Shown: positions 1 through 64,000 of the stretch, piece by piece
Position numbering within the stretch: position 1 is the stretch's first letter
Layout: each line of letters starts with the position of its first letter
Assembly (NCBI GenBank): GCA_949152475.1
Contig: OX424556.1
Span: 53,650,451 to 53,714,450 of the forward strand
Reading direction: 5' to 3'
Length of the DNA: 64,000 nucleotides
Source of the DNA: Terebella lapidaria
Lineage: Eukaryota; Annelida; Polychaeta; Terebellida; Terebellidae
Position numbers and translations under genes: made by a program
The notes under the pieces: model-generated
The model's input: the letters and a program-made list of their open reading frames with translations, nothing else
What the model was told of the DNA's origin: nothing
Database searches by the model: none

Positions 1-209
1 CTATTTATAATTATCCACATTCATCATCGTGCATTGTTCATCTCTCTCTGACTACATGTAGTTGATTTTTCATTCATCTAGTTTTTCATGGAGTATCACA
101 CTGTGTTCAAACTGTTGATTTGTTGAGCATTAATAAACTGAAACGTGCGGAAAAAGTTGACCATGATTTAGGTGCAACTTAAACATGAATTATTTTCGAT
201 TTGCATACG

Positions 210-450
210 TCGGAAATGTTTCAGACGCATCGGAAATGGTTTTAGAGGCATCGAAAATGTTTTAGACGCATCGACAATATTTTAGACGCATCGAGAATAG
301 TTTTAGACGCATCGAAAATATTTTAGATGCATTGAAAATGTTTCAGACGTATCGAAAATAGTTTTAGATGCATCGAAAATATTTTAGACGCATCGAAAAT
401 GTTTTAGACGCATCGGAAATAGTTTCAGAAGCATCGAAAATATTTTAGTG
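210..450. repeat. 20-21 bp minisatellite
   Basis: About twelve imperfect tandem copies of a unit like TTTTAGACGCATCGAAAATA follow one another, varying between 19 and 22 bp. No open frame is associated. It lies a little downstream (3') of the minus-strand gene fragment A. The bases from 450 to 600 show nothing recognisable. Confidence 0.85.
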
Positions 451-623
451 GTGTTGAAATTGACTCTAATTTCAATTTCTTCTTTGAATCTTTGCTCGGG
501 AGCAAAACTCAAAATTTTGGCAGATAGAAGCCACCGTATAATACACTGAAGACATCGTTTATATACTTGAAATCACCATTTTAAATGCACCCCCATGTTA
601 AAAGAAAGGGAGGCGTCAGATGC

Positions 624-818
624 TTATCCCCAGTCAGTCCTTCCGCTTTCCAGCCATATCACAGGTGCTGTGAGTTTTCTCATCATCAGTTTTTCGGCAT
701 GTTCCATTGATATGAGGTTCTGTTTCTCTCTTCCAGTTTTTTCAACTGAAGCGTCCAATTCCTCGGTTGGAATATGCTCTCTCGGGAAACTCTTCAAATA
801 CGAATAAATGGTCGACAT
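624..818 (-). pseudogene. Coiled-coil family copy A, N-terminal remnant (subtype 3-like)
   Basis: The first 24 or so residues (MSTIYSYLKSFPREHIPTEELD) match the start of the coiled-coil/zinc-ribbon family represented by genes B and H in this window. After the ELD motif the similarity fades and a stop follows within 65 codons. No central coiled coil or CxxC tail follows on the minus strand. The FPRE form of the N-terminus resembles copies D and G (subtype 3) more than B or H. The family's usual length is about 285-295 residues, so this is a relic left by deletion or replacement of the 3' part. Homology of the start is clear; the subtype is a judgement on few residues. Confidence 0.6.
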
Positions 819-1829
819 TTCATAGGTACGTTGTTTGTCGGTTGCTCATTTTACTAGTATTTTACTGGTAGTTTATCTTTCCACGACAAACTACTGTATG
901 TTATGGTGTCCGATGGCGGCCATCTCGCAACCTTCGGCTTCATGGTATGTAGGTGAAGATCTGAATACGCGGTATGAAGCGATAACACTTAATTCGAATA
1001 GTTTGCGCTCAGGGCTGTTTTGTTACAGCATAAACTAGCCTAGAGCAATTGGCTTTACCCAATTATCGCATTCCTATCCCCGATTGGTCATCGATCGAAC
1101 TTTCGTTCATTGTAACAAGAGACGAGGAATATGGTTAGCATTAACGTCGACATCTCATTCGACTGACAATGATGAAGAACAGGCTCACTGCTGCAAGACT
1201 GCCTGCGTATCTTATACATTTATCAATATTTAAATCCAAATGTCATTTGATGATTTGCCGTAATTTGTTTCAGACTTATAGTATTCTGTCAAAATATAGC
1301 CAAGAAAAGTCTGCAATCCTGTTATTTTGTGCTCCGATTATTTTGGGCGAGAATTAGCGGATTTAGGTTCATTTAACCGCATAATGGACCAAATAGTAAT
1401 TTTTGTTAAACCGAAAAAAGAGAAGATTTTGGTCTACCTATATTATTGTGTCGGAAATTGATTCCAACCCCATTGTGGCAGTGTAAAATACACTTATTCC
1501 ATCACATACCGAATCAATTTCCGTTACATACTGATAGCCGAGTTAGGGGCCGGTCATTATTTATCAGTTGGGGGGGGGGGGGGGGGTAAAACTGGGGGGG
1601 GGGGGGGTCACACTTTCATTTTCAACATTATTGGGGGGGGGGGGGGGGGTCATACTTTTATTTTCGATGGGACTGGGGGGGTCGGAGTTTGAAATTGGGT
1701 TATTTTGAGAAAATCTGAATAGTAAAATAGTTAAATAATTAGGTGGAAACAATCCACTCAATATCAGTACATGGACTGATTGGAGTACGCGATGGAATTT
1801 CATAACATTTTCAGTAAAACCACAATCTC

Positions 1830-2325
1830 ACTGAAACCGGATCACGCAGAAGACCATTCAGGAACACCAACATCGAGAGATGTTTAAACTGCTGACACTT
1901 GTGTATAAGTGTCTCCACAATGAAGGACCCAGCTATCTGAAGGATATGCTAATCATACAACAGCCTAATCGTGTCACAAGGTCATCAAATCATCTCAACT
2001 TAATCGTCCCAAGAACATGCCTCTACCTTCGCTTCCCGAAGCTTCTCGGTTGCTGGTCCAAAGCACTGGAATAGCCTGCCCAACACTATCAGACAATCGA
2101 ACAGTACGGATACATTCCGAAAGTCACTTAAAACTTATCTGTTCTCACAACACTTCGGTGTCTAGTACAATTTTAATAATGTTTTTAAGGAAACATCTGT
2201 ATCACATTTTTACCTATTCTACTGTCCTGTACAACTGTTCTCTATTAGTATGTATTGTGAAGTGCCCTAGAATGTCACAAATAGGTGCGCTATTTAAATT
2301 AATAAATTCAATTCAAATTCAATGC
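1830..2325 (+). mobile_element. LINE (CR1/L2/jockey-like) 3' fragment
   Basis: The plus strand encodes the C-terminal end of a non-LTR reverse transcriptase. One frame gives FKLLTLVYKCLHNEGPSYLK from 1880. A second frame, near 2037-2165, gives SFSVAGPKHWNSLPNT followed by a TFRKSLKTYLF motif, the usual end of these proteins. The change of frame shows decay. Downstream is a 3' UTR with a TGTGAAGTGCCCTAGAA signature and an ATTCA-type tail ending near 2325, as in CR1/L2-like LINEs. It is strongly 5' truncated. Confidence 0.8.
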
Positions 2326-2341
2326 CGCAATCCGTGTGCAT

Positions 2342-2546
2342 CAGGGCTCAAAATTTATAATTTTATCCAAGAGCCAAAGGCTCCTATTTCGCTCCAATTT
2401 TTAGGAGCCAATTGGCTTCTAGAAGCATATTTCATTATTACTTTACAGATTTTCATCAGCCAATTGGCTCGAGAGTTCTATTGCCAGGAAGCAAATCTGA
2501 AAGTTATGGGCCTATGGCTACCCACAAGTGGCAATTCTGAGCCCTG
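2342..2546. mobile_element. hAT-type MITE, 205 bp
   Basis: The ends are CAGGGCTCAAAATT and the complement of CAGGGCTCAGAATT. The 8 bp outside each end are GTGTGCAT (2334-2341) and ATGTGCAT (2547-2554), a 7 of 8 match. CAGGG termini with 8-bp duplications are characteristic of hAT transposons. The interior holds only short inverted AGCCAATTGGCT-like motifs and no gene. It sits a few bases after the LINE tail. Confidence 0.8.
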
Positions 2547-2554
2547 ATGTGCAT

Positions 2555-3540
2555 TGATCAACGCTCATCACTCAGATTGAAAAACTTTGGACCTAACGGA
2601 GCAGCACTACAGCTGATCACGGTGCCAGCAAGGACGAACCCAGATCAGCAGGGTCCTGTCACAAACAAACCACGGATCAATCAGTCCATACCACCCTGAG
2701 CAACATATCATCCCTTACGATGAACCCGAACTAGCATGTCAGAACCACAGACCGGTTTTCCACTCAAATTTTTGTCAATAAATGAAACCACTGAGGATAT
2801 TCCCCGAAGACCTCAGGACTATTACAAACCACCATGTAAAAGGCATGGATCTTTCCACACAGAATGGCAAAATAGTCCTGGATCGCCCCGGATGACCCGG
2901 GTAGTGAATCTGACTCACATGATTTTGATGGTGACAGAACATTATGAGCCCATCATAGAGCCAACACAGACCTGATTCAAGACCTGATTCACCAATTCTT
3001 CCCTGCTCAACAATAATTTGTGGAAGAGCCCTGTATTTTTCACGAGTTCGCTATGGTGTCCAGTCAGACAGTGAGGGTGTTCATGCATTTTTTTCCATTC
3101 CATCAAAAATTTCGGAGTCAAGGAATCAACTGAATGATCTTTGACCTATATCTCGAGTGTTTCAAGTGGGCTCCGAAACAATGGCCTGTGTAGTGAAAAA
3201 GAAAATGCTAGTATTCAGAGGAAAGTGATCCTAGATTAGATGTCTGAGGCGGAGTTGGGGTTGGAGTGGTTTTGCCCTCAAACACCTGTCATAATTAAGT
3301 GTCCATATAGAATATGCATACAAGTAATAATTGTTGTAATGGCGTTCACACTTGAAGCGAAGGAATGATGAATACACGAAGAGCACAAATCATAATATTC
3401 ACTGACCTCATAGTATCATAAATTTGCGACAAAAGTCACAATTGTTTCAATAGAAATGTAAATAAAGCGTAAAAAGCATTCAAGTATCATATGTTACTGG
3501 TGCGTTATAATTGTCATCAATTGTGAAGCATAGCCTCATA
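2555..3540. other. Anonymous interior sequence, no recognised gene
   Basis: This stretch lies inside the 1546-3701 element. A 79-codon open frame at 2736-2975 (plus) shows no recognisable domain and may be chance. No repeat, RNA gene or splice-consistent exon was recognised. Confidence 0.4.
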
Positions 3541-4461
3541 TTCATACATGGGGATTGGGGGGGTCATACTTTTATTTTGGATCTTTGGTCACAGATTGAT
3601 TTTCGATATCGGTGGGGGGGGGGGTTAAACTTTGAAAACTCATCTCTCGGAAAAAACATCCAACCCCCCCCCCCCCCACCCAGTAAATAATGACCGGCCC
3701 CTTACCATGGCACAAATTACCGTGAATTACAAAACAAAGGATTGTGATTGTATTCAGCGCGTCACATGCTATGTTTTCTGGATGGCACCGTGCATGCTCA
3801 TAATAGCATGCTAGTAAGGCAGGGAATGGGGTCAGGTTTAAAAGTCTAGTTAGTCAGTCTGAACTACCGCCCTAAAATGTTAAATTGTTACATTTTCTTT
3901 TAATCATCAATTGGGGATGGGGAAGTAGGTAAAAAATTGAATATCGTTATTCGCTTCGTGTTTGCATCATTTCGCAAGTAATTACCAGATTATATGTGCG
4001 CATGCGCAGTATTACGCAGAAATTCCACGTGACAGTAGTACTTCTGACCAATCAAGGTATTTTTTATGAATGGGGCGGGGCGAGGAGTATGTGTGTATGG
4101 GGTGGGGGGTGTACTGATATCAAAGGTACTGATAGCCGGATCAAAACTAGATTATTTATATTATACATGATTTTATAGGGTGTCAAACATATTTGGCGGC
4201 CTGACATCAATGATTAGCGGCCCGCATGTCCATCTACGGCCAGTGACGGCCGCTTATCAAGCATGAAGGGACACTAGAATGTAATGTATAATACCCTATG
4301 AAATGAATCTCTCAAAAGCACAAAAAAATTATTGCTATTATAAATAGTTGCATTTCATTCAACAAAGACATTTCAGACATTTGTTCATTATCAGTCAGCC
4401 ATGTCTTGCGGATAATCATTGCCGACTCGTCAGGTCAGATATACAGCATTCAGTGCACACA

Positions 4462-4662
4462 ACGGCGGCCATTTTTGGATCTTGGGTTTTCGCCTATAAA
4501 AAATGTGTGAGAACGCGAAAACACGAAGCGAAAAGACGAGATTTAGTTTCGAGTTTTCGCTTTGTGTTTCCGGGTTTCCGCTTCGTAGTTCCGTCTTTTC
4601 GCTTCGTACTTTCGCCCTACTTTTTTAAGGCGAAAACACGAGATCCAAAAAATGGCCGCCGT
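4462..4662. mobile_element. Hairpin MITE, 201 bp
   Basis: The ends are inverted copies of ACGGCGGCCATTTTTGGATC over about 36 bp with a few mismatches. The middle contains further opposed CGAAAACACGAAGCGAAAAG-like segments, so the whole unit can fold into a long hairpin. It has no coding capacity. It lies 12 bp from the larger inverted-repeat element that starts at 4675. Confidence 0.75.
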
Positions 4663-4674
4663 CGTACACCATAT

Positions 4675-6134
4675 CACAGGCTGTAAACGGCAGCGTGAAT
4701 TTGAAATTTCGCACGTTCCATCGGCGGGCCAATTTCAAACGTTTGGTGGCGCTTTCGAATGTTTGTATTGTGTTTACTTCCAGTAGGAGAATGACAGCTC
4801 GGTGCTAGTAGCGTGAATTTGAGGATTCTACCTGTCTATCGCATAGTATTTGAAGTTGAGTATAATCATGAAGATATCGGGCCTGAAACCGAACCAAACC
4901 ATGACTGTTCTGTGCAACGTGGGAAACTTTTTTTTCTCATTTCCATGATGTTAACAAATGAGTAATTGAGTACATATCGCTGATAGGTAGTGTAGCTGAA
5001 CCTAACTGACAATAATATACATGTACCATTTACAGGCAGGAAATTCCAGCGGAACTGTCATTTCTAGGCTAGATGAAATATTGCAAACTTCACACGTTCG
5101 CGGCGGTTTCAAATATTAATTTCAGGCAAAATGAGCCCATACAAGTGCTACCGCTGCAAGGAAAGCTTCGAAGACGTTACAGTGGTGATCCAGCATTGCA
5201 GAAAAATCGCATGCTGACGGCCAATTGTTTGTTTGTAAGGTGTAATGGGTATTTTTTACTTTCACTCGTACGTCATAGGATTTTTACAAAAACTCCCTGA
5301 TGGATGTCAATTTTTCAAGCAAAGATGACAAATATATCTATCTTTTCGTGTTAAATTTTGTGGGAAGGCCATACAGGCACTGAATAACCATAGCCATGCA
5401 TAATCATGCACATTACTGAGCTCCACTCTACACTAGTTTGTCACCATTATCATAATGATTCTGTTTTCTTTGAAATGATAAATGTTGTGGAATGATATTT
5501 GTATTTTATATATTTAGATTTATATTGTGCCAAACATATCTCCATCATATGTTTAAATGCGCTTCGATATATACATGTATATAAAATAATAATTAAAATA
5601 GCAAAATGCATGCCATATGCTAAATTTTACTCGATAAATATTTACTGAACTACTGCGAGTGAGGGCAATATATACACCAAGTTTTACAACTGTTTAGGGA
5701 TCATTGACTAGTGTTTTATTGCGAAGCTGATTCCCTGAAAACGCTTGAATTATAGCTCGTGCGAAATTGGCAATTTGGCGTTTCTGTTTTAGGTTGTTAA
5801 AACACTGTCCACAACTCAGTACAAGCCCGGATGTGCCAGAATAAATCGGAATAAGCCTTTCTTATTATGATTTATGATATTCTTGACGATTTCAGTGTTT
5901 TTTGGCAGTACTTTGTCGCTTAATTACAGGTCAACCATATGTGATACCAGTCGAATCAAGGAAACTTACCAGATTCGTGCTCACAGACGTGATCAGACAC
6001 CGATGTGTACACTACCGCGGAACTTTTAACGTTCGAAAATGCCGTCAAACGTTTGAAATTGGCCAGCAACGTTCGCAATACTCGCCAATGGAACGTGCGT
6101 AATTTCAAATTCACGCCGCCGTTTACAGCCTGTG
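4675..6134. mobile_element. Inverted-repeat transposon with ~50-bp TIRs
   Basis: The left terminus begins CACAGGCTGTAAACGGC and the right terminus is its near-perfect complement. Similarity extends about 50 bp, and weaker inverted similarity (GGCCAATTTCAAACGTTTG) continues inside. The total length is 1,460 bp and no convincing target duplication was found. A short zinc-finger-like reading frame lies at 5131-5217; 5300-6000 holds no gene. The family was not recognised. Confidence 0.7.
5131..5217 (+). pseudogene. Possible C2H2-like finger exon inside the transposon
   Basis: A 28-codon frame reads MSPYKCYRCKESFEDVT and then VVIQHCRKIAC before a stop. It has the C-x2-C and H-C spacing of a short zinc finger. 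A splice-acceptor-like TTTCAGG lies just upstream (5120-5126), so it could be an exon remnant of a transposon gene. The evidence is short and circumstantial, and chance is possible. Confidence 0.3.
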
Positions 6135-6347
6135 AGCATGGTAGGTGCCATACGAAAGACAATTCGTCCCCGACTATCACAGCTAAATCACACGCCGTGA
6201 TTCATATCCTTCTCTTATAACAGCTTGGCATGTGAATTACTGGTAAAATCAGGCCCACTACTTTTTGAGGACCGATTCACATAATTCGGATAGTGTCCTG
6301 CTTCTTAGTTATGTTTTTGATTCATTTACGTCATTTTTGTATAGAAC

Positions 6348-6949
6348 TACGGAAGAGGATTAAGGCCAAGCAACTAAATTTTTTCTCGATTTGTTGACTT
6401 ACGTATCTCGATAAATCGATCTCGATAAATCGATATTATCTCGATAAATCGACTCATTATCTCGATGAATCGAGATACTGTCTCGATAAATCGACTTATT
6501 ATCACGATAAATCGAGATATTTATCTCGATAAATCGATTTAATTATCTCGATGAATCGAGTTAGTTATCTCGATAAATCGACTTATGTCTTAAGCATTTA
6601 AAGTTCATGTAAACTGGAAATATGCTTAGAGTCACATTATTTATAGTGAACACTATATTGAGTAGGCTTATATGATCGACGATTATGACGTTAAATATCG
6701 AATAATACAGAACAAACTACCGAAATAAAAACTATACTGAAGTTATTATATCATATCTCTTCGAACGATGCAACATGTTCATGAATGAAATTGGTATAAT
6801 TGTTTGGTTTTTTTTAAAATTATTTAGCTATCATACATGGAATGAATAAATCGATTTATCGAGATACGTAAGTCGATTTATCGAGTTACGTAAGTCGACA
6901 AATAGAAAAAAAAAAACTTTTAATTTGGTGGCCCTAATCCTCTTCCGTA
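6348..6949. mobile_element. TACGG-ended inverted-repeat element with TCGATAAATCGA minisatellite
   Basis: The ends are TACGGAAGAGGATTAAGGCC and the complement of a copy with one difference. Inside the left end (about 6390-6590) is a tandem array of roughly 24-bp units of the type TCTCGATAAATCGACTTAT. The complement of the same motif recurs at 6847-6900, so the array is partly palindromic. The flanks TAGAAC (6342-6347) and TAAAAC (6951-6956) could be a degraded 6-bp duplication offset by one base; a simple TA duplication is the alternative. There is no coding capacity. Confidence 0.7.
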
Positions 6950-7333
6950 ATAAAACATATACCGATTAAGTATATTCGATTTAATATGGATATCTATATC
7001 ACATATCATTAATACACAACATTCACCACACAAAACAGCAATATCAAACAAACAATGATCCGATAATTTCCTAATTTCAGTTTCTGAGACAGTTATTCTA
7101 CGGTAGTTTGGACGGAATAGTTCATAATGTGAACACAAGTTCCCGTCATTTCCGATCAAATGTGATCGCGCGGTTACGAAGTAGCGACGCGAATCAACGA
7201 GAAGACGAGGCAAATCTCGTTGTATCGCATCGCAATCTCGCAACTTCGTGTCGCAACCTCGCAACTTCGCGTCACAACCTGGACACGAAATTACGAGGTT
7301 GCGAGATGGCCACCATCGGACACCATAGTATGT

Positions 7334-8212
7334 AGAGGTGTATAGTTACCACCTATAACTGCTTTTCATGCGGTCTCGTGCGGAGATCATGTGTGTAAGT
7401 ATGTTGTTATATGCACGCCGGTACTGGTTTGATTATGAAAGCAACAATCGATATTGAAGTTTCATATTTGACTCAAAGTGGTTTATCACATCAAACTAAA
7501 AGTGATAATTGCTGGGCTGCCAGGGAGCATGTATTAATAGCTTTGGTTATTAACGAGGATAGAGGCTATTTTCAATGGTTGTATCTATAGAATATACTAT
7601 ATAAGGTTATGTTCCACATCCTGGACAAACATCATGGTGTTCAGGCCATTTTGTATTGCAATCGTTAATTCCAATGGTCATTAGGTTCTATTTATAAGAC
7701 AAATGTATACTCGCAGCAAATTTCCACATATAATATATGCGATAGGCCATTGTGATCAATTATGTGGCCTTAATATAGCTCTAATCTAGCACTTATTCAC
7801 ACATAATAATAGACGATTATATGTACACGTATTTGTTTGCTTACTTGATATGAAGTGACAAACATGTTGACCGTCGGCATCCGACCTCGAGATCTTCGAG
7901 TGAATCGAGATTTTTTATACTAAATTAATAGTCATGTGGTGTGGTCCATTACCTAAAGTGCAACATATAAATATACACGAGACAATGGCAGATTATGATC
8001 GAGAAGATTTATTCGAATGTAACATTGGCATTAATCAATGATGGAAGCATAGTTTATAACGAAATTCACACGAAGGACTATATGCATACGACAGTTGGTT
8101 CGATTGTTTGGAGTGCGATACTGGTTTATCTCAGATAATTTTAGATATTTTTTTATCACCAAATGGCCACAATGTCTTTATCTAAACAGTAAACATAGGC
8201 CCAAGGGACCTG
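7334..8212. repeat. Array flanking unit, copy 1 (no gene)
   Basis: After the transposon nest the host array resumes. Motifs here (GAAGTGACAAACATGTTGAC, GTGGTGTGGTCCATTACC, GAGACAATGGCAGATTATGA, AAGATTTATTCGAATG) recur in the same order near 24.6-24.7, 29.9-30.4, 53.7-54.5 and 57.7-58.3 kb. These are the duplicated non-coding flanks that travel with each coiled-coil gene. No open frame of note is present. Confidence 0.7.
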
Positions 8213-8361
8213 TAGCTTACCGGCTAGCCAATAGGTGATCGGACCGATGGTCCGGAAACTTCAAGGTCACAATAATATTCAGCATGTATCTAAGCATTTC
8301 TAAGCTGTGAAGTTGACAATAAGTGAGATGTGCGTCATTTTGTGCTCTGACCTTGAAAATG

Positions 8362-8374
8362 AGGTCAAAGGTCA
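8362..8374 (+). promoter_or_regulatory. Perfect DR1 nuclear-receptor half-site pair
   Basis: AGGTCAAAGGTCA is the consensus direct repeat with 1-bp spacing bound by RXR-type, HNF4-type and related receptors in animals. It lies in the left part of the outer element. The match is exact; any in vivo function is inference. Confidence 0.5.
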
Positions 8375-9468
8375 TATTCAGGGTCTTGAGAATATTCAGT
8401 GTATATCATTTCTAAAATGTCCACAATTGATTCCCAAGCTGTAAAGTGAATAATAAGCGAGATATTAGCCATTTTGTGCTCTGACCATTTTGCTTACCGG
8501 CTCTGATCTGAATCTGAATCTGAAAATGTACAGTGCAGAAGTCAATTCTGGCATTTAAGAACCGGGGGAGAGAGAGCAGCGATGTACTGCTTTGCAGTAC
8601 TGCTGTGCGGAATGTGTCAGTGGATTTAGATTCGACTATACTATTGTCCAGCTTATTCCAATCTAGAACTGTTCGTGCGAAAAATGAATTAGTGAATTGT
8701 TTGGTTTTGCCTAGAATGGGTTTGAAACTTTGTGAGTTGTTTGTGACATTTTTCGATGCTGTCTATATCTTTTTGGTAGTATGGATCCCATACGATTGAT
8801 GCACATTCCAATGTTGATCGCACTAGTGAAATGTATGCTAGCTGTTTAGTAGAAGTGGGACATGACTTTAAATTTCGATGAATGAATTCTAGTTTGGATG
8901 AGGCTTCACTGGTGATATTTGAGATATGGGGGCCCATTTAAGGTCGTCCGAGAGTGTAATACCAAGGTAGAGTACATGTTTACGTTTTGTAACAGATGGT
9001 CATTTAGAGTATATATATGGTCTGTTTTATTCTTGATGGACATGATATAACAATTTTTGGCATTGAAACGCATGCCCCAGTCACTTGCCCATTTTGGGGT
9101 TACCGGACCTATGGTCCGATAACCTACTGGCATGGCGTTGCGTTCGGCGTCCGTTGTCCGTCGTCGTCCGTCGTTGTCGTCGTCCACATTTTTATCTTTT
9201 TTGTTTACGGGCGAATTTTTCTGAAATTTTGCACAAAAATGCTAAAAAATAATTCAAGAAGGAGGTATTTTTTATTTTTTTTATTTTCACATTTTTTCAA
9301 AATGGCGGCCGTTTTCGAAGAAAAATGCCCGATTTTGGACTTTGGCGGCCATTTTTTCAAAATCTGTTCAGTATTTTTTTTTCTTTTTGATACATAACAC
9401 TCCTCATATGTACTCCCATGATGTGTATCAGTTTAGTTGCGCTTGAATCGCTCAAAGTGGGCCATTTT

Positions 9469-9972
9469 TATGGTTGGCCAAACTGGTCAGAAGTAAACTT
9501 TGTTGCGCGCGATAAATAAGGAATTATGTCGCGCAGTAAATCAACCAATCATGTGAGGCGTTTTATATCGCGATCAAAATATATTTATGTCGCGCTATAT
9601 GTCAACCATTCATAACCTGTCTTTCAATGTGCGATGCATTTCAAATGATATTTATTGCGGGCATGAAATCACAGGTTGTCATTGGTTGATTTATTCCGCG
9701 ATCTAAATCAAATTGTACCGTGACATAAAACACCTTACGTGATTGGCTGGTTTACTGCGCGATACAATTGCTGATTTAATGCGCGCAATAAGTATCTTTA
9801 AATGTGTCGCGCATGAAAAGACGGGATATGAATGGTTGAATTACTGCGGGATATAAATATACTTTGACCGCGCCATAAAACACCGTCCATGATTGGTTAA
9901 TTTACCGCGCGGTATAAATGCATATTATTTGCGCGCAACAAAATTTACTTATGACCGGTTTGGCCAACCATA
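9469..9972. mobile_element. MITE, TATGGTTGG ends, 6-bp TSD CATTTT
   Basis: Inverted termini TATGGTTGGCCAAACTGGTC and its near-complement extend over 40 bp to a TTGCGCGC motif. CATTTT flanks both ends (9463-9468 and 9973-9978). The interior is built of opposed GCGCGATATAAAT-like segments and encodes nothing. The TATGG start and 6-bp duplication match the 902-7327 element and resemble those at 6348 and 38104. Confidence 0.85.
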
Positions 9973-10019
9973 CATTTTGGCCCAAACTCGGCCCAAATGG
10001 GACTTTCCCATGTTAAATT

Positions 10020-10680
10020 CTCCTATGCTTTATAATGGGACACATTATGCCTAATATCTCACTTAATATTGAGATTAGAGACTATGAATCAATTGTGGAC
10101 ATATAGGAAATGATATATGCTGATTATTCTCGTGACCTTGAATTCGACCTCTGACCTCAGTTTCAAGGTCAGAGCACAAAATGGCTTCTATCTCGCTTAT
10201 TATCTACTTTACAGCTTAGGAATCAATTGTGGACACATATGAAATGATATATGCTGAATATACTGATGACCTTGAATTTGACCTTTGACCTCATTTTCAA
10301 GGTTACAGGACAAAATGGCTAATATCTCGCTTGTTATCGACTTTACAGCTTAGGAATCAATTATGAAAATATAGGAAATGTTATATTCTGAATATTGTCA
10401 TGACACTGTACTTGATTTTCGACCTCATTTTCAAGGTCAGATCACAAATGGCTAATATCTCACTTATTATCAACTTTACAGCATAGGAATCAATTTTTGT
10501 CAAACTACAAATGATATATGCTGAATATTCTCGTGACCTGATTTTCAAGGTGACAGGACAAAATGGCTAATATCTCTCTGTTTATTGAATTTACAGCTTA
10601 GCAATCAACTGTGGACATGATATATGCTTAATATCATATATGCTGATTATTACCTTGAATGTATCTAGTGACCTGGCTAA
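10020..10680. repeat. ~115-140 bp tandem array with nuclear-receptor half-sites
   Basis: Five degenerate units each contain AGGAATCAATTGTGGACATA-like sequence followed by TGACCTTGAATTTGACC, a TTTGACCTC segment and CAAGGTCAGA. Units start about every 114-140 bp. The same unit recurs at 8260-8500, 11575-11840 and 48225-49335. No coding potential is seen. Confidence 0.8.
10279..10291 (-). promoter_or_regulatory. Perfect DR1 motif (complement)
   Basis: TGACCTTTGACCT is the exact complement of AGGTCAAAGGTCA, inside the tandem array of the inner element. Confidence 0.5.
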
Positions 10681-11692
10681 CATCTAAAAATTTGAAACAT
10701 ATATTGTCCGGTAACCTATCTTTGGCCCTTGGCATAATTTTCAAGTTGTTTCAGGTCGTTTTGAAATTTTTGGTGATCATTTGCTGTTTTGATGGGCCTG
10801 TAAAGCAGAAAGTCGTCGGCGAAAAATCGAACCTCTGACAAAACACAATCTGGAAGGTCATTTATGTTGCACAGAAAAAGAGTAGGACCTAGCACTGTGC
10901 CATGTGGTACTTCTGATTCGACCGGTACCGAGTTCGATTGTTCACCTTCAACCACTACTTTCATATTTCGTTGAGTTAGGAACGAGGTGAGCCATTTGTG
11001 TACTGGGCCAGAAATACCATAATTGTGGAGTTTATGGAGGAGTTTCGTATGTGGGACGGTATCAAATGCTTTCGAAAAATCTAATATAGCGATGTCACAT
11101 TGATTAATTATGTTCGTAAGAGTTTAGTAGGTCATGGAGGGTTACGATGAGCTGGGTTTCACATGAGTAACCGGAGCGAAAACCGTGGTTCCTGTTTGTG
11201 AGAATGTTGTATTTTTCAAAGTGTTGTAGTAGTTGTTTACATATTATATGTTCGAGTAGTTTACAGGGAACAGATGTTAATGACACTGGCCTGTACTTTT
11301 CCGCCGAGTGTCTGTGCCCTTTTCTGTATACTCGTGCTATGTTTGCATTTAGCCAATCGAGTGGTAGGTTTCCAGTGTCCAGAGAAGTTTGAAATATAAT
11401 GGTTAACCCTGGGCCGAGTTATTCTGCAAATGTTTTAAGGACTATATTGGGAATACCATCAGGACCGCATGCTTTTGTGGGGTTTATATTATTAAGGAGT
11501 TTAGTGACACCATCGGTGGGAACATGAACAGGTTTTAATGGGGACGTTTTTACTCGTTTCATTTCAGCATAACTTGAGGATCATCAGAATATTCGGCATA
11601 TATCATTTCCTATATGTCCACAATTGATTCCTAAACTGTAAAATCGATAATAAGCGAGATATCAGCCATTTCGTGCATTGACCTTGAAAATG

Positions 11693-11705
11693 AGGTCAAA
11701 GGTCA
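11693..11705 (+). promoter_or_regulatory. Perfect DR1 motif
   Basis: AGGTCAAAGGTCA, in the right part of the outer DR1 element, with a TCAAGGTCA monomer-type site 7 bp further on. Confidence 0.5.
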
Positions 11706-11868
11706 TATTCAAGGTCACGGAAATATTCAGCATAATTATATCACTTCCTATAAGTCCACAATTGATTTCTAAGCTGTAAAGTCGATACTGAGTGGGTATT
11801 AGCCATTTCGTGCTTTGACCTTGGAAATGAGGTTATGGGCCGGTAAGCCCTTATGAGCCGGTAAGCTA

Positions 11869-12238
11869 ATAAAACTATATAATGGTACCTTGCAATTTAT
11901 TCTATTGAAAATGGCAGAAAATGGCCCATTTTAGAGGTATTTTGGGGGTCAAATTACCCATAATTCCACACTGTATACAATATCTCATCAAAATTTTTTT
12001 GTTTTCAAAGGCACAATATCACATTGTTGATTGTTTGAAAGTCTTGGAACAATCAAAGGAATTTTCTATTGAGCCCATCTGAGTGGCCCCCTCACTAGAG
12101 CTTGTCCTTAGTGTAATTTTGATCAGAGATGCTCAGTAGTTAGCATATTACCACAGAGAAAAATAAACACGGTGTAGTATAAGACAGGAACGGCTCGATT
12201 GGCTCACTCCGTGTGTGCAGCTGTTTTTCACTGCGACG
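11869..12238. other. 3' flank of gene B
   Basis: The segment 11869-12110 shows nothing recognisable. From 12118 the sequence TTTTGATCAGAGATGC begins a block also found 3' of genes D, E, G and H (TTTTGGTCAGAGATGC and similar, then GTATAAGACAGGAA-like sequence). It is probably the shared 3' untranslated region and terminator of the family. No clear AATAAA was identified on the minus strand. Confidence 0.5.
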
Positions 12239-13090
12239 CTATACGTGTGAAGCTGGTTTTCGTTGTAGAGGCGCAGTCTGAGCTGTAGAGGCGACAGGAC
12301 AGGTCTGACAAACAAGCGGCCCGCAACACCGAGGACATCTTCTCTCCTCTGTATTCGGACGGGCTTCCAGTGAGGCTCTTTGGTCGAACAACAGAGTCTC
12401 AGACTGTGACAACGTGGATTCCGTTTCCCGCACCTGCCGGTAATGGTCAAGCTTGGCTTCCGCATTCGTCAGCTTATCTTGCAGACGTTGTTTTTCCTTC
12501 TCCAGCTTATTCCTATCCATTTCGAGTTTTTCTATTTTCTGCATTTCTTCAGAAATCCGTCTCTCTAGTGTCTCAATGTCAACTCCGGCCTCCAATCCGA
12601 CGTGCTCTTTCATACGGTTGATAGCTCCTTCGGTGCTACTGATCTCCCTCTCCAACTTTGCCAGTTGCGCGGCCTTTTTTCGAAGCTCGTTTTGCAGGTG
12701 TTCGGCTTCGGCTCTGAATCTGACGGCGGCGTCGTCCGCTATTTCCGAATCTGCCGCGGTGGTGCACTGAACGGGCGGTCGTTGTTCAAGCTCCCTCAAT
12801 CTGTCCATATACTTAAGGATCTGTTCATTCTGCTTACCCATCCACGTCAATAGCTCCGTGTTTCTTTCCAACGAGGCTCTGCGCTCCTCTTCCAGTTCTT
12901 CAATGTGAGAAGCACTGTCAATCTCGGTTGCTTCCTTTTCATCTTTCAGTATTCCGTATCTGTGCTCCAGTTCGGTGAAATCAGATTTTATCACTAAAAA
13001 CGGCTCCAAATTTTTAACCAAAACGTCCAATTCCTCAGCGGCAACGCGCTCACTTAGGAGACGTTTTAAATAAGAAGAAATGTTCGACAT
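12239..13090 (-). CDS. Coiled-coil protein with C-terminal zinc ribbon, copy B (subtype 1)
   Basis: This is an open frame of 283 codons. The start is placed at MSNISSYLKRLL because every family member begins there and TGTAAAATG is conserved at the start of B, D and G; a further in-frame ATG at 13132 would add 14 unconserved residues. Residues 1-40 are a conserved helix-rich head with a VAAEELD motif. About 40-235 is heptad-rich, charged coiled coil (for example LEKEKQRLQDKLTNAEAKL), broken by a conserved RPPVQCTTAADSEIADDAAV linker near 105-125. The tail has CPRCCGPLVCQTC, a CxxC-x5-CxxC pattern that could bind zinc. No signal peptide, membrane segment or intron is seen. I do not recognise the family; an oligomeric intracellular scaffold is only a guess. 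A young Ty3/gypsy LTR starts 71 bp upstream of its ATG, in divergent orientation. With H it is one of two intact copies here. Confidence 0.8.
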   Translation of the reverse strand: MSNISSYLKRLLSERVAAEELDVLVKNLEPFLVIKSDFTELEHRYGILKDEKEATEIDSASHIEELEEERRASLERNTELLTWMGKQNEQILKYMDRLRELEQRPPVQCTTAADSEIADDAAVRFRAEAEHLQNELRKKAAQLAKLEREISSTEGAINRMKEHVGLEAGVDIETLERRISEEMQKIEKLEMDRNKLEKEKQRLQDKLTNAEAKLDHYRQVRETESTLSQSETLLFDQRASLEARPNTEERRCPRCCGPLVCQTCPVASTAQTAPLQRKPASHV

Positions 13091-13239
13091 TTTACAGGCA
13101 CCGGTATTTAGTTTGTCAGTCCGTATTATCACCCACTACCGGTATTCCGTTCTACTACATATGTAACAAAACCATGCAACTGCCGCGCTGAAACGTTCGT
13201 TAGGAACGGTCACGTGATCTACAAAGTCCACTTGCGAAG

Positions 13240-13470
13240 ACACCGTTCGCGGAAGAACCGTTCGCGGAAGCACGATTGCGGAAGCATCATCAGCGGAAGC
13301 ATCGTTCGCGGAAGAACCGTTCGCGGAAGCACGATTGCGGAAGCATCGTCAGCGGAAGCATCAGTCGCGGAAGCACCGTTCGCGGAAGAGGAGCCTTCGC
13401 GGAAGAACCGTTCGCGGACGCAGTCTTCACCACGTGGAGAAGAGTGCGGAAGATACGTTCGCGGACGAAG
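13240..13470 (+). repeat. 15-bp TTCGCGGAA array in the LTR promoter
   Basis: Tandem units of about 15 bp of the form CCGTTCGCGGAAGAA fill the U3 region upstream of TATA. Exact TTCGCGGAA cores lie near 13246, 13261, 13305, 13320, 13379 and 13396, with variants (ATTGCGGAA, TCAGCGGAA, TTCGCGGAC) in between. All are in one orientation. An identical array is in the 3' LTR. The core has the TTCnnnGAA dyad format. Its place upstream of TATA suggests enhancer or operator use. Confidence 0.85.
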
Positions 13471-13492
13471 ATGCGCGCGCAGCCACCCTGGC

Positions 13493-13499
13493 TATATAA
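13493..13499 (+). promoter_or_regulatory. LTR TATA box
   Basis: TATATAA in the context GGCTATATAAGGG, 23 bp after the last TTCGCGGA-type core ends. An initiator-like GCACTG lies about 32 bp downstream (13525-13530). The identical 3' LTR copy is at 23556-23562. Confidence 0.75.
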
Positions 13500-14060
13500 G
13501 GGAGAGCGGACGGCCGCTCTGAGAGCACTGCAACAGCGACATCGACCGTGGGGAGATCGTCACCGCCACAGCCAAGGGACTCGACGAACTCCGTGCGGAC
13601 GACTCCTTCTTCAGGGCCTTAGAGTCAACCGGGATTTAGACCGACTACCTGGAGAAACCATTCGACTAAGCGGGACGGGAAACTTCAACGGGAAGGGACA
13701 GAGAGACGCCGCCGGCTAAGAACTCTTTTTAGTTGTGCCCTCGTGCACTATTTATTTTTGAAATGTGATCATACAGTGCTCCATGTCTGAACTTCATATT
13801 TGTACGTCACGTGGGTGACCAGCCATACAATTGTAAGTTGATTTGATGTATATAAATCTTCAATTTATTTACATCTGAGTTGCTTCTTGCCTAAGTGAAG
13901 CCGGTGAGCTACGGAGTGATGATACACCAGCGTTGGGGGACACCAATTTAGTGACGGCTCTCGAATCACAACGAGCGGGAGTTACATAAAGTCTATACGA
14001 TCAGAGAAACCAGGTTTTTTGGGCCACACCGAAAACAAGTCATTACCAAACGTCACAACT

Positions 14061-14080
14061 TGGTGCACGTGACCAGGATC
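14061..14080 (+). promoter_or_regulatory. tRNA primer-binding site
   Basis: Three bases after the LTR the sequence TGGTGCACGTGACCAGG begins with the TGG expected opposite a tRNA CCA end. It resembles the complement of a tRNA-His 3' end (TGGTGCCGTGAC) with one extra base; tRNA-Gly is another candidate. The position is well supported, the tRNA identity is not. Confidence 0.6.
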
Positions 14081-14121
14081 CCCGAGGGTCTACTGCCAGG
14101 GAACGAACCTCAGCATCACTC

Positions 14122-16680
14122 ATGTCCGGCGAAAACGACGAAACTGCCCCAGGGAAGACAGGAGGTGAAGAGGAAGACTCTTCGCGGACGGCCTCACTTG
14201 CGGACGAGGAAGACAGCGGTTCGCGGAAGCCGACCTTTGCGGAAGAGGGAGACGACCGTTCGCGGAAGACGTTCGCGGAAGACGACCGTTCGCGGAAGAC
14301 GTTCGCGGACGACAACCGTTCGCGGAAGACGACCTTGGCGGAAGAGGCCGACGACCGTTCGCGGAAGACAACGTTCGCGGAAGACGACCGTTCGCGGAAG
14401 AGCAGCTTCACAGCCAGGGGTAGACGGGACGTTTCGACGAGTGAGGAGCAACCAGGGAGGTCGAGACCTTCCATGGGCCAGTCGACTAGTCAACAGAGAC
14501 CCCGGAGCCAGACACCCGACAACCGTTTTCTTTTCAGACACGACTCTGGGTGGCAGCACGATCGAGACAGGGAGAGGTCAACCTACCTTGAGAGCGTTAG
14601 GAGGGGCCCCGAGTTCCGACGAGTGCTGGGACCGGAGTACGTCAATCTGGACGGGGAGGACGGCGAAATCTGGGCGAGGAGGGATCGGCTACAGCTACCG
14701 GAGCAGAGTCCAAGTGTGGCACCTCCAGAGAATGCAGCATTGAGACGGCTTTGGGACCAGTCCCAGCAGCAGTCTGGTGCAACAGAGCAGCAGTCTGGTG
14801 CAACAGGGCAGCGGTCGGGTGTGACGAGTCGACAAACGGGAGTGACTGGAGGACGGGTTACTTGGGCTCCGACCCAAGAGAGCAGCTCGAGAGGGAGAGG
14901 ACTTTTCGCGGAAGAGAACATTCGCGGACGAGAGGCATTCTTCGGCGACAGGGACGCTTGCAGCCGGGGATCCTTCGTGGATGAACGGGCTCGTGGGCGA
15001 GGGGGAGTCTTTGGTGACGAGGACGCTTGTGACCGGGGAGGGCCCTTCGCGGACGACCACGTTCGCGGACGAGGACGACTCACGGAAGAGAGTGTTCGCG
15101 GAAGAGAGGAGTCTTCACCCAGACGGCGGCTCGACGAAAGGAGTGATCCAGGCGACCAATCTTCCTTTCCAGTTTTTCAGAATAGACGGGGAAGACCATT
15201 CGCGGATGAGCCGGTTCGCGGAAGACTCGCGGAAGATGGCGTTCGCGGACGTGCATCTTTTGTGGAGGGACGTCTCCGAGACATCTTGGCGGACGGGCCC
15301 GTTCGCGGAGGACTCGCGGAAGACGGCGTTCGCGGAAGAGGCCTGTTCGCGGAAGAACTTCTTCGGGAGCTGTTGGCGGAAGAGTCCGTTCGCGGAAGGT
15401 TCGCGGAAGACAGTGTTCGCGGAAGGTTCGCGGAAGACAGCGTTCGCGGAAGAGAGAGGTCTTCACCCAGTCGACAACCGAGACAGCCAGCCTCCTGGAG
15501 AAATCCAGCTTCTATTTCAGTCACCCAGGGAGGCCGGAGACAGCACCCTTTCTCATCATCGGGCGATGAGGGGCCTTCATCTGATGGAGGGACCGACAGC
15601 AGCCATGGTTACCCAGGACGGGGGAGGAGACCACCGAGGCGGGGACCGCCGCTGCACCGACGAAGCCCTAGGCCGAGACGGAGGCAGGAGGACTCGTCGT
15701 CCGAGGACAGCACAGCCTGGAATCAGAACGGCAGAAGGAACCGGAAGATGCTGACCCCTGACAAGTTCGATGGGACTTCCATAGAGTGGCCGGTGTACCG
15801 GGCCCACTTTGACGTCATCGCAGAGGTCAACGGATGGAGCAAGCGGGAACAGGGCGTCTACTTAGCCGGGAGCTTGACAGGAGAGGCGCGACGAATGCTG
15901 ACCAGCCTGAGTCCTGCAGACCGGAGGGACATCGACGTTCTGACCGACAAGCTGACCCTACGATTCGACCCTGACTGTCAGGAGGAGTCCTACAAGGCGA
16001 CCTTGGGACAGAGAACCCGCAGGAAGGCAGAGACACCCCAGCAGTACGGCTATGAGTTGCAGCGACTGGCCGGCCGTGGTTATCCGGATCTGAACTCCGC
16101 AGCTCAGGAGGCTATCGCCTTAGACCACTTCTGGAAGGGCCATCCAGATGGGGACATGAAGGTGATGGCGCTCATGAGGAAGATGAAGACCATGGAGGAG
16201 GCCATAGCGTTCGTGACCCAGTACGAATGTGTCAAACCCAAGCCTGGGAAGCCGGTGATGTCCATAGAGTCGGAGGACTCCGAGCCAGCTCTAGGACGGG
16301 TCCTACAGCTGTTGAAGAACCAGCAGGGAGGCGAGATTACCACCAGTGGGCAGCAGAGCAACCAGCCGAACGTAGCGGGTCTACCCAGACTTCCCTACTT
16401 CAAGGGGCTCTTTGAGAGCCAAGACAGGAAGCTGGATCGACTAATCGAGCTGTGTGAGCAGGTGCTATCCATCAAGCCGAGGGCCGCCACTGCTGAGAAC
16501 AAGGGACCAAGCGCTAGGCCGGGACCAGATGACTGTTGGTACTGTGGGAAGCCGGGTCATCGGAAGTACCAGTGTCCAGATCGGCCGCCACCTCGGACCA
16601 AGGAGGAGCGCTTGAGTCGACTAATCGAGGAGATTGGTGAGCGGAACAGTTTGACAGACGAGGTGTCGGAAAACCAGTAG
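14122..16680 (+). CDS. gag: Gag polyprotein of the young Ty3/gypsy element
   Basis: 852 codons, unusually long for Ty3/gypsy Gag. Residues about 20-100 and 260-445 are low-complexity repeats (RSRKTTFAEED and FAEDSVRGR types), encoded by roughly 26 in-frame TTCGCGGA cores of the same repeat that fills the LTR promoter. About 110-260 is Gln/Ser/Arg-rich linker and 445-540 is basic and Pro/Arg-rich. The retrotransposon Gag core spans about 544-710 (KFDGTSIEWPVYRAHFDV start, then GSLTGEARRML). A single zinc knuckle, CWYCGKPGHRKYQC (C805-C808-H813-C818), follows. It forms the particle shell and packages RNA. Because the array lacks stops, several long overlapping frames on both strands are artefacts. 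The start is the first ATG of the frame after the primer site. Confidence 0.9.
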   Translation: MSGENDETAPGKTGGEEEDSSRTASLADEEDSGSRKPTFAEEGDDRSRKTFAEDDRSRKTFADDNRSRKTTLAEEADDRSRKTTFAEDDRSRKSSFTARGRRDVSTSEEQPGRSRPSMGQSTSQQRPRSQTPDNRFLFRHDSGWQHDRDRERSTYLESVRRGPEFRRVLGPEYVNLDGEDGEIWARRDRLQLPEQSPSVAPPENAALRRLWDQSQQQSGATEQQSGATGQRSGVTSRQTGVTGGRVTWAPTQESSSRGRGLFAEENIRGREAFFGDRDACSRGSFVDERARGRGGVFGDEDACDRGGPFADDHVRGRGRLTEESVRGREESSPRRRLDERSDPGDQSSFPVFQNRRGRPFADEPVRGRLAEDGVRGRASFVEGRLRDILADGPVRGGLAEDGVRGRGLFAEELLRELLAEESVRGRFAEDSVRGRFAEDSVRGRERSSPSRQPRQPASWRNPASISVTQGGRRQHPFSSSGDEGPSSDGGTDSSHGYPGRGRRPPRRGPPLHRRSPRPRRRQEDSSSEDSTAWNQNGRRNRKMLTPDKFDGTSIEWPVYRAHFDVIAEVNGWSKREQGVYLAGSLTGEARRMLTSLSPADRRDIDVLTDKLTLRFDPDCQEESYKATLGQRTRRKAETPQQYGYELQRLAGRGYPDLNSAAQEAIALDHFWKGHPDGDMKVMALMRKMKTMEEAIAFVTQYECVKPKPGKPVMSIESEDSEPALGRVLQLLKNQQGGEITTSGQQSNQPNVAGLPRLPYFKGLFESQDRKLDRLIELCEQVLSIKPRAATAENKGPSARPGPDDCWYCGKPGHRKYQCPDRPPPRTKEERLSRLIEEIGERNSLTDEVSENQ

Positions 16681-16703
16681 GGCTCATACCAGCCCCCAAC
16701 CGT

Positions 16704-19700
16704 ATGGGCCATTGGCAGGTGTGTGCACGGCTTCACAGGCGAGAAGCTCGACGAAGACGTGAAGAACACATTGCCAGGGGGGAATTTTTAGTTTCACAGA
16801 TTTTTAATAGGTTTTTCCGGTGTGCATCCGAAGTAACTGGATGGGCGCAGGAGGAGCTCGAGGATCGAATTCTCGACTATTTGGAGGGCAAGCCTGTCAA
16901 CACAGACGGGAGTGCCAATGTACAGCAAACCGATGGAGCCGTGGAGCGTCTAATGCCCCGCGGAGACGTCAAGGAAATGCAGACCGATGGAGCCGTGGAG
17001 CGTCTAATGACCCGCGGAGACGTCGACGAAATGCAGACCGATGGAGCCGTGGAGCGTCTGGGGACCCACGGAGACATCAACGAGGTTTCTGCTAGCAGCA
17101 AGGAGAACCAACAGGTTACAACCTTGAGGCTGGAGGCTGCGAAACAGCAGGGACCCCCCTATGCAACTGAACCACAAGCGGCCGTGAAAGAGGAGACGGA
17201 GGGCCGGTGGAGCGGAATGACCAAGGGGCCAGCGCAGCAGCTATTGCTGGTGGACGACTCATTACTTATCCGGAGCGGCGGTTCCGAGGGGAGTGATTCC
17301 CTTAAGACTGACAGAGAGGACCAGGGTGGTGCATCACTGTGGGTGGACGACTCAGTACTTATCCAGGGCGGCGTCCCTGAGGAGAGTGGCAGCTCTCTTA
17401 AGATTGACAGAAATGGCCAGGTGGTGTCGCTGTCAGCCGGTGCCCGAGGCACATTGGCGTGGTATGCGGCGTGCCACGTTATGGGGAAGGCGACTCGTAT
17501 GTTGGTGGACACGGGTGCCTCTTCCACCGTTCTGGACGAGTGTCTCTTCGACCAAATGGATGACGAACATAAAGCAATGATAAGGCAGACGAGAATAAGG
17601 TTACGGGCAGCAACCGGAGACTACTTACAGGTTCAAGGAGAGATGACAGTTCAACTTCTACTGGGCACACGACTCGTGTCGGCAGATGTACTGGTAGCCA
17701 AACTAGGGATCCCGGGAGTGTTGGGGCTTGATGTACTTCAACAGATTGGGGGACAGCTGGATCTGCGTAAGGGCGAGTGGCAGGTGGGCGACACTACCGT
17801 AGTGATGAGCTCGGGCCACGAGGACGCCGTCTACACACTGGTGACGGAGGAGACGGTCGTCTTGCCACCCTTTTCAGAGATGATGGTGGACCTCAAGCTG
17901 ACAGGAAGTGAGGGAGGAGTTCCGAAGGCCGGCCTCGTGCAGTCCGCAAGAGAGCCGTTGGAGGACGACCCCCTCGTAGTGGGACGAGCCCTGGTACGAC
18001 CCCGAGGACGCCTGGTACCGGTGGTACTTCTGAACGCCGGCGCTGGAGCTTGCACTGTGCTGATGGGGACCATCCTAGCCGAGCTTCACGGAATAGAGGC
18101 CGTGATCGACCTGGGATTTCGTCCCGATGGAGGGAAAACAACCCAGAATGAACCTAAAAGGGAACAGTGGTACCGGGAGGAGAGCGGGAGGGAGCATGAG
18201 CCCCTTACACCAAACTCCACCAAGTGGCGGAACCGGACGCCTGAGCAGCCCGAAACCAGAGTGCACGCCATGCACGCAGAATCGTCGACGAAGACACCAG
18301 AGTGCCCGGAGCATTTAGAACCGCTCCTGGAGGGAATGCATCCGAACTTGACGGAAAAGGAGGTGGAGGTCGTCAGCGATCTCCTTCGACGCCACCAGCA
18401 GGTCTTTATGGGACCAGATGGGAGGTTGGGCCGGACGTCCCTGGCGAAACACGTCATCGACACGGGAGATCACCCCCCGATCAAGCAGCCTCTGAGGAGA
18501 GCCCCGTACTACCAACAAGAGCTGATCGAGGACGAGGTCGACAAGATGTTGAAAGCTGACGTTGTGGAGCCAAGTGACAGTCCATGGTCGTCTCCCATCG
18601 TGCTAGTGAAAAAGAAGGATGGTGCACTGAGATTTTGCGTCGACTACCGCCGTCTAAATGATGTCACCCGGAAGGATGCGTACCCCCTGCCTCGAGTCGA
18701 CGAGAGTTTTGATACCTTGTCAGGAGGACGATATTTTTCGACGCTAGACTTGGCTAGTGGTTACTGGCAGGTCGAGATGGACGACAGGGACAAGGAGAAG
18801 ACGGCGTTCACTACCCGTAGTGGACTCTATCAATTTAAAGTGATGCCGTTTGGATTGGCGACGGCCCCGGCTACTTTTGAACGTCTAATGGAGCTGGCAC
18901 TGAGGGGACTCCAATGGAAGCGTTGTCTAATTTATTTGGACGATGTCGTCTGTCTTGGAAAGACTTTCCAAGAAGCCGTGGACAACCTCGAGGACGTGTT
19001 CCGGAGACTGCAGGCTGCCGGGCTGAAGCTGAAACCCGCCAAGTGTGAGCTGTTTCGACAACAGGTCAACTTCCTGGGCCATGTCGTGTCCGACCGAGGC
19101 ATCCAGTGCGACCCTGCCAAGGTCGAAGCTGTAACAAAAATGGTTCCTCCGACCACCTTGACAGAACTAAGGAGCTTCCTTGGGTTCGTGGGGTACTACC
19201 GCAGATTCATCCCTGACTTTGCCACCCGAGCGGGACCCCTCAACCACCTGTTAAAGAAGGAAGTCAACTACCATTGGAGCGAGGCTCATCAGCAGGCGTT
19301 CGAGGCGCTGCGTCAACCCCTGACCGAGCACCCCCTGCTGGTGTACCCTGACATGGACCAAGAATTTATTTTAGATACTGATGCTAGCGGCTACGGAGTG
19401 GGAGGCGTCTTATCCCAAGTGCAGGACGGACGAGAGCGGGTGATCGCCTATGCTTCCAGAACCCTGAGGGACACCCAGCGGAATTACTGCACCACCAAGC
19501 GGGAGCTCCTGGCCGTCGTCAGTATGATACACCATTTCAGACATTTCTTGTGGGGGAGAGCGTTCTTACTACGAACCGACCACGCCTCTCTCAAGTGGCT
19601 ACTGAACTTTCGGGATGCGGAAGGAATGATCGCTAGATGGGCAGCTCGCATCGCCAGCTACGCCTTCAGGTGTGAGGTCCGACCGGGAGTACAACACGGG

Positions 19701-21776
19701 AATGCAGACGGGATGTCCGGATGCCGACAGTGCCGGAGACCGGATTGTCCCGCCCCTCGCCACACCACAAGACCCGAAGGAGAAGAGGAGGCCTGTCCGA
19801 CTCAGGAGGAGTGTCCCCTACCCCTGGAGGACCTCTCTGACGAGGATCTGCTTCCACCGATCAGCGGAGAAGGATGGAGCCCCGGAGGACCTCAAGTTAA
19901 CATCTTGCGGGAGGTCCCTGTGGAGCCCTGGACGGAGGACTACTATTGCGGAGATGGAGTCGGGATATTCCAGATCTGGGAGGTGCGCTGCCGGGAGGAC
20001 CCGAGGACGACTACCCAGCCGGCCGAGGAATGCCTGCCTGACCGGAGCCCCCCACAGACGGAGGAAGGAGCCAGGAGCGTCTGCAGAACCCTGCATCAGC
20101 TCCGCCCCTCTGCCTGGGTTTGGTTTCTCCTGATGATGCTCCTCGCACTGCATGGTTTGGGACCGGAGGTTGTGGCCGGAGCAGCGATCGGCGCGACGGC
20201 CGACGTGTGGATGCGCTGCCGAGAGGAGCCCTTCCTGGACCCATGCCCCAACCCTGTGCTCCGAGATCCAGACAAACAAATGCTAGCTGTCACGCGGGCT
20301 ATGGCTACGAGAGGACGCCGGAATCCGATGGAGGGAGCCCCGGAGGCCCAGGTCCTGAATGGTTATTCCCAGGAGGACCTAGTGACCCTTCAACGAGCCG
20401 ACCCTGAAGTTGGAGGCATCCTCGGGTGGAAGAATATTTTCACTGAGAGACCTGCATGGCCCGAAGTCAGAACAAAAAGTCAGCAAATGAAGACTCTGTG
20501 GCAACAGTGGGACCAGCTGGAGCTACGTGATGGGCTTCTGTACCGGCGGTACCAAGCGGCTTGCCAGAACGCACCAATCCATCAACTGGTCGTTCCACAG
20601 GTCCTGAGACGCGCCGTCATGAAGGAGGTCCACACCGGCAAGCTGATGAGCCACCAGGGAATCACCAAAACAGTCCACCGACTAAAAGCGAGAATGTACT
20701 GGCCGGGTATGACGAAGGACGTGGAGCGTTGGTGCCGGGAGTGCCTGAAGTGTAGTGGGAGAAAGCCGCGACCGGGGCCCAAGTACCACCCCATGGGAAA
20801 TCTACCGGTAGGCGATCGGCTAGAAAGGGTGGCCATGGACATTTTGGAGCCTGGAACGATCACCAATTCTGGGAACCGGTATATACTGGTCGTGGGTGAT
20901 TATTTCACCAAGTGGACTGAGGCCTACGCTCTACCCAACCATGAGGCTCAGACGGTGGCGGACGTCTTTGTGACTGAGTTCGTGTGCCGCCTGGGAATGC
21001 CAGCCAAGATACACACCGACCAGGGACGAGAGTTCGAGAGTAAGCTTTTCCTTGAGATGATCAAGATCCTAGGAGGGGAGAAGACTCGGACGACCCCTTA
21101 TCACGCCAAATCAGACGGGATGGTCGAGCGATTCAACCGGACCCTGCTGAACCTTCTGGCCGTGGTCGTGGACGAGAACCATGACGACTGGGACGACCAT
21201 CTGCCCTACGTGATGGCGACTTATAGAACATCAGTACACGAAAGCACCGGGTGTACACCATTTCGAATGATGATGGGACGGGAGGCAACCACCCCATTGG
21301 ACCTGAGGTACCGGACGAAACCGGACGATTTGGGAGGACCAGTCCCCGAGTGTGCGTCCGAATACGTCGAATGGGTGAAGGAAGCCACCATACAAGCTCA
21401 CGAGACTGCCCGAGAGTGCCTGAAGACGGCTACGGTGCGACAAAAGCGCCATCATGACGTAAAATCAGCCGCTCGACATTTTCCGGTGGGCACCTGGGTG
21501 ATGTATTGGTACCCTCCAAAGGCTAGACCAAAACTAGGACTAGGGTGGACGGGACCTTATCTCGTTGTGAAGTCTCATCTCGGATGGATGGTGTCCATAC
21601 AAGATCGACCCGGTGGCAAGATTAAAGATGTCCACATTGACAATATAAAAAGGTGCTGGTTCACCCCTGAAACCGACGCCTGGATACCCAATCCGGACGA
21701 TGTGACCCCAGTCCGGACCCCCAGTGATGACGAGGGACGAGTGGAAAACAGCGGGAATGCAGTCCAAACGATGTAA
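16704..21776 (+). CDS. pol: Pol polyprotein (PR-RT-RNase H-IN) of the young Ty3/gypsy element
   Basis: 1,690 codons, in the -1 frame relative to gag and open upstream of the listed ATG, consistent with the -1 frameshift expression known in many Ty3/gypsy elements. Domains: a 90-190 leader with three direct repeats (TDGAVERL); aspartic protease with DTGASS at 269-274; reverse transcriptase with YLDDVV at 744-749; RNase H with DTDAS from 891; integrase HHCC zinc finger from about 1310 (HTGKLMSHQGITKTVHRL, then CRECLKC); DDE core D1379, D1439, E1475 (D-x59-D-x35-E); and a GPY/F-type module near 1617. All catalytic motifs look normal. Between RNase H and integrase (about 1020-1200) is an atypical acidic/Pro-rich spacer with a hydrophobic stretch, WFLLMMLLALHGL, near 1137. 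No chromodomain is evident. Confidence 0.93.
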   Translation: MGHWQVCARLHRREARRRREEHIARGEFLVSQIFNRFFRCASEVTGWAQEELEDRILDYLEGKPVNTDGSANVQQTDGAVERLMPRGDVKEMQTDGAVERLMTRGDVDEMQTDGAVERLGTHGDINEVSASSKENQQVTTLRLEAAKQQGPPYATEPQAAVKEETEGRWSGMTKGPAQQLLLVDDSLLIRSGGSEGSDSLKTDREDQGGASLWVDDSVLIQGGVPEESGSSLKIDRNGQVVSLSAGARGTLAWYAACHVMGKATRMLVDTGASSTVLDECLFDQMDDEHKAMIRQTRIRLRAATGDYLQVQGEMTVQLLLGTRLVSADVLVAKLGIPGVLGLDVLQQIGGQLDLRKGEWQVGDTTVVMSSGHEDAVYTLVTEETVVLPPFSEMMVDLKLTGSEGGVPKAGLVQSAREPLEDDPLVVGRALVRPRGRLVPVVLLNAGAGACTVLMGTILAELHGIEAVIDLGFRPDGGKTTQNEPKREQWYREESGREHEPLTPNSTKWRNRTPEQPETRVHAMHAESSTKTPECPEHLEPLLEGMHPNLTEKEVEVVSDLLRRHQQVFMGPDGRLGRTSLAKHVIDTGDHPPIKQPLRRAPYYQQELIEDEVDKMLKADVVEPSDSPWSSPIVLVKKKDGALRFCVDYRRLNDVTRKDAYPLPRVDESFDTLSGGRYFSTLDLASGYWQVEMDDRDKEKTAFTTRSGLYQFKVMPFGLATAPATFERLMELALRGLQWKRCLIYLDDVVCLGKTFQEAVDNLEDVFRRLQAAGLKLKPAKCELFRQQVNFLGHVVSDRGIQCDPAKVEAVTKMVPPTTLTELRSFLGFVGYYRRFIPDFATRAGPLNHLLKKEVNYHWSEAHQQAFEALRQPLTEHPLLVYPDMDQEFILDTDASGYGVGGVLSQVQDGRERVIAYASRTLRDTQRNYCTTKRELLAVVSMIHHFRHFLWGRAFLLRTDHASLKWLLNFRDAEGMIARWAARIASYAFRCEVRPGVQHGNADGMSGCRQCRRPDCPAPRHTTRPEGEEEACPTQEECPLPLEDLSDEDLLPPISGEGWSPGGPQVNILREVPVEPWTEDYYCGDGVGIFQIWEVRCREDPRTTTQPAEECLPDRSPPQTEEGARSVCRTLHQLRPSAWVWFLLMMLLALHGLGPEVVAGAAIGATADVWMRCREEPFLDPCPNPVLRDPDKQMLAVTRAMATRGRRNPMEGAPEAQVLNGYSQEDLVTLQRADPEVGGILGWKNIFTERPAWPEVRTKSQQMKTLWQQWDQLELRDGLLYRRYQAACQNAPIHQLVVPQVLRRAVMKEVHTGKLMSHQGITKTVHRLKARMYWPGMTKDVERWCRECLKCSGRKPRPGPKYHPMGNLPVGDRLERVAMDILEPGTITNSGNRYILVVGDYFTKWTEAYALPNHEAQTVADVFVTEFVCRLGMPAKIHTDQGREFESKLFLEMIKILGGEKTRTTPYHAKSDGMVERFNRTLLNLLAVVVDENHDDWDDHLPYVMATYRTSVHESTGCTPFRMMMGREATTPLDLRYRTKPDDLGGPVPECASEYVEWVKEATIQAHETARECLKTATVRQKRHHDVKSAARHFPVGTWVMYWYPPKARPKLGLGWTGPYLVVKSHLGWMVSIQDRPGGKIKDVHIDNIKRCWFTPETDAWIPNPDDVTPVRTPSDDEGRVENSGNAVQTM

Positions 21777-21791
21777 ACGATGACGGGAGCG

Positions 21792-21904
21792 TTCGCGGAA
21801 GAACCGTTCGCGGAAGCAGCGTTCGCGGAAGCAGCGTTCGCGGAAGTACCGTTCGCGGAAGCACGTTCGCGGAAGCAGCGTTCGCGGAAGAACCGTTCGC
21901 GGAA
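21792..21904 (+). repeat. Eight-copy TTCGCGGAA array upstream of ORF3
   Basis: Exact TTCGCGGAA cores start at 21792, 21807, 21822, 21837, 21852, 21866, 21881 and 21896, so spacing is 15 bp except once at 14 bp. The array begins 15 bp after the pol stop and ends about 70 bp before a TATA box. It has the same orientation as the LTR array but is more regular. This pairing copies the layout of the LTR promoter. Confidence 0.9.
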
Positions 21905-21973
21905 GCAAGCGAAAAACGTTATTTCGTTCCACGACAATGCTTTTTCCCCCAGATCCCTGGTCCGCGCCTTTTC

Positions 21974-22010
21974 TATATAAGCAGGCCGGCCTACGGTTCC
22001 GTCATCACTT
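21974..22010 (+). promoter_or_regulatory. Internal ORF3 promoter: TATA box and initiator
   Basis: TATATAA at 21974-21980 (context TTCTATATAAGC, like the LTR's GGCTATATAAGG) is followed 31 bp downstream by TCACTT at 22005-22010, close to the animal initiator TCAKTY. That is the canonical TATA-to-initiator distance. The predicted 5' leader before the ORF3 ATG (22016) is only about 10 nt. Separate transcription of ORF3 is inferred and fits its independence from the pol frame. Confidence 0.65.
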
Positions 22011-22015
22011 CAACC

Positions 22016-23104
22016 ATGAACACACCAACTCTGCAGATCATTGAGATACCCGCATTTGCAGACGAAGATTTCGGGGACGTTCCAGATTTCGACTTGGCTG
22101 ACTTTCTGCCCCTTGAAGTCGACAAGATGAGCGACCCACCTACCAAGCCTGACCGAAAGCGGGAGCGCTCGAGGAGCCGGGAGCGTCGTGAGGAGCCCCG
22201 AGGAGGTCGACGGTCCCCTGCCCGGAAGTTGTCCACCGAGAGAGGGCGACGCTGGTGCAGCCCCTGCCGGATCCACGTGACGGCATCCAACTTTAGCCGA
22301 CACGTGGCGACCAAACACACGCAGAAGGAGGGGCGGCACCTCTGCAAGATGTGCAGCCAGCGATTCGCCCGCCGAGCTGACAGAGACCGGCATGAGACGT
22401 CGCATGCCAGCGGCAACACCCTCAAGCCAGGACGGAGGAGGACGACGACCGACACGCCCGTGTCCGACCCCCGAGATGGTCCGACTACTGTGTCTGCCCC
22501 TGAGCTGAAGACTGTCAGCTTTGCGGCCAGCGGGACGACCAGCTCCACGCCGTCAAGCCCCCGGGAGGACGCCCCCAGGTCAGAGGACGCCCCAGACCCC
22601 GAGGACGACCCCCCGAATAGCGAAGAGGAACCGGAGTCTCAGCAGGAGCGGAGAGAGGCGGAATCCCCGGAGGCCCCCACCCCCGAGGACGACGGACCCC
22701 CCGTTCCCAGAGACTCGGCCCCTACCTACAAGCCCCTAGACCTGAGTTGGTACCTCAAGCCCGTTCCGGAGGAGGAGGACCAACTGCGACCGTATGTGGA
22801 GGGCCTGGGCAGAGCGGTCACTGCCGGAGAGAAGGCCCTGGAGGACCTGGCATCCACGATAGCCATGGGACGACGCCACCTCACCCAAGCGGAGGCTCGG
22901 CTCCAAGCCAAGGAGGAGCAGAGACAGCTCGAGGCCGAGGTGCTGCAGCTGCGAGGGGAGGCCTCTCAACGAGAGAAGAGCCACCGGAAGGAGCTGCGAG
23001 CCCACGTCCGAGAGACCAAGCTGCTCCGGGAACAGCTCCGAGCATATACAGACACTCGAGACAGGCTGGCGGAGACGTCCGAAAGCGAGGTGGATCGCCA
23101 GTGA
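22016..23104 (+). CDS. ORF3: two-finger C2H2 zinc-finger/coiled-coil protein of the retrotransposon
   Basis: 362 codons in the env position, but with no signal peptide, membrane span or glycoprotein features. Residues 1-40 are acidic (FADEDFGDVPDFDLADF), like an activation domain. Residues 44-71 are Arg/Ser-rich and basic, a likely nuclear localisation signal. Finger 1 is C81-x2-C84-x11-H96-x4-H101. Finger 2 is a classical C110-x2-C113-x12-H126-x3-H130 (CKMCSQRFARRADRDRHETS). About 150-240 is Pro/Glu/Asp-rich and disordered. About 265-345 is a strong coiled coil (for example AEVLQLRGEASQREKSHRKE), suggesting dimerisation. It has its own promoter-like sequence and TTCGCGGAA array. I infer a sequence-specific regulator of the element, perhaps binding those repeats; RNA binding or particle assembly are alternatives. 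I know of no standard Ty3/gypsy gene of this architecture. Confidence 0.8.
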   Translation: MNTPTLQIIEIPAFADEDFGDVPDFDLADFLPLEVDKMSDPPTKPDRKRERSRSRERREEPRGGRRSPARKLSTERGRRWCSPCRIHVTASNFSRHVATKHTQKEGRHLCKMCSQRFARRADRDRHETSHASGNTLKPGRRRTTTDTPVSDPRDGPTTVSAPELKTVSFAASGTTSSTPSSPREDAPRSEDAPDPEDDPPNSEEEPESQQERREAESPEAPTPEDDGPPVPRDSAPTYKPLDLSWYLKPVPEEEDQLRPYVEGLGRAVTAGEKALEDLASTIAMGRRHLTQAEARLQAKEEQRQLEAEVLQLRGEASQREKSHRKELRAHVRETKLLREQLRAYTDTRDRLAETSESEVDRQ

Positions 23105-23187
23105 AGTGGAGGGAGAGAGCCCTGTAAACATCAGACAGGCAGGAAAAGACGAAGAAGGAGGAAGAAGAGAAAAGAAGAGAGAGAAAG

Positions 23188-23207
23188 GATCAACGGGGAC
23201 GTTGATC
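23188..23207 (+). other. Perfect hairpin before the polypurine tract
   Basis: GATCAACG and CGTTGATC form an 8-bp perfect stem with a GGGA loop, three bases before the polypurine tract. A long purine-rich run (about 23143-23188) precedes it. It may help define the plus-strand primer or end ORF3 transcripts; function is inference. Confidence 0.5.
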
Positions 23208-23210
23208 TCC

Positions 23211-23223
23211 AGAAAGGGTGGAG
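23211..23223 (+). promoter_or_regulatory. Polypurine tract
   Basis: AGAAAGGGTGGAG, purine with one T, ends one base before the 3' LTR. This is the expected position of the plus-strand primer. Confidence 0.7.
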
Positions 23224-23224
23224 T

Positions 23225-24120
23225 TGTAACAAAACCATGCAACTGCCGCGCTGAAACGTTCGTTAGGAACGGTCACGTGATCTACAAAGTCCACTTGCGA
23301 AGACACCGTTCGCGGAAGAACCGTTCGCGGAAGCACGATTGCGGAAGCATCATCAGCGGAAGCATCGTTCGCGGAAGAACCGTTCGCGGAAGCACGATTG
23401 CGGAAGCATCGTCAGCGGAAGCATCAGTCGCGGAAGCACCGTTCGCGGAAGAGGAGCCTTCGCGGAAGAACCGTTCGCGGACGCAGTCTTCACCACGTGG
23501 AGAAGAGTGCGGAAGATACGTTCGCGGACGAAGATGCGCGCGCAGCCACCCTGGCTATATAAGGGAGAGCGGACGGCCGCTCTGAGAGCACTGCAACAGC
23601 GACATCGACCGTGGGGAGATCGTCACCGCCACAGCCAAGGGACTCGACGAACTCCGTGCGGACGACTCCTTCTTCAGGGCCTTAGAGTCAACCGGGATTT
23701 AGACCGACTACCTGGAGAAACCATTCGACTAAGCGGGACGGGAAACTTCAACGGGAAGGGACAGAGAGACGCCGCCGGCTAAGAACTCTTTTTAGTTGTG
23801 CCCTCGTGCACTATTTATTTTTGAAATGTGATCATACAGTGCTCCATGTCTGAACTTCATATTTGTACGTCACGTGGGTGACCAGCCATACAATTGTAAG
23901 TTGATTTGATGTATATAAATCTTCAATTTATTTACATCTGAGTTGCTTCTTGCCTAAGTGAAGCCGGTGAGCTACGGAGTGATGATACACCAGCGTTGGG
24001 GGACACCAATTTAGTGACGGCTCTCGAATCACAACGAGCGGGAGTTACATAAAGTCTATACGATCAGAGAAACCAGGTTTTTTGGGCCACACCGAAAACA
24101 AGTCATTACCAAACGTCACA
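23225..24120 (+). repeat. 3' LTR, 896 bp
   Basis: Same length, ends (TGTAAC...GTCACA), repeat array and TATA box as the 5' LTR; I see no base differences between the two. It is followed by CATA, matching the 5' flank. Confidence 0.95.
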
Positions 24121-24547
24121 CATACAACAATTTAGGCCTACTACTGTAGACGTGATAATTATTTGTGGCCTTTTGTAGAGAGTTTCTATAAACACATCGT
24201 AATATATTAAGCTAGTTATGCTTTATAACAACAATAGATTTGTAAATGCTGATTTCATATTGGTCCGGAGAGGCTCGTATCAAGCACGAGTAGTCGAGAT
24301 CAGACCACATAGTGCAAATTTCATTTATCGAGCAATGGCGGATCCAGGAATTTGAATGGGGGGGGGGGGTCCTACATTCTAGTAATACAAAGAAAAGCCA
24401 GAGCTTTGTGTACGTCTTGTGGTAGTTTTCTGGCCTCTTCTGGGTACAAATCCCACCTGAATACCCATAAGAAAAATAATTATCACAAATGTTGGGGATA
24501 AGTGAACATATCTTGAGTCCCAGAAACCAGTCTTTTTCCAGTCTTTT

Positions 24548-24549
<2 letters not shown>

Positions 24550-24586
<37 letters not shown>
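24550..24586. repeat. (ATT)n microsatellite
   Basis: About twelve ATT units in an otherwise duplicated flank. Confidence 0.9.
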
Positions 24587-24747
24587 GTCCGACCTCATGG
24601 CTCAGATCTGTATATATGATGTGGTCCATACCCTCATTGTGTTGCATGTGAATATGAGACAACGATGAGACAACGGCAGATTATGATCAAGAAGATTTAT
24701 TCGAAAGTAAAACTGGTATCAATCAATAATGAAAGTGTGAATGCCAA

Positions 24748-24985
24748 GGTGCTATGTGGTGCAGTGAGTAAAGTGTGGGACCACAAGCCGGCGGTTCAAA
24801 CCCCAGATATTCCATAATATTTGTACCTTATGTTTTTCTCGACAATATTGTTTGTTCTAGATTATTACATCCTGGTATTTATTCCTGGTCTATTTTTGTA
24901 TTTGTTTACCTGTTTGAGGTAGGCATTTTCCTTTGTCTGTCCAAGGGCAAACACCAGACTGTTGAATGATAAACGTTTTGGATTG
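24748..24985 (+). mobile_element. tRNA-derived SINE
   Basis: GTGGTGCAGTGAGTAAAGTG resembles a tRNA A box and GGCGGTTCAAACCCC is a near-consensus B box 30-40 bp later, the internal pol III promoter of tRNA-derived SINEs. A T-rich body follows, then CTGTCCAAGGGCAAACACC and a TTGAATGATAAACG tail. It is absent from the matching place in the 41.8-45 kb duplicate. Exact ends and target duplication are not resolved. Confidence 0.6.
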
Positions 24986-25869
24986 ATATGTTGTATGTTG
25001 GACTATAACTTCACACAGAAGTAAGTGTATCTGAATACTGTTGCCTGCTTATCTAATTATGTGTTCAAATGTCAATTATTCACGAATTTGGGACATTTTC
25101 TATGTCTTATTGATCTTGCCTATTGTGTGATTGGAACTTTGAACTTTTGGTAATTCGAATTTGATACAATTCATACATTCAGGGTAAAAATAACGTTTGA
25201 GGAATATTTCAAACATCTCAATATATTAGGACTTCATTTTGTCCGCGGTTGTTCCGTAAAGGTGCCTGGTTGGTCCTTAGGAATTCCTCAGTGGTACTAT
25301 ATATTGATTCATGAGAATCGGGATGGATTTTTAGATACGGGAAGGCGATGAATCACCTTGAACCATATGGGAATATACGCGAAATTACACATCAATTCAT
25401 ACCTAGAGTGTTTATGGTGTGCTATCAGGGATGATCCAGGAAATATGTAGCCCATCCGTGATGATCCAGTGCAGTCCGGTGTGGTATTGGGTCGTCCAGA
25501 CTGACAGTGTGTTGAGTCCGGGTACAGTCTGCAGTGCTGCCATGGGTCTTGGATCATCCATGTTCAAGTTGGCACTGTGATCTTCCGTAGATCTGCTCTG
25601 TTGTTTCTGGGATGGTGGTGTATTTATCTGAGCAGATTTTTCTGTCTGAAATACTCAAAAGATTTTCACCAGGAATATATTGCTTTGAGACTTCATTTGT
25701 TCGGGGGCTGTTCCTGAATAGCTTTGGATGGTATTAAGTTTGTGGACCATGTTGATCAGATTATGCCTCCAGCACAGAGAAGATATAGAAACTGTGCTTG
25801 AGTTGGATGGAAGGGCTAGATTGGCTCATTCTTCGTTTTGAAGACTATTATCCATACATGATGAAATTA

Positions 25870-26625
25870 CTTGCGACGCAGGCTTGTAAGCTGTAAGAGC
25901 CACAACACAAGACTCACAAACAAGAGGGCTGCTACACCGAGGACACCTCTCCTCCACAGTCGGAACAGTTCAACTCAAGTTCAACTCGCATCCTATCCCT
26001 TTCCACTTTCAGCTGCTTTATACTGCGCTTATGTTCTTCTATTGTTTGTCTTTTCTGATGTAATTTCTGTCTCGGGTTTTGCATTTCGTCTTTGGTTTGC
26101 CTTCCAGGCTCCAGAATTCGTCTTTCTAGGGTCCAGATATCATCTCCGGGAGTTAATCCGACTTCCTGTTTCATGCGGTTGATTGCCTGTTTGGTTTAGC
26201 GGATCTCCCGCTTCAACTGTTCCAGTTGCTCGTCCTTTTTCTGAAGCTCGATCCGCAGGTGTTTGGCTTCGGCCCTGAGTCTGACATCTGGATCGTCCGC
26301 TGGATCCGAGTCTGTTTCAGTGGTGCACTGAACGGGTGACCGGTGTTCAAGCTCGTTCACTCTGTCAATGTACTTCACCCAGCAATCGCAGTTGCTCGGA
26401 ATTTCTTTTCATCAGTTTTGCAATTCGTTCGATGGAGGCTCTGTTCTCCTCCTTGAGTTGAGAACAAAGCTTATCATTCTCTTGTTTCTCATTTCTTAGA
26501 GATTTATAACTTTGTTTCATGTCGGTGAAATCAGATTTCATCACGAAGCACGGCTCCAGGCTGCCGAGTAATGCGTCCAATTTCCTCATCTGGGACGCGC
26601 TCTCTCAAGATACTTTCTAGAAAGA
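25870..26625 (-). pseudogene. Coiled-coil family copy C (subtype 2), decayed
   Basis: Three consecutive minus-strand pieces cover most of a family member. The head piece reads KLDALLGSLEPCFVMKSDFT (26589-26365), the middle DRVNELEHRSPVQCTTETDS (26378-26196), and the distal coil INRMKQEVGLTPGDDIWTLE (26182-25932). A frame change and an in-frame stop separate them, and the end reads CSDCGGEVSSV instead of the full CxxC-x5-CxxC tail. The usual N-terminus is not found in frame. It is most similar to copy F; both have FVMKSDFT and the HQKRQTIEEHKRSIKQLK segment. Confidence 0.8.
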
Positions 26626-27102
26626 AATAAACCAGTGAGATACAACACTCTTTGTGTTTTGTTTACAACATATCAATACCTGAATTAGTTATAAAAAGTA
26701 TAACAACTTTCGTGGAAGTTTTCTTTTACATACTCAACTATTATAATGAGTATTCGTGATGTCACAAGAGTAAAACAAGTTGGTTGAGCTAATTACGGTA
26801 TTGACCGATCGTGACGTCACATTCATTTATAGCCAATCACGAGCATCGATTTATATAACAAATCAGTTATTGACTCTCCCTGCCGGTCATTATGTTGTTT
26901 TCCAGACCCCCAGAAACGTCATGATGACCTCGGATTCAGCTCAGTCATTGTGATATTTCGAACGTATTCCATTCATTGAAAATTTTTACAGGCACAGTCT
27001 TGAATTTCCTCGTCCAGGATGGGTTGTACAAATCAGCATATTTTTCTCGCACGAGTGTATACAATAGCCCTACATAAATTTTCATTATTCGCTATGAACA
27101 AT

Positions 27103-27370
27103 AAAACGATGGTCACACCAAAGCCGTGTGTCCACGGAGCTGTAAGTATTCGGGTTTCTTATTGTCGTGTAGGTACAGAAGATCCCAATGTGGAAGATCA
27201 TTTGCCGCAAATTTCATGGTTACACTATGCTAAAGCCACCACGGAATATCACTACGATCCCAACCCGGCACACCACTATGACCCGTACTTCATTCAAGGT
27301 CAGTCTGAGAAAACGTCTGTGTAGGGATCTGGAAATACTTTAATGGCGCCCTACTAGTATTGATTTGTGC
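27103..27370 (+). repeat. Conserved inter-gene block, copy 1 (possible exon)
   Basis: CACACCAAAGCCGTGTG, CTTATTGTCGTGTAGGTAC and GCCACCACGGAATATCACTA recur in order at about 30965, 50990, 55065 and 58875. Here a 101-codon plus frame (27019-27324) crosses the block and includes TTEYHYDPNPAHHYDPYF. A donor-like AAGGTCAG follows at 27297. The frame is not kept in the other copies. It could be a decayed exon or a shared regulatory block of the array; I favour the latter weakly. Confidence 0.5.
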
Positions 27371-27379
27371 ATAATCATA

Positions 27380-28073
27380 GGAGATTTCAAATTCAGATTC
27401 ATTCGTTTATCATTGTGACAACAGCAAGTATATATACAATGTAAACAAAGACAATAAAACCAGACGCTCCCAGCCTTACAGGGCTTATTTGTCATTATGA
27501 ACATGCAGAAGTACATAGTACATGCAGAATGGCAAAATGGCAGAGAATAAAATTATTAAGGTACAGCACTCAACCTTTCCTGTCTGAGTTTATATGCAAT
27601 GGATATGAATGAAGCTAAATATTTATCACTAGACTTTACTATCACAATTAGTTTTTCAGTGTCAATAAATGAGTATAAACTTTCAACCAGTTTTTGTACA
27701 TTGCCAAACAGGATGGTGCGTAAATTTTCATACAAAGGACATTTAATAAGGAAATGTAACTCGTCTTCTATTTCATTAGCATTACAAAGTTGGCATATTC
27801 TTTCATTAATTGGAACACCTGTATAACGACCGGTTTCTATTCTCAAGGGTAAAATACCTAATAGGAGTTGTGCTAGTGAAGATCTTAAAGTTTTACTCAA
27901 ATGGTACTTAACATAATTCTCAGTGGACAAATTTTGTTCAAATAATACATATGTGCGCAGCTTGGGCTTGTTTCGAGTGGTATTAAACCATTCTTCCTCA
28001 CATACATTGAACAGTTTATGTTGAATTAATCTCACATCTATACAAGAACCACTTTCGAACGACTCATATATCT
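27380..28073 (-). mobile_element. LINE 3' end with zinc-binding reverse-transcriptase tail
   Basis: A 159-codon minus frame (28035-27556) contains LAQLLLGILPLRIETGRYTG and ICQLCNANEIEDELHFLIKC. This is the CxxC-x-H-x-C domain at the C-terminus of many LINE reverse transcriptases. The 3' UTR and tail extend to about 27380, ending in GAATCTGAATTTGAAAT-like repeats. The insertion separates conserved array sequence at 27330-27380 from the 3' flank of gene D, which resumes at AACTAATTTTGGTCAGAG. Confidence 0.8.
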
Positions 28074-28228
28074 TAAACTAATTTTGGTCAGAGATGCATA
28101 TAGACGATTATTCTAGCACAGAGAAAATTCTAAAATTGTTCACAAGTGGTGTATATGACGGAAAAACTTTATTCCATTCCATATGGAGGCTCACTCTTAA
28201 TATTGTATAGCGAGTTTGTACGGCGGAG

Positions 28229-29158
28229 TTACTTGTGTGACGCTGGTTTGCGCGCTGTAGATGCGGGAGCAGAGGGCTGACCATCAAGTGAGGCACCACA
28301 TCGGGGACACTTTCTGTCCTCAGCATTCGGACGCGGGCCTACTGGGGGTCTCTGATCAGGCGGCTTAGCTTCATACCCGCGGGAACGTGACAACGTGGCA
28401 TGCGTGTCACCGACTACCAAACAATGCTCATGTTCATTATTCACAAACATCAGCTTAAATTGGATTTTATCCTTTTCTTCTTCCAGCTGCTTTATTCTAC
28501 GCTTGAGTTCTTCTATTGTCTGTTTTTCTTCTTGCAATTGCTGTCTCAGGTTTTGCATTTCGTTTTTTCCTTGCCTTTCAAGCTCCAGAATCCGTCTCTC
28601 CAGTGTCTGGATGTCATCTTCAGGAGTCAGACCGACTTCCTTTTTCATCCGGTTCACTGCTTGTTTGGTGCGGCTGAACTCTATCTGAAACCGTGCCAGT
28701 TGTTCGTCCTTTTTCTGGAGCTCGGTCCGCAGGTGTTCGGCTTGGGCTTTGAAACTGACGGCTGCGTCGTCCGCTCTTTCCGAGTCTGCTTCGGCGGTGC
28801 ACTGAACGGGAGGCCGGTCTTCAAGCTCGTTCACTCTGCGTATATATTTCAAAATCTCCCGATTCTGTTCGCCCAGCAATTGCAGTTGCTCTGTGTTTCT
28901 TCCAATCAGGATTTCAACACGTTCCCTCAATTCTCTGTTGTCCTTCTCTAGTTTGGCACAATATTGCTCGTTCTCTTTCTTCTCACAGCGATCCATTGCT
29001 TTTTTCTAGTTCGGCAATTTAACAATTTTATCACCAGTTCGGCAATTTAAAACCAAACTTTATCACCAAACACGACTTCAGTATCCAACCATATGCAGTT
29101 TTTCAGCTGTAACGCGTTCTCTCGGGAAACGTTTCAAATATGAATAAACATTGGACAT
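28229..29158 (-). pseudogene. Coiled-coil family copy D (subtype 3), head disrupted
   Basis: A 255-codon frame (28996-28229) covers coil, linker (RPPVQCTAEADSERADDAAV) and tail. The family head lies just upstream: ATG at 29158 gives MSNVYSYLKRFPRERVTAEK and then runs into stops in a stretch containing two near copies of GGTGATAAA...TTGCCGAACT. Full-length translation from the usual start is therefore blocked. A shorter protein from the ATG at 28996 is possible. The tail keeps CPRC, but the second CxxC pair is replaced by GQPS, as in copy I. Head and duplication are shared with copy G, so the damage predates their duplication. The 5' flank matches that of G. Confidence 0.75.
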
Positions 29159-29159
29159 T

Positions 29160-30960
29160 TTACAGATATATACTGCAGATCTCTCTTCAGTTCGCTATTT
29201 ATAATATTGAATGCATAGTGCTTCATTTCATTACAGGCAACATTTAAACCGATCGATGCTTGAGTGTACTGTTACCATGTTCAAACAGATGTTGCATAAA
29301 CAGATGTTGCATAAACATCAATATATTTCTTATCATGAAATAGCAATCCATGTGAAAATGCTGATGTCATATTTTGTTAGAGTGGGTATTTGAAACCTCT
29401 CGTCGAACGTAATTTGCAGGACCCCTTTCTGTGTTAACTGCTTTGGTTGTTACCTTCAATATGAGCTTTTGTGATTAGCAATGTAGGTCATCAACGACAT
29501 TCATATATATGGCCGATACACCTAATGATATTGGCCTAAAATTATTTTGTTTATTTATTCAATTTAAGTTGCCATCGAATAATAGGACATTTATATAGAA
29601 TATAGGAAAGATTGTGTCATGTATGTATCTATAGAAAGGTTGCCTTGAACGTAAACTGTCTGCGAATGTCAACTTTTATTTACACGATTGCGGTTACTTA
29701 GTTATTTAAAAAGTGGCCAACAAAGACACAATTACACAATTATTGATGCGGAAATAAATTATTTCGTTTGCTGTTTCGAAGCTTTCTTCCTTGTTTCATA
29801 TTTGGGCATAGGCATAAAAGGAGTATATATTCACACATTAATCAATGATGAATTTATTACACTGTATTACAAATTAAATAAAATATTAGTGAACCTTTTT
29901 CCCCCAAGCAAATGAGGCACGCTATGTTATGAAACGAAATATCCGATTATAATCAAACAGTTATATTATCAAATGACAACAGTTACTGAAGGACGTGTTA
30001 TCATTGTACAACACGATCATGTCGATATCTATATCAGAAATAGCTAATCATAATGTGACTATACCCCCGTGTAGTTCACTTATTTCATACGAAGTGGCAT
30101 GTTGACTGTGTCATGGATTTCTCGAGTTGTGATTAGAAGCAAGTTCATATTGTTAGCTACTTTTATTTTTGCATTTTCTGAGATTGTCTGACAATCCGTC
30201 TTCGTGATTTATTATCTTATATCATACATCATATTATGATGTATTTGCTATATATATATAGTGCCCGATACCCAACTTTTCAGAATGTAAATATGCATTA
30301 GACAACGGGAGATTACAAGAATATTTATTTCAATGTAAGATTGACATCAATCAGTGACAAAAGTATAACATATATTGAAATTCAAATGGACGGCAAACCA
30401 AATTTCCTGAATAAATATGTATCTCTAACAGTCGTGAAAGTTCAGGTTGCCATCACCTACCATCAAATATCTCTATACGAAATATAAACATAAACATAGA
30501 AGCTTCATCCTTCGGTTTCATCAAAAAAATAGAATTCTAATCTAACGACAAGTCACTTTTTTTTAAATACACTACAATTCGGCACCATGATGATTGGATT
30601 ATTATGTCATATATACATATGCTATCTATCGATCTGATTGACAAATATATAGAATAAACACGAGCAGATGCTTAATATATTACATTTAAACGTCTGTATA
30701 TATTATATTGATTCATTGATTTAGCTTGATAATGCTAAACTTTCCTCATTGAGACAGAAAAACGAAATGATACAAATTATTATACAAATTGTTCACGATC
30801 AAACCAATCTAATACTAGTAGTTATACCACACGACAATAATTAACGTTATTGTTCAGCCAATATTTACATCTCCATCAAACACTACGTAGCATATTATAT
30901 TTTACCTGTTCATACAATATCCATGAATAAAATATAATTCTTAACTATAAACAAGAAAAA
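29160..30960. repeat. 5' flank of D, duplicated at 52095-55060
   Basis: ACTGCAGATCTCTCTTCAGT, GTTAGAGTGGGTATTTGAAA, AAAGTGGCCAACAAAGACAC and GTGCCCGATACCCAAC occur in the same order at 52110, 52308, 53418 and 54412. No gene is present. This copy lacks the two transposons that interrupt the other (52447-53269 and 53875-54397), so it serves as their empty site. Confidence 0.9.
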
Positions 30961-30964
30961 CACA

Positions 30965-31190
30965 AATCACACCAAAGCCGTTTGTACCACGGAGCTGTGG
31001 TCGGAATGCTTATTGTCGTGTCACGGACTCCGGGGACATATCGACCCTAACTATGCCAATGCCACCACGGAATATCCCTACGATCTCCATCCGGAACACG
31101 GCTATGAGTGTACTTCATTCTAGGGTAGTTTGAGAAAATGTCGGTCGATCATTGAAATTCCTTAAGATGGTGAAACCCTGCCGATTGTTG
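30965..31190 (+). repeat. Conserved inter-gene block, copy 2
   Basis: CACACCAAAGCCGTTTGTAC, GCCACCACGGAATATCCCTA and TGAGTGTACTTCATTCTAGG align with the 27103 block. The frame differs and ends early. Confidence 0.6.
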
Positions 31191-33060
31191 GCAGTAAATT
31201 TCACGACTTTAGTACCGCATACAAAATATGAGCATTTGTCATAAAACTTCTGGTAGTCCGAAGTGACTTTTTGCAATTGGAGTGAATAGATGAGTCATTT
31301 TCTTGTTTTAGAAAAATACAATCTTCGACCTGAAACGTCTGGATCATTCCGGATCATAACGATAAAGTTGGTACATCCGTTCTCAATATCAACCACGTAA
31401 TCTTTAGAATACATCGACTTTTTACATAGTGGAGCAGTCAGTGTCTACGAGCCGAGAATTACTTTTTGAATTTACCGCCTACATTTGTCACAAAATGCCC
31501 GACTGTCTTTGACACATTTACGAAATGCGCCATTTTCAAAATATCACGTGGATTTGGACAACACACAGACTTGAAATATCATCTATTAATGTGATGATTT
31601 TCAAAGAATAGCTGACTTACTTGGGATTGGTACATCGTAGACTCCATAACGAGCTATCCAAAGCCATGTGACAATGCATTTTCCCCCGTAAAATTGAGTC
31701 TGAACATCGGCTACTTTCAACGTCAGGTGCCACGAAATCGTGTTTACATATTTCCCAGGTCAAAGTTTGATGTATCCTTACGCGAGACTTATCTTTGGTC
31801 ATGACAATTCTGGTAATCGGTAAAATCCATTGACCACACCAAATAGTCCACTTTCTGAATACTGAACGGGACTATGGCAGAAAATGTTCGCAGTACGACA
31901 CATTACATGATTTTGTGATATCAATTGGTAGCGGTCATCCTCGGAATATTTCCTTTAGTTCGACAACAAACAGAGTTTGACGCCAGTTATGGATAAGTGT
32001 CAACCGGCGATTCAAGAAATCTTTACCACATGAAGGAATGCTCGGAGCGCTTTGGAAAATAGCTGTGTCGTTTCACTGGAGTTCAATCTACCTTTTGAAA
32101 GTGTTAATGAACTTCACTTCGTTATTTTCACAGCTTTATACTGCTTCGAAAAATTTTATTGCAAGTTGTTGACATTTGGGAGAACCGCCATCGTGACAGG
32201 ATGTCACATCTTGGAATTAACATTAAACGCTTCTGAATATTTGGGCACATATGGCTAAAAAGATTCCATTGAGGTACTTGCAGCCTACAATATTATATTT
32301 TGGTATTTTTCTCTGAAATGGCTGTTATTTTTTCATTTCCTTTCATAGTGGGAGGTCTATGGAGTATACTGTATTTGCAGAAAGAGCCTAAACTTTGGCG
32401 CATCCAGATTAAAATTCATAAACTATGATGATATCGATTGACAATGACCATCAATCGTGGAAACATCAATTTTGGTATTGAAAAAACAGTTGTGGCTAAC
32501 AAAATAAAGTTTTCCAGTAAACTTCCTTGAACCTTCAGATATTTGGATGGTGTAGTCTGAAGATATACCGTATCTTTGAAAATCACAGCAACTTCAGAAT
32601 GATCCGACATGTGTGGTCCCAATTCTTTGACGTAGGCCTACGACTTAGGTAGAAGGAGTACAAAAAAAAACTCTCCAGATTATTATTTGAATACAACCGC
32701 TCACAAGTGTGCTCACAAGTCCTGGTGTTTTGAGGTAAAATGGATTGCTTTGTTTGAACGGCAAATGCTGACCTTTTGCTCCGGAATCATTGGTCTGTTT
32801 AACTGGAATACGGTATCATACTGTCTGGCTGTAAACGTTTCTTTTCTGATCGTCAAAGTGATGACGTTGGTCATGCGCAACTGAAACCACTGTTACGGTC
32901 ATGGGGGTCCAGGCGTTGGTAAACAATAGTTCTGAGTCCTCGATATTTCCGAATTTTAGAAAACCCAGAAGCCTTTCCACTGGCGGGCATCACAAATGTC
33001 AGAAATATCCTCGAAGAACTTCGAAGTCTTCCCAGGTTGTGGGAACGACATAATAATGAC
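31190..33060. other. Low-information intergenic sequence
   Basis: No open frame above 70 codons has a recognisable domain, and no transposon ends were found. The segment 31958-32093 is present again, inverted, at 33058-33160 plus 35346-35408. Confidence 0.5.
31958..32093 (+). repeat. Inverted duplicate, uninterrupted copy
   Basis: ACAAACAGAGTTTGACGCCA, GTGTCAACCGGCGATTCAAG, AAATCTTTACCACATGAAGG and CACTGGAGTTCAATC are the complement of sequence at 35408-35346 and 33160-33070. This copy preserves the CGATTCAAGAAAT junction, the empty site of the 33161-35345 transposon. Confidence 0.85.
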
Positions 33061-33160
33061 CAATAACATCTTCAAAACATGGATTGAACTCCAGTGAAAT
33101 GGCATAGCTATTTTACAAAGCGCTGCGAGCATTCCTTTATGTGGTAAAGATTTCTTGAAT

Positions 33161-35345
33161 TAGCATGGATGACACATTTTTTATTTTTGGTGATAAATGT
33201 GAAAGTAAGGTGCCATATTGAAGCTTGGGATGTCTATAAACAAGAACTATAAACATTTTTGACCTACGTAGACCATACACTGAGTAGTGGCAGCTACAAG
33301 GCAGGTACCGTATGGGTATCAATATCCGAAAAAAAAACTCAAAAAGTGTGAAAAATTGAAACTCTAATGTTATGAGTCACAACTTTTTTATTTTTTGAGG
33401 TACATATCCATGTAAGATGTCAAATGAAACATAAGAATGTGTGTGAAAAACATATGTGAGTTACATTAGCCTATGACACCAGTAGGTGGAATGGTGGCCT
33501 CTGAAATACAGGTACCGAGGGGAATAAAACAGCGAAAATGAAACAATAATGTGCAAATAAAAACAATACAAGTGTTTTCAGTGAATACAATAATTTCATA
33601 GATTTATTGGAATGACTGACCAGTCTCTATGCCTGTAGATGGTCGGGTGGGTGAATAGAAGTCTAAGTGGAAGGTAATTAATTAATTAATTTGATAATTA
33701 ATATGTGTCATATCACTGAACTGACCTCGGCACAACTTTCTGCTTCAATGCAATTGTACCAGGAAAGGTTGCACACAAGTGTGGCACTTGAACCTGCATC
33801 TACTGCAACTGATTAATAAACAATCATGTGCTATAATTGATTAATATGTAATAACACCAATCATCACTGGTGTGTTCAGGCCGCATAAAAGAAGTGCATT
33901 TGTAAGAACAACTTGAACCAGAGAGATGTCTATGATAGGTATCAAATCATTGTGGTTGCCTCGAGAAACAGTATATACATGTATATGGGCTGACTTCTCA
34001 CCAATACAGCCGGTTCGATCACTAGAATATGTGAGGTGATATGTGGCCGCCAAAAAGTGGGTTTTCAACTTTTCACCAGGTTTCCTGGTTTCTCCCCACA
34101 TGAATGGCCACCCATGTATAAGCATATGCTTGTTCATCAATTGTTGTTCTTTTCCGTGGTGGCATGCCATTCAATTTGCATACATGTAGATCTATATTAG
34201 CATACAGCAGGAGAGCTGATAATCACTGAAACTCAATCAATAGTTTAATAAATATATAAATCCTAGACCAATAATTATTTTAATACATGTATCACATAAT
34301 TCCATCACCAAATCGAGTAATTATTCATTTCACATGGAAAAGCTAAATCCTAGTTTTGAAGGTGCTATGCATTATTAACTGTTGTCAAATCAAAAACTAT
34401 ATTTTGTTACCATACAGTAGCAATAATACACTGTGTCACAACATTATCTTTCTGGATATCATACTTTATGGTGGTTCTGATACATTATGTATATACTCGG
34501 TTTCCAATATTTTTATATTTCAATAGCAACATTATCAATAACACAAGCTTGACAAGTAACTGTCTATTATGGTGTCCATCTAGAAACATTTTGTCTGTAA
34601 ATGTTGAGATGTGAAAAATATACTACATGTATATATCTATTTATAAGCATATTCTATTCAGTACACTCACGAGTGAGTGTCTGTAACTTAGGTGGGGGAG
34701 GGGGGTGCAGAATTCTTAAATGAAAACCAAATGAGCTAAATACATTCATGTGTCTGTGGTTTTCGCAAGAGAAATCAATCTTTTACATAAATATTTATAC
34801 CAGATAATCCAGAGCAGTAGGGACAACAATCTCCTCAGGTTTCACTGCTCAAAGACGTGCATTAACAGATACGACCAGTGGGCGATAATAGGGGTTTTTG
34901 TCATAAACCGAAAACTTTCGCCACTAATGGCCGGTTTTGTACTCGACCCCACTCGCTTTAAATCACATGGTGTGCATCAGTACGGTTGCATTCGCGAGTT
35001 CTGCTACTTTTAATGGATAAAAGATACTCTGAAATTAATTTTAATCATCGTTTTATTGGCGAATGCCGCCGTAATGAGGTAATTTTACAACTTTCAAAAT
35101 TTTACATTGAGTTTTTCACCCGTTCTCCCGGACGAAATGTCCCGGCAACATGATTATCGACTGCAGAGATACCTCATACCATGTTATCCGGCATTATTTT
35201 GATAAAGATCATCCCTGATTGGCTGAAATCCCCTGTTAAAGAGACCCACCCAACTCGGGTAAATCGGAAGTAGCCGAGTTTCAGTTTTACGGGGGGGTAC
35301 AAAAAACGAGTTGCGCGGACTGCCTAGCGGCCGTCATCCATGCTA
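33161..35345. mobile_element. Inverted-repeat transposon, TAGCATGGATGAC ends, 7-bp TSD
   Basis: Termini TAGCATGGATGAC and GTCATCCATGCTA are exact complements. CTTGAAT flanks both sides (33154-33160 and 35346-35352), and the inverted duplicate at 32003 has a single uninterrupted copy. Length is 2,185 bp. A 109-codon minus frame (34170-33841) has no recognised domain. No transposase motif was found. The superfamily is unassigned. Confidence 0.88.
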
Positions 35346-35654
35346 CTTGAATCGCCGGTTGACACTTATCCATAACTGGCGTCAAACTCTGTTTGTTGTC
35401 GAACTATATTTCCTTCGGTTGTGAAGACCATATTTTGCGACTATGAGATTCGGTTGCTTCGTCTCCAAATGTTTTCCCGCGAGGCACCAACAGTCCCATG
35501 TGTTATGCGTGTATATCGGCATATGACGGAGGTAATCCCAGAAATGTGTACATAATCGAAGACATATTAGTTCATAGACAAAGAATTGTTGTAGATCGGG
35601 GAATGACAAACACTGAAAACCATGTTTCCAGACGATAACTGACATATCGCTCAC

Positions 35655-35802
35655 CACGTGAGTTTGTATTTGCTCCGGTGAAAAAGCCGTTGAAATCCGT
35701 GCACAGGGTTTTGAGTTCAGTTTGAAGAGCAATACTCACTAGCTGCTCAAGTCCAGTCTCGGTCAGTGATCGCATGGAACCACACGGAAAATCGTCGAGC
35801 AC
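35655..35802 (-). other. Possible protein-coding exon, unknown
   Basis: A minus frame reads LTETGLEQLVSIALQTELKT then LCTDFNGFFTGANTNSRG, with balanced, protein-like composition. It ends at a good donor, CACGTG|GTGAGC. No partner exon was found within the window, and the segment belongs to sequence that is partly duplicated in inverted form. It may be a relic exon or chance. Confidence 0.3.
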
Positions 35803-35829
35803 ATGTCCTGGGGCGGATTATTAACCCTC

Positions 35830-38097
35830 TTTCGACCCTTCTTGCACATTGGGAGTTCATTTTCCCAAATATGTAATATAATATATTTGTTCAGGTACGT
35901 ACACGTAATTTAAGCATTCTGTATATTGGAGCCCCATCTCTATCAACACTGATCAAGTATCTATGAGTACCTATTCCATAAGTTCGTGGTTGAATACATT
36001 TCGATAACAAAATGAAACTGTATGTAGATGTATATCTATATGTATGTCAAGAAATTTAAATTAGGTGCCCTGATTGGCATAAGTATATGAGGTAATTATC
36101 AATAAGCAGCTATATGAGTTATTCATATCACCAACATATATATATTTCTCTAAATCAAGAAGTTTACTTGATTGTAATATTCCAATGATCAATTCAAGGC
36201 AATGTGATTGGTAACAGCAACAGAATAGAGTGCCATCTGACAAATCCATCATCTCATATTTTTCTGACTCCAGATGACTTCAGATGTTGCTGACAACTCC
36301 ACACCACTTTCCTGACAGCTCAGCCAGAAGACAACACAACCAGAAGCTCCATAAATCCTGGTTCAAGTCTCAATCAGAAGACAGGCAATAGCAGCTCCAC
36401 ACCACTTGACTGATCCCCCAATGACAGGCACCCAGGAGCAATCATTATGTTGGCCAACAATATGGATGTCAAAGCATAACAACAACTTGTGTTTTAAAGT
36501 TTGCACCAATATATACATGTATATTAAAACAAAATATATATAAATTTAAATTAAGTGCATGTTGGATCTGTAATTCTGAAACACCTGTACAGAATTGCAT
36601 ACCACCATTTTGGGTATTGTAATGTCACTATAAGACAATTGGATATCTTATACAACAGCAATTTGGGGATTCAATGGCCAATTGATAATATTTTCATATT
36701 TTATATTTTAATGGATAAAGTGGCCAACACATTGTATGTATCAAAAATTTGTTATTGATACACATGTGTAGGTCAGAAATACATTATGAAGATTTGAATG
36801 GCAGTGTATCAAGTAGCCATGTGCAATATTGTTTGCCAATTATGATAAATTCATAATCTTTTTGATTGGTATTATATTTGATTTATTTTGTTCTTGTTTA
36901 CCTTCCATGTACAAACTTTGTAAGATAAACATATGGATAAGTAGTATACTACCAAATACACTATTTATTCATGACATTTTTTGTCTGGTATGTTTGATAT
37001 CATACCTGTGATCCATGTATGTCAAAAGATGAAGTGCTTCAATTCATAACTCATGAATTGTACTAATAAAATGCTACCACTGTGTGAATTTCACATCAAT
37101 TATGTTGACACAACCCATGTGCAATAATGATACTTTAATGTCACATGTAATCATGATGACAATGAATCAAAAGCCTGGTGATATTTACATTTACATGTTA
37201 TTGGGATCAGGATGTATCCTGTATCTAGCTTGGGGTTTGTGTTCTTTGTATGCATAGACACAAGCATTATGCACAATAGGGTCCGTGAATACATACATGT
37301 ACTGTTAGTTATTTGATGAACACAGAGTGTTATGAATTATGACAAATGCAAGAAGATGTTACTTCTCCAGAAGTTTGAAACTTATAACTGTCACTTTGGA
37401 AATACGGGTTATTATTTGCATTGACCAGGTGAATAGAGTAGTGTCATGGCCCAATGCACACAGAAGCCCTAGCATGTAGCAGTCTACATGTAAAAGCCAG
37501 TGTGAAGTGTTCACAGTGGAGCATATGATATTGAAGTCTCCCTCTCACTGTGGCAGTGTCTTGAAGGGTTGAAAATTAGTGCCTGTGCTGGCCACTTGGG
37601 AAAAATTTTTAGTTGTCAATAAATGTCTGAACTTCAAAAATCATTTGTGATGCAATGGATTTGAATTTCAAAAAAATATTTCAGAAAAATAATGCTCAGA
37701 AAAATACTTGGAACATTCGTAATCGACTTTTTCCACGAGAACGGATGTCCCGAAATTTTGGTAGTCAATTTCACCAATTTTAACATGAGATGCATAATAA
37801 CTGCGCGTAAAATGCTTTAAATTAGTTATTAACATGATAATATAACATTTATGTGAAATATGTGTTCATTTCTTCAAGAAAAACCATTTTCGAAAATATT
37901 CAGTGCGCATCACTAACTAAAATATGGCGAGGGTAACAACCCCTTAATTGCACCCTACCGGTATTGATTTGTATGCGATTCTGAAAGTGTTCTTGGACAC
38001 AGTGGTGCCAAAGGATGGCAGTGGTTGATTCATGAGCACCAGTCGAAAATACTAGTGAAGATCCCAACCGTCGAAGGATTTTCACCGTGATCACCTT
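35830..38097. other. AT-rich intergenic DNA, nothing recognised
   Basis: No gene, inverted-repeat element or tandem repeat was recognised up to about 37900. From about 37930 to 38097 the sequence (CCCTACCGGTATTGATTTG, GATTTTCACCGTGATCACC) matches the array flanks seen near 27355 and 55207. Confidence 0.5.
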
Positions 38098-38103
38098 AGT
38101 TCT

Positions 38104-39164
38104 TACGGAAGCCCAGAACGGCCAGCTAGTATTTTTCTAGAGTTTGAATTTGTTTAGTTATTTTTTTCGAAATCCTGAGAAATATTTTCAAGATTTCGAC
38201 TTTTTGAATTTTCGTTTTTTTGACTTTTCGAATTTTCGACTTTTCGTTTTTGTGACTTTTTGACTTTTCGAATTTTCGTTTTTTTTACTTTTCGTTTTTT
38301 TGACTTTTTGATTTTTCGACTTTTCGTTTTTTCGATATTTTGACTTTTCGAATTTTCGACTTTTTGAATTTTCGTTTTTTTGACTTTTTGAATTTTCGTT
38401 TTTTTGACTTTTCGTTTTTTCGACTTTTTGATATTTCGAATTTTCGTTTTTTTGACTTTTCGTTTTTTCGACTTTTCGACTTTTTGATTTTTCGTTTTTT
38501 CGAATCTAATGGATTATGGGTGATCTCTGCAGGGTTATGAGCATAATCTGATTGTGGCCATGATTAATTAATTGAATATTAGTAGAAAATATCGCAAATA
38601 ACACAGACATTTCTTAGTCATAGCTAGGATACTCTATTGAAGGCTATCACATTTCCTTGGAAAAAGTGTGTGTTGGGGAATCAAGGGGCCATGTATACAT
38701 GTCCATAGACTTGGTTATTGAATGTACATGTACTCACATAGACATGATTGCAATAGTCAAAAAGTCGAAAAAACGAAAAGTCGAAAAAACGAAAATTCGA
38801 AAAAACGAAAAGTCAAAAAAACGAAAATTCGAAAAATCAAAAAGTCGAAAAAACGAAAATTCAAAAAGTCGAAAAAACGAAAATTCAAGAAGTCGAAAAT
38901 TCGAAAAGTCAAAATATCGAAAAAACGAAAAGTCGAAAAAACGAAAATTCGAAAAAACAAAAAGTAAAAAAAACGAAAAGTCAAAAAAACGAAAATTCGA
39001 AAAGTCAAAAAGTCAAAAAGTCGAAAAAACGAAAATTCGAAAAGTCATAAAAACGAAAATTCAAAAAGTCGAAATCTTGAAAATATTTCTCAGGATTTCG
39101 AAAAAAATAACTAGACAAATTCAAACTCTAGAAAAATACTAGCTGGCCGTTCTGGGCTTCCGTA
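38104..39164. mobile_element. MITE-like element, TACGG ends, >130-bp TIRs, 6-bp TSD AGTTCT
   Basis: Inverted arms starting TACGGAAGCCCAGAACGGCC match over about 130 bp with only two or so differences. They continue into low-complexity arrays (units of TTTTCGAA, TTTTTGAC and TTTCG) on both sides. AGTTCT flanks at 38098-38103 and 39165-39170. Array flanks at 55215 (GATCACCTTAGCTC then GAGACATCAC) show the uninterrupted state. Open frames here, rich in Lys/Arg or Phe, are low-complexity artefacts. Near-identical arms suggest recent activity or gene conversion. Confidence 0.92.
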
Positions 39165-39372
39165 AGTTCTAGACATCATTTCATCAGGGAGTGGGTGGTC
39201 TGTGTAGATCACACCCGGCTCTGGTGTAACTGTTGCTTCTTCCCATTTTGATTAGAGATGTCTTCATTGGCACAGAAGAAATTGACAAGATGTAGTATAG
39301 GACGGAAAATCTCCATTGGTTGAATCTTCAATGTGCGCAGCGGATTTCTCCACCTTGGTGTGCTGTTGGCTT

Positions 39373-40113
39373 TCACGATGTAGAGACTCCAGCGCACTTC
39401 AGACAAACAAGTGGGCCGTCACACCGAAAACATTTTAACACCTCCAGATTTAGATGGGGTTCCACAGAGACACTTGGGCCAGGCAAATTGGGTTCCACAG
39501 AGACACTTGCGCCGGGCAGATTGGGTTCTACAGAGACACTCGGGCTGGGCAGCGAAGCATCCGACTGTGACAACGTGAATTTTGTCTCCCGCACAAGCTT
39601 GTACATCTTGAGCTCGTCTTCCACATTCCTCAACTTATTTTGCAGCCGTCGTTCTTCCTTCTTCAGATTATACTTATCTATCTCGAGTTTTTCTATTTTC
39701 TGTCTTTCTTCAGAAATCCGTTTCTCTAGTGTCTCGATGTCATCTTTGGGACTCAGTCCGACGTCCTCCTTCATCCGTTCGATAGCTTCTTCGATGCGAT
39801 TGATCTTCCTCTGCAACATTAATAGTTACTCGGCATTTACCTGAAGCTGGGACCGCAAGTGTTCGGCTTCGGCTTTGAATCTGACGACTGCATCGTCCGC
39901 TATTTCCGAATCTTCCGCGGTGGTGCACTGAACAGGTGGCCGGTCTTCAAGCTTCCTCACCCTGCCTATAAACCAACGGATCGTTTCATTCTGCCTACCC
40001 AACCACATCATTAGCGTCGTATTCATGTCCAACGAGGCTCTGTAAAACTCTCCCAGATCTTCATTTTCATATTTTTGCTCAAGTTCAGTGAAATCAGAAT
40101 AAACGTTTGCCAT
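39373..40113 (-). pseudogene. Coiled-coil family copy E (subtype 1), one nonsense codon and head deletion
   Basis: The frame is continuous from ATG 40113 to the stop at 39373 except for one TAA at codon 96 (between VNAE and LLMLQRK). CAA to TAA is the simplest origin. The head jumps from MANVYS straight to DFTELEQKY, an in-frame deletion of about 30 residues relative to H. The distal part keeps the coil and CFRCDGPLVCLKC (CxxC-x5-CxxC). Before the tail there are three tandem copies of an 11-residue unit (SVSVEPNLPGP), an in-frame 33-bp expansion seen only here. 5' flanking DNA to about 40790 is duplicated upstream of H. Confidence 0.8.
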
Positions 40114-40790
40114 TTTAGATGTCGTTCGTCAATTTGTAATACCGGTATCTCTTTTAATAGTTGTATTTCGTTCGAATACATGCAACAAAATAGGCATATT
40201 GCCTTAGATATACGAAAATTATCAACTTCTCTTCAAGCGTTCTCATGTGCCCACCCTGTGCTTCAGTATGTAAACAGTTGTTACGAGCACACTATTTCAT
40301 TTTCTTTTACGAGAGAGCCACAGTCGAGTTGAAGATGCTGACTCCATAGTCGCTTTATAAACCAAAGTCAATATTTGTTGACTTCTCAGAAGCGTGTATG
40401 CAACCAAATTGCGTTGGTTGTTGAAGGAAATGTCGGTTATTTTGGATTTACACAACACATATTTTGGGAGAGGCAATCGTAAATGTCGATCACCATTTGG
40501 GTCTAATTATGACCTGCCGACAGCGAATCCACTCAAATAGTGAATTAGTTTGTTTCGACCAGGTATTTATTGTATTTGATTGAAATAAATACCTCTCTGT
40601 GGGGTATTTGTTCCTATGAAAGACTTGTCCACAGTTTTGATTGAAAATAAATGGGCACCAGGAAAGGCCACTTAGAATTATAAATCTATTTTTTTTATTG
40701 CCGTGCGAATGCATGTATCCATATACTAATTTTTCTGCCAATAAACTTAATCGTGGAGAGCTAATCGATGCACTCATATAGTAGTAATCG
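40114..40790. repeat. 5' flank of E, duplicated at 56309-57010
   Basis: GTTCGTCAATTTGTAATACC, CGACAGCGAATCCACTCAAA and CTTAATCGTGGAGAGCTAAT align with 56323, 56747 and 56967. It contains no gene. The stretch 40790-41630 shows nothing recognisable beyond short frames. Confidence 0.85.
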
Positions 40791-41629
40791 GTGGGCTAAT
40801 TCTCGAACGACCCTAAAAACGGATTTTTCGCATGCCAATCTTCGATGTTGTAGTCAGGCGGCATTTGTTGTCATTAGATGAAAACTGTAACTTGGTGGCC
40901 AATTTTGAATTTTTGGTTTCTATTAATTGAAAATATATTACTCTTAATTTTTTTGCTTGTTGCCTAAATTTCAGATGGTATTTACAGTCTTAAAGATAAC
41001 AAACCTCACATGTCCGCGTCATTTGCATCGAAAACTGAATTATTTCATATCTCTGATAATATTTGGTGTATATTTATACAATACGTGTTACTTTCCATGT
41101 TCTTTAACCTTATGAAGCTTTTTATTACCTCTGTGTCATCTGCAGACGCATTGTGACTAAGATGAAAACAACATCACTGAATTTTTGCCCCGATGTACGC
41201 AGTTCGAATATATCATCATTTCAAATCAGTCCTTCTTATCTGCTACAGGTCAACTTAGTGTCATTACTGTACTGTATCATTCTAGATTACTACTGTATAA
41301 ATCCAACAATACATGGAGCAGATGTTGGAATAATATCTGTAACGTATAAACCCATTTACGTTCGCTCCCGGTAATGTTCCTGCTTTGAGAATATTGACTG
41401 TTTTGAACACTTTGGTAAGGGTGCCCTCTGTCGTGTTTTCGACCACCCAGCGACACTCAGGGATATGGTTAGTCATTGGCATGTCATTTCCATTCTTATT
41501 GACCTATCAAGAAACGGAATGTTCCATTGACAAATATATTGAAATAACCAAAATTCACCTATACATACAGTGGCTGATATTTGCCATATTTTTATTCTTT
41601 AGTTTTCATTTATTTACGATATTTTCCAG

Positions 41630-41815
41630 ACGCATACATAATATTGAATACACGCAGTTAATATTAAATACGCATATTTAATATTAAATACACGTACATA
41701 ATATTAAATATGCGTATATAATATTAAATATGTGTACTTAATAATAAATACGCGTACTTAATATTGAATATGCGTACTTAATATTAAACACGCGTACTTA
41801 ATATTAAATACATCA
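41630..41815. repeat. ~22-bp minisatellite
   Basis: About eight units of the form TTAATATTAAATACGCGTAC. Confidence 0.85.
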
Positions 41816-43308
41816 CCAGTATTCCGTTCCACTACTTACAAAAAATTAGGCCTACTACTGTAGATGTGATAATTATGACGTGGCCTATCATAGAGAGTTT
41901 CTATAAACACATCGATATATATTAAGCTATTTATGCTTTATCATGAAAACAACAATAGATTTGTGAATGCTGATTTCATATTGGTCCGGAGAGGCTCGTA
42001 TCAAGCACGAGTAGTCGAGATCAGACCAAACTTCATAGTGCAAATTTCATTTATCGAGCAGTGGCGGATCCAGGAATTTGAATGGGGGGCAGGGGGGGGG
42101 GTGTCCTACATTCTAGTAATACAAAGAGAAACCAGAGCATCGTGTACGACTTGTGGTAGTTTTCTGGCCTCTTCTGGGCCATTTTATTCATGTCGCTTTC
42201 CAGCATTAAGTTGCAATGGGGTACCTGCTGATGCCATGTGCTTTCGGGGCTCTAAAACAGTCTATTATGCCCAAGAAGTACAGAAAACGTCCTGTCCATT
42301 GTCTGCATCATGCAAGAACAAACATGACAAAATTTAATTTACCATTATGACGTTTCTGTATGTATTTGGCACAGTAGACTGTTTCTATGATTTATATATA
42401 CCCGAATTACATGGTGGCGATCCTGGTGGCAAACAGGAACCCCATTGAGTATGGTTTGTCCATGAGGAATTTGGGGTACTTTGTGGAACACAGCAAGCAT
42501 GCATGACATGGAGGCTTGAATCTTCAGTTCCATCTGAATACTATGTGTACAATTACGCCTATCCCATTTAATTCAAGTGTCCCGATCAAATACAAATTAT
42601 TCACCATCGCAAATGAGACATCATAACCCTGAATATCAATGATTTTATTATGATTTTACATGCATTATCCAGCGGTATTGACCCGGTCCACATGGAGGGG
42701 ATACCAATTTTAATTACATCAAACACTCTTTGAATACATCTCATAGTGTATACAATTGGCATAAATAAAATATAATCAATCCCATGAACAATGAAACGCA
42801 CCGACAGTCACACTGCAGTATCACATATAGCTTCCAGGACCGGTTTGGAGAGGAAAAAACAATATATCACACATTTTCGATAGAATTCATTCATTCAGGT
42901 TAAAAATAATGTTTGAGCAATATTTCAAACATCTCAATACTGATATATTCGGACTTCATTTCGTCCGCGGTTGTTCCGTGAAGGTGCCTGGTTGGCTCCT
43001 GGGAATTCCTCAGTGGTACCATATATTGATTCATGAGAATCGGGATGGATTTTTGGAGACCGGAAGTATTCATGGTGTGCAATCACGGACGGTTCAGGGA
43101 ATATGAAGCTCATTCGAGATGATCAAGTGCAGTCTGGTGTGGTATTTTGTCGTCCAGACTGACAGTATGTTGAGTACTGTGCTGCCATGCTGGTCTTGGA
43201 CTATTCACGTTCAAGTTGGAGAGCTGTGAGCTTCTGTAGATCTGCTGTTATTTCCGGGATGGTGGTGTTTTTATCTGAGCATCCGTCTAAAATACTCAAT
43301 AGATTTTT
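41816..43308. repeat. Segmental duplicate of 24121-25660, with paralogous empty site
   Basis: ATTCCGTTCCACTACTTACA followed by AAAAATTAGGCC aligns across the insertion point of the young Ty3/gypsy element, with the element absent. The rest aligns with 24140-24440 and 25190-25660. An array of short Gs at 42085-42102 is shared. No gene is present; the 134-codon frame at 41933 is not kept in the paralog. Confidence 0.85.
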
Positions 43309-43361
43309 ACCCTCGCCCCGATAGGGGCAGAGGGTATTGCAATTGGGTCTGTCCGTTTGTA

Positions 43362-43393
<32 letters not shown>

Positions 43394-44712
43394 CGCGCGC
43401 ATATCTCAAAGGAGAATGGTTCGATCAACATGAAACTTATAGGGATGAAGCGGTATCTCAGTGGCTCGGTCCTCCTCAAATCTGGTCAAAATCGGACAAA
43501 AACTGTTGCCATGACAACGGAAAATGTAAAAATCAATAATTGACCATAACTCCGGTTCTATTCAAGATAAATTTTTCTAACTAATTTTGTATTTTTCTAT
43601 GGCCAATTCCTGATCATCTGATATATGGCCCGTGGTCGTACGACCAAAACTCTCCATTATCGCCCGATGTCGAAAAATTGGGGGTCACGGTTTCAATTTT
43701 TTTTGGCCAGCGACGTTTCAGTGCAAATGTCTGCGCTCATAACTCAAAGGCAAACGGTTCGATAGATTTGAAATTTATAGGGCTGGAGTGCTATGGTAAT
43801 GACTCATTCCCTTCAAAATTTCGCCAAAATCGGATGAAAACGGTTGCCATGGCAACGGAAAAAAGAAAATCACATAATTGGCTTCAACTCCGGTTCTACT
43901 CTATATTAATTTTTCCAACTATTTTTGTATTTTTCTTTGGCCATTTCCCGATCGTATGGTGTACGACCGATGGTCGTACGACGAAAACTCTCCATTATCG
44001 CCCGATGTCGAAAAATTGGGGGTCACGATTTCAGTTATTTTTGGCCAGCGACGTTTCAGTGCAAATGTCTGTGCTCATAACTCAAAGGCAAACGGTCCGA
44101 TCCATTTGAAATTTATAGAACTAGAGTGCTATGATGGTGGCTCAGACCCTTCAAAATTTTGCCAAAATCGGATGAAAACGGTTGCCATGGCAACGGAAAA
44201 AAAGAAAATCACATAATTGGCTCTAACTCCGGTTCTATTTGATATTAATTTTTCCAACTATTTTTGTATTTTTCTTTGGCCAATTCCCGATCGTTTGGTG
44301 TACGACCGATGGTCGTACGTCGAAAACTCTCCATTATCGCCGGATGTCGAAAAATTGGGGGTCACGATTTCGGTTATTTTTGGCCAGCGACGTTTCAGTG
44401 CAAATGTCTGCGCTCATAACTCAAAGGCAAACGGTTCGATAGATTTGAAATTTATAGGGCTGGAGTGCTATGGTAATGGCTCAGTCCCTGTCAAATTTTG
44501 CCAAAATCGGGTGAAAACGGTTGCCATGGCAACTGAAAAAATAAAATCACATAATTGACTATAACTCCGGTTCTAATCAATATTAAATGTTCAACCTATT
44601 TTTGTATTTTTCTTTGGCCAATTCCCAATCGTATGGCGTACAACCGATGGTCTTAAGACCAAAACTCTCAATTATCGCCTAATTTTAGTGACTAAATCTG
44701 AAGGGCGAGGGT
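43309..44712. mobile_element. Inverted-repeat element with ~340-bp internal tandem repeats
   Basis: ACCCTCGCCC (43309-43318) and GGGCGAGGGT (44703-44712) are exact complements. Inside are a (GTCT)n stretch (43360-43395) and then three to four direct copies of a roughly 335-345-bp unit, marked by AAAATTGGGGGTCACG at 43674, 44017 and 44352 and GGTTGCCATGGCAACGG. Frames of 110-140 codons arise from the repeat and look non-coding. Both sides carry a near-identical 25-bp sequence (GTCTAAAATACTCAA-type), present once in the paralog near 25650. The insertion is therefore confirmed, but the flanking duplication is unusually long. Confidence 0.85.
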
Positions 44713-44984
44713 CTGCAATCTCTGATTGTCTCGTTCTGTCTAAAATACTCAACAGATTTTCACCAGGATTATCTTGCTTTGAGACTTCATTTGGTCAGGG
44801 GCTGTTCCTGATTGGCCTTGGATGGTTTTAAGTTTGTCGAATATGTTGATCAGATTATGCCTCCTTCAGCACAGAGAAGATATACAGAAACTGTGCTTGA
44901 TGTGGGTGGTAGGGCTAGATTGGCTCATTTTCGTTCTGAAGACAATTATCCATGCATGATACATTTGTATAATTATTTGTGCGA

Positions 44985-46075
44985 CGCTGGCTTGTGAGCT
45001 GTAGGAGCCGCAGCACAAGATTCACAAACAAGAGGGCTGCTAAAACTTTTCTCCTCCACAGTCGGAAGAGGGCCTACATGGGGTCTCTGGCCACACAGCA
45101 AAACTATAGAACCGCGGGCTCGTGACAACATGGACTTCGTGTCATGGACTCCCACATAGTGATCAAGGTCGGCATTCACAAACTCCAGTTCAACTCGCAT
45201 CCTATCCTTTCCCTCTTTCAGCTGCTTTATACTGCGCTTATGTTCTTCTATTGTTTGTCTTTTCTGATGTAATTTCTGTCTCAGGTTCTGCATTTCGTCT
45301 TTGGTTTGCCTTCCAATCTACAGAATTCGTCTTTCCAGGGTCCCGATGTCATCTCCCGGAGTCAACCCGACTTCCGGTTTCATGCGGTCTATTGCACGTT
45401 TGGTACTGTTGATCTCCCTCTTCAACTATTCCAGTCGCTCGTCTGTTTCCTGAAGCTCGGTCCGCAGGTGTTTGGCTTCGGCCCTGTTTCTGACATCTTG
45501 ATCGTCCACTCCAAAGAGCCTAAAATACCAAAAGCGGGCACTCAGCCGTATTTCTGAAGTGACCACTTCTTCGGTGGCGATTCAACATATAACTCACAAG
45601 ATATTGCTTGCCAGAGCCGTCGTGAGCAGTGAGTGAGCAGGTCGCTCCTCTGGCGATGTGAATTTTTTGTTTCATTTGTCACCATGTGGTCGAATGGAAG
45701 TGCCGCCTCTTGGTATTTTAGGCTCTTTGGTCCGCTCAACCAGTGTCCGAGTTTGCTTCGATAGTGCACTGAAAGGTGGACGGTGTTGAAGCTCGTCTCA
45801 CTGATGTACTTCAATATCTCCTGATTCTGTTCATCCAGCAGTCGCAATTGCTCGTAGTTTCTTTTCATCAGTTTTGCAACACACGTTCCACGGAGGCTCT
45901 GTTCTCCTTCTCATGCTTAGAAGCGTCTTGTTTTTTTGTTTTCTCATTTCTCAGGGATTGATAGCTTTGTTTGAGTTCCGTGAAATCAGATTTCATCACG
46001 AAGCACGTCTCCAGGCTTCTAAGCAACGTGTCCAGTTCCTCAACTGGAAGGCGTTCTCTCAAGATATTTCCTAAA
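44985..46075 (-). pseudogene. Coiled-coil family copy F (subtype 2), interrupted by a MITE
   Basis: Minus-strand pieces: RERLPVEELDTLLRSLETC (46062-45868), MKRNYEQLRLLDEQNQEILK (45868-45780), and the distal coil QKRQTIEEHKRSIKQLKEGK to the tail (45293-44973). The ATG is lost and several stops and frame changes are present. A 220-bp MITE sits in the linker region. The tail keeps only one CxxC (CESC). It aligns best with copy C, including flanks, so C and F are duplicates. Confidence 0.8.
45511..45730. mobile_element. MITE, 220 bp, inside pseudogene F
   Basis: Ends CCAAAGAGCCTAAAATACCA and its near-complement span 30 bp. Flanks TCCACT and TCCGCT (45505-45510 and 45731-45736) correspond to the single CGTCCGCT in paralogs B, C and D and look like a 6-bp duplication with one later change. 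Confidence 0.85.
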
Positions 46076-46429
46076 TAGGAAAAGACAGTCTACACCTATG
46101 TTCTATACCTCTCTCTTCCGTTCAGCATAACATTTAAAACATCGTTTCAATGCATATGCCACTTCGTAGTCGCTTCATAATTCCTAAACAATTAATTTAA
46201 TGTCCAACTATTTTTTTTTCTTCGAATCTCAACGTGATAACTTTTCTTTTCATTCTCATTCTCTTCTGCATGATATTTGAAGCCCTTTGTAACATGTTTA
46301 AAGGTGCATCTGGAATCACTAGAAAGGTCCAAAATGTAGGCCCAAAAGGGCCAAAGTGGACGGAACTGCACAAATTAGCCTCTGTGGGACGGAACATGCA
46401 AATAGGGTTTAGTTTTGTATAGTGAGGAA

Positions 46430-46920
46430 GTCATACATGGCGGATCTTTTGGTGACCTGGAAATTGACCTGGGATTACCTTGAGTTGTATGTCTCAAGGT
46501 CACTACAAGCGTTTCTCTGCAAGCGAAACGCTTGTAGATATAGCTAGGGTTTGTCTTATAAGCATATAGGAAGTCATATGTGTTGTATCTTCTGGTGGCC
46601 TTAAAATTTTGACGTTAGGTGGCCTTGAATGATACATACAACTGAGATATGTAAATCAGCCTTTGCAGACAAAACGACTGCAGGTCGATCTTAAGTTTGT
46701 ATTATGGGCATAAATGAAATCAAATATGGTGGTTCTGTTCGTGACCTTTTCTACCTCAGATGATTCTGGGTAATCTAATCATACATTATGTTTCACCCGA
46801 GTAAAATTTGAGAAATGTGCAAATAAGCATTTTGCAGACAAAATACTTGTAAATACAGCTTGTGTTTGTATTATGGGCTAATATGAAGTCATGAATGGCA
46901 AAAATTTCAGAGACTTTGAA
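46430..46920. repeat. Degenerate ~150-bp tandem repeat
   Basis: Four related units each contain GTTTGTATTATGGGCATA-like sequence, then GAAGTCATATATGGCGG-like sequence and GTGACCTTGAA. No gene is present. The preceding 46080-46400 shows only short frames. Confidence 0.6.
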
Positions 46921-46954
46921 CATTTACCTTGATGGTGTTGAGTAATCGAATTCA

Positions 46955-46958
<4 letters not shown>

Positions 46959-46985
<27 letters not shown>
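46959..46985. repeat. (CT)n microsatellite
   Basis: About thirteen CT units. The following 46990-47820 shows no recognisable gene or element. Confidence 0.9.
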
Positions 46986-46988
<3 letters not shown>

Positions 46989-48462
46989 GATTATGACCAT
47001 GTATTCATGTATTCTACATTTTATAGAAACATTGAACTGATACTCATGGAATCAGTATTCTGGATCATTGTCACAATTTATAGTCTGAGAAAGGGCAGTC
47101 TGTGAAGAAATTGTTGGTGCACCCTTTGGTGATACAAAATGTCAATACCTCAGTTAGTTATGAAGATATTACAGTTCTAGTGATAGGCTTGTTCTATTTT
47201 TTGACCTACTGAACTATTATAATGAGTATTCTGTATTTATGACGTCATAATGGTAGAACAAATTGATTAAGCCAATGAAACTTCTTTGCTTCACCATATA
47301 TGATGACAATCTGCTCATTATTTAGCCTGTGTCTTACATTGTTTGACATGAGGCTCAATCACCCAAATTGTTTGCCAAATTACCTATTCTTGAGATATGT
47401 TGCATGGTAACCGTTGTTGCTAGGGGCCCAAACGCAATTTATAAATACTGCATTAAGAGGTCACAAAGTAGTGAAATATGCATGAGAGCCTTTTCTGACA
47501 TCTATTTAATAATTATAAACTTAATTTTGCATACCAGACCTGAATTGAAGTCCCTAGTAACCAGGTTGCCATTTTCCGTATGTAGAGAATGGTTGCTATG
47601 GTGATTGCATACACCTTATGACTACAATATAATTTTCTATCACCAGGCTTCATTTCATTTTGTGTAGCGATATTATTCACATTTAATTCAGCAAAAGTCT
47701 AGAAAAGTAGCTAATTAAAGCAATCTACTCATATGACGTCATGAATACTCATTTTAATGGGTAATGATCTCCAAAATTTCACACAAAATATTTGATACAT
47801 CGAGATTGATTCAAGATATCCAGGTTTGTTGAACCGCTAAATGTGAAATCAACGCTAAATGTGAAACCTAACGGTAAATGTGAAATCACACTAACGCTCA
47901 ATGTGAAACCTAACGGTAAATGTAAAAACCAAGGCATATACCTTGACGCTAAATGTAATGTGCTTTGAAAATATATATATGTTATAAAAGTTATCACTCA
48001 CAGTCATCAGATAGGTACGATAGCAATTGAGCCTGCCTTTCTCCACGCCCTTTAGGCTGGTCAACTGTAGAGCCGCTTCACCCTAGTTCAAATCAGTTCT
48101 ACAGGAAAGTTGGTGTTCCCATCACCTGATCTGTCTTTTTAGGTTACCGTATCTTTGTTATGACAAGCCACAGCATAGAAGTGATGGAAGGGTAAGAATA
48201 TGTCATTGAGACATGTTTTTAGGTTACCTGACAAATCGGTTATATCTCGCTTATTATTGACTTTATAGGTTGATAATCAATTGTGGATATATAGGAAATG
48301 ATATACACCGAATATTTTCATGACCTTGCATTTGAGCTTTGATATCATTTTCAAAGTCAGATAACAAAATGGCTAATATTTTGCTAATAATCGATTTTAT
48401 AGCATGGGGATTAATTGTGGACATATAGAAAATGATGTATGCTGAATATTTTTGCGTGAATT

Positions 48463-48475
48463 TGACCTTTGACCT
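48463..48475 (-). promoter_or_regulatory. Perfect DR1 motif (complement)
   Basis: TGACCTTTGACCT within the tandem array. Confidence 0.5.
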
Positions 48476-49319
48476 CATTCCAAGGTCAGAGCACAAAATG
48501 GTTAGTACCTCACTTATTATCGACTTTACAGCGTAGAAATAAGTTGTGCACATATAGAAAATGATATATACTGAATATTCTCATGACCTTGAGCTTGACC
48601 TCTGACCTCAATAATTGTGAACATATAGGAAATAATGTAAGCCGAATATGTTGATAACAATGAATTTGACCTTTGATCTCAGTTTCAAGGTCAAAGCAAA
48701 AATTGGGAAAAATCTCGCTTACTATCGACTTTACACATTAGGAATCGATTGTGCACATATAGGAAGTGATATATACTGAATATTCTCATGACCTTGAGCT
48801 GGACCTTGGACCTCATTTTCAAGGTCAAAGCACCAAGTGGGTAATACCTCATTTATTATCGACTTTACAGATTAGGAATCAATTGTGCACATATAGGAAA
48901 TCATATATATACTAAATATCTTCATGACCTTGAGCTTGACATTGGGCCTCATTTTCAAGGTGAAAGTACAAAATTTGTAATATATCAATTATTATCAACT
49001 TTACAGATTAGGAATCAATTGTGCACATATAGGAAATGATATATGCTAAATATTCGCATGACATTGAACTTGACCTTCGACCTTTTTTTCAAAATGCCTG
49101 ATATCTCGCTCAATATCAACTTAACAGCTTGGGAATAAATTGTAGACATACGAAATGTATGCCGAATATTTTGATGAACTTTAAATAGATCCTTGACATC
49201 CATTTTCAAGGTCATAGAACAAAATGGTTGATATCTTGTTTGTTAGCAACTTTATGGCATAGGAATCAAATGTTAACATATGAAATGGTATTTGGTGAAT
49301 ATTGTTATGACCTTGAATT

Positions 49320-49332
49320 TGACCTTTGACCT
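49320..49332 (-). promoter_or_regulatory. Perfect DR1 motif (complement)
   Basis: TGACCTTTGACCT at the end of the tandem array. Confidence 0.5.
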
Positions 49333-50989
49333 CATTTTTTCTTCATAATGGGAGCAGTATGGAGTACACTCCTAGAACACATCAAGATAGAGTTTGAATT
49401 TTTGGTAGTATCAAATTTGAAATCGAAAATTATAGTTTCAATGGTGACCGTAAATTTGACCTCCAATGACCTTGAAAGGTCAATATTTCAATTATGATGA
49501 AAAAAAAGTTCAAAACGAAACCTTTTTCCTGTAATCTTTGGGCTAATTTTATATTGGGCTGTTCAAGATAAACCGCAGTGTCCCGTCTGCGCATGCGCTA
49601 ACGTGATATTGATCCCGGCCGCAACCCGTACATGTACAAACACAAGCACATGTATGATGAATTTGGTGTTTAATCGCTGAATTTTATTAGAAAGCCTCGG
49701 AATTTCTGCAAATCTTGAAAAACTTTCGAAGAACACACAATGACCGAGCAGTATCCCAAGTTTGGGGACAATAGGAATAGCGCTTCAGACGGAGAAGATT
49801 TTGAAAATTTTGAGTCAAGAAAACATGGGGCGACAGACACAGACACATACACCGACACCGTGACAATCCATCCCAATAGCTCCAGGGCCTTCAGTCGGTG
49901 AGCTAAAACACACTCAAGTGGGCTATCATGTTCGAAAGTGTCTAGATCTATACGTCGGCAGTTATTTACACGTCACAAGATGAATAAATGTCTAGTAGGC
50001 AAAATAACCTAGTTTTACCCTTGGCCGATTTTTCACATTTAGCGTTGTAATTTCTTTTCACATATAGCGTTAAGGGTGATTTCCTTAATTTTCACACTTA
50101 GAGTTAGGTTTCACATTTACCGTTAGTGTTTTTTTACATTAACCGTTAGTGTTTTTTTACATTTACCGTTAGGTTTCACATTTACCGTTAGTGTGTTTTC
50201 ACATTTACCGTTAGGTTCCACATTTAGCGTTGATTTCACATTTAGCGGTTCAACACAGGTTCCATGAAAGCAAAGATTTATATATAGAAAATCTTCGCTA
50301 GAAGCCAGCACATTAGATTTCGCGCTTTCTATCACAGAAAACAAATCTTACACATTTATTTATTGCCCCAACAATGTATTTCTTGACATTGGGACATTGA
50401 CATTTTAGTTGATAGTTGGGTATAGGCGTATTAATCAAACTACATGAAACATACATATTAGAAGGAATTGAATTAACACCATGCCAACATAACACTTTCA
50501 AATATATGTATTAGTAAAGCGAGTCAGGATGATGAAAAAATACAAGCAAATGATGCACAATATGATACAACTCGATTTAGTCGATCATAATCAAACAGGT
50601 ATGATATCAAATGGCAACAGAGACTAGAGGAATTCATTCACATGTACCAGCATGTATCTATATCCATTCCAGACGATAGTTACTAACAGTTCCTCATTGT
50701 TCATGACAAACATAAAATTTAACCCGAGGGCCTAGAAAGATTACTGGAGAAAGGTACATTGTGAAGTCAGAAAACCGTTTTTTTTGTCAATAAAATTACT
50801 GCTTTGACCTACATATCATTGAAGGTCGAACTCAAGATAATCAAATGTCCTACCTTTCTTTCCTTCTTCGAACGGATTTCACTCAATTGGGAATTCCTCA
50901 CCCAGGACGGGGCATACAACCCTGCATAATTATCTCGCACCAGTGTATACGGTATCCCTACATAAAATATAATCATTCTTCATGAACAA

Positions 50990-51150
50990 TAAAACGTAGG
51001 TCACAACATAGCCGTGTGTATCACGGAGCTGTGTTCGGGTTTCTTATTGTCGTGTAGATACAGGATATCCCAATATGGAAAATCAATTGCTGCAAATTTC
51101 ATTGTTACACTATACTAAAGCCCCTATGATCCCAACCCGCCACACGGTTC
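50990..51150 (+). repeat. Conserved inter-gene block, copy 3
   Basis: AGCCGTGTGTATCACGGAGC, TTCTTATTGTCGTGTAGATA and CCCAACCCGCCACACGG align with the 27103 block. The interval 50262-50990 holds no recognised gene. Confidence 0.6.
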
Positions 51151-51554
51151 CGTACACAATCATAGGTGTGTCGTTGGACACAGCGATGACTAGTGATAGT
51201 CTTTTTCGAAGAATCAGGCGAAATACAGTACGGTCCCGACCAAGCCTATTGGTACATGTATATGAATATATTCTCACCAGATTATATACTAGTAAATATA
51301 TATTCACCAGGTTTATTTTCTTGATTGTTTTTATTTGATCCTGGATGGTCTGTATAGGACCAGACTCTGGTGTTATTGTAGCCCAAACTAATTTCGGTCA
51401 GAGATGCCTATTTTGGCACATGGACGCTTCTTCTAGCACAGAGAATATTCACAAATTGTTCACAAGTGGTATATGATGGAAATACTCTATTCTATGGAAG
51501 CCAATAGGTGACATGTGCGGGGAAAAAATTTGGTGTTTTTGCTATTAAAAACCT

Positions 51555-51790
51555 TGCACGTTCGAACGTAGAAAGTTCAAAACTACCACATTCGCACGTG
51601 GAAGCATTTAGCGCTATCACGTTCGCACGTGGTAACTTTAAAACTTATCACGTTCGCACGTAGAACGGTTTCAGGCTTCCACGTTCACACGTAGAAAGTC
51701 CGAAGCTACCACGTTCACACGTGGAAACATTTATACCTTTCCACGTTCGCACGTAGAAATATTTAGGTTTCTACGTTCACACGTAGCTGA
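51555..51790. repeat. Palindromic CACGTTCGCACGTG array
   Basis: About eight units spaced about 25-40 bp apart, each with a CACGTTCGCACGTGG or CACGTTCACACGTAG core (a near-palindrome of CACGT half-sites). It abuts the broken 3' edge of copy G exactly, so it probably came in with the event that truncated G. Confidence 0.8.
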
Positions 51791-51791
51791 A

Positions 51792-52094
51792 TTCTATCAG
51801 AAACCGTGCCAGTTGTTGCAGTTGCTCTGTGTTTCTTCCAATCAGGATTTCAACACGTTCCCTCAATTCTCTGTTGTCCTTCTCTAGTTTGGCACAATAC
51901 TGTTCGTTCTCGTTCTTCTCACAGTGATCCATTGCGTTTTTCCAGTTCGGCTATTTAAAAATTTTATCACCAGTTCGGCAATTTAGAACCAAATTTTATC
52001 ACCAAACACGACTTCGGTATCCAACTATGTGCAGTTTTTCAGCTGTAACGCGTTCTCTCGGGAAACGTTTCAAATATGAATAAACATTGGACAT
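51792..52094 (-). pseudogene. Coiled-coil family copy G (subtype 3), truncated
   Basis: The head MSNVYSYLKRFPRERVTAEK starts at 52094 and then has the same stops and duplicated AATTGCCGAACT-type segment as D. It continues with NEQYCAKLEKDNRELRERVE and IGRNTEQLQ, and then jumps across a deletion of about 180 bp to the ARFLIEF coil, where the gene ends at the 51555-51790 array. The deletion joint shares GTTG-type microhomology. Confidence 0.8.
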
Positions 52095-52446
52095 TTTACA
52101 GATGTATACTGCAGATCTCTCTTCAGTTCGCTATTTATAATAATGAAAACCTGGTACTTCATATCATTACAGACAACATTCAAACCAATCAATGTTTGAG
52201 TGTATTGCTACCATGTTCGGAAGTGTTTAGACAAGTGTTGCATAAACATCAATATATTTCTTATCATGAAATAACAATCGATGTGAAGATGCTGATGTCA
52301 TATTTTGTTAGAGTGGGTATTTAAAACTTCTCGTCGAAAGTAATTTGCAGGACCCCCTTCTGTGTTAACTGCTTTGGTTGTTACCTTCAATATGAGCTTT
52401 TTCCAGATTGTGATTAGCAATGTAGGTCATCAATGACATTCATATA

Positions 52447-53269
52447 TACTGCCCGTCAAAAGTGTGGAATCGCTTTATCATAATCATCCTTGATGAGGCA
52501 ATAGTCAGTCTACTCTGACAAATTACATACCAAAATGAACATAATTTTGTTCCCCATTTTTCTGTCATGTTTCTTGTGAATATTGCATATGTGGTTGAAG
52601 ATAATGAAATTTATTCAATGCGTGATTGAATACAAAATATGAAAAATTTTATAAAATTTAACGTTTCTGGGATGCAATGTTTTGTGGTCAATCGTCCCTC
52701 AATGTACGCAACTGGCCATAGCATTTAGTGTCGAATGATATCGTATTCCACAATACGATATCCAGAAATCGTATCGATCATGCAAGTGATGGAGTAACCT
52801 GCTACTGAATTGTTGAATTTGTTCATTGCTTCATCCTTTATGCCGTGTGCGACACATTTGTTAAATTTGGGATATTGTTCACAAACATTGCTATTTACAA
52901 ATGGGTTTTAGACTTATGATTAATTATATTTATGTATTTATCATATCCATGAGAACAACTGTTCTGGAACACAGTAATGATACCTGTAAATGATTCTGTT
53001 AATGGTGAATGTGATACAATTGATCGCAAAAAATGCACCTACCGGGTAAAAAAACGTGAAATTCCGCCATATTTCTTATCCAACCTTACATTGGATAACG
53101 TTCATTATCTCCATTCATACATGCATCATTTACACGAAACATGGTAGAAACGTGCAAAACAAATTGATGCACATGATGGTATGCTATTTGTCATAATATC
53201 ATGTAAACTGATTATTGCCTGGTCAATCATGTATATGATAAAGCGATTCCAGACTTTTGACGAGCAGTA
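52447..53269. mobile_element. Tc1/mariner-like MITE, 823 bp
   Basis: Inverted ends TACTGCCCGTCAAAAGT and TACTGCTCGTCAAAAGT continue through GGAATCGCTTTATCATA, 36 bp with two mismatches. It lies in a TATATA stretch. The uninterrupted paralog at 29500-29515 reads CATTCATATATATGGCC, consistent with a TA duplication. The interior has no open frame of note. Confidence 0.88.
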
Positions 53270-53874
53270 TATATGGCCGATAAACCTAATGGAATGTGCC
53301 TAAAAATTCTTTTGTTTAATTATCCAATTTAAGTAGCCATCGAATAATGGACTTTATATAGAATATAGGAGAGATTGTGTCATGCATGTATCTATAGAAA
53401 GGTTGCCTTAATTATTTAAAAAGTGGCCAACAAAGACACAATTACACAATTATTGATGCGAAAATAAATTATTTCGTTTGCTGTTTCTAAGCTTCCATTC
53501 TTGTTTCATATTTGGGCATAGGCATGAAAGGAGTATATATTCATGCAGTAATCAATAATGAATATATTACACTGTATTACAAATTGAATAAGATATTAGT
53601 GAACCTTTTTCCCCCAAGCAAATGATGCACGATATAATATGAAACGAAATATCCGATTATAATCAAACAAGTAGGCTATATTATCAAATGAAAACAGTTA
53701 GGACGTGTTATCATTGTTCAGCACATTCATATCGGTATCTATATCAGAAATAGCTAATCAAAATATGACTTTACCCCGTGTAGTTTACTTATTAAGTATT
53801 TCATATGAAGTGGCATGTTGACTGTGTCTTGGATTTCTCCAGTTGAGATTAGAAGGAAGTTGATTTAAAATCTT

Positions 53875-54397
53875 CCTAAAGCAAAAATGGCGTATTAAGT
53901 TATTTTTAGTGGATTTGAGGTAATCAGTTTAAAAGGTTTCTTGCCTTCCAAGTAAGAGCTCCCAAATTCAGAGACCTGTGGCATAAATTACCAAGTATTA
54001 TACCACTGTATTTCAATTACTATCAATGTTATCCTTAATCTAAAGAGAATGACTAAAATTAACTAAAATTCGCATGACTTACGCCAAAATATGCTCTCGT
54101 TGCCAACTTACTGGACAAAATCACGAGGTCCTAAAGCACAAATGGCGTAACTCAAGAGCTCAATGCAATTTTGGCGTAAGACACCACAAACACTAGAACA
54201 GTTTTAGCATAGCTCAAGATCAAAAGAGCGTAAGTCAAGCCTTGAGGTACGCCAATATGTTATAGGCTTGTAGCTGTTGTATGGTGCTGAATACAACCAG
54301 GAGTGATCTACGAGCAGGTAGTGGACATGTCAAGCATTACTTTGGTATGTCTCATTGAGTTACGCCAAAAAATGAGTTACGCCATTTTTGCTTCAGG
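53875..54397. mobile_element. Inverted-repeat element, CCTRAAGCAAAAATGGCG ends
   Basis: CCTAAAGCAAAAATGGCGTA at the left is complemented by CCTGAAGCAAAAATGGCGTA at the right. Further TACGCCA and GGCGTAA motifs recur in the interior. The D flank (30140-30260) lacks it. The target duplication is unclear. Confidence 0.7.
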
Positions 54398-55064
54398 GGG
54401 ACGATATATATAGTGCCCGATACCCAACTTTGCTGAATGTAAAATATGGATCAGACAACGGGAGAATACGATCAAGAAAATTTATTTCAATGAAAGATAT
54501 AACATATAATGAAATTCACATGGGCGACAAACCAGTGTAAACTCTTGCACTAACATGTATCTCAGTCGTGAAAATTCAGGTTGCAACCAACTACCACCAA
54601 GTACGAAACATAAACAAAGAGGCTTTGCCTTTCAGTTTCACGTAAAATTATATTTATAATCAAGCCATTTTCATTTAATACAATCGGCGGCACCGCTGGT
54701 GATTGGATTATTTTCACATTTGAATTGTACATATATATGCGTATCTATCGAGCTGTATGACAAATATATAGAAAAAAACACGAGCCAGAGCTTAATATAT
54801 TACATGTAAGGATATATAATATTGTATTAAGCCTGATAATTCCAAGCCTTCATCATTGAAACAACGAGACGAATGATACACAATATTATACAGTTTGTTC
54901 ACAGTCAAACAAATCTAATAGTTATACCATACGACAACACTTAAAATTTTTATTCTGCAAATATTCACATGTAAATCAAACACTAGCTACCATATTATAT
55001 TTTTACCTGTTTATACAATAACCATGAATGAAATATAATTATTATCTATGAGCGATAAAACGCC

Positions 55065-55195
55065 AGTCACACCAAAGCCCTCTGTACCGCTGAGCTGTGG
55101 TCGGGTTGCTTATTGCCGTGTAGGAACGGTACGGGGATATACCGATGTTGAAGATTATTTGCCGCAACTTTTACGGTTATACTATGTCAATGAAG
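55065..55195 (+). repeat. Conserved inter-gene block, copy 4
   Basis: CACACCAAAGCCCTCTGTAC, GTTGCTTATTGCCGTGTAGG and GAAGATTATTTGCCGCAAC align with the 27103 block. Confidence 0.6.
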
Positions 55196-55420
55196 GATTT
55201 TCATCAGGATCACCTTAGCTCGAGACATCACTTCGTTGGGGAGTGTTTCTAGGTGATCCTGGATGGTATGTTAATGACCCGACTCTGGAGTGACTGTAGC
55301 TTAACCCAATTTTCGTCAGAGATGCTTATATTGGCACAAAAGACATTAAAAGGGTGTGGTATAGGACGGAAAGGCTTCATTCATTGAATCTTCAGTGTGT
55401 GACTGTTTTGAATGGCAGTG

Positions 55421-56308
55421 TTACTTGGGTGCTGTTGGTTTACACGATGCGTTGGAGTTAGCGCAAAAGAAACAACGAATTTGGCGCTTACATCGATAAC
55501 ATTTTCTCACCTCCAGACCCAGATTGGGTCCCACTGAGAAACTCGGGCCAGGCAGCAGAGCCTCAGACTGTGACACTGTGGATTTCGTCTCTTTCATCCG
55601 CCGGTAGTGGTCAAGTTCAGCGTCCGCATCCCTCAACATAAGTCGCAGAACATTTATCTTTTTTATCAGGGTTTTCTTCTTTTCCAGAAGTTCATGTATT
55701 TTCTGCCTCTCTTCATGTAATTGCTGTCTCAGGTTTTGTATGCCCTCTTGGTTTTGTCTCTCGAGGTCCAGAATTCGTGTCTCCAGTTTCCCAATGTCAT
55801 CTTTGGAACTCAGTCCGACTTCGTGTTTGATCCGGTTGATTGTCTGGTTGGTGTTGCCGATCTCCTTCTCTAACTGCGCGAGTTGCTTGTCCTTCTTCTG
55901 GAGCTCGGTCCACAGGTGTTTGGCTTCAGCCCTGAATCTGACGGCTGCGTCGTCCGGCATTTCCGGATCTGCCACGGTGGTGCACTGAACGGGTGGCCTT
56001 TCTTCAAGCTCCCTAAATTTGTCCATATACTTTATAATCTGTTCGTTCTGCTTGCCCATCCATGTCAGTTGCTCTGTATTTTTTTCCAGCGAGGCCTTGA
56101 GCTTCTTTTCCAGTTCTTCAATGAGAGCAGCGTTTTTCTTGTCAGTCGCTTCCTTAGCGTTTTTCAGTGTTTCATATTTTCGTTTGAGTTCAGTAAAATC
56201 AGATTTCACCACTAAACACGGCTCCAAGTATACAGCCAAAGCATCCAGTTCATCATCTGGAACGCGCCCTCTCAGAAGACGTTTCAAATAGGAATAAACG
56301 TTTGCCAT
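55421..56308 (-). CDS. Coiled-coil protein with C-terminal zinc ribbon, copy H (subtype 1)
   Basis: An intact 295-codon frame and the best reference for the family. Residues 1-42 are the conserved head (MANVYSYLKRLL, then VPDDELDALAVYLEPCLVVK). About 42-105 is the first coil (ELEKKLKASLEKNTEQLTWM), followed by the RPPVQCTTVADPEMPDDAAV linker (105-125). About 125-235 is the second coil. The tail is CYRCKRQIRCFFC (CxxC-x5-CxxC), possibly zinc-binding. It has no signal peptide or membrane segment and no intron. The start ATG sits in ATAAAATGG with A at -3. Downstream is the family's conserved 3' segment (TTTTCGTCAGAGATGCTTAT). Function is not recognised. The 5' flank is duplicated upstream of E. 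Confidence 0.82.
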   Translation of the reverse strand: MANVYSYLKRLLRGRVPDDELDALAVYLEPCLVVKSDFTELKRKYETLKNAKEATDKKNAALIEELEKKLKASLEKNTEQLTWMGKQNEQIIKYMDKFRELEERPPVQCTTVADPEMPDDAAVRFRAEAKHLWTELQKKDKQLAQLEKEIGNTNQTINRIKHEVGLSSKDDIGKLETRILDLERQNQEGIQNLRQQLHEERQKIHELLEKKKTLIKKINVLRLMLRDADAELDHYRRMKETKSTVSQSEALLPGPSFSVGPNLGLEVRKCYRCKRQIRCFFCANSNASCKPTAPK

Positions 56309-57010
56309 TTTATATGTTGTTCGTCAATTTGCAATGCTGGTATCTCTTACTACTGGTATTTCGTTTCAATATATGCAACAAAACAGGCATATCACCTCAG
56401 ATGCGAAAACCTTTAACCTCTCTCCAAGCGTCCTCGTGTGCTCACCTTGTCCTTCAGTGTGTAAACAGTTGTTATGAGCACACTATTTCATTTTCTTTTA
56501 CGAGAGAGCTACAATCGAGTTGATATGCTGACTTCATAGTGGGTTGCTTTATGAGCCAAAGTCAATATTTGGTGACTTCTCAGAAGCATGTGTTTACTTG
56601 TATGCAACCAAACTGCTTTGGTTGATAAAGGAAATGTCGGCTATTTTCGATTGAGACTATTCAGCGTAATACTACGTAGACACACACACACGTGCGCCAT
56701 ATTGAGAGCGGCAATCGTAAATACCACTGGTATTAATTATGACCTGCCGACAGCGAATCCACTCAAATGATGCATCATTTTGTTTCGAGCAGGTATTTGT
56801 TTGTAATGAATACCTCTCTGTGGGGTATTTGTTTCTGAAAAAAACCTGAAAAACCTCCACAGTTCTGATTGAAAATTAATGGGTGAAGGAAAACACACTT
56901 GGAATTATAAATATATTTTTTGCTGTGCAAATAAATGTACCGGTATACCAATTCTTTCGCCCATAAACTTAATCGTGGAGAGCTAATTGTTGCACTTATA
57001 CAGTTAATCG
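56309..57010. repeat. 5' flank of H, duplicate of 40114-40790
   Basis: It aligns with the flank of E throughout. No gene is present. The interval 57010-57660 shows only short unremarkable frames. Confidence 0.85.
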
Positions 57011-57659
57011 ATGGCCAATTATCGAAAAAAAACCTGACAGTCACACGTACATCATTGAATATACTCGTGCACTCCCTAGGCAAAAAGACCAATAAACAAT
57101 TGTATATTTCCGAAGTAAATCGTGCACACAAAAAAACAGTATACAAACATTTGAGATGGCTGCCAAACTCAAAGTCGTGAAATCGCTCAATAAAATTGAA
57201 TTATTTTCACGATTCCACTCCAACTCGTTGTTTAACTACTACATAATACCTGGAGATGGTGTGTTGTATGAAAAGGTGCATGAGATGATATCGCATTATA
57301 TACATGGAACCAGCAAATAACAACTGCAAGTGTCCAAACTGTGTATGCCAGAACCTGGGGCCATCTTTCAAAAGTTTTTCCTGGCTCTAAATTTATTGAA
57401 GATTAAAAATGTACCAGACGGAGTAAATGAATTCATTCAGATCGACGTTACAACATAGACATACATCGTATGTGTATGTTGTTTGATCCCGTTTTATCTG
57501 CACTAGAACAGTGAGAACGTGTATGTCGCTCAGTTGTTCACGTCATTTACTGATGGTATATCCTTCAACTAAAATTTGATCCTGCTACTGTATACAAAGG
57601 TGCAGAATTATGACCTACTCTTCAAGTGTGTATTATAAATCAATTAGTACATGTACACC

Positions 57660-58870
57660 AAACATTTTTATTGTGAGACCAACAATTAAGACTGAAGTGC
57701 TGATAATTGGTTCGGAGTGGTGTCATATATCAGATACCGGTAAATCAAGTCAAAAGTGATCTTTGCTGGACGGCCAGGGGTATGCATATCGAGTCACAGA
57801 ATTAGTCATAGACTGTTCAAGGTTAGCTCAGCATCTTGAACACACGTCATTATATGCACGCTCTTTGCACACTCACTCCGATGTCCGTTCAATGATAGGT
57901 ATCTACGTATACTTATAGTAAGTCGTTCGTTTATTTGATACGAAGTGACATGTTGACTGTCTGTGTCATGGACATCTCGAGTTGAGACTGGGAGGAAATT
58001 CATTCTGTACGCTGTTTTTCCATTTTGTGACATTGTCCGATAATCCATCTGCATGATTCTAGATCTATTGGGAGGAAATTCATTCTGTATGCTGTTTTTC
58101 CATTTTGTGACATTGTCCGATAATCCATCTGCGTGATTCTAGATCTTACATAAATTACGATATATGGTGCCGTCGATACCAAATGTGCTGAATGTAAATG
58201 TGCATTAGACAATGGGATATTACGATCAAGACTATTTATTTCGATGTAAGATCATCTGCCCATCATCTGACTTAATGGATGCCTGCTATCAGTTCATTAT
58301 TGCAAATAATGACCTCCATTGAGGTTCATTTTAAAGAATTATGACCTATGTAGGACAATACAAACATCTATTGAATCCAAATACTGACATTCTAATTATA
58401 CGATCCAAACCACTTTTTTGGAATACACCGGCTGTTGTCACTGTCGGCGGTTAGATTGTTTTTGCTGACATGTGCATGGGCGTATCGATCGATATATATA
58501 TGATAAATAATATGGAAAGATACAACATTCATGGGTCAGTATAATTCATGTCTGAACATATCATATTATATTGATTTAGCTTGATAATGCCAAGCTTTCC
58601 ATATTGGGACAGAAAAGCGAATGATACACAATATTACACAATTTGTTCAAAATCAAACAAAGCTAATTATACCATACGACATGCATTTAATGTTATTGTT
58701 CTGCAAATATTTACCTTTACATCAAGCACCAGCTAGCATATTATATTTTACCTGTTTTTTACGACATCAATGACTAAAATATAATTTTTATCTATAATTT
58801 GCATATTATATTTTTACCTGTTAATACAATGTCTATGAATAAAATTTAATCATTATCTATGAAAAATAAA
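57660..58870. repeat. Array flank unit with an 80-bp tandem duplication
   Basis: GACATGTTGACTGTCTGTGT, ATGGGATATTACGATCAAGA and TTAGCTTGATAATGCCAAGC match the flanks of D and G. Within it, GGAGGAAATTCATTCTGTA...GATTCTAGATCT is present twice in direct tandem (57991-58070 and 58071-58147) with very few differences, a recent local duplication. Confidence 0.8.
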
Positions 58871-58874
58871 ACAC

Positions 58875-58970
58875 AAATCACACCAAAGCCGACTATACCA
58901 CGGAATTGTGGTCGGGTTGGTTATTAATTGCCTTGTAGGTTCCGGGAGATCCTAATGTCGAGGACCGATT
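58875..58970 (+). repeat. Conserved inter-gene block, copy 5
   Basis: CACACCAAAGCCGACTATAC and GTTCCGGGAGATCCTAATG align with the start of the 27103 block; the rest is lost. 58970-59250 shows nothing further. Confidence 0.55.
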
Positions 58971-59252
58971 ATTATTATTACCTTGTTTACAAGGTATCTC
59001 ACAACAGAAAGTTTCAATCCTTATTGAATATAGAAGAACGCGCAGGATATGATACTTGGGCGGCACAGTGTATACTCGAGCCATTCTGATGTATATGAAC
59101 GCTCACTTTTCGTTGTGTATCATACGCTGCTCCCTAATATTACTCACCCACTGAATGAATGCCATTTAATCCGACTGTAAATTTTTTAATTCTCATTGAA
59201 TATAAAAGAAAGCGCAGGATATGATACTTGGGCCCGAGTTTGTACGGCTGTG

Positions 59253-59883
59253 TTACTTGTGTGACGCTGGTTTGCGCGCTGTAGGTGGGGGAGAGGAGGG
59301 CTGGCCATCAAGTGAGGCAGCACATCGGGGACACTTTCTGTCCTCAGCATTCGGACGAGGGCCTACTGAGGATTTCTGATCAGGCCGCTGTACTTCAGAC
59401 CCGCTGGAATGTGACAACATGGTCTTCGTGTTACGGACTGCCAAACAGTGCGCATGCCCATCATTCACAAACTTCAAGTCAAATTCGAGCTTTACTTTTT
59501 CCTCTTCCAGCTCCTTTATTCTAACTTTGAGTACTTCTATTTTCTGTCTTTCTTGTTGCAATTGCTGTTTCAGGTTCTCCATTTCTTCCGGACTTTCGAG
59601 TCCCGAAATTCGTTTCTCCAGTGTCCCGATGTCATCTTCAGGAGTCAGTCCGACTTCCCGTTTCATCCGGTTGATTGCTTTTTTGGTATGGCTGAACTCT
59701 ATCTGAAAACGCGCCAGTTGTTCGTCCTTTCTCTGGAGCTCGGACCGCAGGTGTTCGGCTTGGGCTTTGAAACTGACGGCTGCGTCGTCCGCTCTTCCCG
59801 AGTCTGCTTCGGTGGTGCACTGAACGGGTGTCCGGTCCTCAAGCTCATTCACTCTGCGCATATACTTTGATATCTCCCGATTG
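59253..59883 (-). pseudogene. Coiled-coil family copy I (subtype 3), 5' part cut off by a repeat element
   Basis: From NREISKYMRRVNELEDRTPV the frame is open through linker, second coil (QLQQERQKIEVLKVRIKELE) and tail to a stop at 59253. It has one CxxC (CPRC) and the GQPSS substitution typical of subtype 3. The upstream head and first coil are missing: at 59884 the sequence changes abruptly to TGTTGAACCCACAAATGTG, the end of a repeat element. The open frame runs about 15 codons into that element (FHICGRFHICG), which is not native protein. Without a head or promoter it is probably dead. Confidence 0.82.
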
Positions 59884-60135
59884 TTGAACCCACAAATGTG
59901 AAAACGCCCACAAATGTGAAAACCCACAAATGTGAAAACAAATTTTGTAAATCACCCACAAATGTAAAAAAAATCAACCACAAATGTGAAAACGTTTTTT
60001 GTCAACTACCCACAAATGTGAAAATCTTCACCCACAAATGTGAAAAAAACTTCACCCACAAATGTGAAAAAAAAAATCAACCACAAATGTGAAAACGATT
60101 TTTGTCAATTGCCCACAAATGTGAAAATCTGACAC
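59884..60135. mobile_element. TGTTGAACC element end with CCCACAAATGTGAAAA array
   Basis: The TGTTGAACC terminus is followed by a dozen or so units of the form CCCACAAATGTGAAAA. The terminus and AAATGTGAAA core match the 47827-50255 element. The other end was not found before the window edge. Confidence 0.65.
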
Positions 60136-60204
60136 AACATTAGCTTCAACATGAGGAATGTTTTTAGGTTACCGACCTTTGTTCTGAAAACCTATTGCAC
60201 AATT

Positions 60205-61340
60205 AATACTTTCCCCTATTATCATCATTTTTCCATAAAAACCTTCATATCTCAGTAAATATTGATCGTAGAGCAAAAAGGACGTTATTTTCGGACCCGT
60301 AGGACAAATTGGCCATATACTGGTGTGGTTTAGTATAAGATTACACCTGTGATGTAAAATTACACCATACCGGAAGTAGAACTATTTTTCAAGGAAATGG
60401 GCTCAGGATGCCCAAGGATCAGTTATTAGGCCGTTTTGGTGTGTTTGAAGGACAAAAATTGATACTTTCCCCTATTATCACCCACTTTTCCATAAAAACC
60501 TTCATATCTCAGTAAAGATTGATCGTAGAGCAAAAAGGACATTATTTTCGAACCCGAAGGGCTAATTGGCAATATACTAGGTGTGGTTTGGTATCAAATT
60601 ACACCAAATCGGAAGTATAATAATTTTTCGAAGAAAAGGGCTGAGGATGCCCAAGGATCAGTTATTAGGCCGTTTTGGTGTGTTTGAAGGCCAAAAATTT
60701 ACACTTTCCCCTATTATCACCCACTTTTCCATAAAAACCTTCATATCTCACTAAAGATTGATCGTAGAGCAAAAAGGACATTATTTTCGAACCCGAAGGG
60801 CTAATTGGCAATATACTAGGTGTGGTTTGGTATCAAATTACACCTGTGGTGTCAAATTACACCAAATCGGAATTATAATTATTTTTCGAAGAAAAGGGCT
60901 GAGGATGCCCAAGGATCAGTTATTAGGCCGTTTTGGTGTGTTTGAAGGCCAAAAATTTACACTTTCCCCTATTATCACCCACTTTTCCATAAAAACCTTC
61001 TTATCTCAGTAAAGATTGATCATAGAGCAAAAACGACATTATTTTCGAACCCATAGGTCTAATTGGCAATATACTAGGTGTGGTTTGGTATGAGATTACA
61101 CCTGTGGTGTCAAATTACACCAAATCGGAAGTATAATTATTTTTCAAAGAAAAGGGCTGAGGATGCCCAAGGATCAGTTATTTAGGCCGTTTGGTGTGTT
61201 TGAAGGCCAAAAATGTACACTTTCCCCTATTATCACCCACTTTTCCATAAAAACCTTCATATCTCAGTAAAGATTGATCGTAGAGCAAAAAGGACATTAT
61301 TTTCGAACGCGAAGGGCTAATTGGCAATATACTAGGTGTG
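60205..61340. repeat. ~255-bp tandem repeat, about five units
   Basis: ACTTTCCCCTATTATCACCC, CTTCATATCTCAGTAAAG and TGATCGTAGAGCAAAAAGGA recur at intervals of about 260, 239, 259 and 255 bp. Units also contain AGGATGCCCAAGGATCAGTT and GGTGTGGTTTGGTAT. The first unit is the most divergent. The last unit ends inside GTGTGGTTTGG, where gag sequence of the second Ty3/gypsy element begins. There is no gene in the array. Confidence 0.9.
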
Positions 61341-62351
61341 GTTTGGTTCAACGGAGATAACGACGATCTGGAGGAATATCTCCTCCAGCTCTGGCGAACC
61401 GCCACCTATGAGGGATGGTCACCTGTGGGAGCAGGTCAAGTCCTTCATGGTAGCCTTGAGGGTAAGGCCCTCGGCGTGGCTTCGAGCCTCCTGGCAGGCC
61501 CAGTGTCATTCGAGCAGGTGGCAAGCCATCTCCGATTGTTGCTCAAGCCTTCCGAGGACACTCGGATGTATGAGAAGCAGTTCCGCATACGCTTCCGGCA
61601 ACCGAGTGAAACTGCCACCGAGTTTGCAGTCCAACTGCGAGTCCTCGGCCGGCAAGCTTTTCCGGACATGGATCCGGCAAAGTTTGAGCAGACACTGATT
61701 GATCAGTTTATCGAGGGACAGCCTACACACATAGCGTACGCTTTGGCTGGCCACGAGAAACGATCGATGCCAGAGGCAGTAAATGCCGCTCTTGCGATTG
61801 AGGCAGCGGTCCGCACCAGACCAATGCTTCCGGTTCAACCTGGAACCGTCCCCGCATCTGCGGCGCCAACGCCTCCGGCCATGGTGGCTGCTAATTTGGC
61901 TCCCTGGCAATATCCGGTCACCCCGGACGTTCCTAGGGAACCAGCCCTACCCTGGGCAAATGTACCGAGCCCCACTCCTGCGGCTCCGGTACAAGCAGCT
62001 CCGGCTGCTTCCTCGTATCCACCTTCGGGTGAGTATGACGAGGAGGAAAAGGAGTACGACCTCTGTGCGGCGCAAATGATCGCCTACTGCGCCGGGATCG
62101 ATGCTCCCGGACCTGCCGATTGTTGTGCGTTCAAGACCAGACCGAACGCCAACCGTCCCTGTTTCTTCTGTGGGGAACCGGGACATTTCTGGTTGCAGTG
62201 TCAGGAGTTACTGGAGCGACTGCGGGCGCGCGGATATAAGGGCAACATGCCCCAACCGCTGCACAACCGAATGCCTCCTTCCGGACCGCAGGGTGGACGT
62301 TTCAAACCCAGACCACCCAGACCACCCTTCAACCAGCGGCAGGGAAACTAG
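61338..62351 (+). pseudogene. gag: Gag portion of the second Ty3/gypsy element
   Basis: It begins in the Gag core (FNGDNDDLEEYLLQLWRTA, then GSLEGKALGVASSLL), continues through a Pro/Ala-rich linker and includes one knuckle, CFFCGEPGHFWLQC (CX2CX4HX4C). The N-terminal part of Gag is absent at the junction with the tandem repeat. The TTCGCGGAA arrays of the young element are not present. Confidence 0.85.
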
Positions 62352-62537
62352 ACTCGGACCCGGTGACGACCAACACCGCGTCCGGTTCTAGATCCGACGT
62401 GGCAACCCAGTCTGCACCATCGGTGGATGTGCAGGACGGTCCTCCTGTTGATATGACTCCCACGGGAGTAGTCCTTGAGGATCAGTCTGGCTCCTCCGCC
62501 GCTGCGGCAGACAACGAGGACTCCGTGACGAAGACCA

Positions 62538-64000
62538 GTGCAGAAGAGCGTTCTAAGAACTCTCTGCATGCTGCGCTGGTCCGGAATCCGTGCTGGTACC
62601 TTCCTAGTTGATTCCGGATCGGAAGTTACCCTCGTAGCCACGGGGACGTATCAGCAGGAACCCACTCTCAACGCTCTCAAGGTGTGGAGTACCGGACAGT
62701 ACCAGCTTTTCGGAGCTGGGAACAACGGCATCCCTATCCACGGGCTGATCAATCTACCTATTACACTTGGGGACAAGGTGTATACGGTAGAGGCGCTCGT
62801 CGCGGATATCGGTGCCGCCGGTATCATAGGTATGAATTTCCTCCGGATCCACGAGGTCGTCGCTGATTTCAGCAAAGGCGAGATCCGCGTGGGTGAGGAT
62901 ACTCATTACCTGTACTGGGTGGGTTCTACTCGCTCGGTACAACTGAAGACGGCTTGTACAACTACAATACCGCCTTATACGGAAATGATCGTGGCCGCGC
63001 GTTCCGCGCCGGCCTTCACTGGAAACGGACGGTCGTCCCTGTATAGTACAACCGGTTAGCAGCTTTGCCTGCGAGACTGGCCTGGCACTAGGTGGGACCT
63101 TGGTCAAGTCTTCTTCCTCAGGTGCCGTTCCCATTCTCGAGGTGAACCCAACTGAACGATCAGTTGTACTACGTCGTGGGGTTGTAGCAGGTATCTGTTC
63201 CCTCACGACGTCTTCCCGGATCATCCCGGACGACCCGGCCACCCGCTCCGCCAATGAGCAGGTGGCCGTCAGTGATGATCCCTTCTCCCTTCCGGACCAT
63301 CTGGAGCCTCTGGTTCCGACGGATCAGTTGACGGAGGAGCAGCAGCTTCGGCTGCTTCGGCAGTTCGGGGATGTGTTTGCACGTCCGGGCGGTGCGGTTG
63401 GCAAAACAGACGTGGGGAAACACCACATCGACCTCCTAGATGAGCGTCCCATTAAACAGCGGCTCCGGCAAGCAGCAATTATACACCAAGAGGTTATAAA
63501 CCAGGAGGTGCAAAAGATGCTCGACCTGGACATCATCGAACCAAGCGACAGCCCCTGGGCTAGTCAGGTGGTTATGGTTAAAAAGAAGGACAGCTTATGG
63601 AGGTTCTGTGTTGACTATCGTAAGCTCAACGATGTCACACGGAAAGATTCCTACCCCCTCCCGCACATCGAGGACACGTTCGATGCCCTGGCCGGATCGC
63701 ACTACTTTTGTGCTCTGGATCTGGCCTCCGGATACTGGCAAGTCCAGATGGAGGAGGAGGATAAGGCGAAAACAGCGTTTGTAACAAAGAACGGGCTCTA
63801 CCTATTTAAGGTAATGCCGTTCCCGCTCTGCAACGCTCCGGCGACTTCCGAGCGCCTCATGGAGATGATCCTAAAAGGGTTCCTCTGGAAGCGATGTATG
63901 GTGTACATTGACGATGTCGTCGTGTACGGCCGCTCCTTTGAGGAAACCCTCGATAATCTCCGTAGGGTGTTCATCCGCATCCGGAGCGCAGGCCTTAAGC
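62538..64000 (+). pseudogene. pol: Protease and reverse transcriptase portion of the second Ty3/gypsy element
   Basis: The protease has a DSGSEVTL active-site motif near 62607 and a GIIGMNFL flap-side motif. The reverse transcriptase region (63300-64000) shows VDYRKLNDVTRKDSYPLPHI, LDLASGYWQVQM and YIDDVVVYG. The visible part ends in the thumb-proximal region at the window edge. RNase H and integrase, if present, lie beyond. Confidence 0.85.

Follow-up and report, generated by a model that had tools for sequence, protein, structure and literature searches.

The window analysed here, a stretch of 64,000 nucleotides from the polychaete Terebella lapidaria to whose numbering all coordinates refer, contains a complete and recent Ty3/gypsy insertion at positions 13162-24120. 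The LTRs end in TG...CA and the target duplication CATA adjoins the element on either side. The original prediction described a whole Ty3/gypsy element with a 362-codon gene (hereafter ORF3) in the position of env, and the LTRs, gag, pol and ORF3 were all confirmed. Much of what follows concerns an 11-base word, TTCGCGGAA, and the words matching GCGGA[A/C]G. The features of the element, in order, are:

13162..14057, + strand: 5′ LTR, with TG...CA ends, the same as the 3′ LTR at 896/896 bases
13246..13466, + strand: U3 array of 14 GCGGA[A/C]G words (6 of them exact TTCGCGGAA), spaced 14-17 bp with one gap of 32, located 5′ of the TATA box
13493..13499, + strand: TATATAA box of the LTR, with an initiator-like CACT about 34 bp downstream
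14122..16680, + strand: gag, 852 aa, with one zinc knuckle
14180..15453, + strand: N-terminal stretch of gag with 31 GCGGA[A/C]G words (18 of them exact TTCGCGGAA), every reading frame being used
16704..21776, + strand: pol, 1690 aa, with protease, reverse transcriptase, RNase H and integrase in the Ty3/gypsy order
21790..21907, + strand: pre-ORF3 array of eight perfect TTCGCGGAA, 14-15 bp apart, beginning directly 3′ of the pol stop
21937..21952, + strand: 3′ splice-acceptor-like site, between the array and the TATA box
21974..22010, + strand: putative internal promoter, formed by TATATAA (21974-21980) and an initiator-like TCACTT (22005-22010)
22016..23104, + strand: ORF3, 362 codons from ATG to stop, intact, 3′ of pol; residues 1-37 acidic, 38-80 basic, two C2H2 fingers within 81-131, acidic linker 181-255, helix 251-361
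23225..24120, + strand: 3′ LTR, with the target duplication CATA adjoining

The zinc knuckle of gag, C-x2-C-x4-H-x4-C, lies at residues 805-819, and the zf-CCHC match in Pfam (E 0.0019; 18.6 bits) falls slightly below the cut-off of 20.8. The Pfam matches of pol, at residues 257-347, 635-794, 858-986 and 1297-1467, follow the domain order of Ty3/gypsy elements, and TGGTGCACGTGACC starts 3 bases past the 5′ LTR, at the place of a tRNA primer binding site; the window itself contains 0 tRNA genes. The element has a G+C content of 0.57-0.61 (2-kb blocks, 14001 to 24000), as compared with 0.38-0.39 in the flanks. The start region of pol also carries a 54-bp (18-codon) tandem repeat in three copies (16916-17077), which is unrelated to the TTCGCGGAA word.

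Elsewhere in the window, six repeated coding stretches on the − strand (12239-13135, 28229-29005, 39373-39825, 44973-45317, 55421-56323 and 59253-59951) encode long-helix-like proteins, several of which end in a Cys-rich motif (CPRC...); they look like a multi-copy host gene or an unclassified repeat family, and none of the four that were scanned (0/4) gave a Pfam match above cut-off. A reverse transcriptase fragment, also on the − strand, at 10716-11418 (RVT_1, E 1.8e-15 over 10716-11123), is probably a non-LTR element. By the window end, a partial second LTR element lies on the + strand (61284-63059), with a gag-like frame followed, by eye, by protease-like sequence; the zinc knuckle of this frame scored 17.3 bits against a cut-off of 20.8.

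The repetition of the word upstream of ORF3, eight times according to the original prediction, was borne out by count, the exact copies spanning 21792-21904. Over the whole window, exact TTCGCGGAA occurs 38 times, always on the + strand and never outside the element, whereas dinucleotide shuffles of the window (n = 100) gave a mean of 0.49 copies and a maximum of 2. Six copies are found in U3 of each LTR, 18 in gag and eight in the interval between pol and ORF3. Counted as GCGGA[A/C]G, there are 14 words in U3 before the TATA box, eight before ORF3 and 31 in the first 1634 bases of gag; these 53 words, over the promoters and gag, are all on the + strand, with 0 on the opposite strand of the same stretches, and their sixth base is A in 43 and C in 10. 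The rest of gag and ORF3 have no such word, pol has two and the stretch from the TATA box of the LTR to gag has two. When 15 sites in U3 were compared (selected for similarity to the 11-base word, with at most four mismatches; one of them 3′ of the TATA box), GCGGA and the G two bases on were invariant (15/15), the bases G, T, T and C preceding GCGGA were kept in 80, 67, 73 and 60% and the base following it was A in 80%. The core is looser in gag, where the C of GCGGA is present in 72% of 47 sites (at most four mismatches, so defined that part of the set is probably noise).

The copies of the word in gag, 18 exact and 31 as GCGGA[A/C]G, were absent from the original prediction. The exact copies are divided 6/6/6 among the three reading frames, and the same DNA reads FAE, (V)RG(R) or SRK, depending on frame. 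Shuffling of synonymous codons in gag, with the protein held fixed (n = 1,000), gave a mean of 0.7 and a maximum of 5 copies as against the 18 observed, and drawing the codons by the usage of pol and ORF3 gave a mean of 0.2 and a maximum of 3. Since the gag words occur in all frames, on the + strand and far above the synonymous expectation, they are kept or copied as nucleic acid and not as peptide. Three homologues of gag residues 525-852 were found among 4,938 candidates, none of which, by eye, has repeated word-like peptides (P0126 has a single FADE), so that the gag words may be recent or family-specific. They may be extra downstream binding sites, a protection of the transcribed region against silencing, or by-products of copying.

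Both the LTR and ORF3 have an array followed by a TATA box, and the proposal that the two promoters are one and the same module was upheld. Upstream of ORF3, TATATAA and, 31 bp from its start, TCACTT were found as predicted, and the LTR combines its 14 GCGGA[A/C]G words with TATATAA at 13493 and CACT about 34 bp on. The two promoters stay alike 3′ of the TATA box (an alignment score reached by 11 of 2,000 shuffles); the distance from the start of the last core to the box is 32 bp in the LTR and 75 bp before ORF3. TATATAA appeared by chance in the 111 nt before ORF3 in 29 of 20,000 dinucleotide and 81 of 20,000 single-base shuffles. The heptamer occurs 13 times in the window, each LTR having one further copy (13849, 23912), and is thus no proof of a promoter by itself. 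A candidate start at 22007 would leave a leader of 9 nt only. A second ATG of ORF3, in frame at 22127 (codon 38), would if used lose the acidic N-terminus and retain the fingers and could, speculatively, be a simple route to a short form.

Transcription of ORF3 separately from gag-pol, starting near 22005-22007, is on this layout likely rather than proved, because of the strong acceptor-like site at 21952, between the array and the TATA box. Splicing is the chief rival for the expression of ORF3, as this acceptor, ATGCTTTTTCCCCCAG, is among the three best of the element (third of 918 AG sites scored) and as the ORF3s of LTR elements are described as typically expressed from spliced messages (PMC5408684). 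In that case, an env-type mRNA produced by splicing would encode ORF3 as a nuclear regulator, and the TATA box and array upstream would start no transcription there. A donor-like site in U5, CCG/GTGAGC at 13904, ranks second of 517 GT sites, jointly with its LTR twin, both rankings depending on the scoring matrices used. Expression by splicing leaves unexplained, however, why eight perfect words, a TATATAA box and an initiator are so arranged that the likeness to the LTR promoter continues past the TATA box, and we consider this reading unlikely. A further donor-like site is present in U5, at 13833.

The protein encoded by ORF3 was predicted to have an acidic N-terminus, a basic region, two C2H2 fingers and a coiled coil. 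The net charge is −9 over residues 1-37 and +10 over residues 38-80, in agreement with the first two points, and two Cys/His patterns with C2H2 spacing are present, C-x2-C-x11-H-x4-H in finger 1 (where the Cys-to-His gap is 11 residues instead of 12) and C-x2-C-x12-H-x3-H in finger 2, though both miss the curated cut-offs of Pfam (best E 0.011; 16.5 bits against 40). The closest sequence match in the PDB is the two-finger domain of tramtrack (2drp, E 0.028). In an AlphaFold model (mean pLDDT 59), values exceed 90 over most of the helix at residues 251-361; the fingers are modelled with low confidence (block means of about 51-70), and a large part of the remaining protein lies under 50. The coiled coil was upheld in part: the long helix is modelled, but the heptads in it do not reach significance (337 of 5,000 shuffles were equally good), and the coiled coil is therefore no more than likely. 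In its mixture of acidic and bulky residues, the N-terminus, EDFGDVPDFDLADFLPLEV, would resemble classic activation domains. No long hydrophobic segment of the kind found in env was seen by eye in this charged protein, and no envelope family was found among the Pfam hits; similarly, nothing related to Tas of foamy viruses was found among the Pfam or PDB sequence hits up to E 1, and neither DUF1985 nor DUF287, the domains of VANC, was found in the Pfam scan of ORF3.

In a pair of fingers, the 3′ triplet falls to the one nearer the N-terminus. The residues at helix positions −1, 2, 3 and 6 are R, A, D and R in finger 2 (CKMCSQRFARRADRDRHETSH) and T, S, N and R in finger 1 (CSPCRIHVTASNFSRHVATKH). 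In the recognition code as described in one review, each triplet is read from its 5′ to its 3′ base by positions 6, 3 and −1 in turn, with Arg specifying G, Asn specifying A and Asp specifying unmodified C; a finger with Thr at −1 is also described there, in which the Thr is too short for its base (PMC12264921). Finger 2 is thus predicted to read GCG and finger 1 GAn, which, in the order given by the polarity of the pair, make GCGGAn. This predicted target is the invariant core of U3, GCGGA, with the unspecified base n at the sixth position, where the 53 words have A or C. The chance that a given 5-mer falls inside an 11-base word, on either strand, is 1.4%, and that it falls exactly on the invariant core is 0.2%, both of which are rough because the word had been found before the match was seen. 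The two fingers specify only about five bases, and no finger contact accounts for the invariant G of U3 that follows GCGGAn. The suggestion of the original prediction that ORF3 could act on both promoters is in part supported, in that the contact residues predict the core that is invariant in the LTR.

A second intact record of ORF3 is provided by a public contig of 1767 bases (P0004), which encodes ORF3 plus 3 residues, an in-frame change, and is otherwise identical. At E 0.001, one homologue of ORF3 was found among 7,233 candidates. Relatives of pol were examined as the best 120 of 4,643 matches found, the named ones among which include a pseudoscorpion, frogs, a pearl oyster and a scallop. 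Two of these best 120 (P0012 and P0060) have paired C2H2 patterns 3′ of the integrase; 16 of the 120 lack the integrase motif by which the tail was placed, and in these the last 400 residues were scanned. A third protein, P0112, has a single C2H2 pattern that by eye lies within the zinc region of the integrase, and was dropped.

P0012 (2469 aa) has a pol 49% identical to that of the window (alignment A1), and its frame continues beyond pol: a repeat with a period of 7 residues comes first, and then a tail that has two C2H2 fingers and, by eye, a helix-like C-terminus. In a hand-chosen stretch of 111 residues, the repeat has 14 Ala-Glu pairs (5,000 shuffles gave a mean of 2.3 and a maximum of 9), and the Ala-Glu codons, GCN GAR, would be compatible with GCGGAA, a point that is weak on its own. 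The finger regions of P0012 and ORF3 are 30% identical overall (17/57); finger 2 is identical at positions −1, 2, 3 and 6, and finger 1 shares C-x2-C-x11-H-x4-H, N3 and R6 and differs at −1 and 2. An interfinger linker of 8 residues is common to ORF3, P0012 and P0060. The contacts of P0060 (S, E, Q and R at positions −1, 2, 3 and 6 of finger 1; S, H, N and Q in finger 2) are mostly unlike those of ORF3, which would be in line with a joint divergence of word and fingers.

In a tree of 30 pols, 29 of which were hand-picked among the best 120 hits and the other being that of the window, the window's pol forms a clade of seven with P0006, P0008, P0010, P0011, P0012 and P0013 (support 100/95), and P0060 falls outside this clade. 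Repetitive tails were found in six of the 86 pols scanned (of the 120, the rest were without the motif or had fewer than 60 residues), four of them among the six clade relatives and two among the 80 others (chance 1e-4, with a repeat threshold chosen after looking). The tails of P0008, P0010 and P0011 contain short-period peptide repeats where the window has its array. Thus, the clade seems to have a tendency to carry an array directly 3′ of pol, apparently with no constraint on the frame in which it is read. No confirmed relative was found in viral contigs, searched with ORF3, pol and P0012, or in genome contigs, searched by alignment with pol. One viral contig that aligned with pol (L002, 36% identical) was set aside, its six stop-to-stop frames of at least 100 codons being, by eye, without intact pol or fingers; pairs of the word matched one phage-like viral contig and seven bacterial records among the genome contigs, the latter judged by their titles, and both results were taken as chance.

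Taken as a whole, we give somewhat better than even chances to the view that the element encodes in ORF3 a regulator that binds DNA sequence-specifically and most likely activates both the LTR and the promoter of ORF3 itself. The fingers would read GCGGA(n) at the sites of both arrays, in U3 and before ORF3, and also in the gag words, the acidic N-terminus would activate, and the C-terminal helix would probably dimerise the protein and allow neighbouring sites to be bound together. As its array consists of eight perfect copies, the internal promoter would produce ORF3 first, and ORF3 would then boost its own expression and that of the full-length RNA from the LTR, the array of which is more degenerate. 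A circuit of this kind is described for foamy viruses (Spumaretrovirinae), where Tas, a DNA-binding transactivator made from an internal promoter, has sites upstream of both starts; in the present element the equivalent is predicted from sequence. Tas has a higher affinity for its internal sites and the LTR is strictly dependent on Tas (PMC8670036), a preference to be set beside the perfect internal and degenerate LTR arrays seen here. Unlike foamy viruses, however, the element has a Ty3/gypsy pol, no env that we could find, C2H2 fingers, a short repeated word and words in gag.

ORF3 might, rather than being a classical activator, bind the words along the element and strip it of repression or DNA methylation, as VANC does for the VANDAL DNA transposons of Arabidopsis. 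VANC is also a sequence-specific protein encoded by a transposable element with tandem motif arrays in that same element, and the short motifs that it targets, often tandemly repeated, come and go rapidly (PMC5735166). The words cover about 1.3 kb of gag besides both promoters, and their core contains a CpG, Asp being described as a reader of unmodified cytosine (PMC12264921). VANC differs in that it belongs to a DNA transposon, has DUF1985 and DUF287 domains and has a demonstrated anti-silencing activity, and the motif repeats, those of VANC21 included, are in introns and upstream regions (PMC5735166), whereas the majority of the words here are in coding DNA. Moreover, an acidic N-terminus and the proximity of a TATA box suit an activator, and the CpG observed/expected ratio of the flanks, 0.85-1.0, suggests that the host may methylate little, which counts against anti-silencing; we regard this role of ORF3 as improbable.

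A point against ORF3 as a DNA-binding activator is that all 53 words share a strand, a uniformity for which DNA binding by itself gives no reason. The strand would suit an RNA signal, bound in + strand RNA by Gag or by ORF3 for packaging or nuclear export, and the full-length RNA would include the words of gag, of the pre-ORF3 array and of the 3′ U3. An accessory protein can serve RNA export, as is described for Cer1, an LTR retrotransposon of C. elegans, whose nuclear accessory protein CERV is made from a spliced mRNA and is needed for export of the genomic RNA (PMC10309623). Same-strand copies fit template-switch copying of + strand RNA as well as a role in RNA, and would also be produced by tandem duplication. 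The words are, however, immediately upstream of both TATA boxes, and a hairpin as a conserved common feature of the word sites was not supported, the pairing base being C in 22 of 42 TTCGCGG sites, even though two of the four arrays fold better than shuffles (z-scores of −2.2, 0.1, −0.4 and −3.6, against 100 single-base shuffles each). We know of no word array in Cer1, and we consider a signal in RNA to be very unlikely.

Hardly probable at all is the explanation that the words serve a host factor as binding sites, or merely form a minisatellite that slippage has spread, and that ORF3 is unrelated to them: GCGGAAG resembles ETS and other host sites, the tandem spacing of 14-15 bp suggests duplication and Drosophila gypsy, also a Ty3/gypsy element, has in its 5′ untranslated region an insulator array for a C2H2 protein, the host-encoded Su(Hw), but the sixth base is C in 10 of the 53 words, which to our knowledge ETS cores do not allow, the finger contacts match the word core, the gag copies are scattered over three frames and form no simple tandem array, and the clade relative P0012 combines fingers and array.

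The proposed regulator of the LTR and internal promoters would join several arrangements already known. LTR retrotransposons of bdelloid rotifers are described as having captured family-specific, non-envelope ORF3s in the env position, which encode GDSL esterases, DEDDy exonucleases, and coiled-coil or transmembrane proteins, unlike the ORF3 described here; 'zinc' occurs 0 times in the main text of that paper (PMC5408684). Non-envelope ORF3s (PMC5408684) and accessory nuclear proteins (PMC10309623) of LTR elements are thus known, as are the self-encoded regulators of foamy viruses and VANDALs. The author of the original prediction knew of no Ty3/gypsy element with this arrangement, and in the open-licence literature, among the matches listed and at the level of titles and abstract openings, we found none described as encoding its own zinc-finger regulator together with arrays of a word for it; the novelty is nevertheless qualified by P0012 and P0060, which also have fingers 3′ of pol. 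More tentatively, and with rather less than even confidence, we propose a clade of metavirids whose zinc-finger regulators co-evolve with their own word, in which the density of bound sites at unmodified CpG would decide between expression and silencing, as a foamy- or VANC-like circuit of independent origin. On this view, the effect of site density would be the reason why the word, besides its place at both promoters, came to overwrite gag in all three frames.

Self-encoded, sequence-specific regulators are known from complex retroviruses and from some DNA transposons. If the circuit proposed here is true, a Ty3/gypsy case would mean that the logic of feedback through two promoters is not special to viruses. 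The retention of words in coding DNA, in every frame, would show that selection or copying acts on the nucleic acid regardless of the protein. With the protein and its site arrays within one element, and both apparently varying between relatives, such elements may hold a readable record of the co-evolution of the two.
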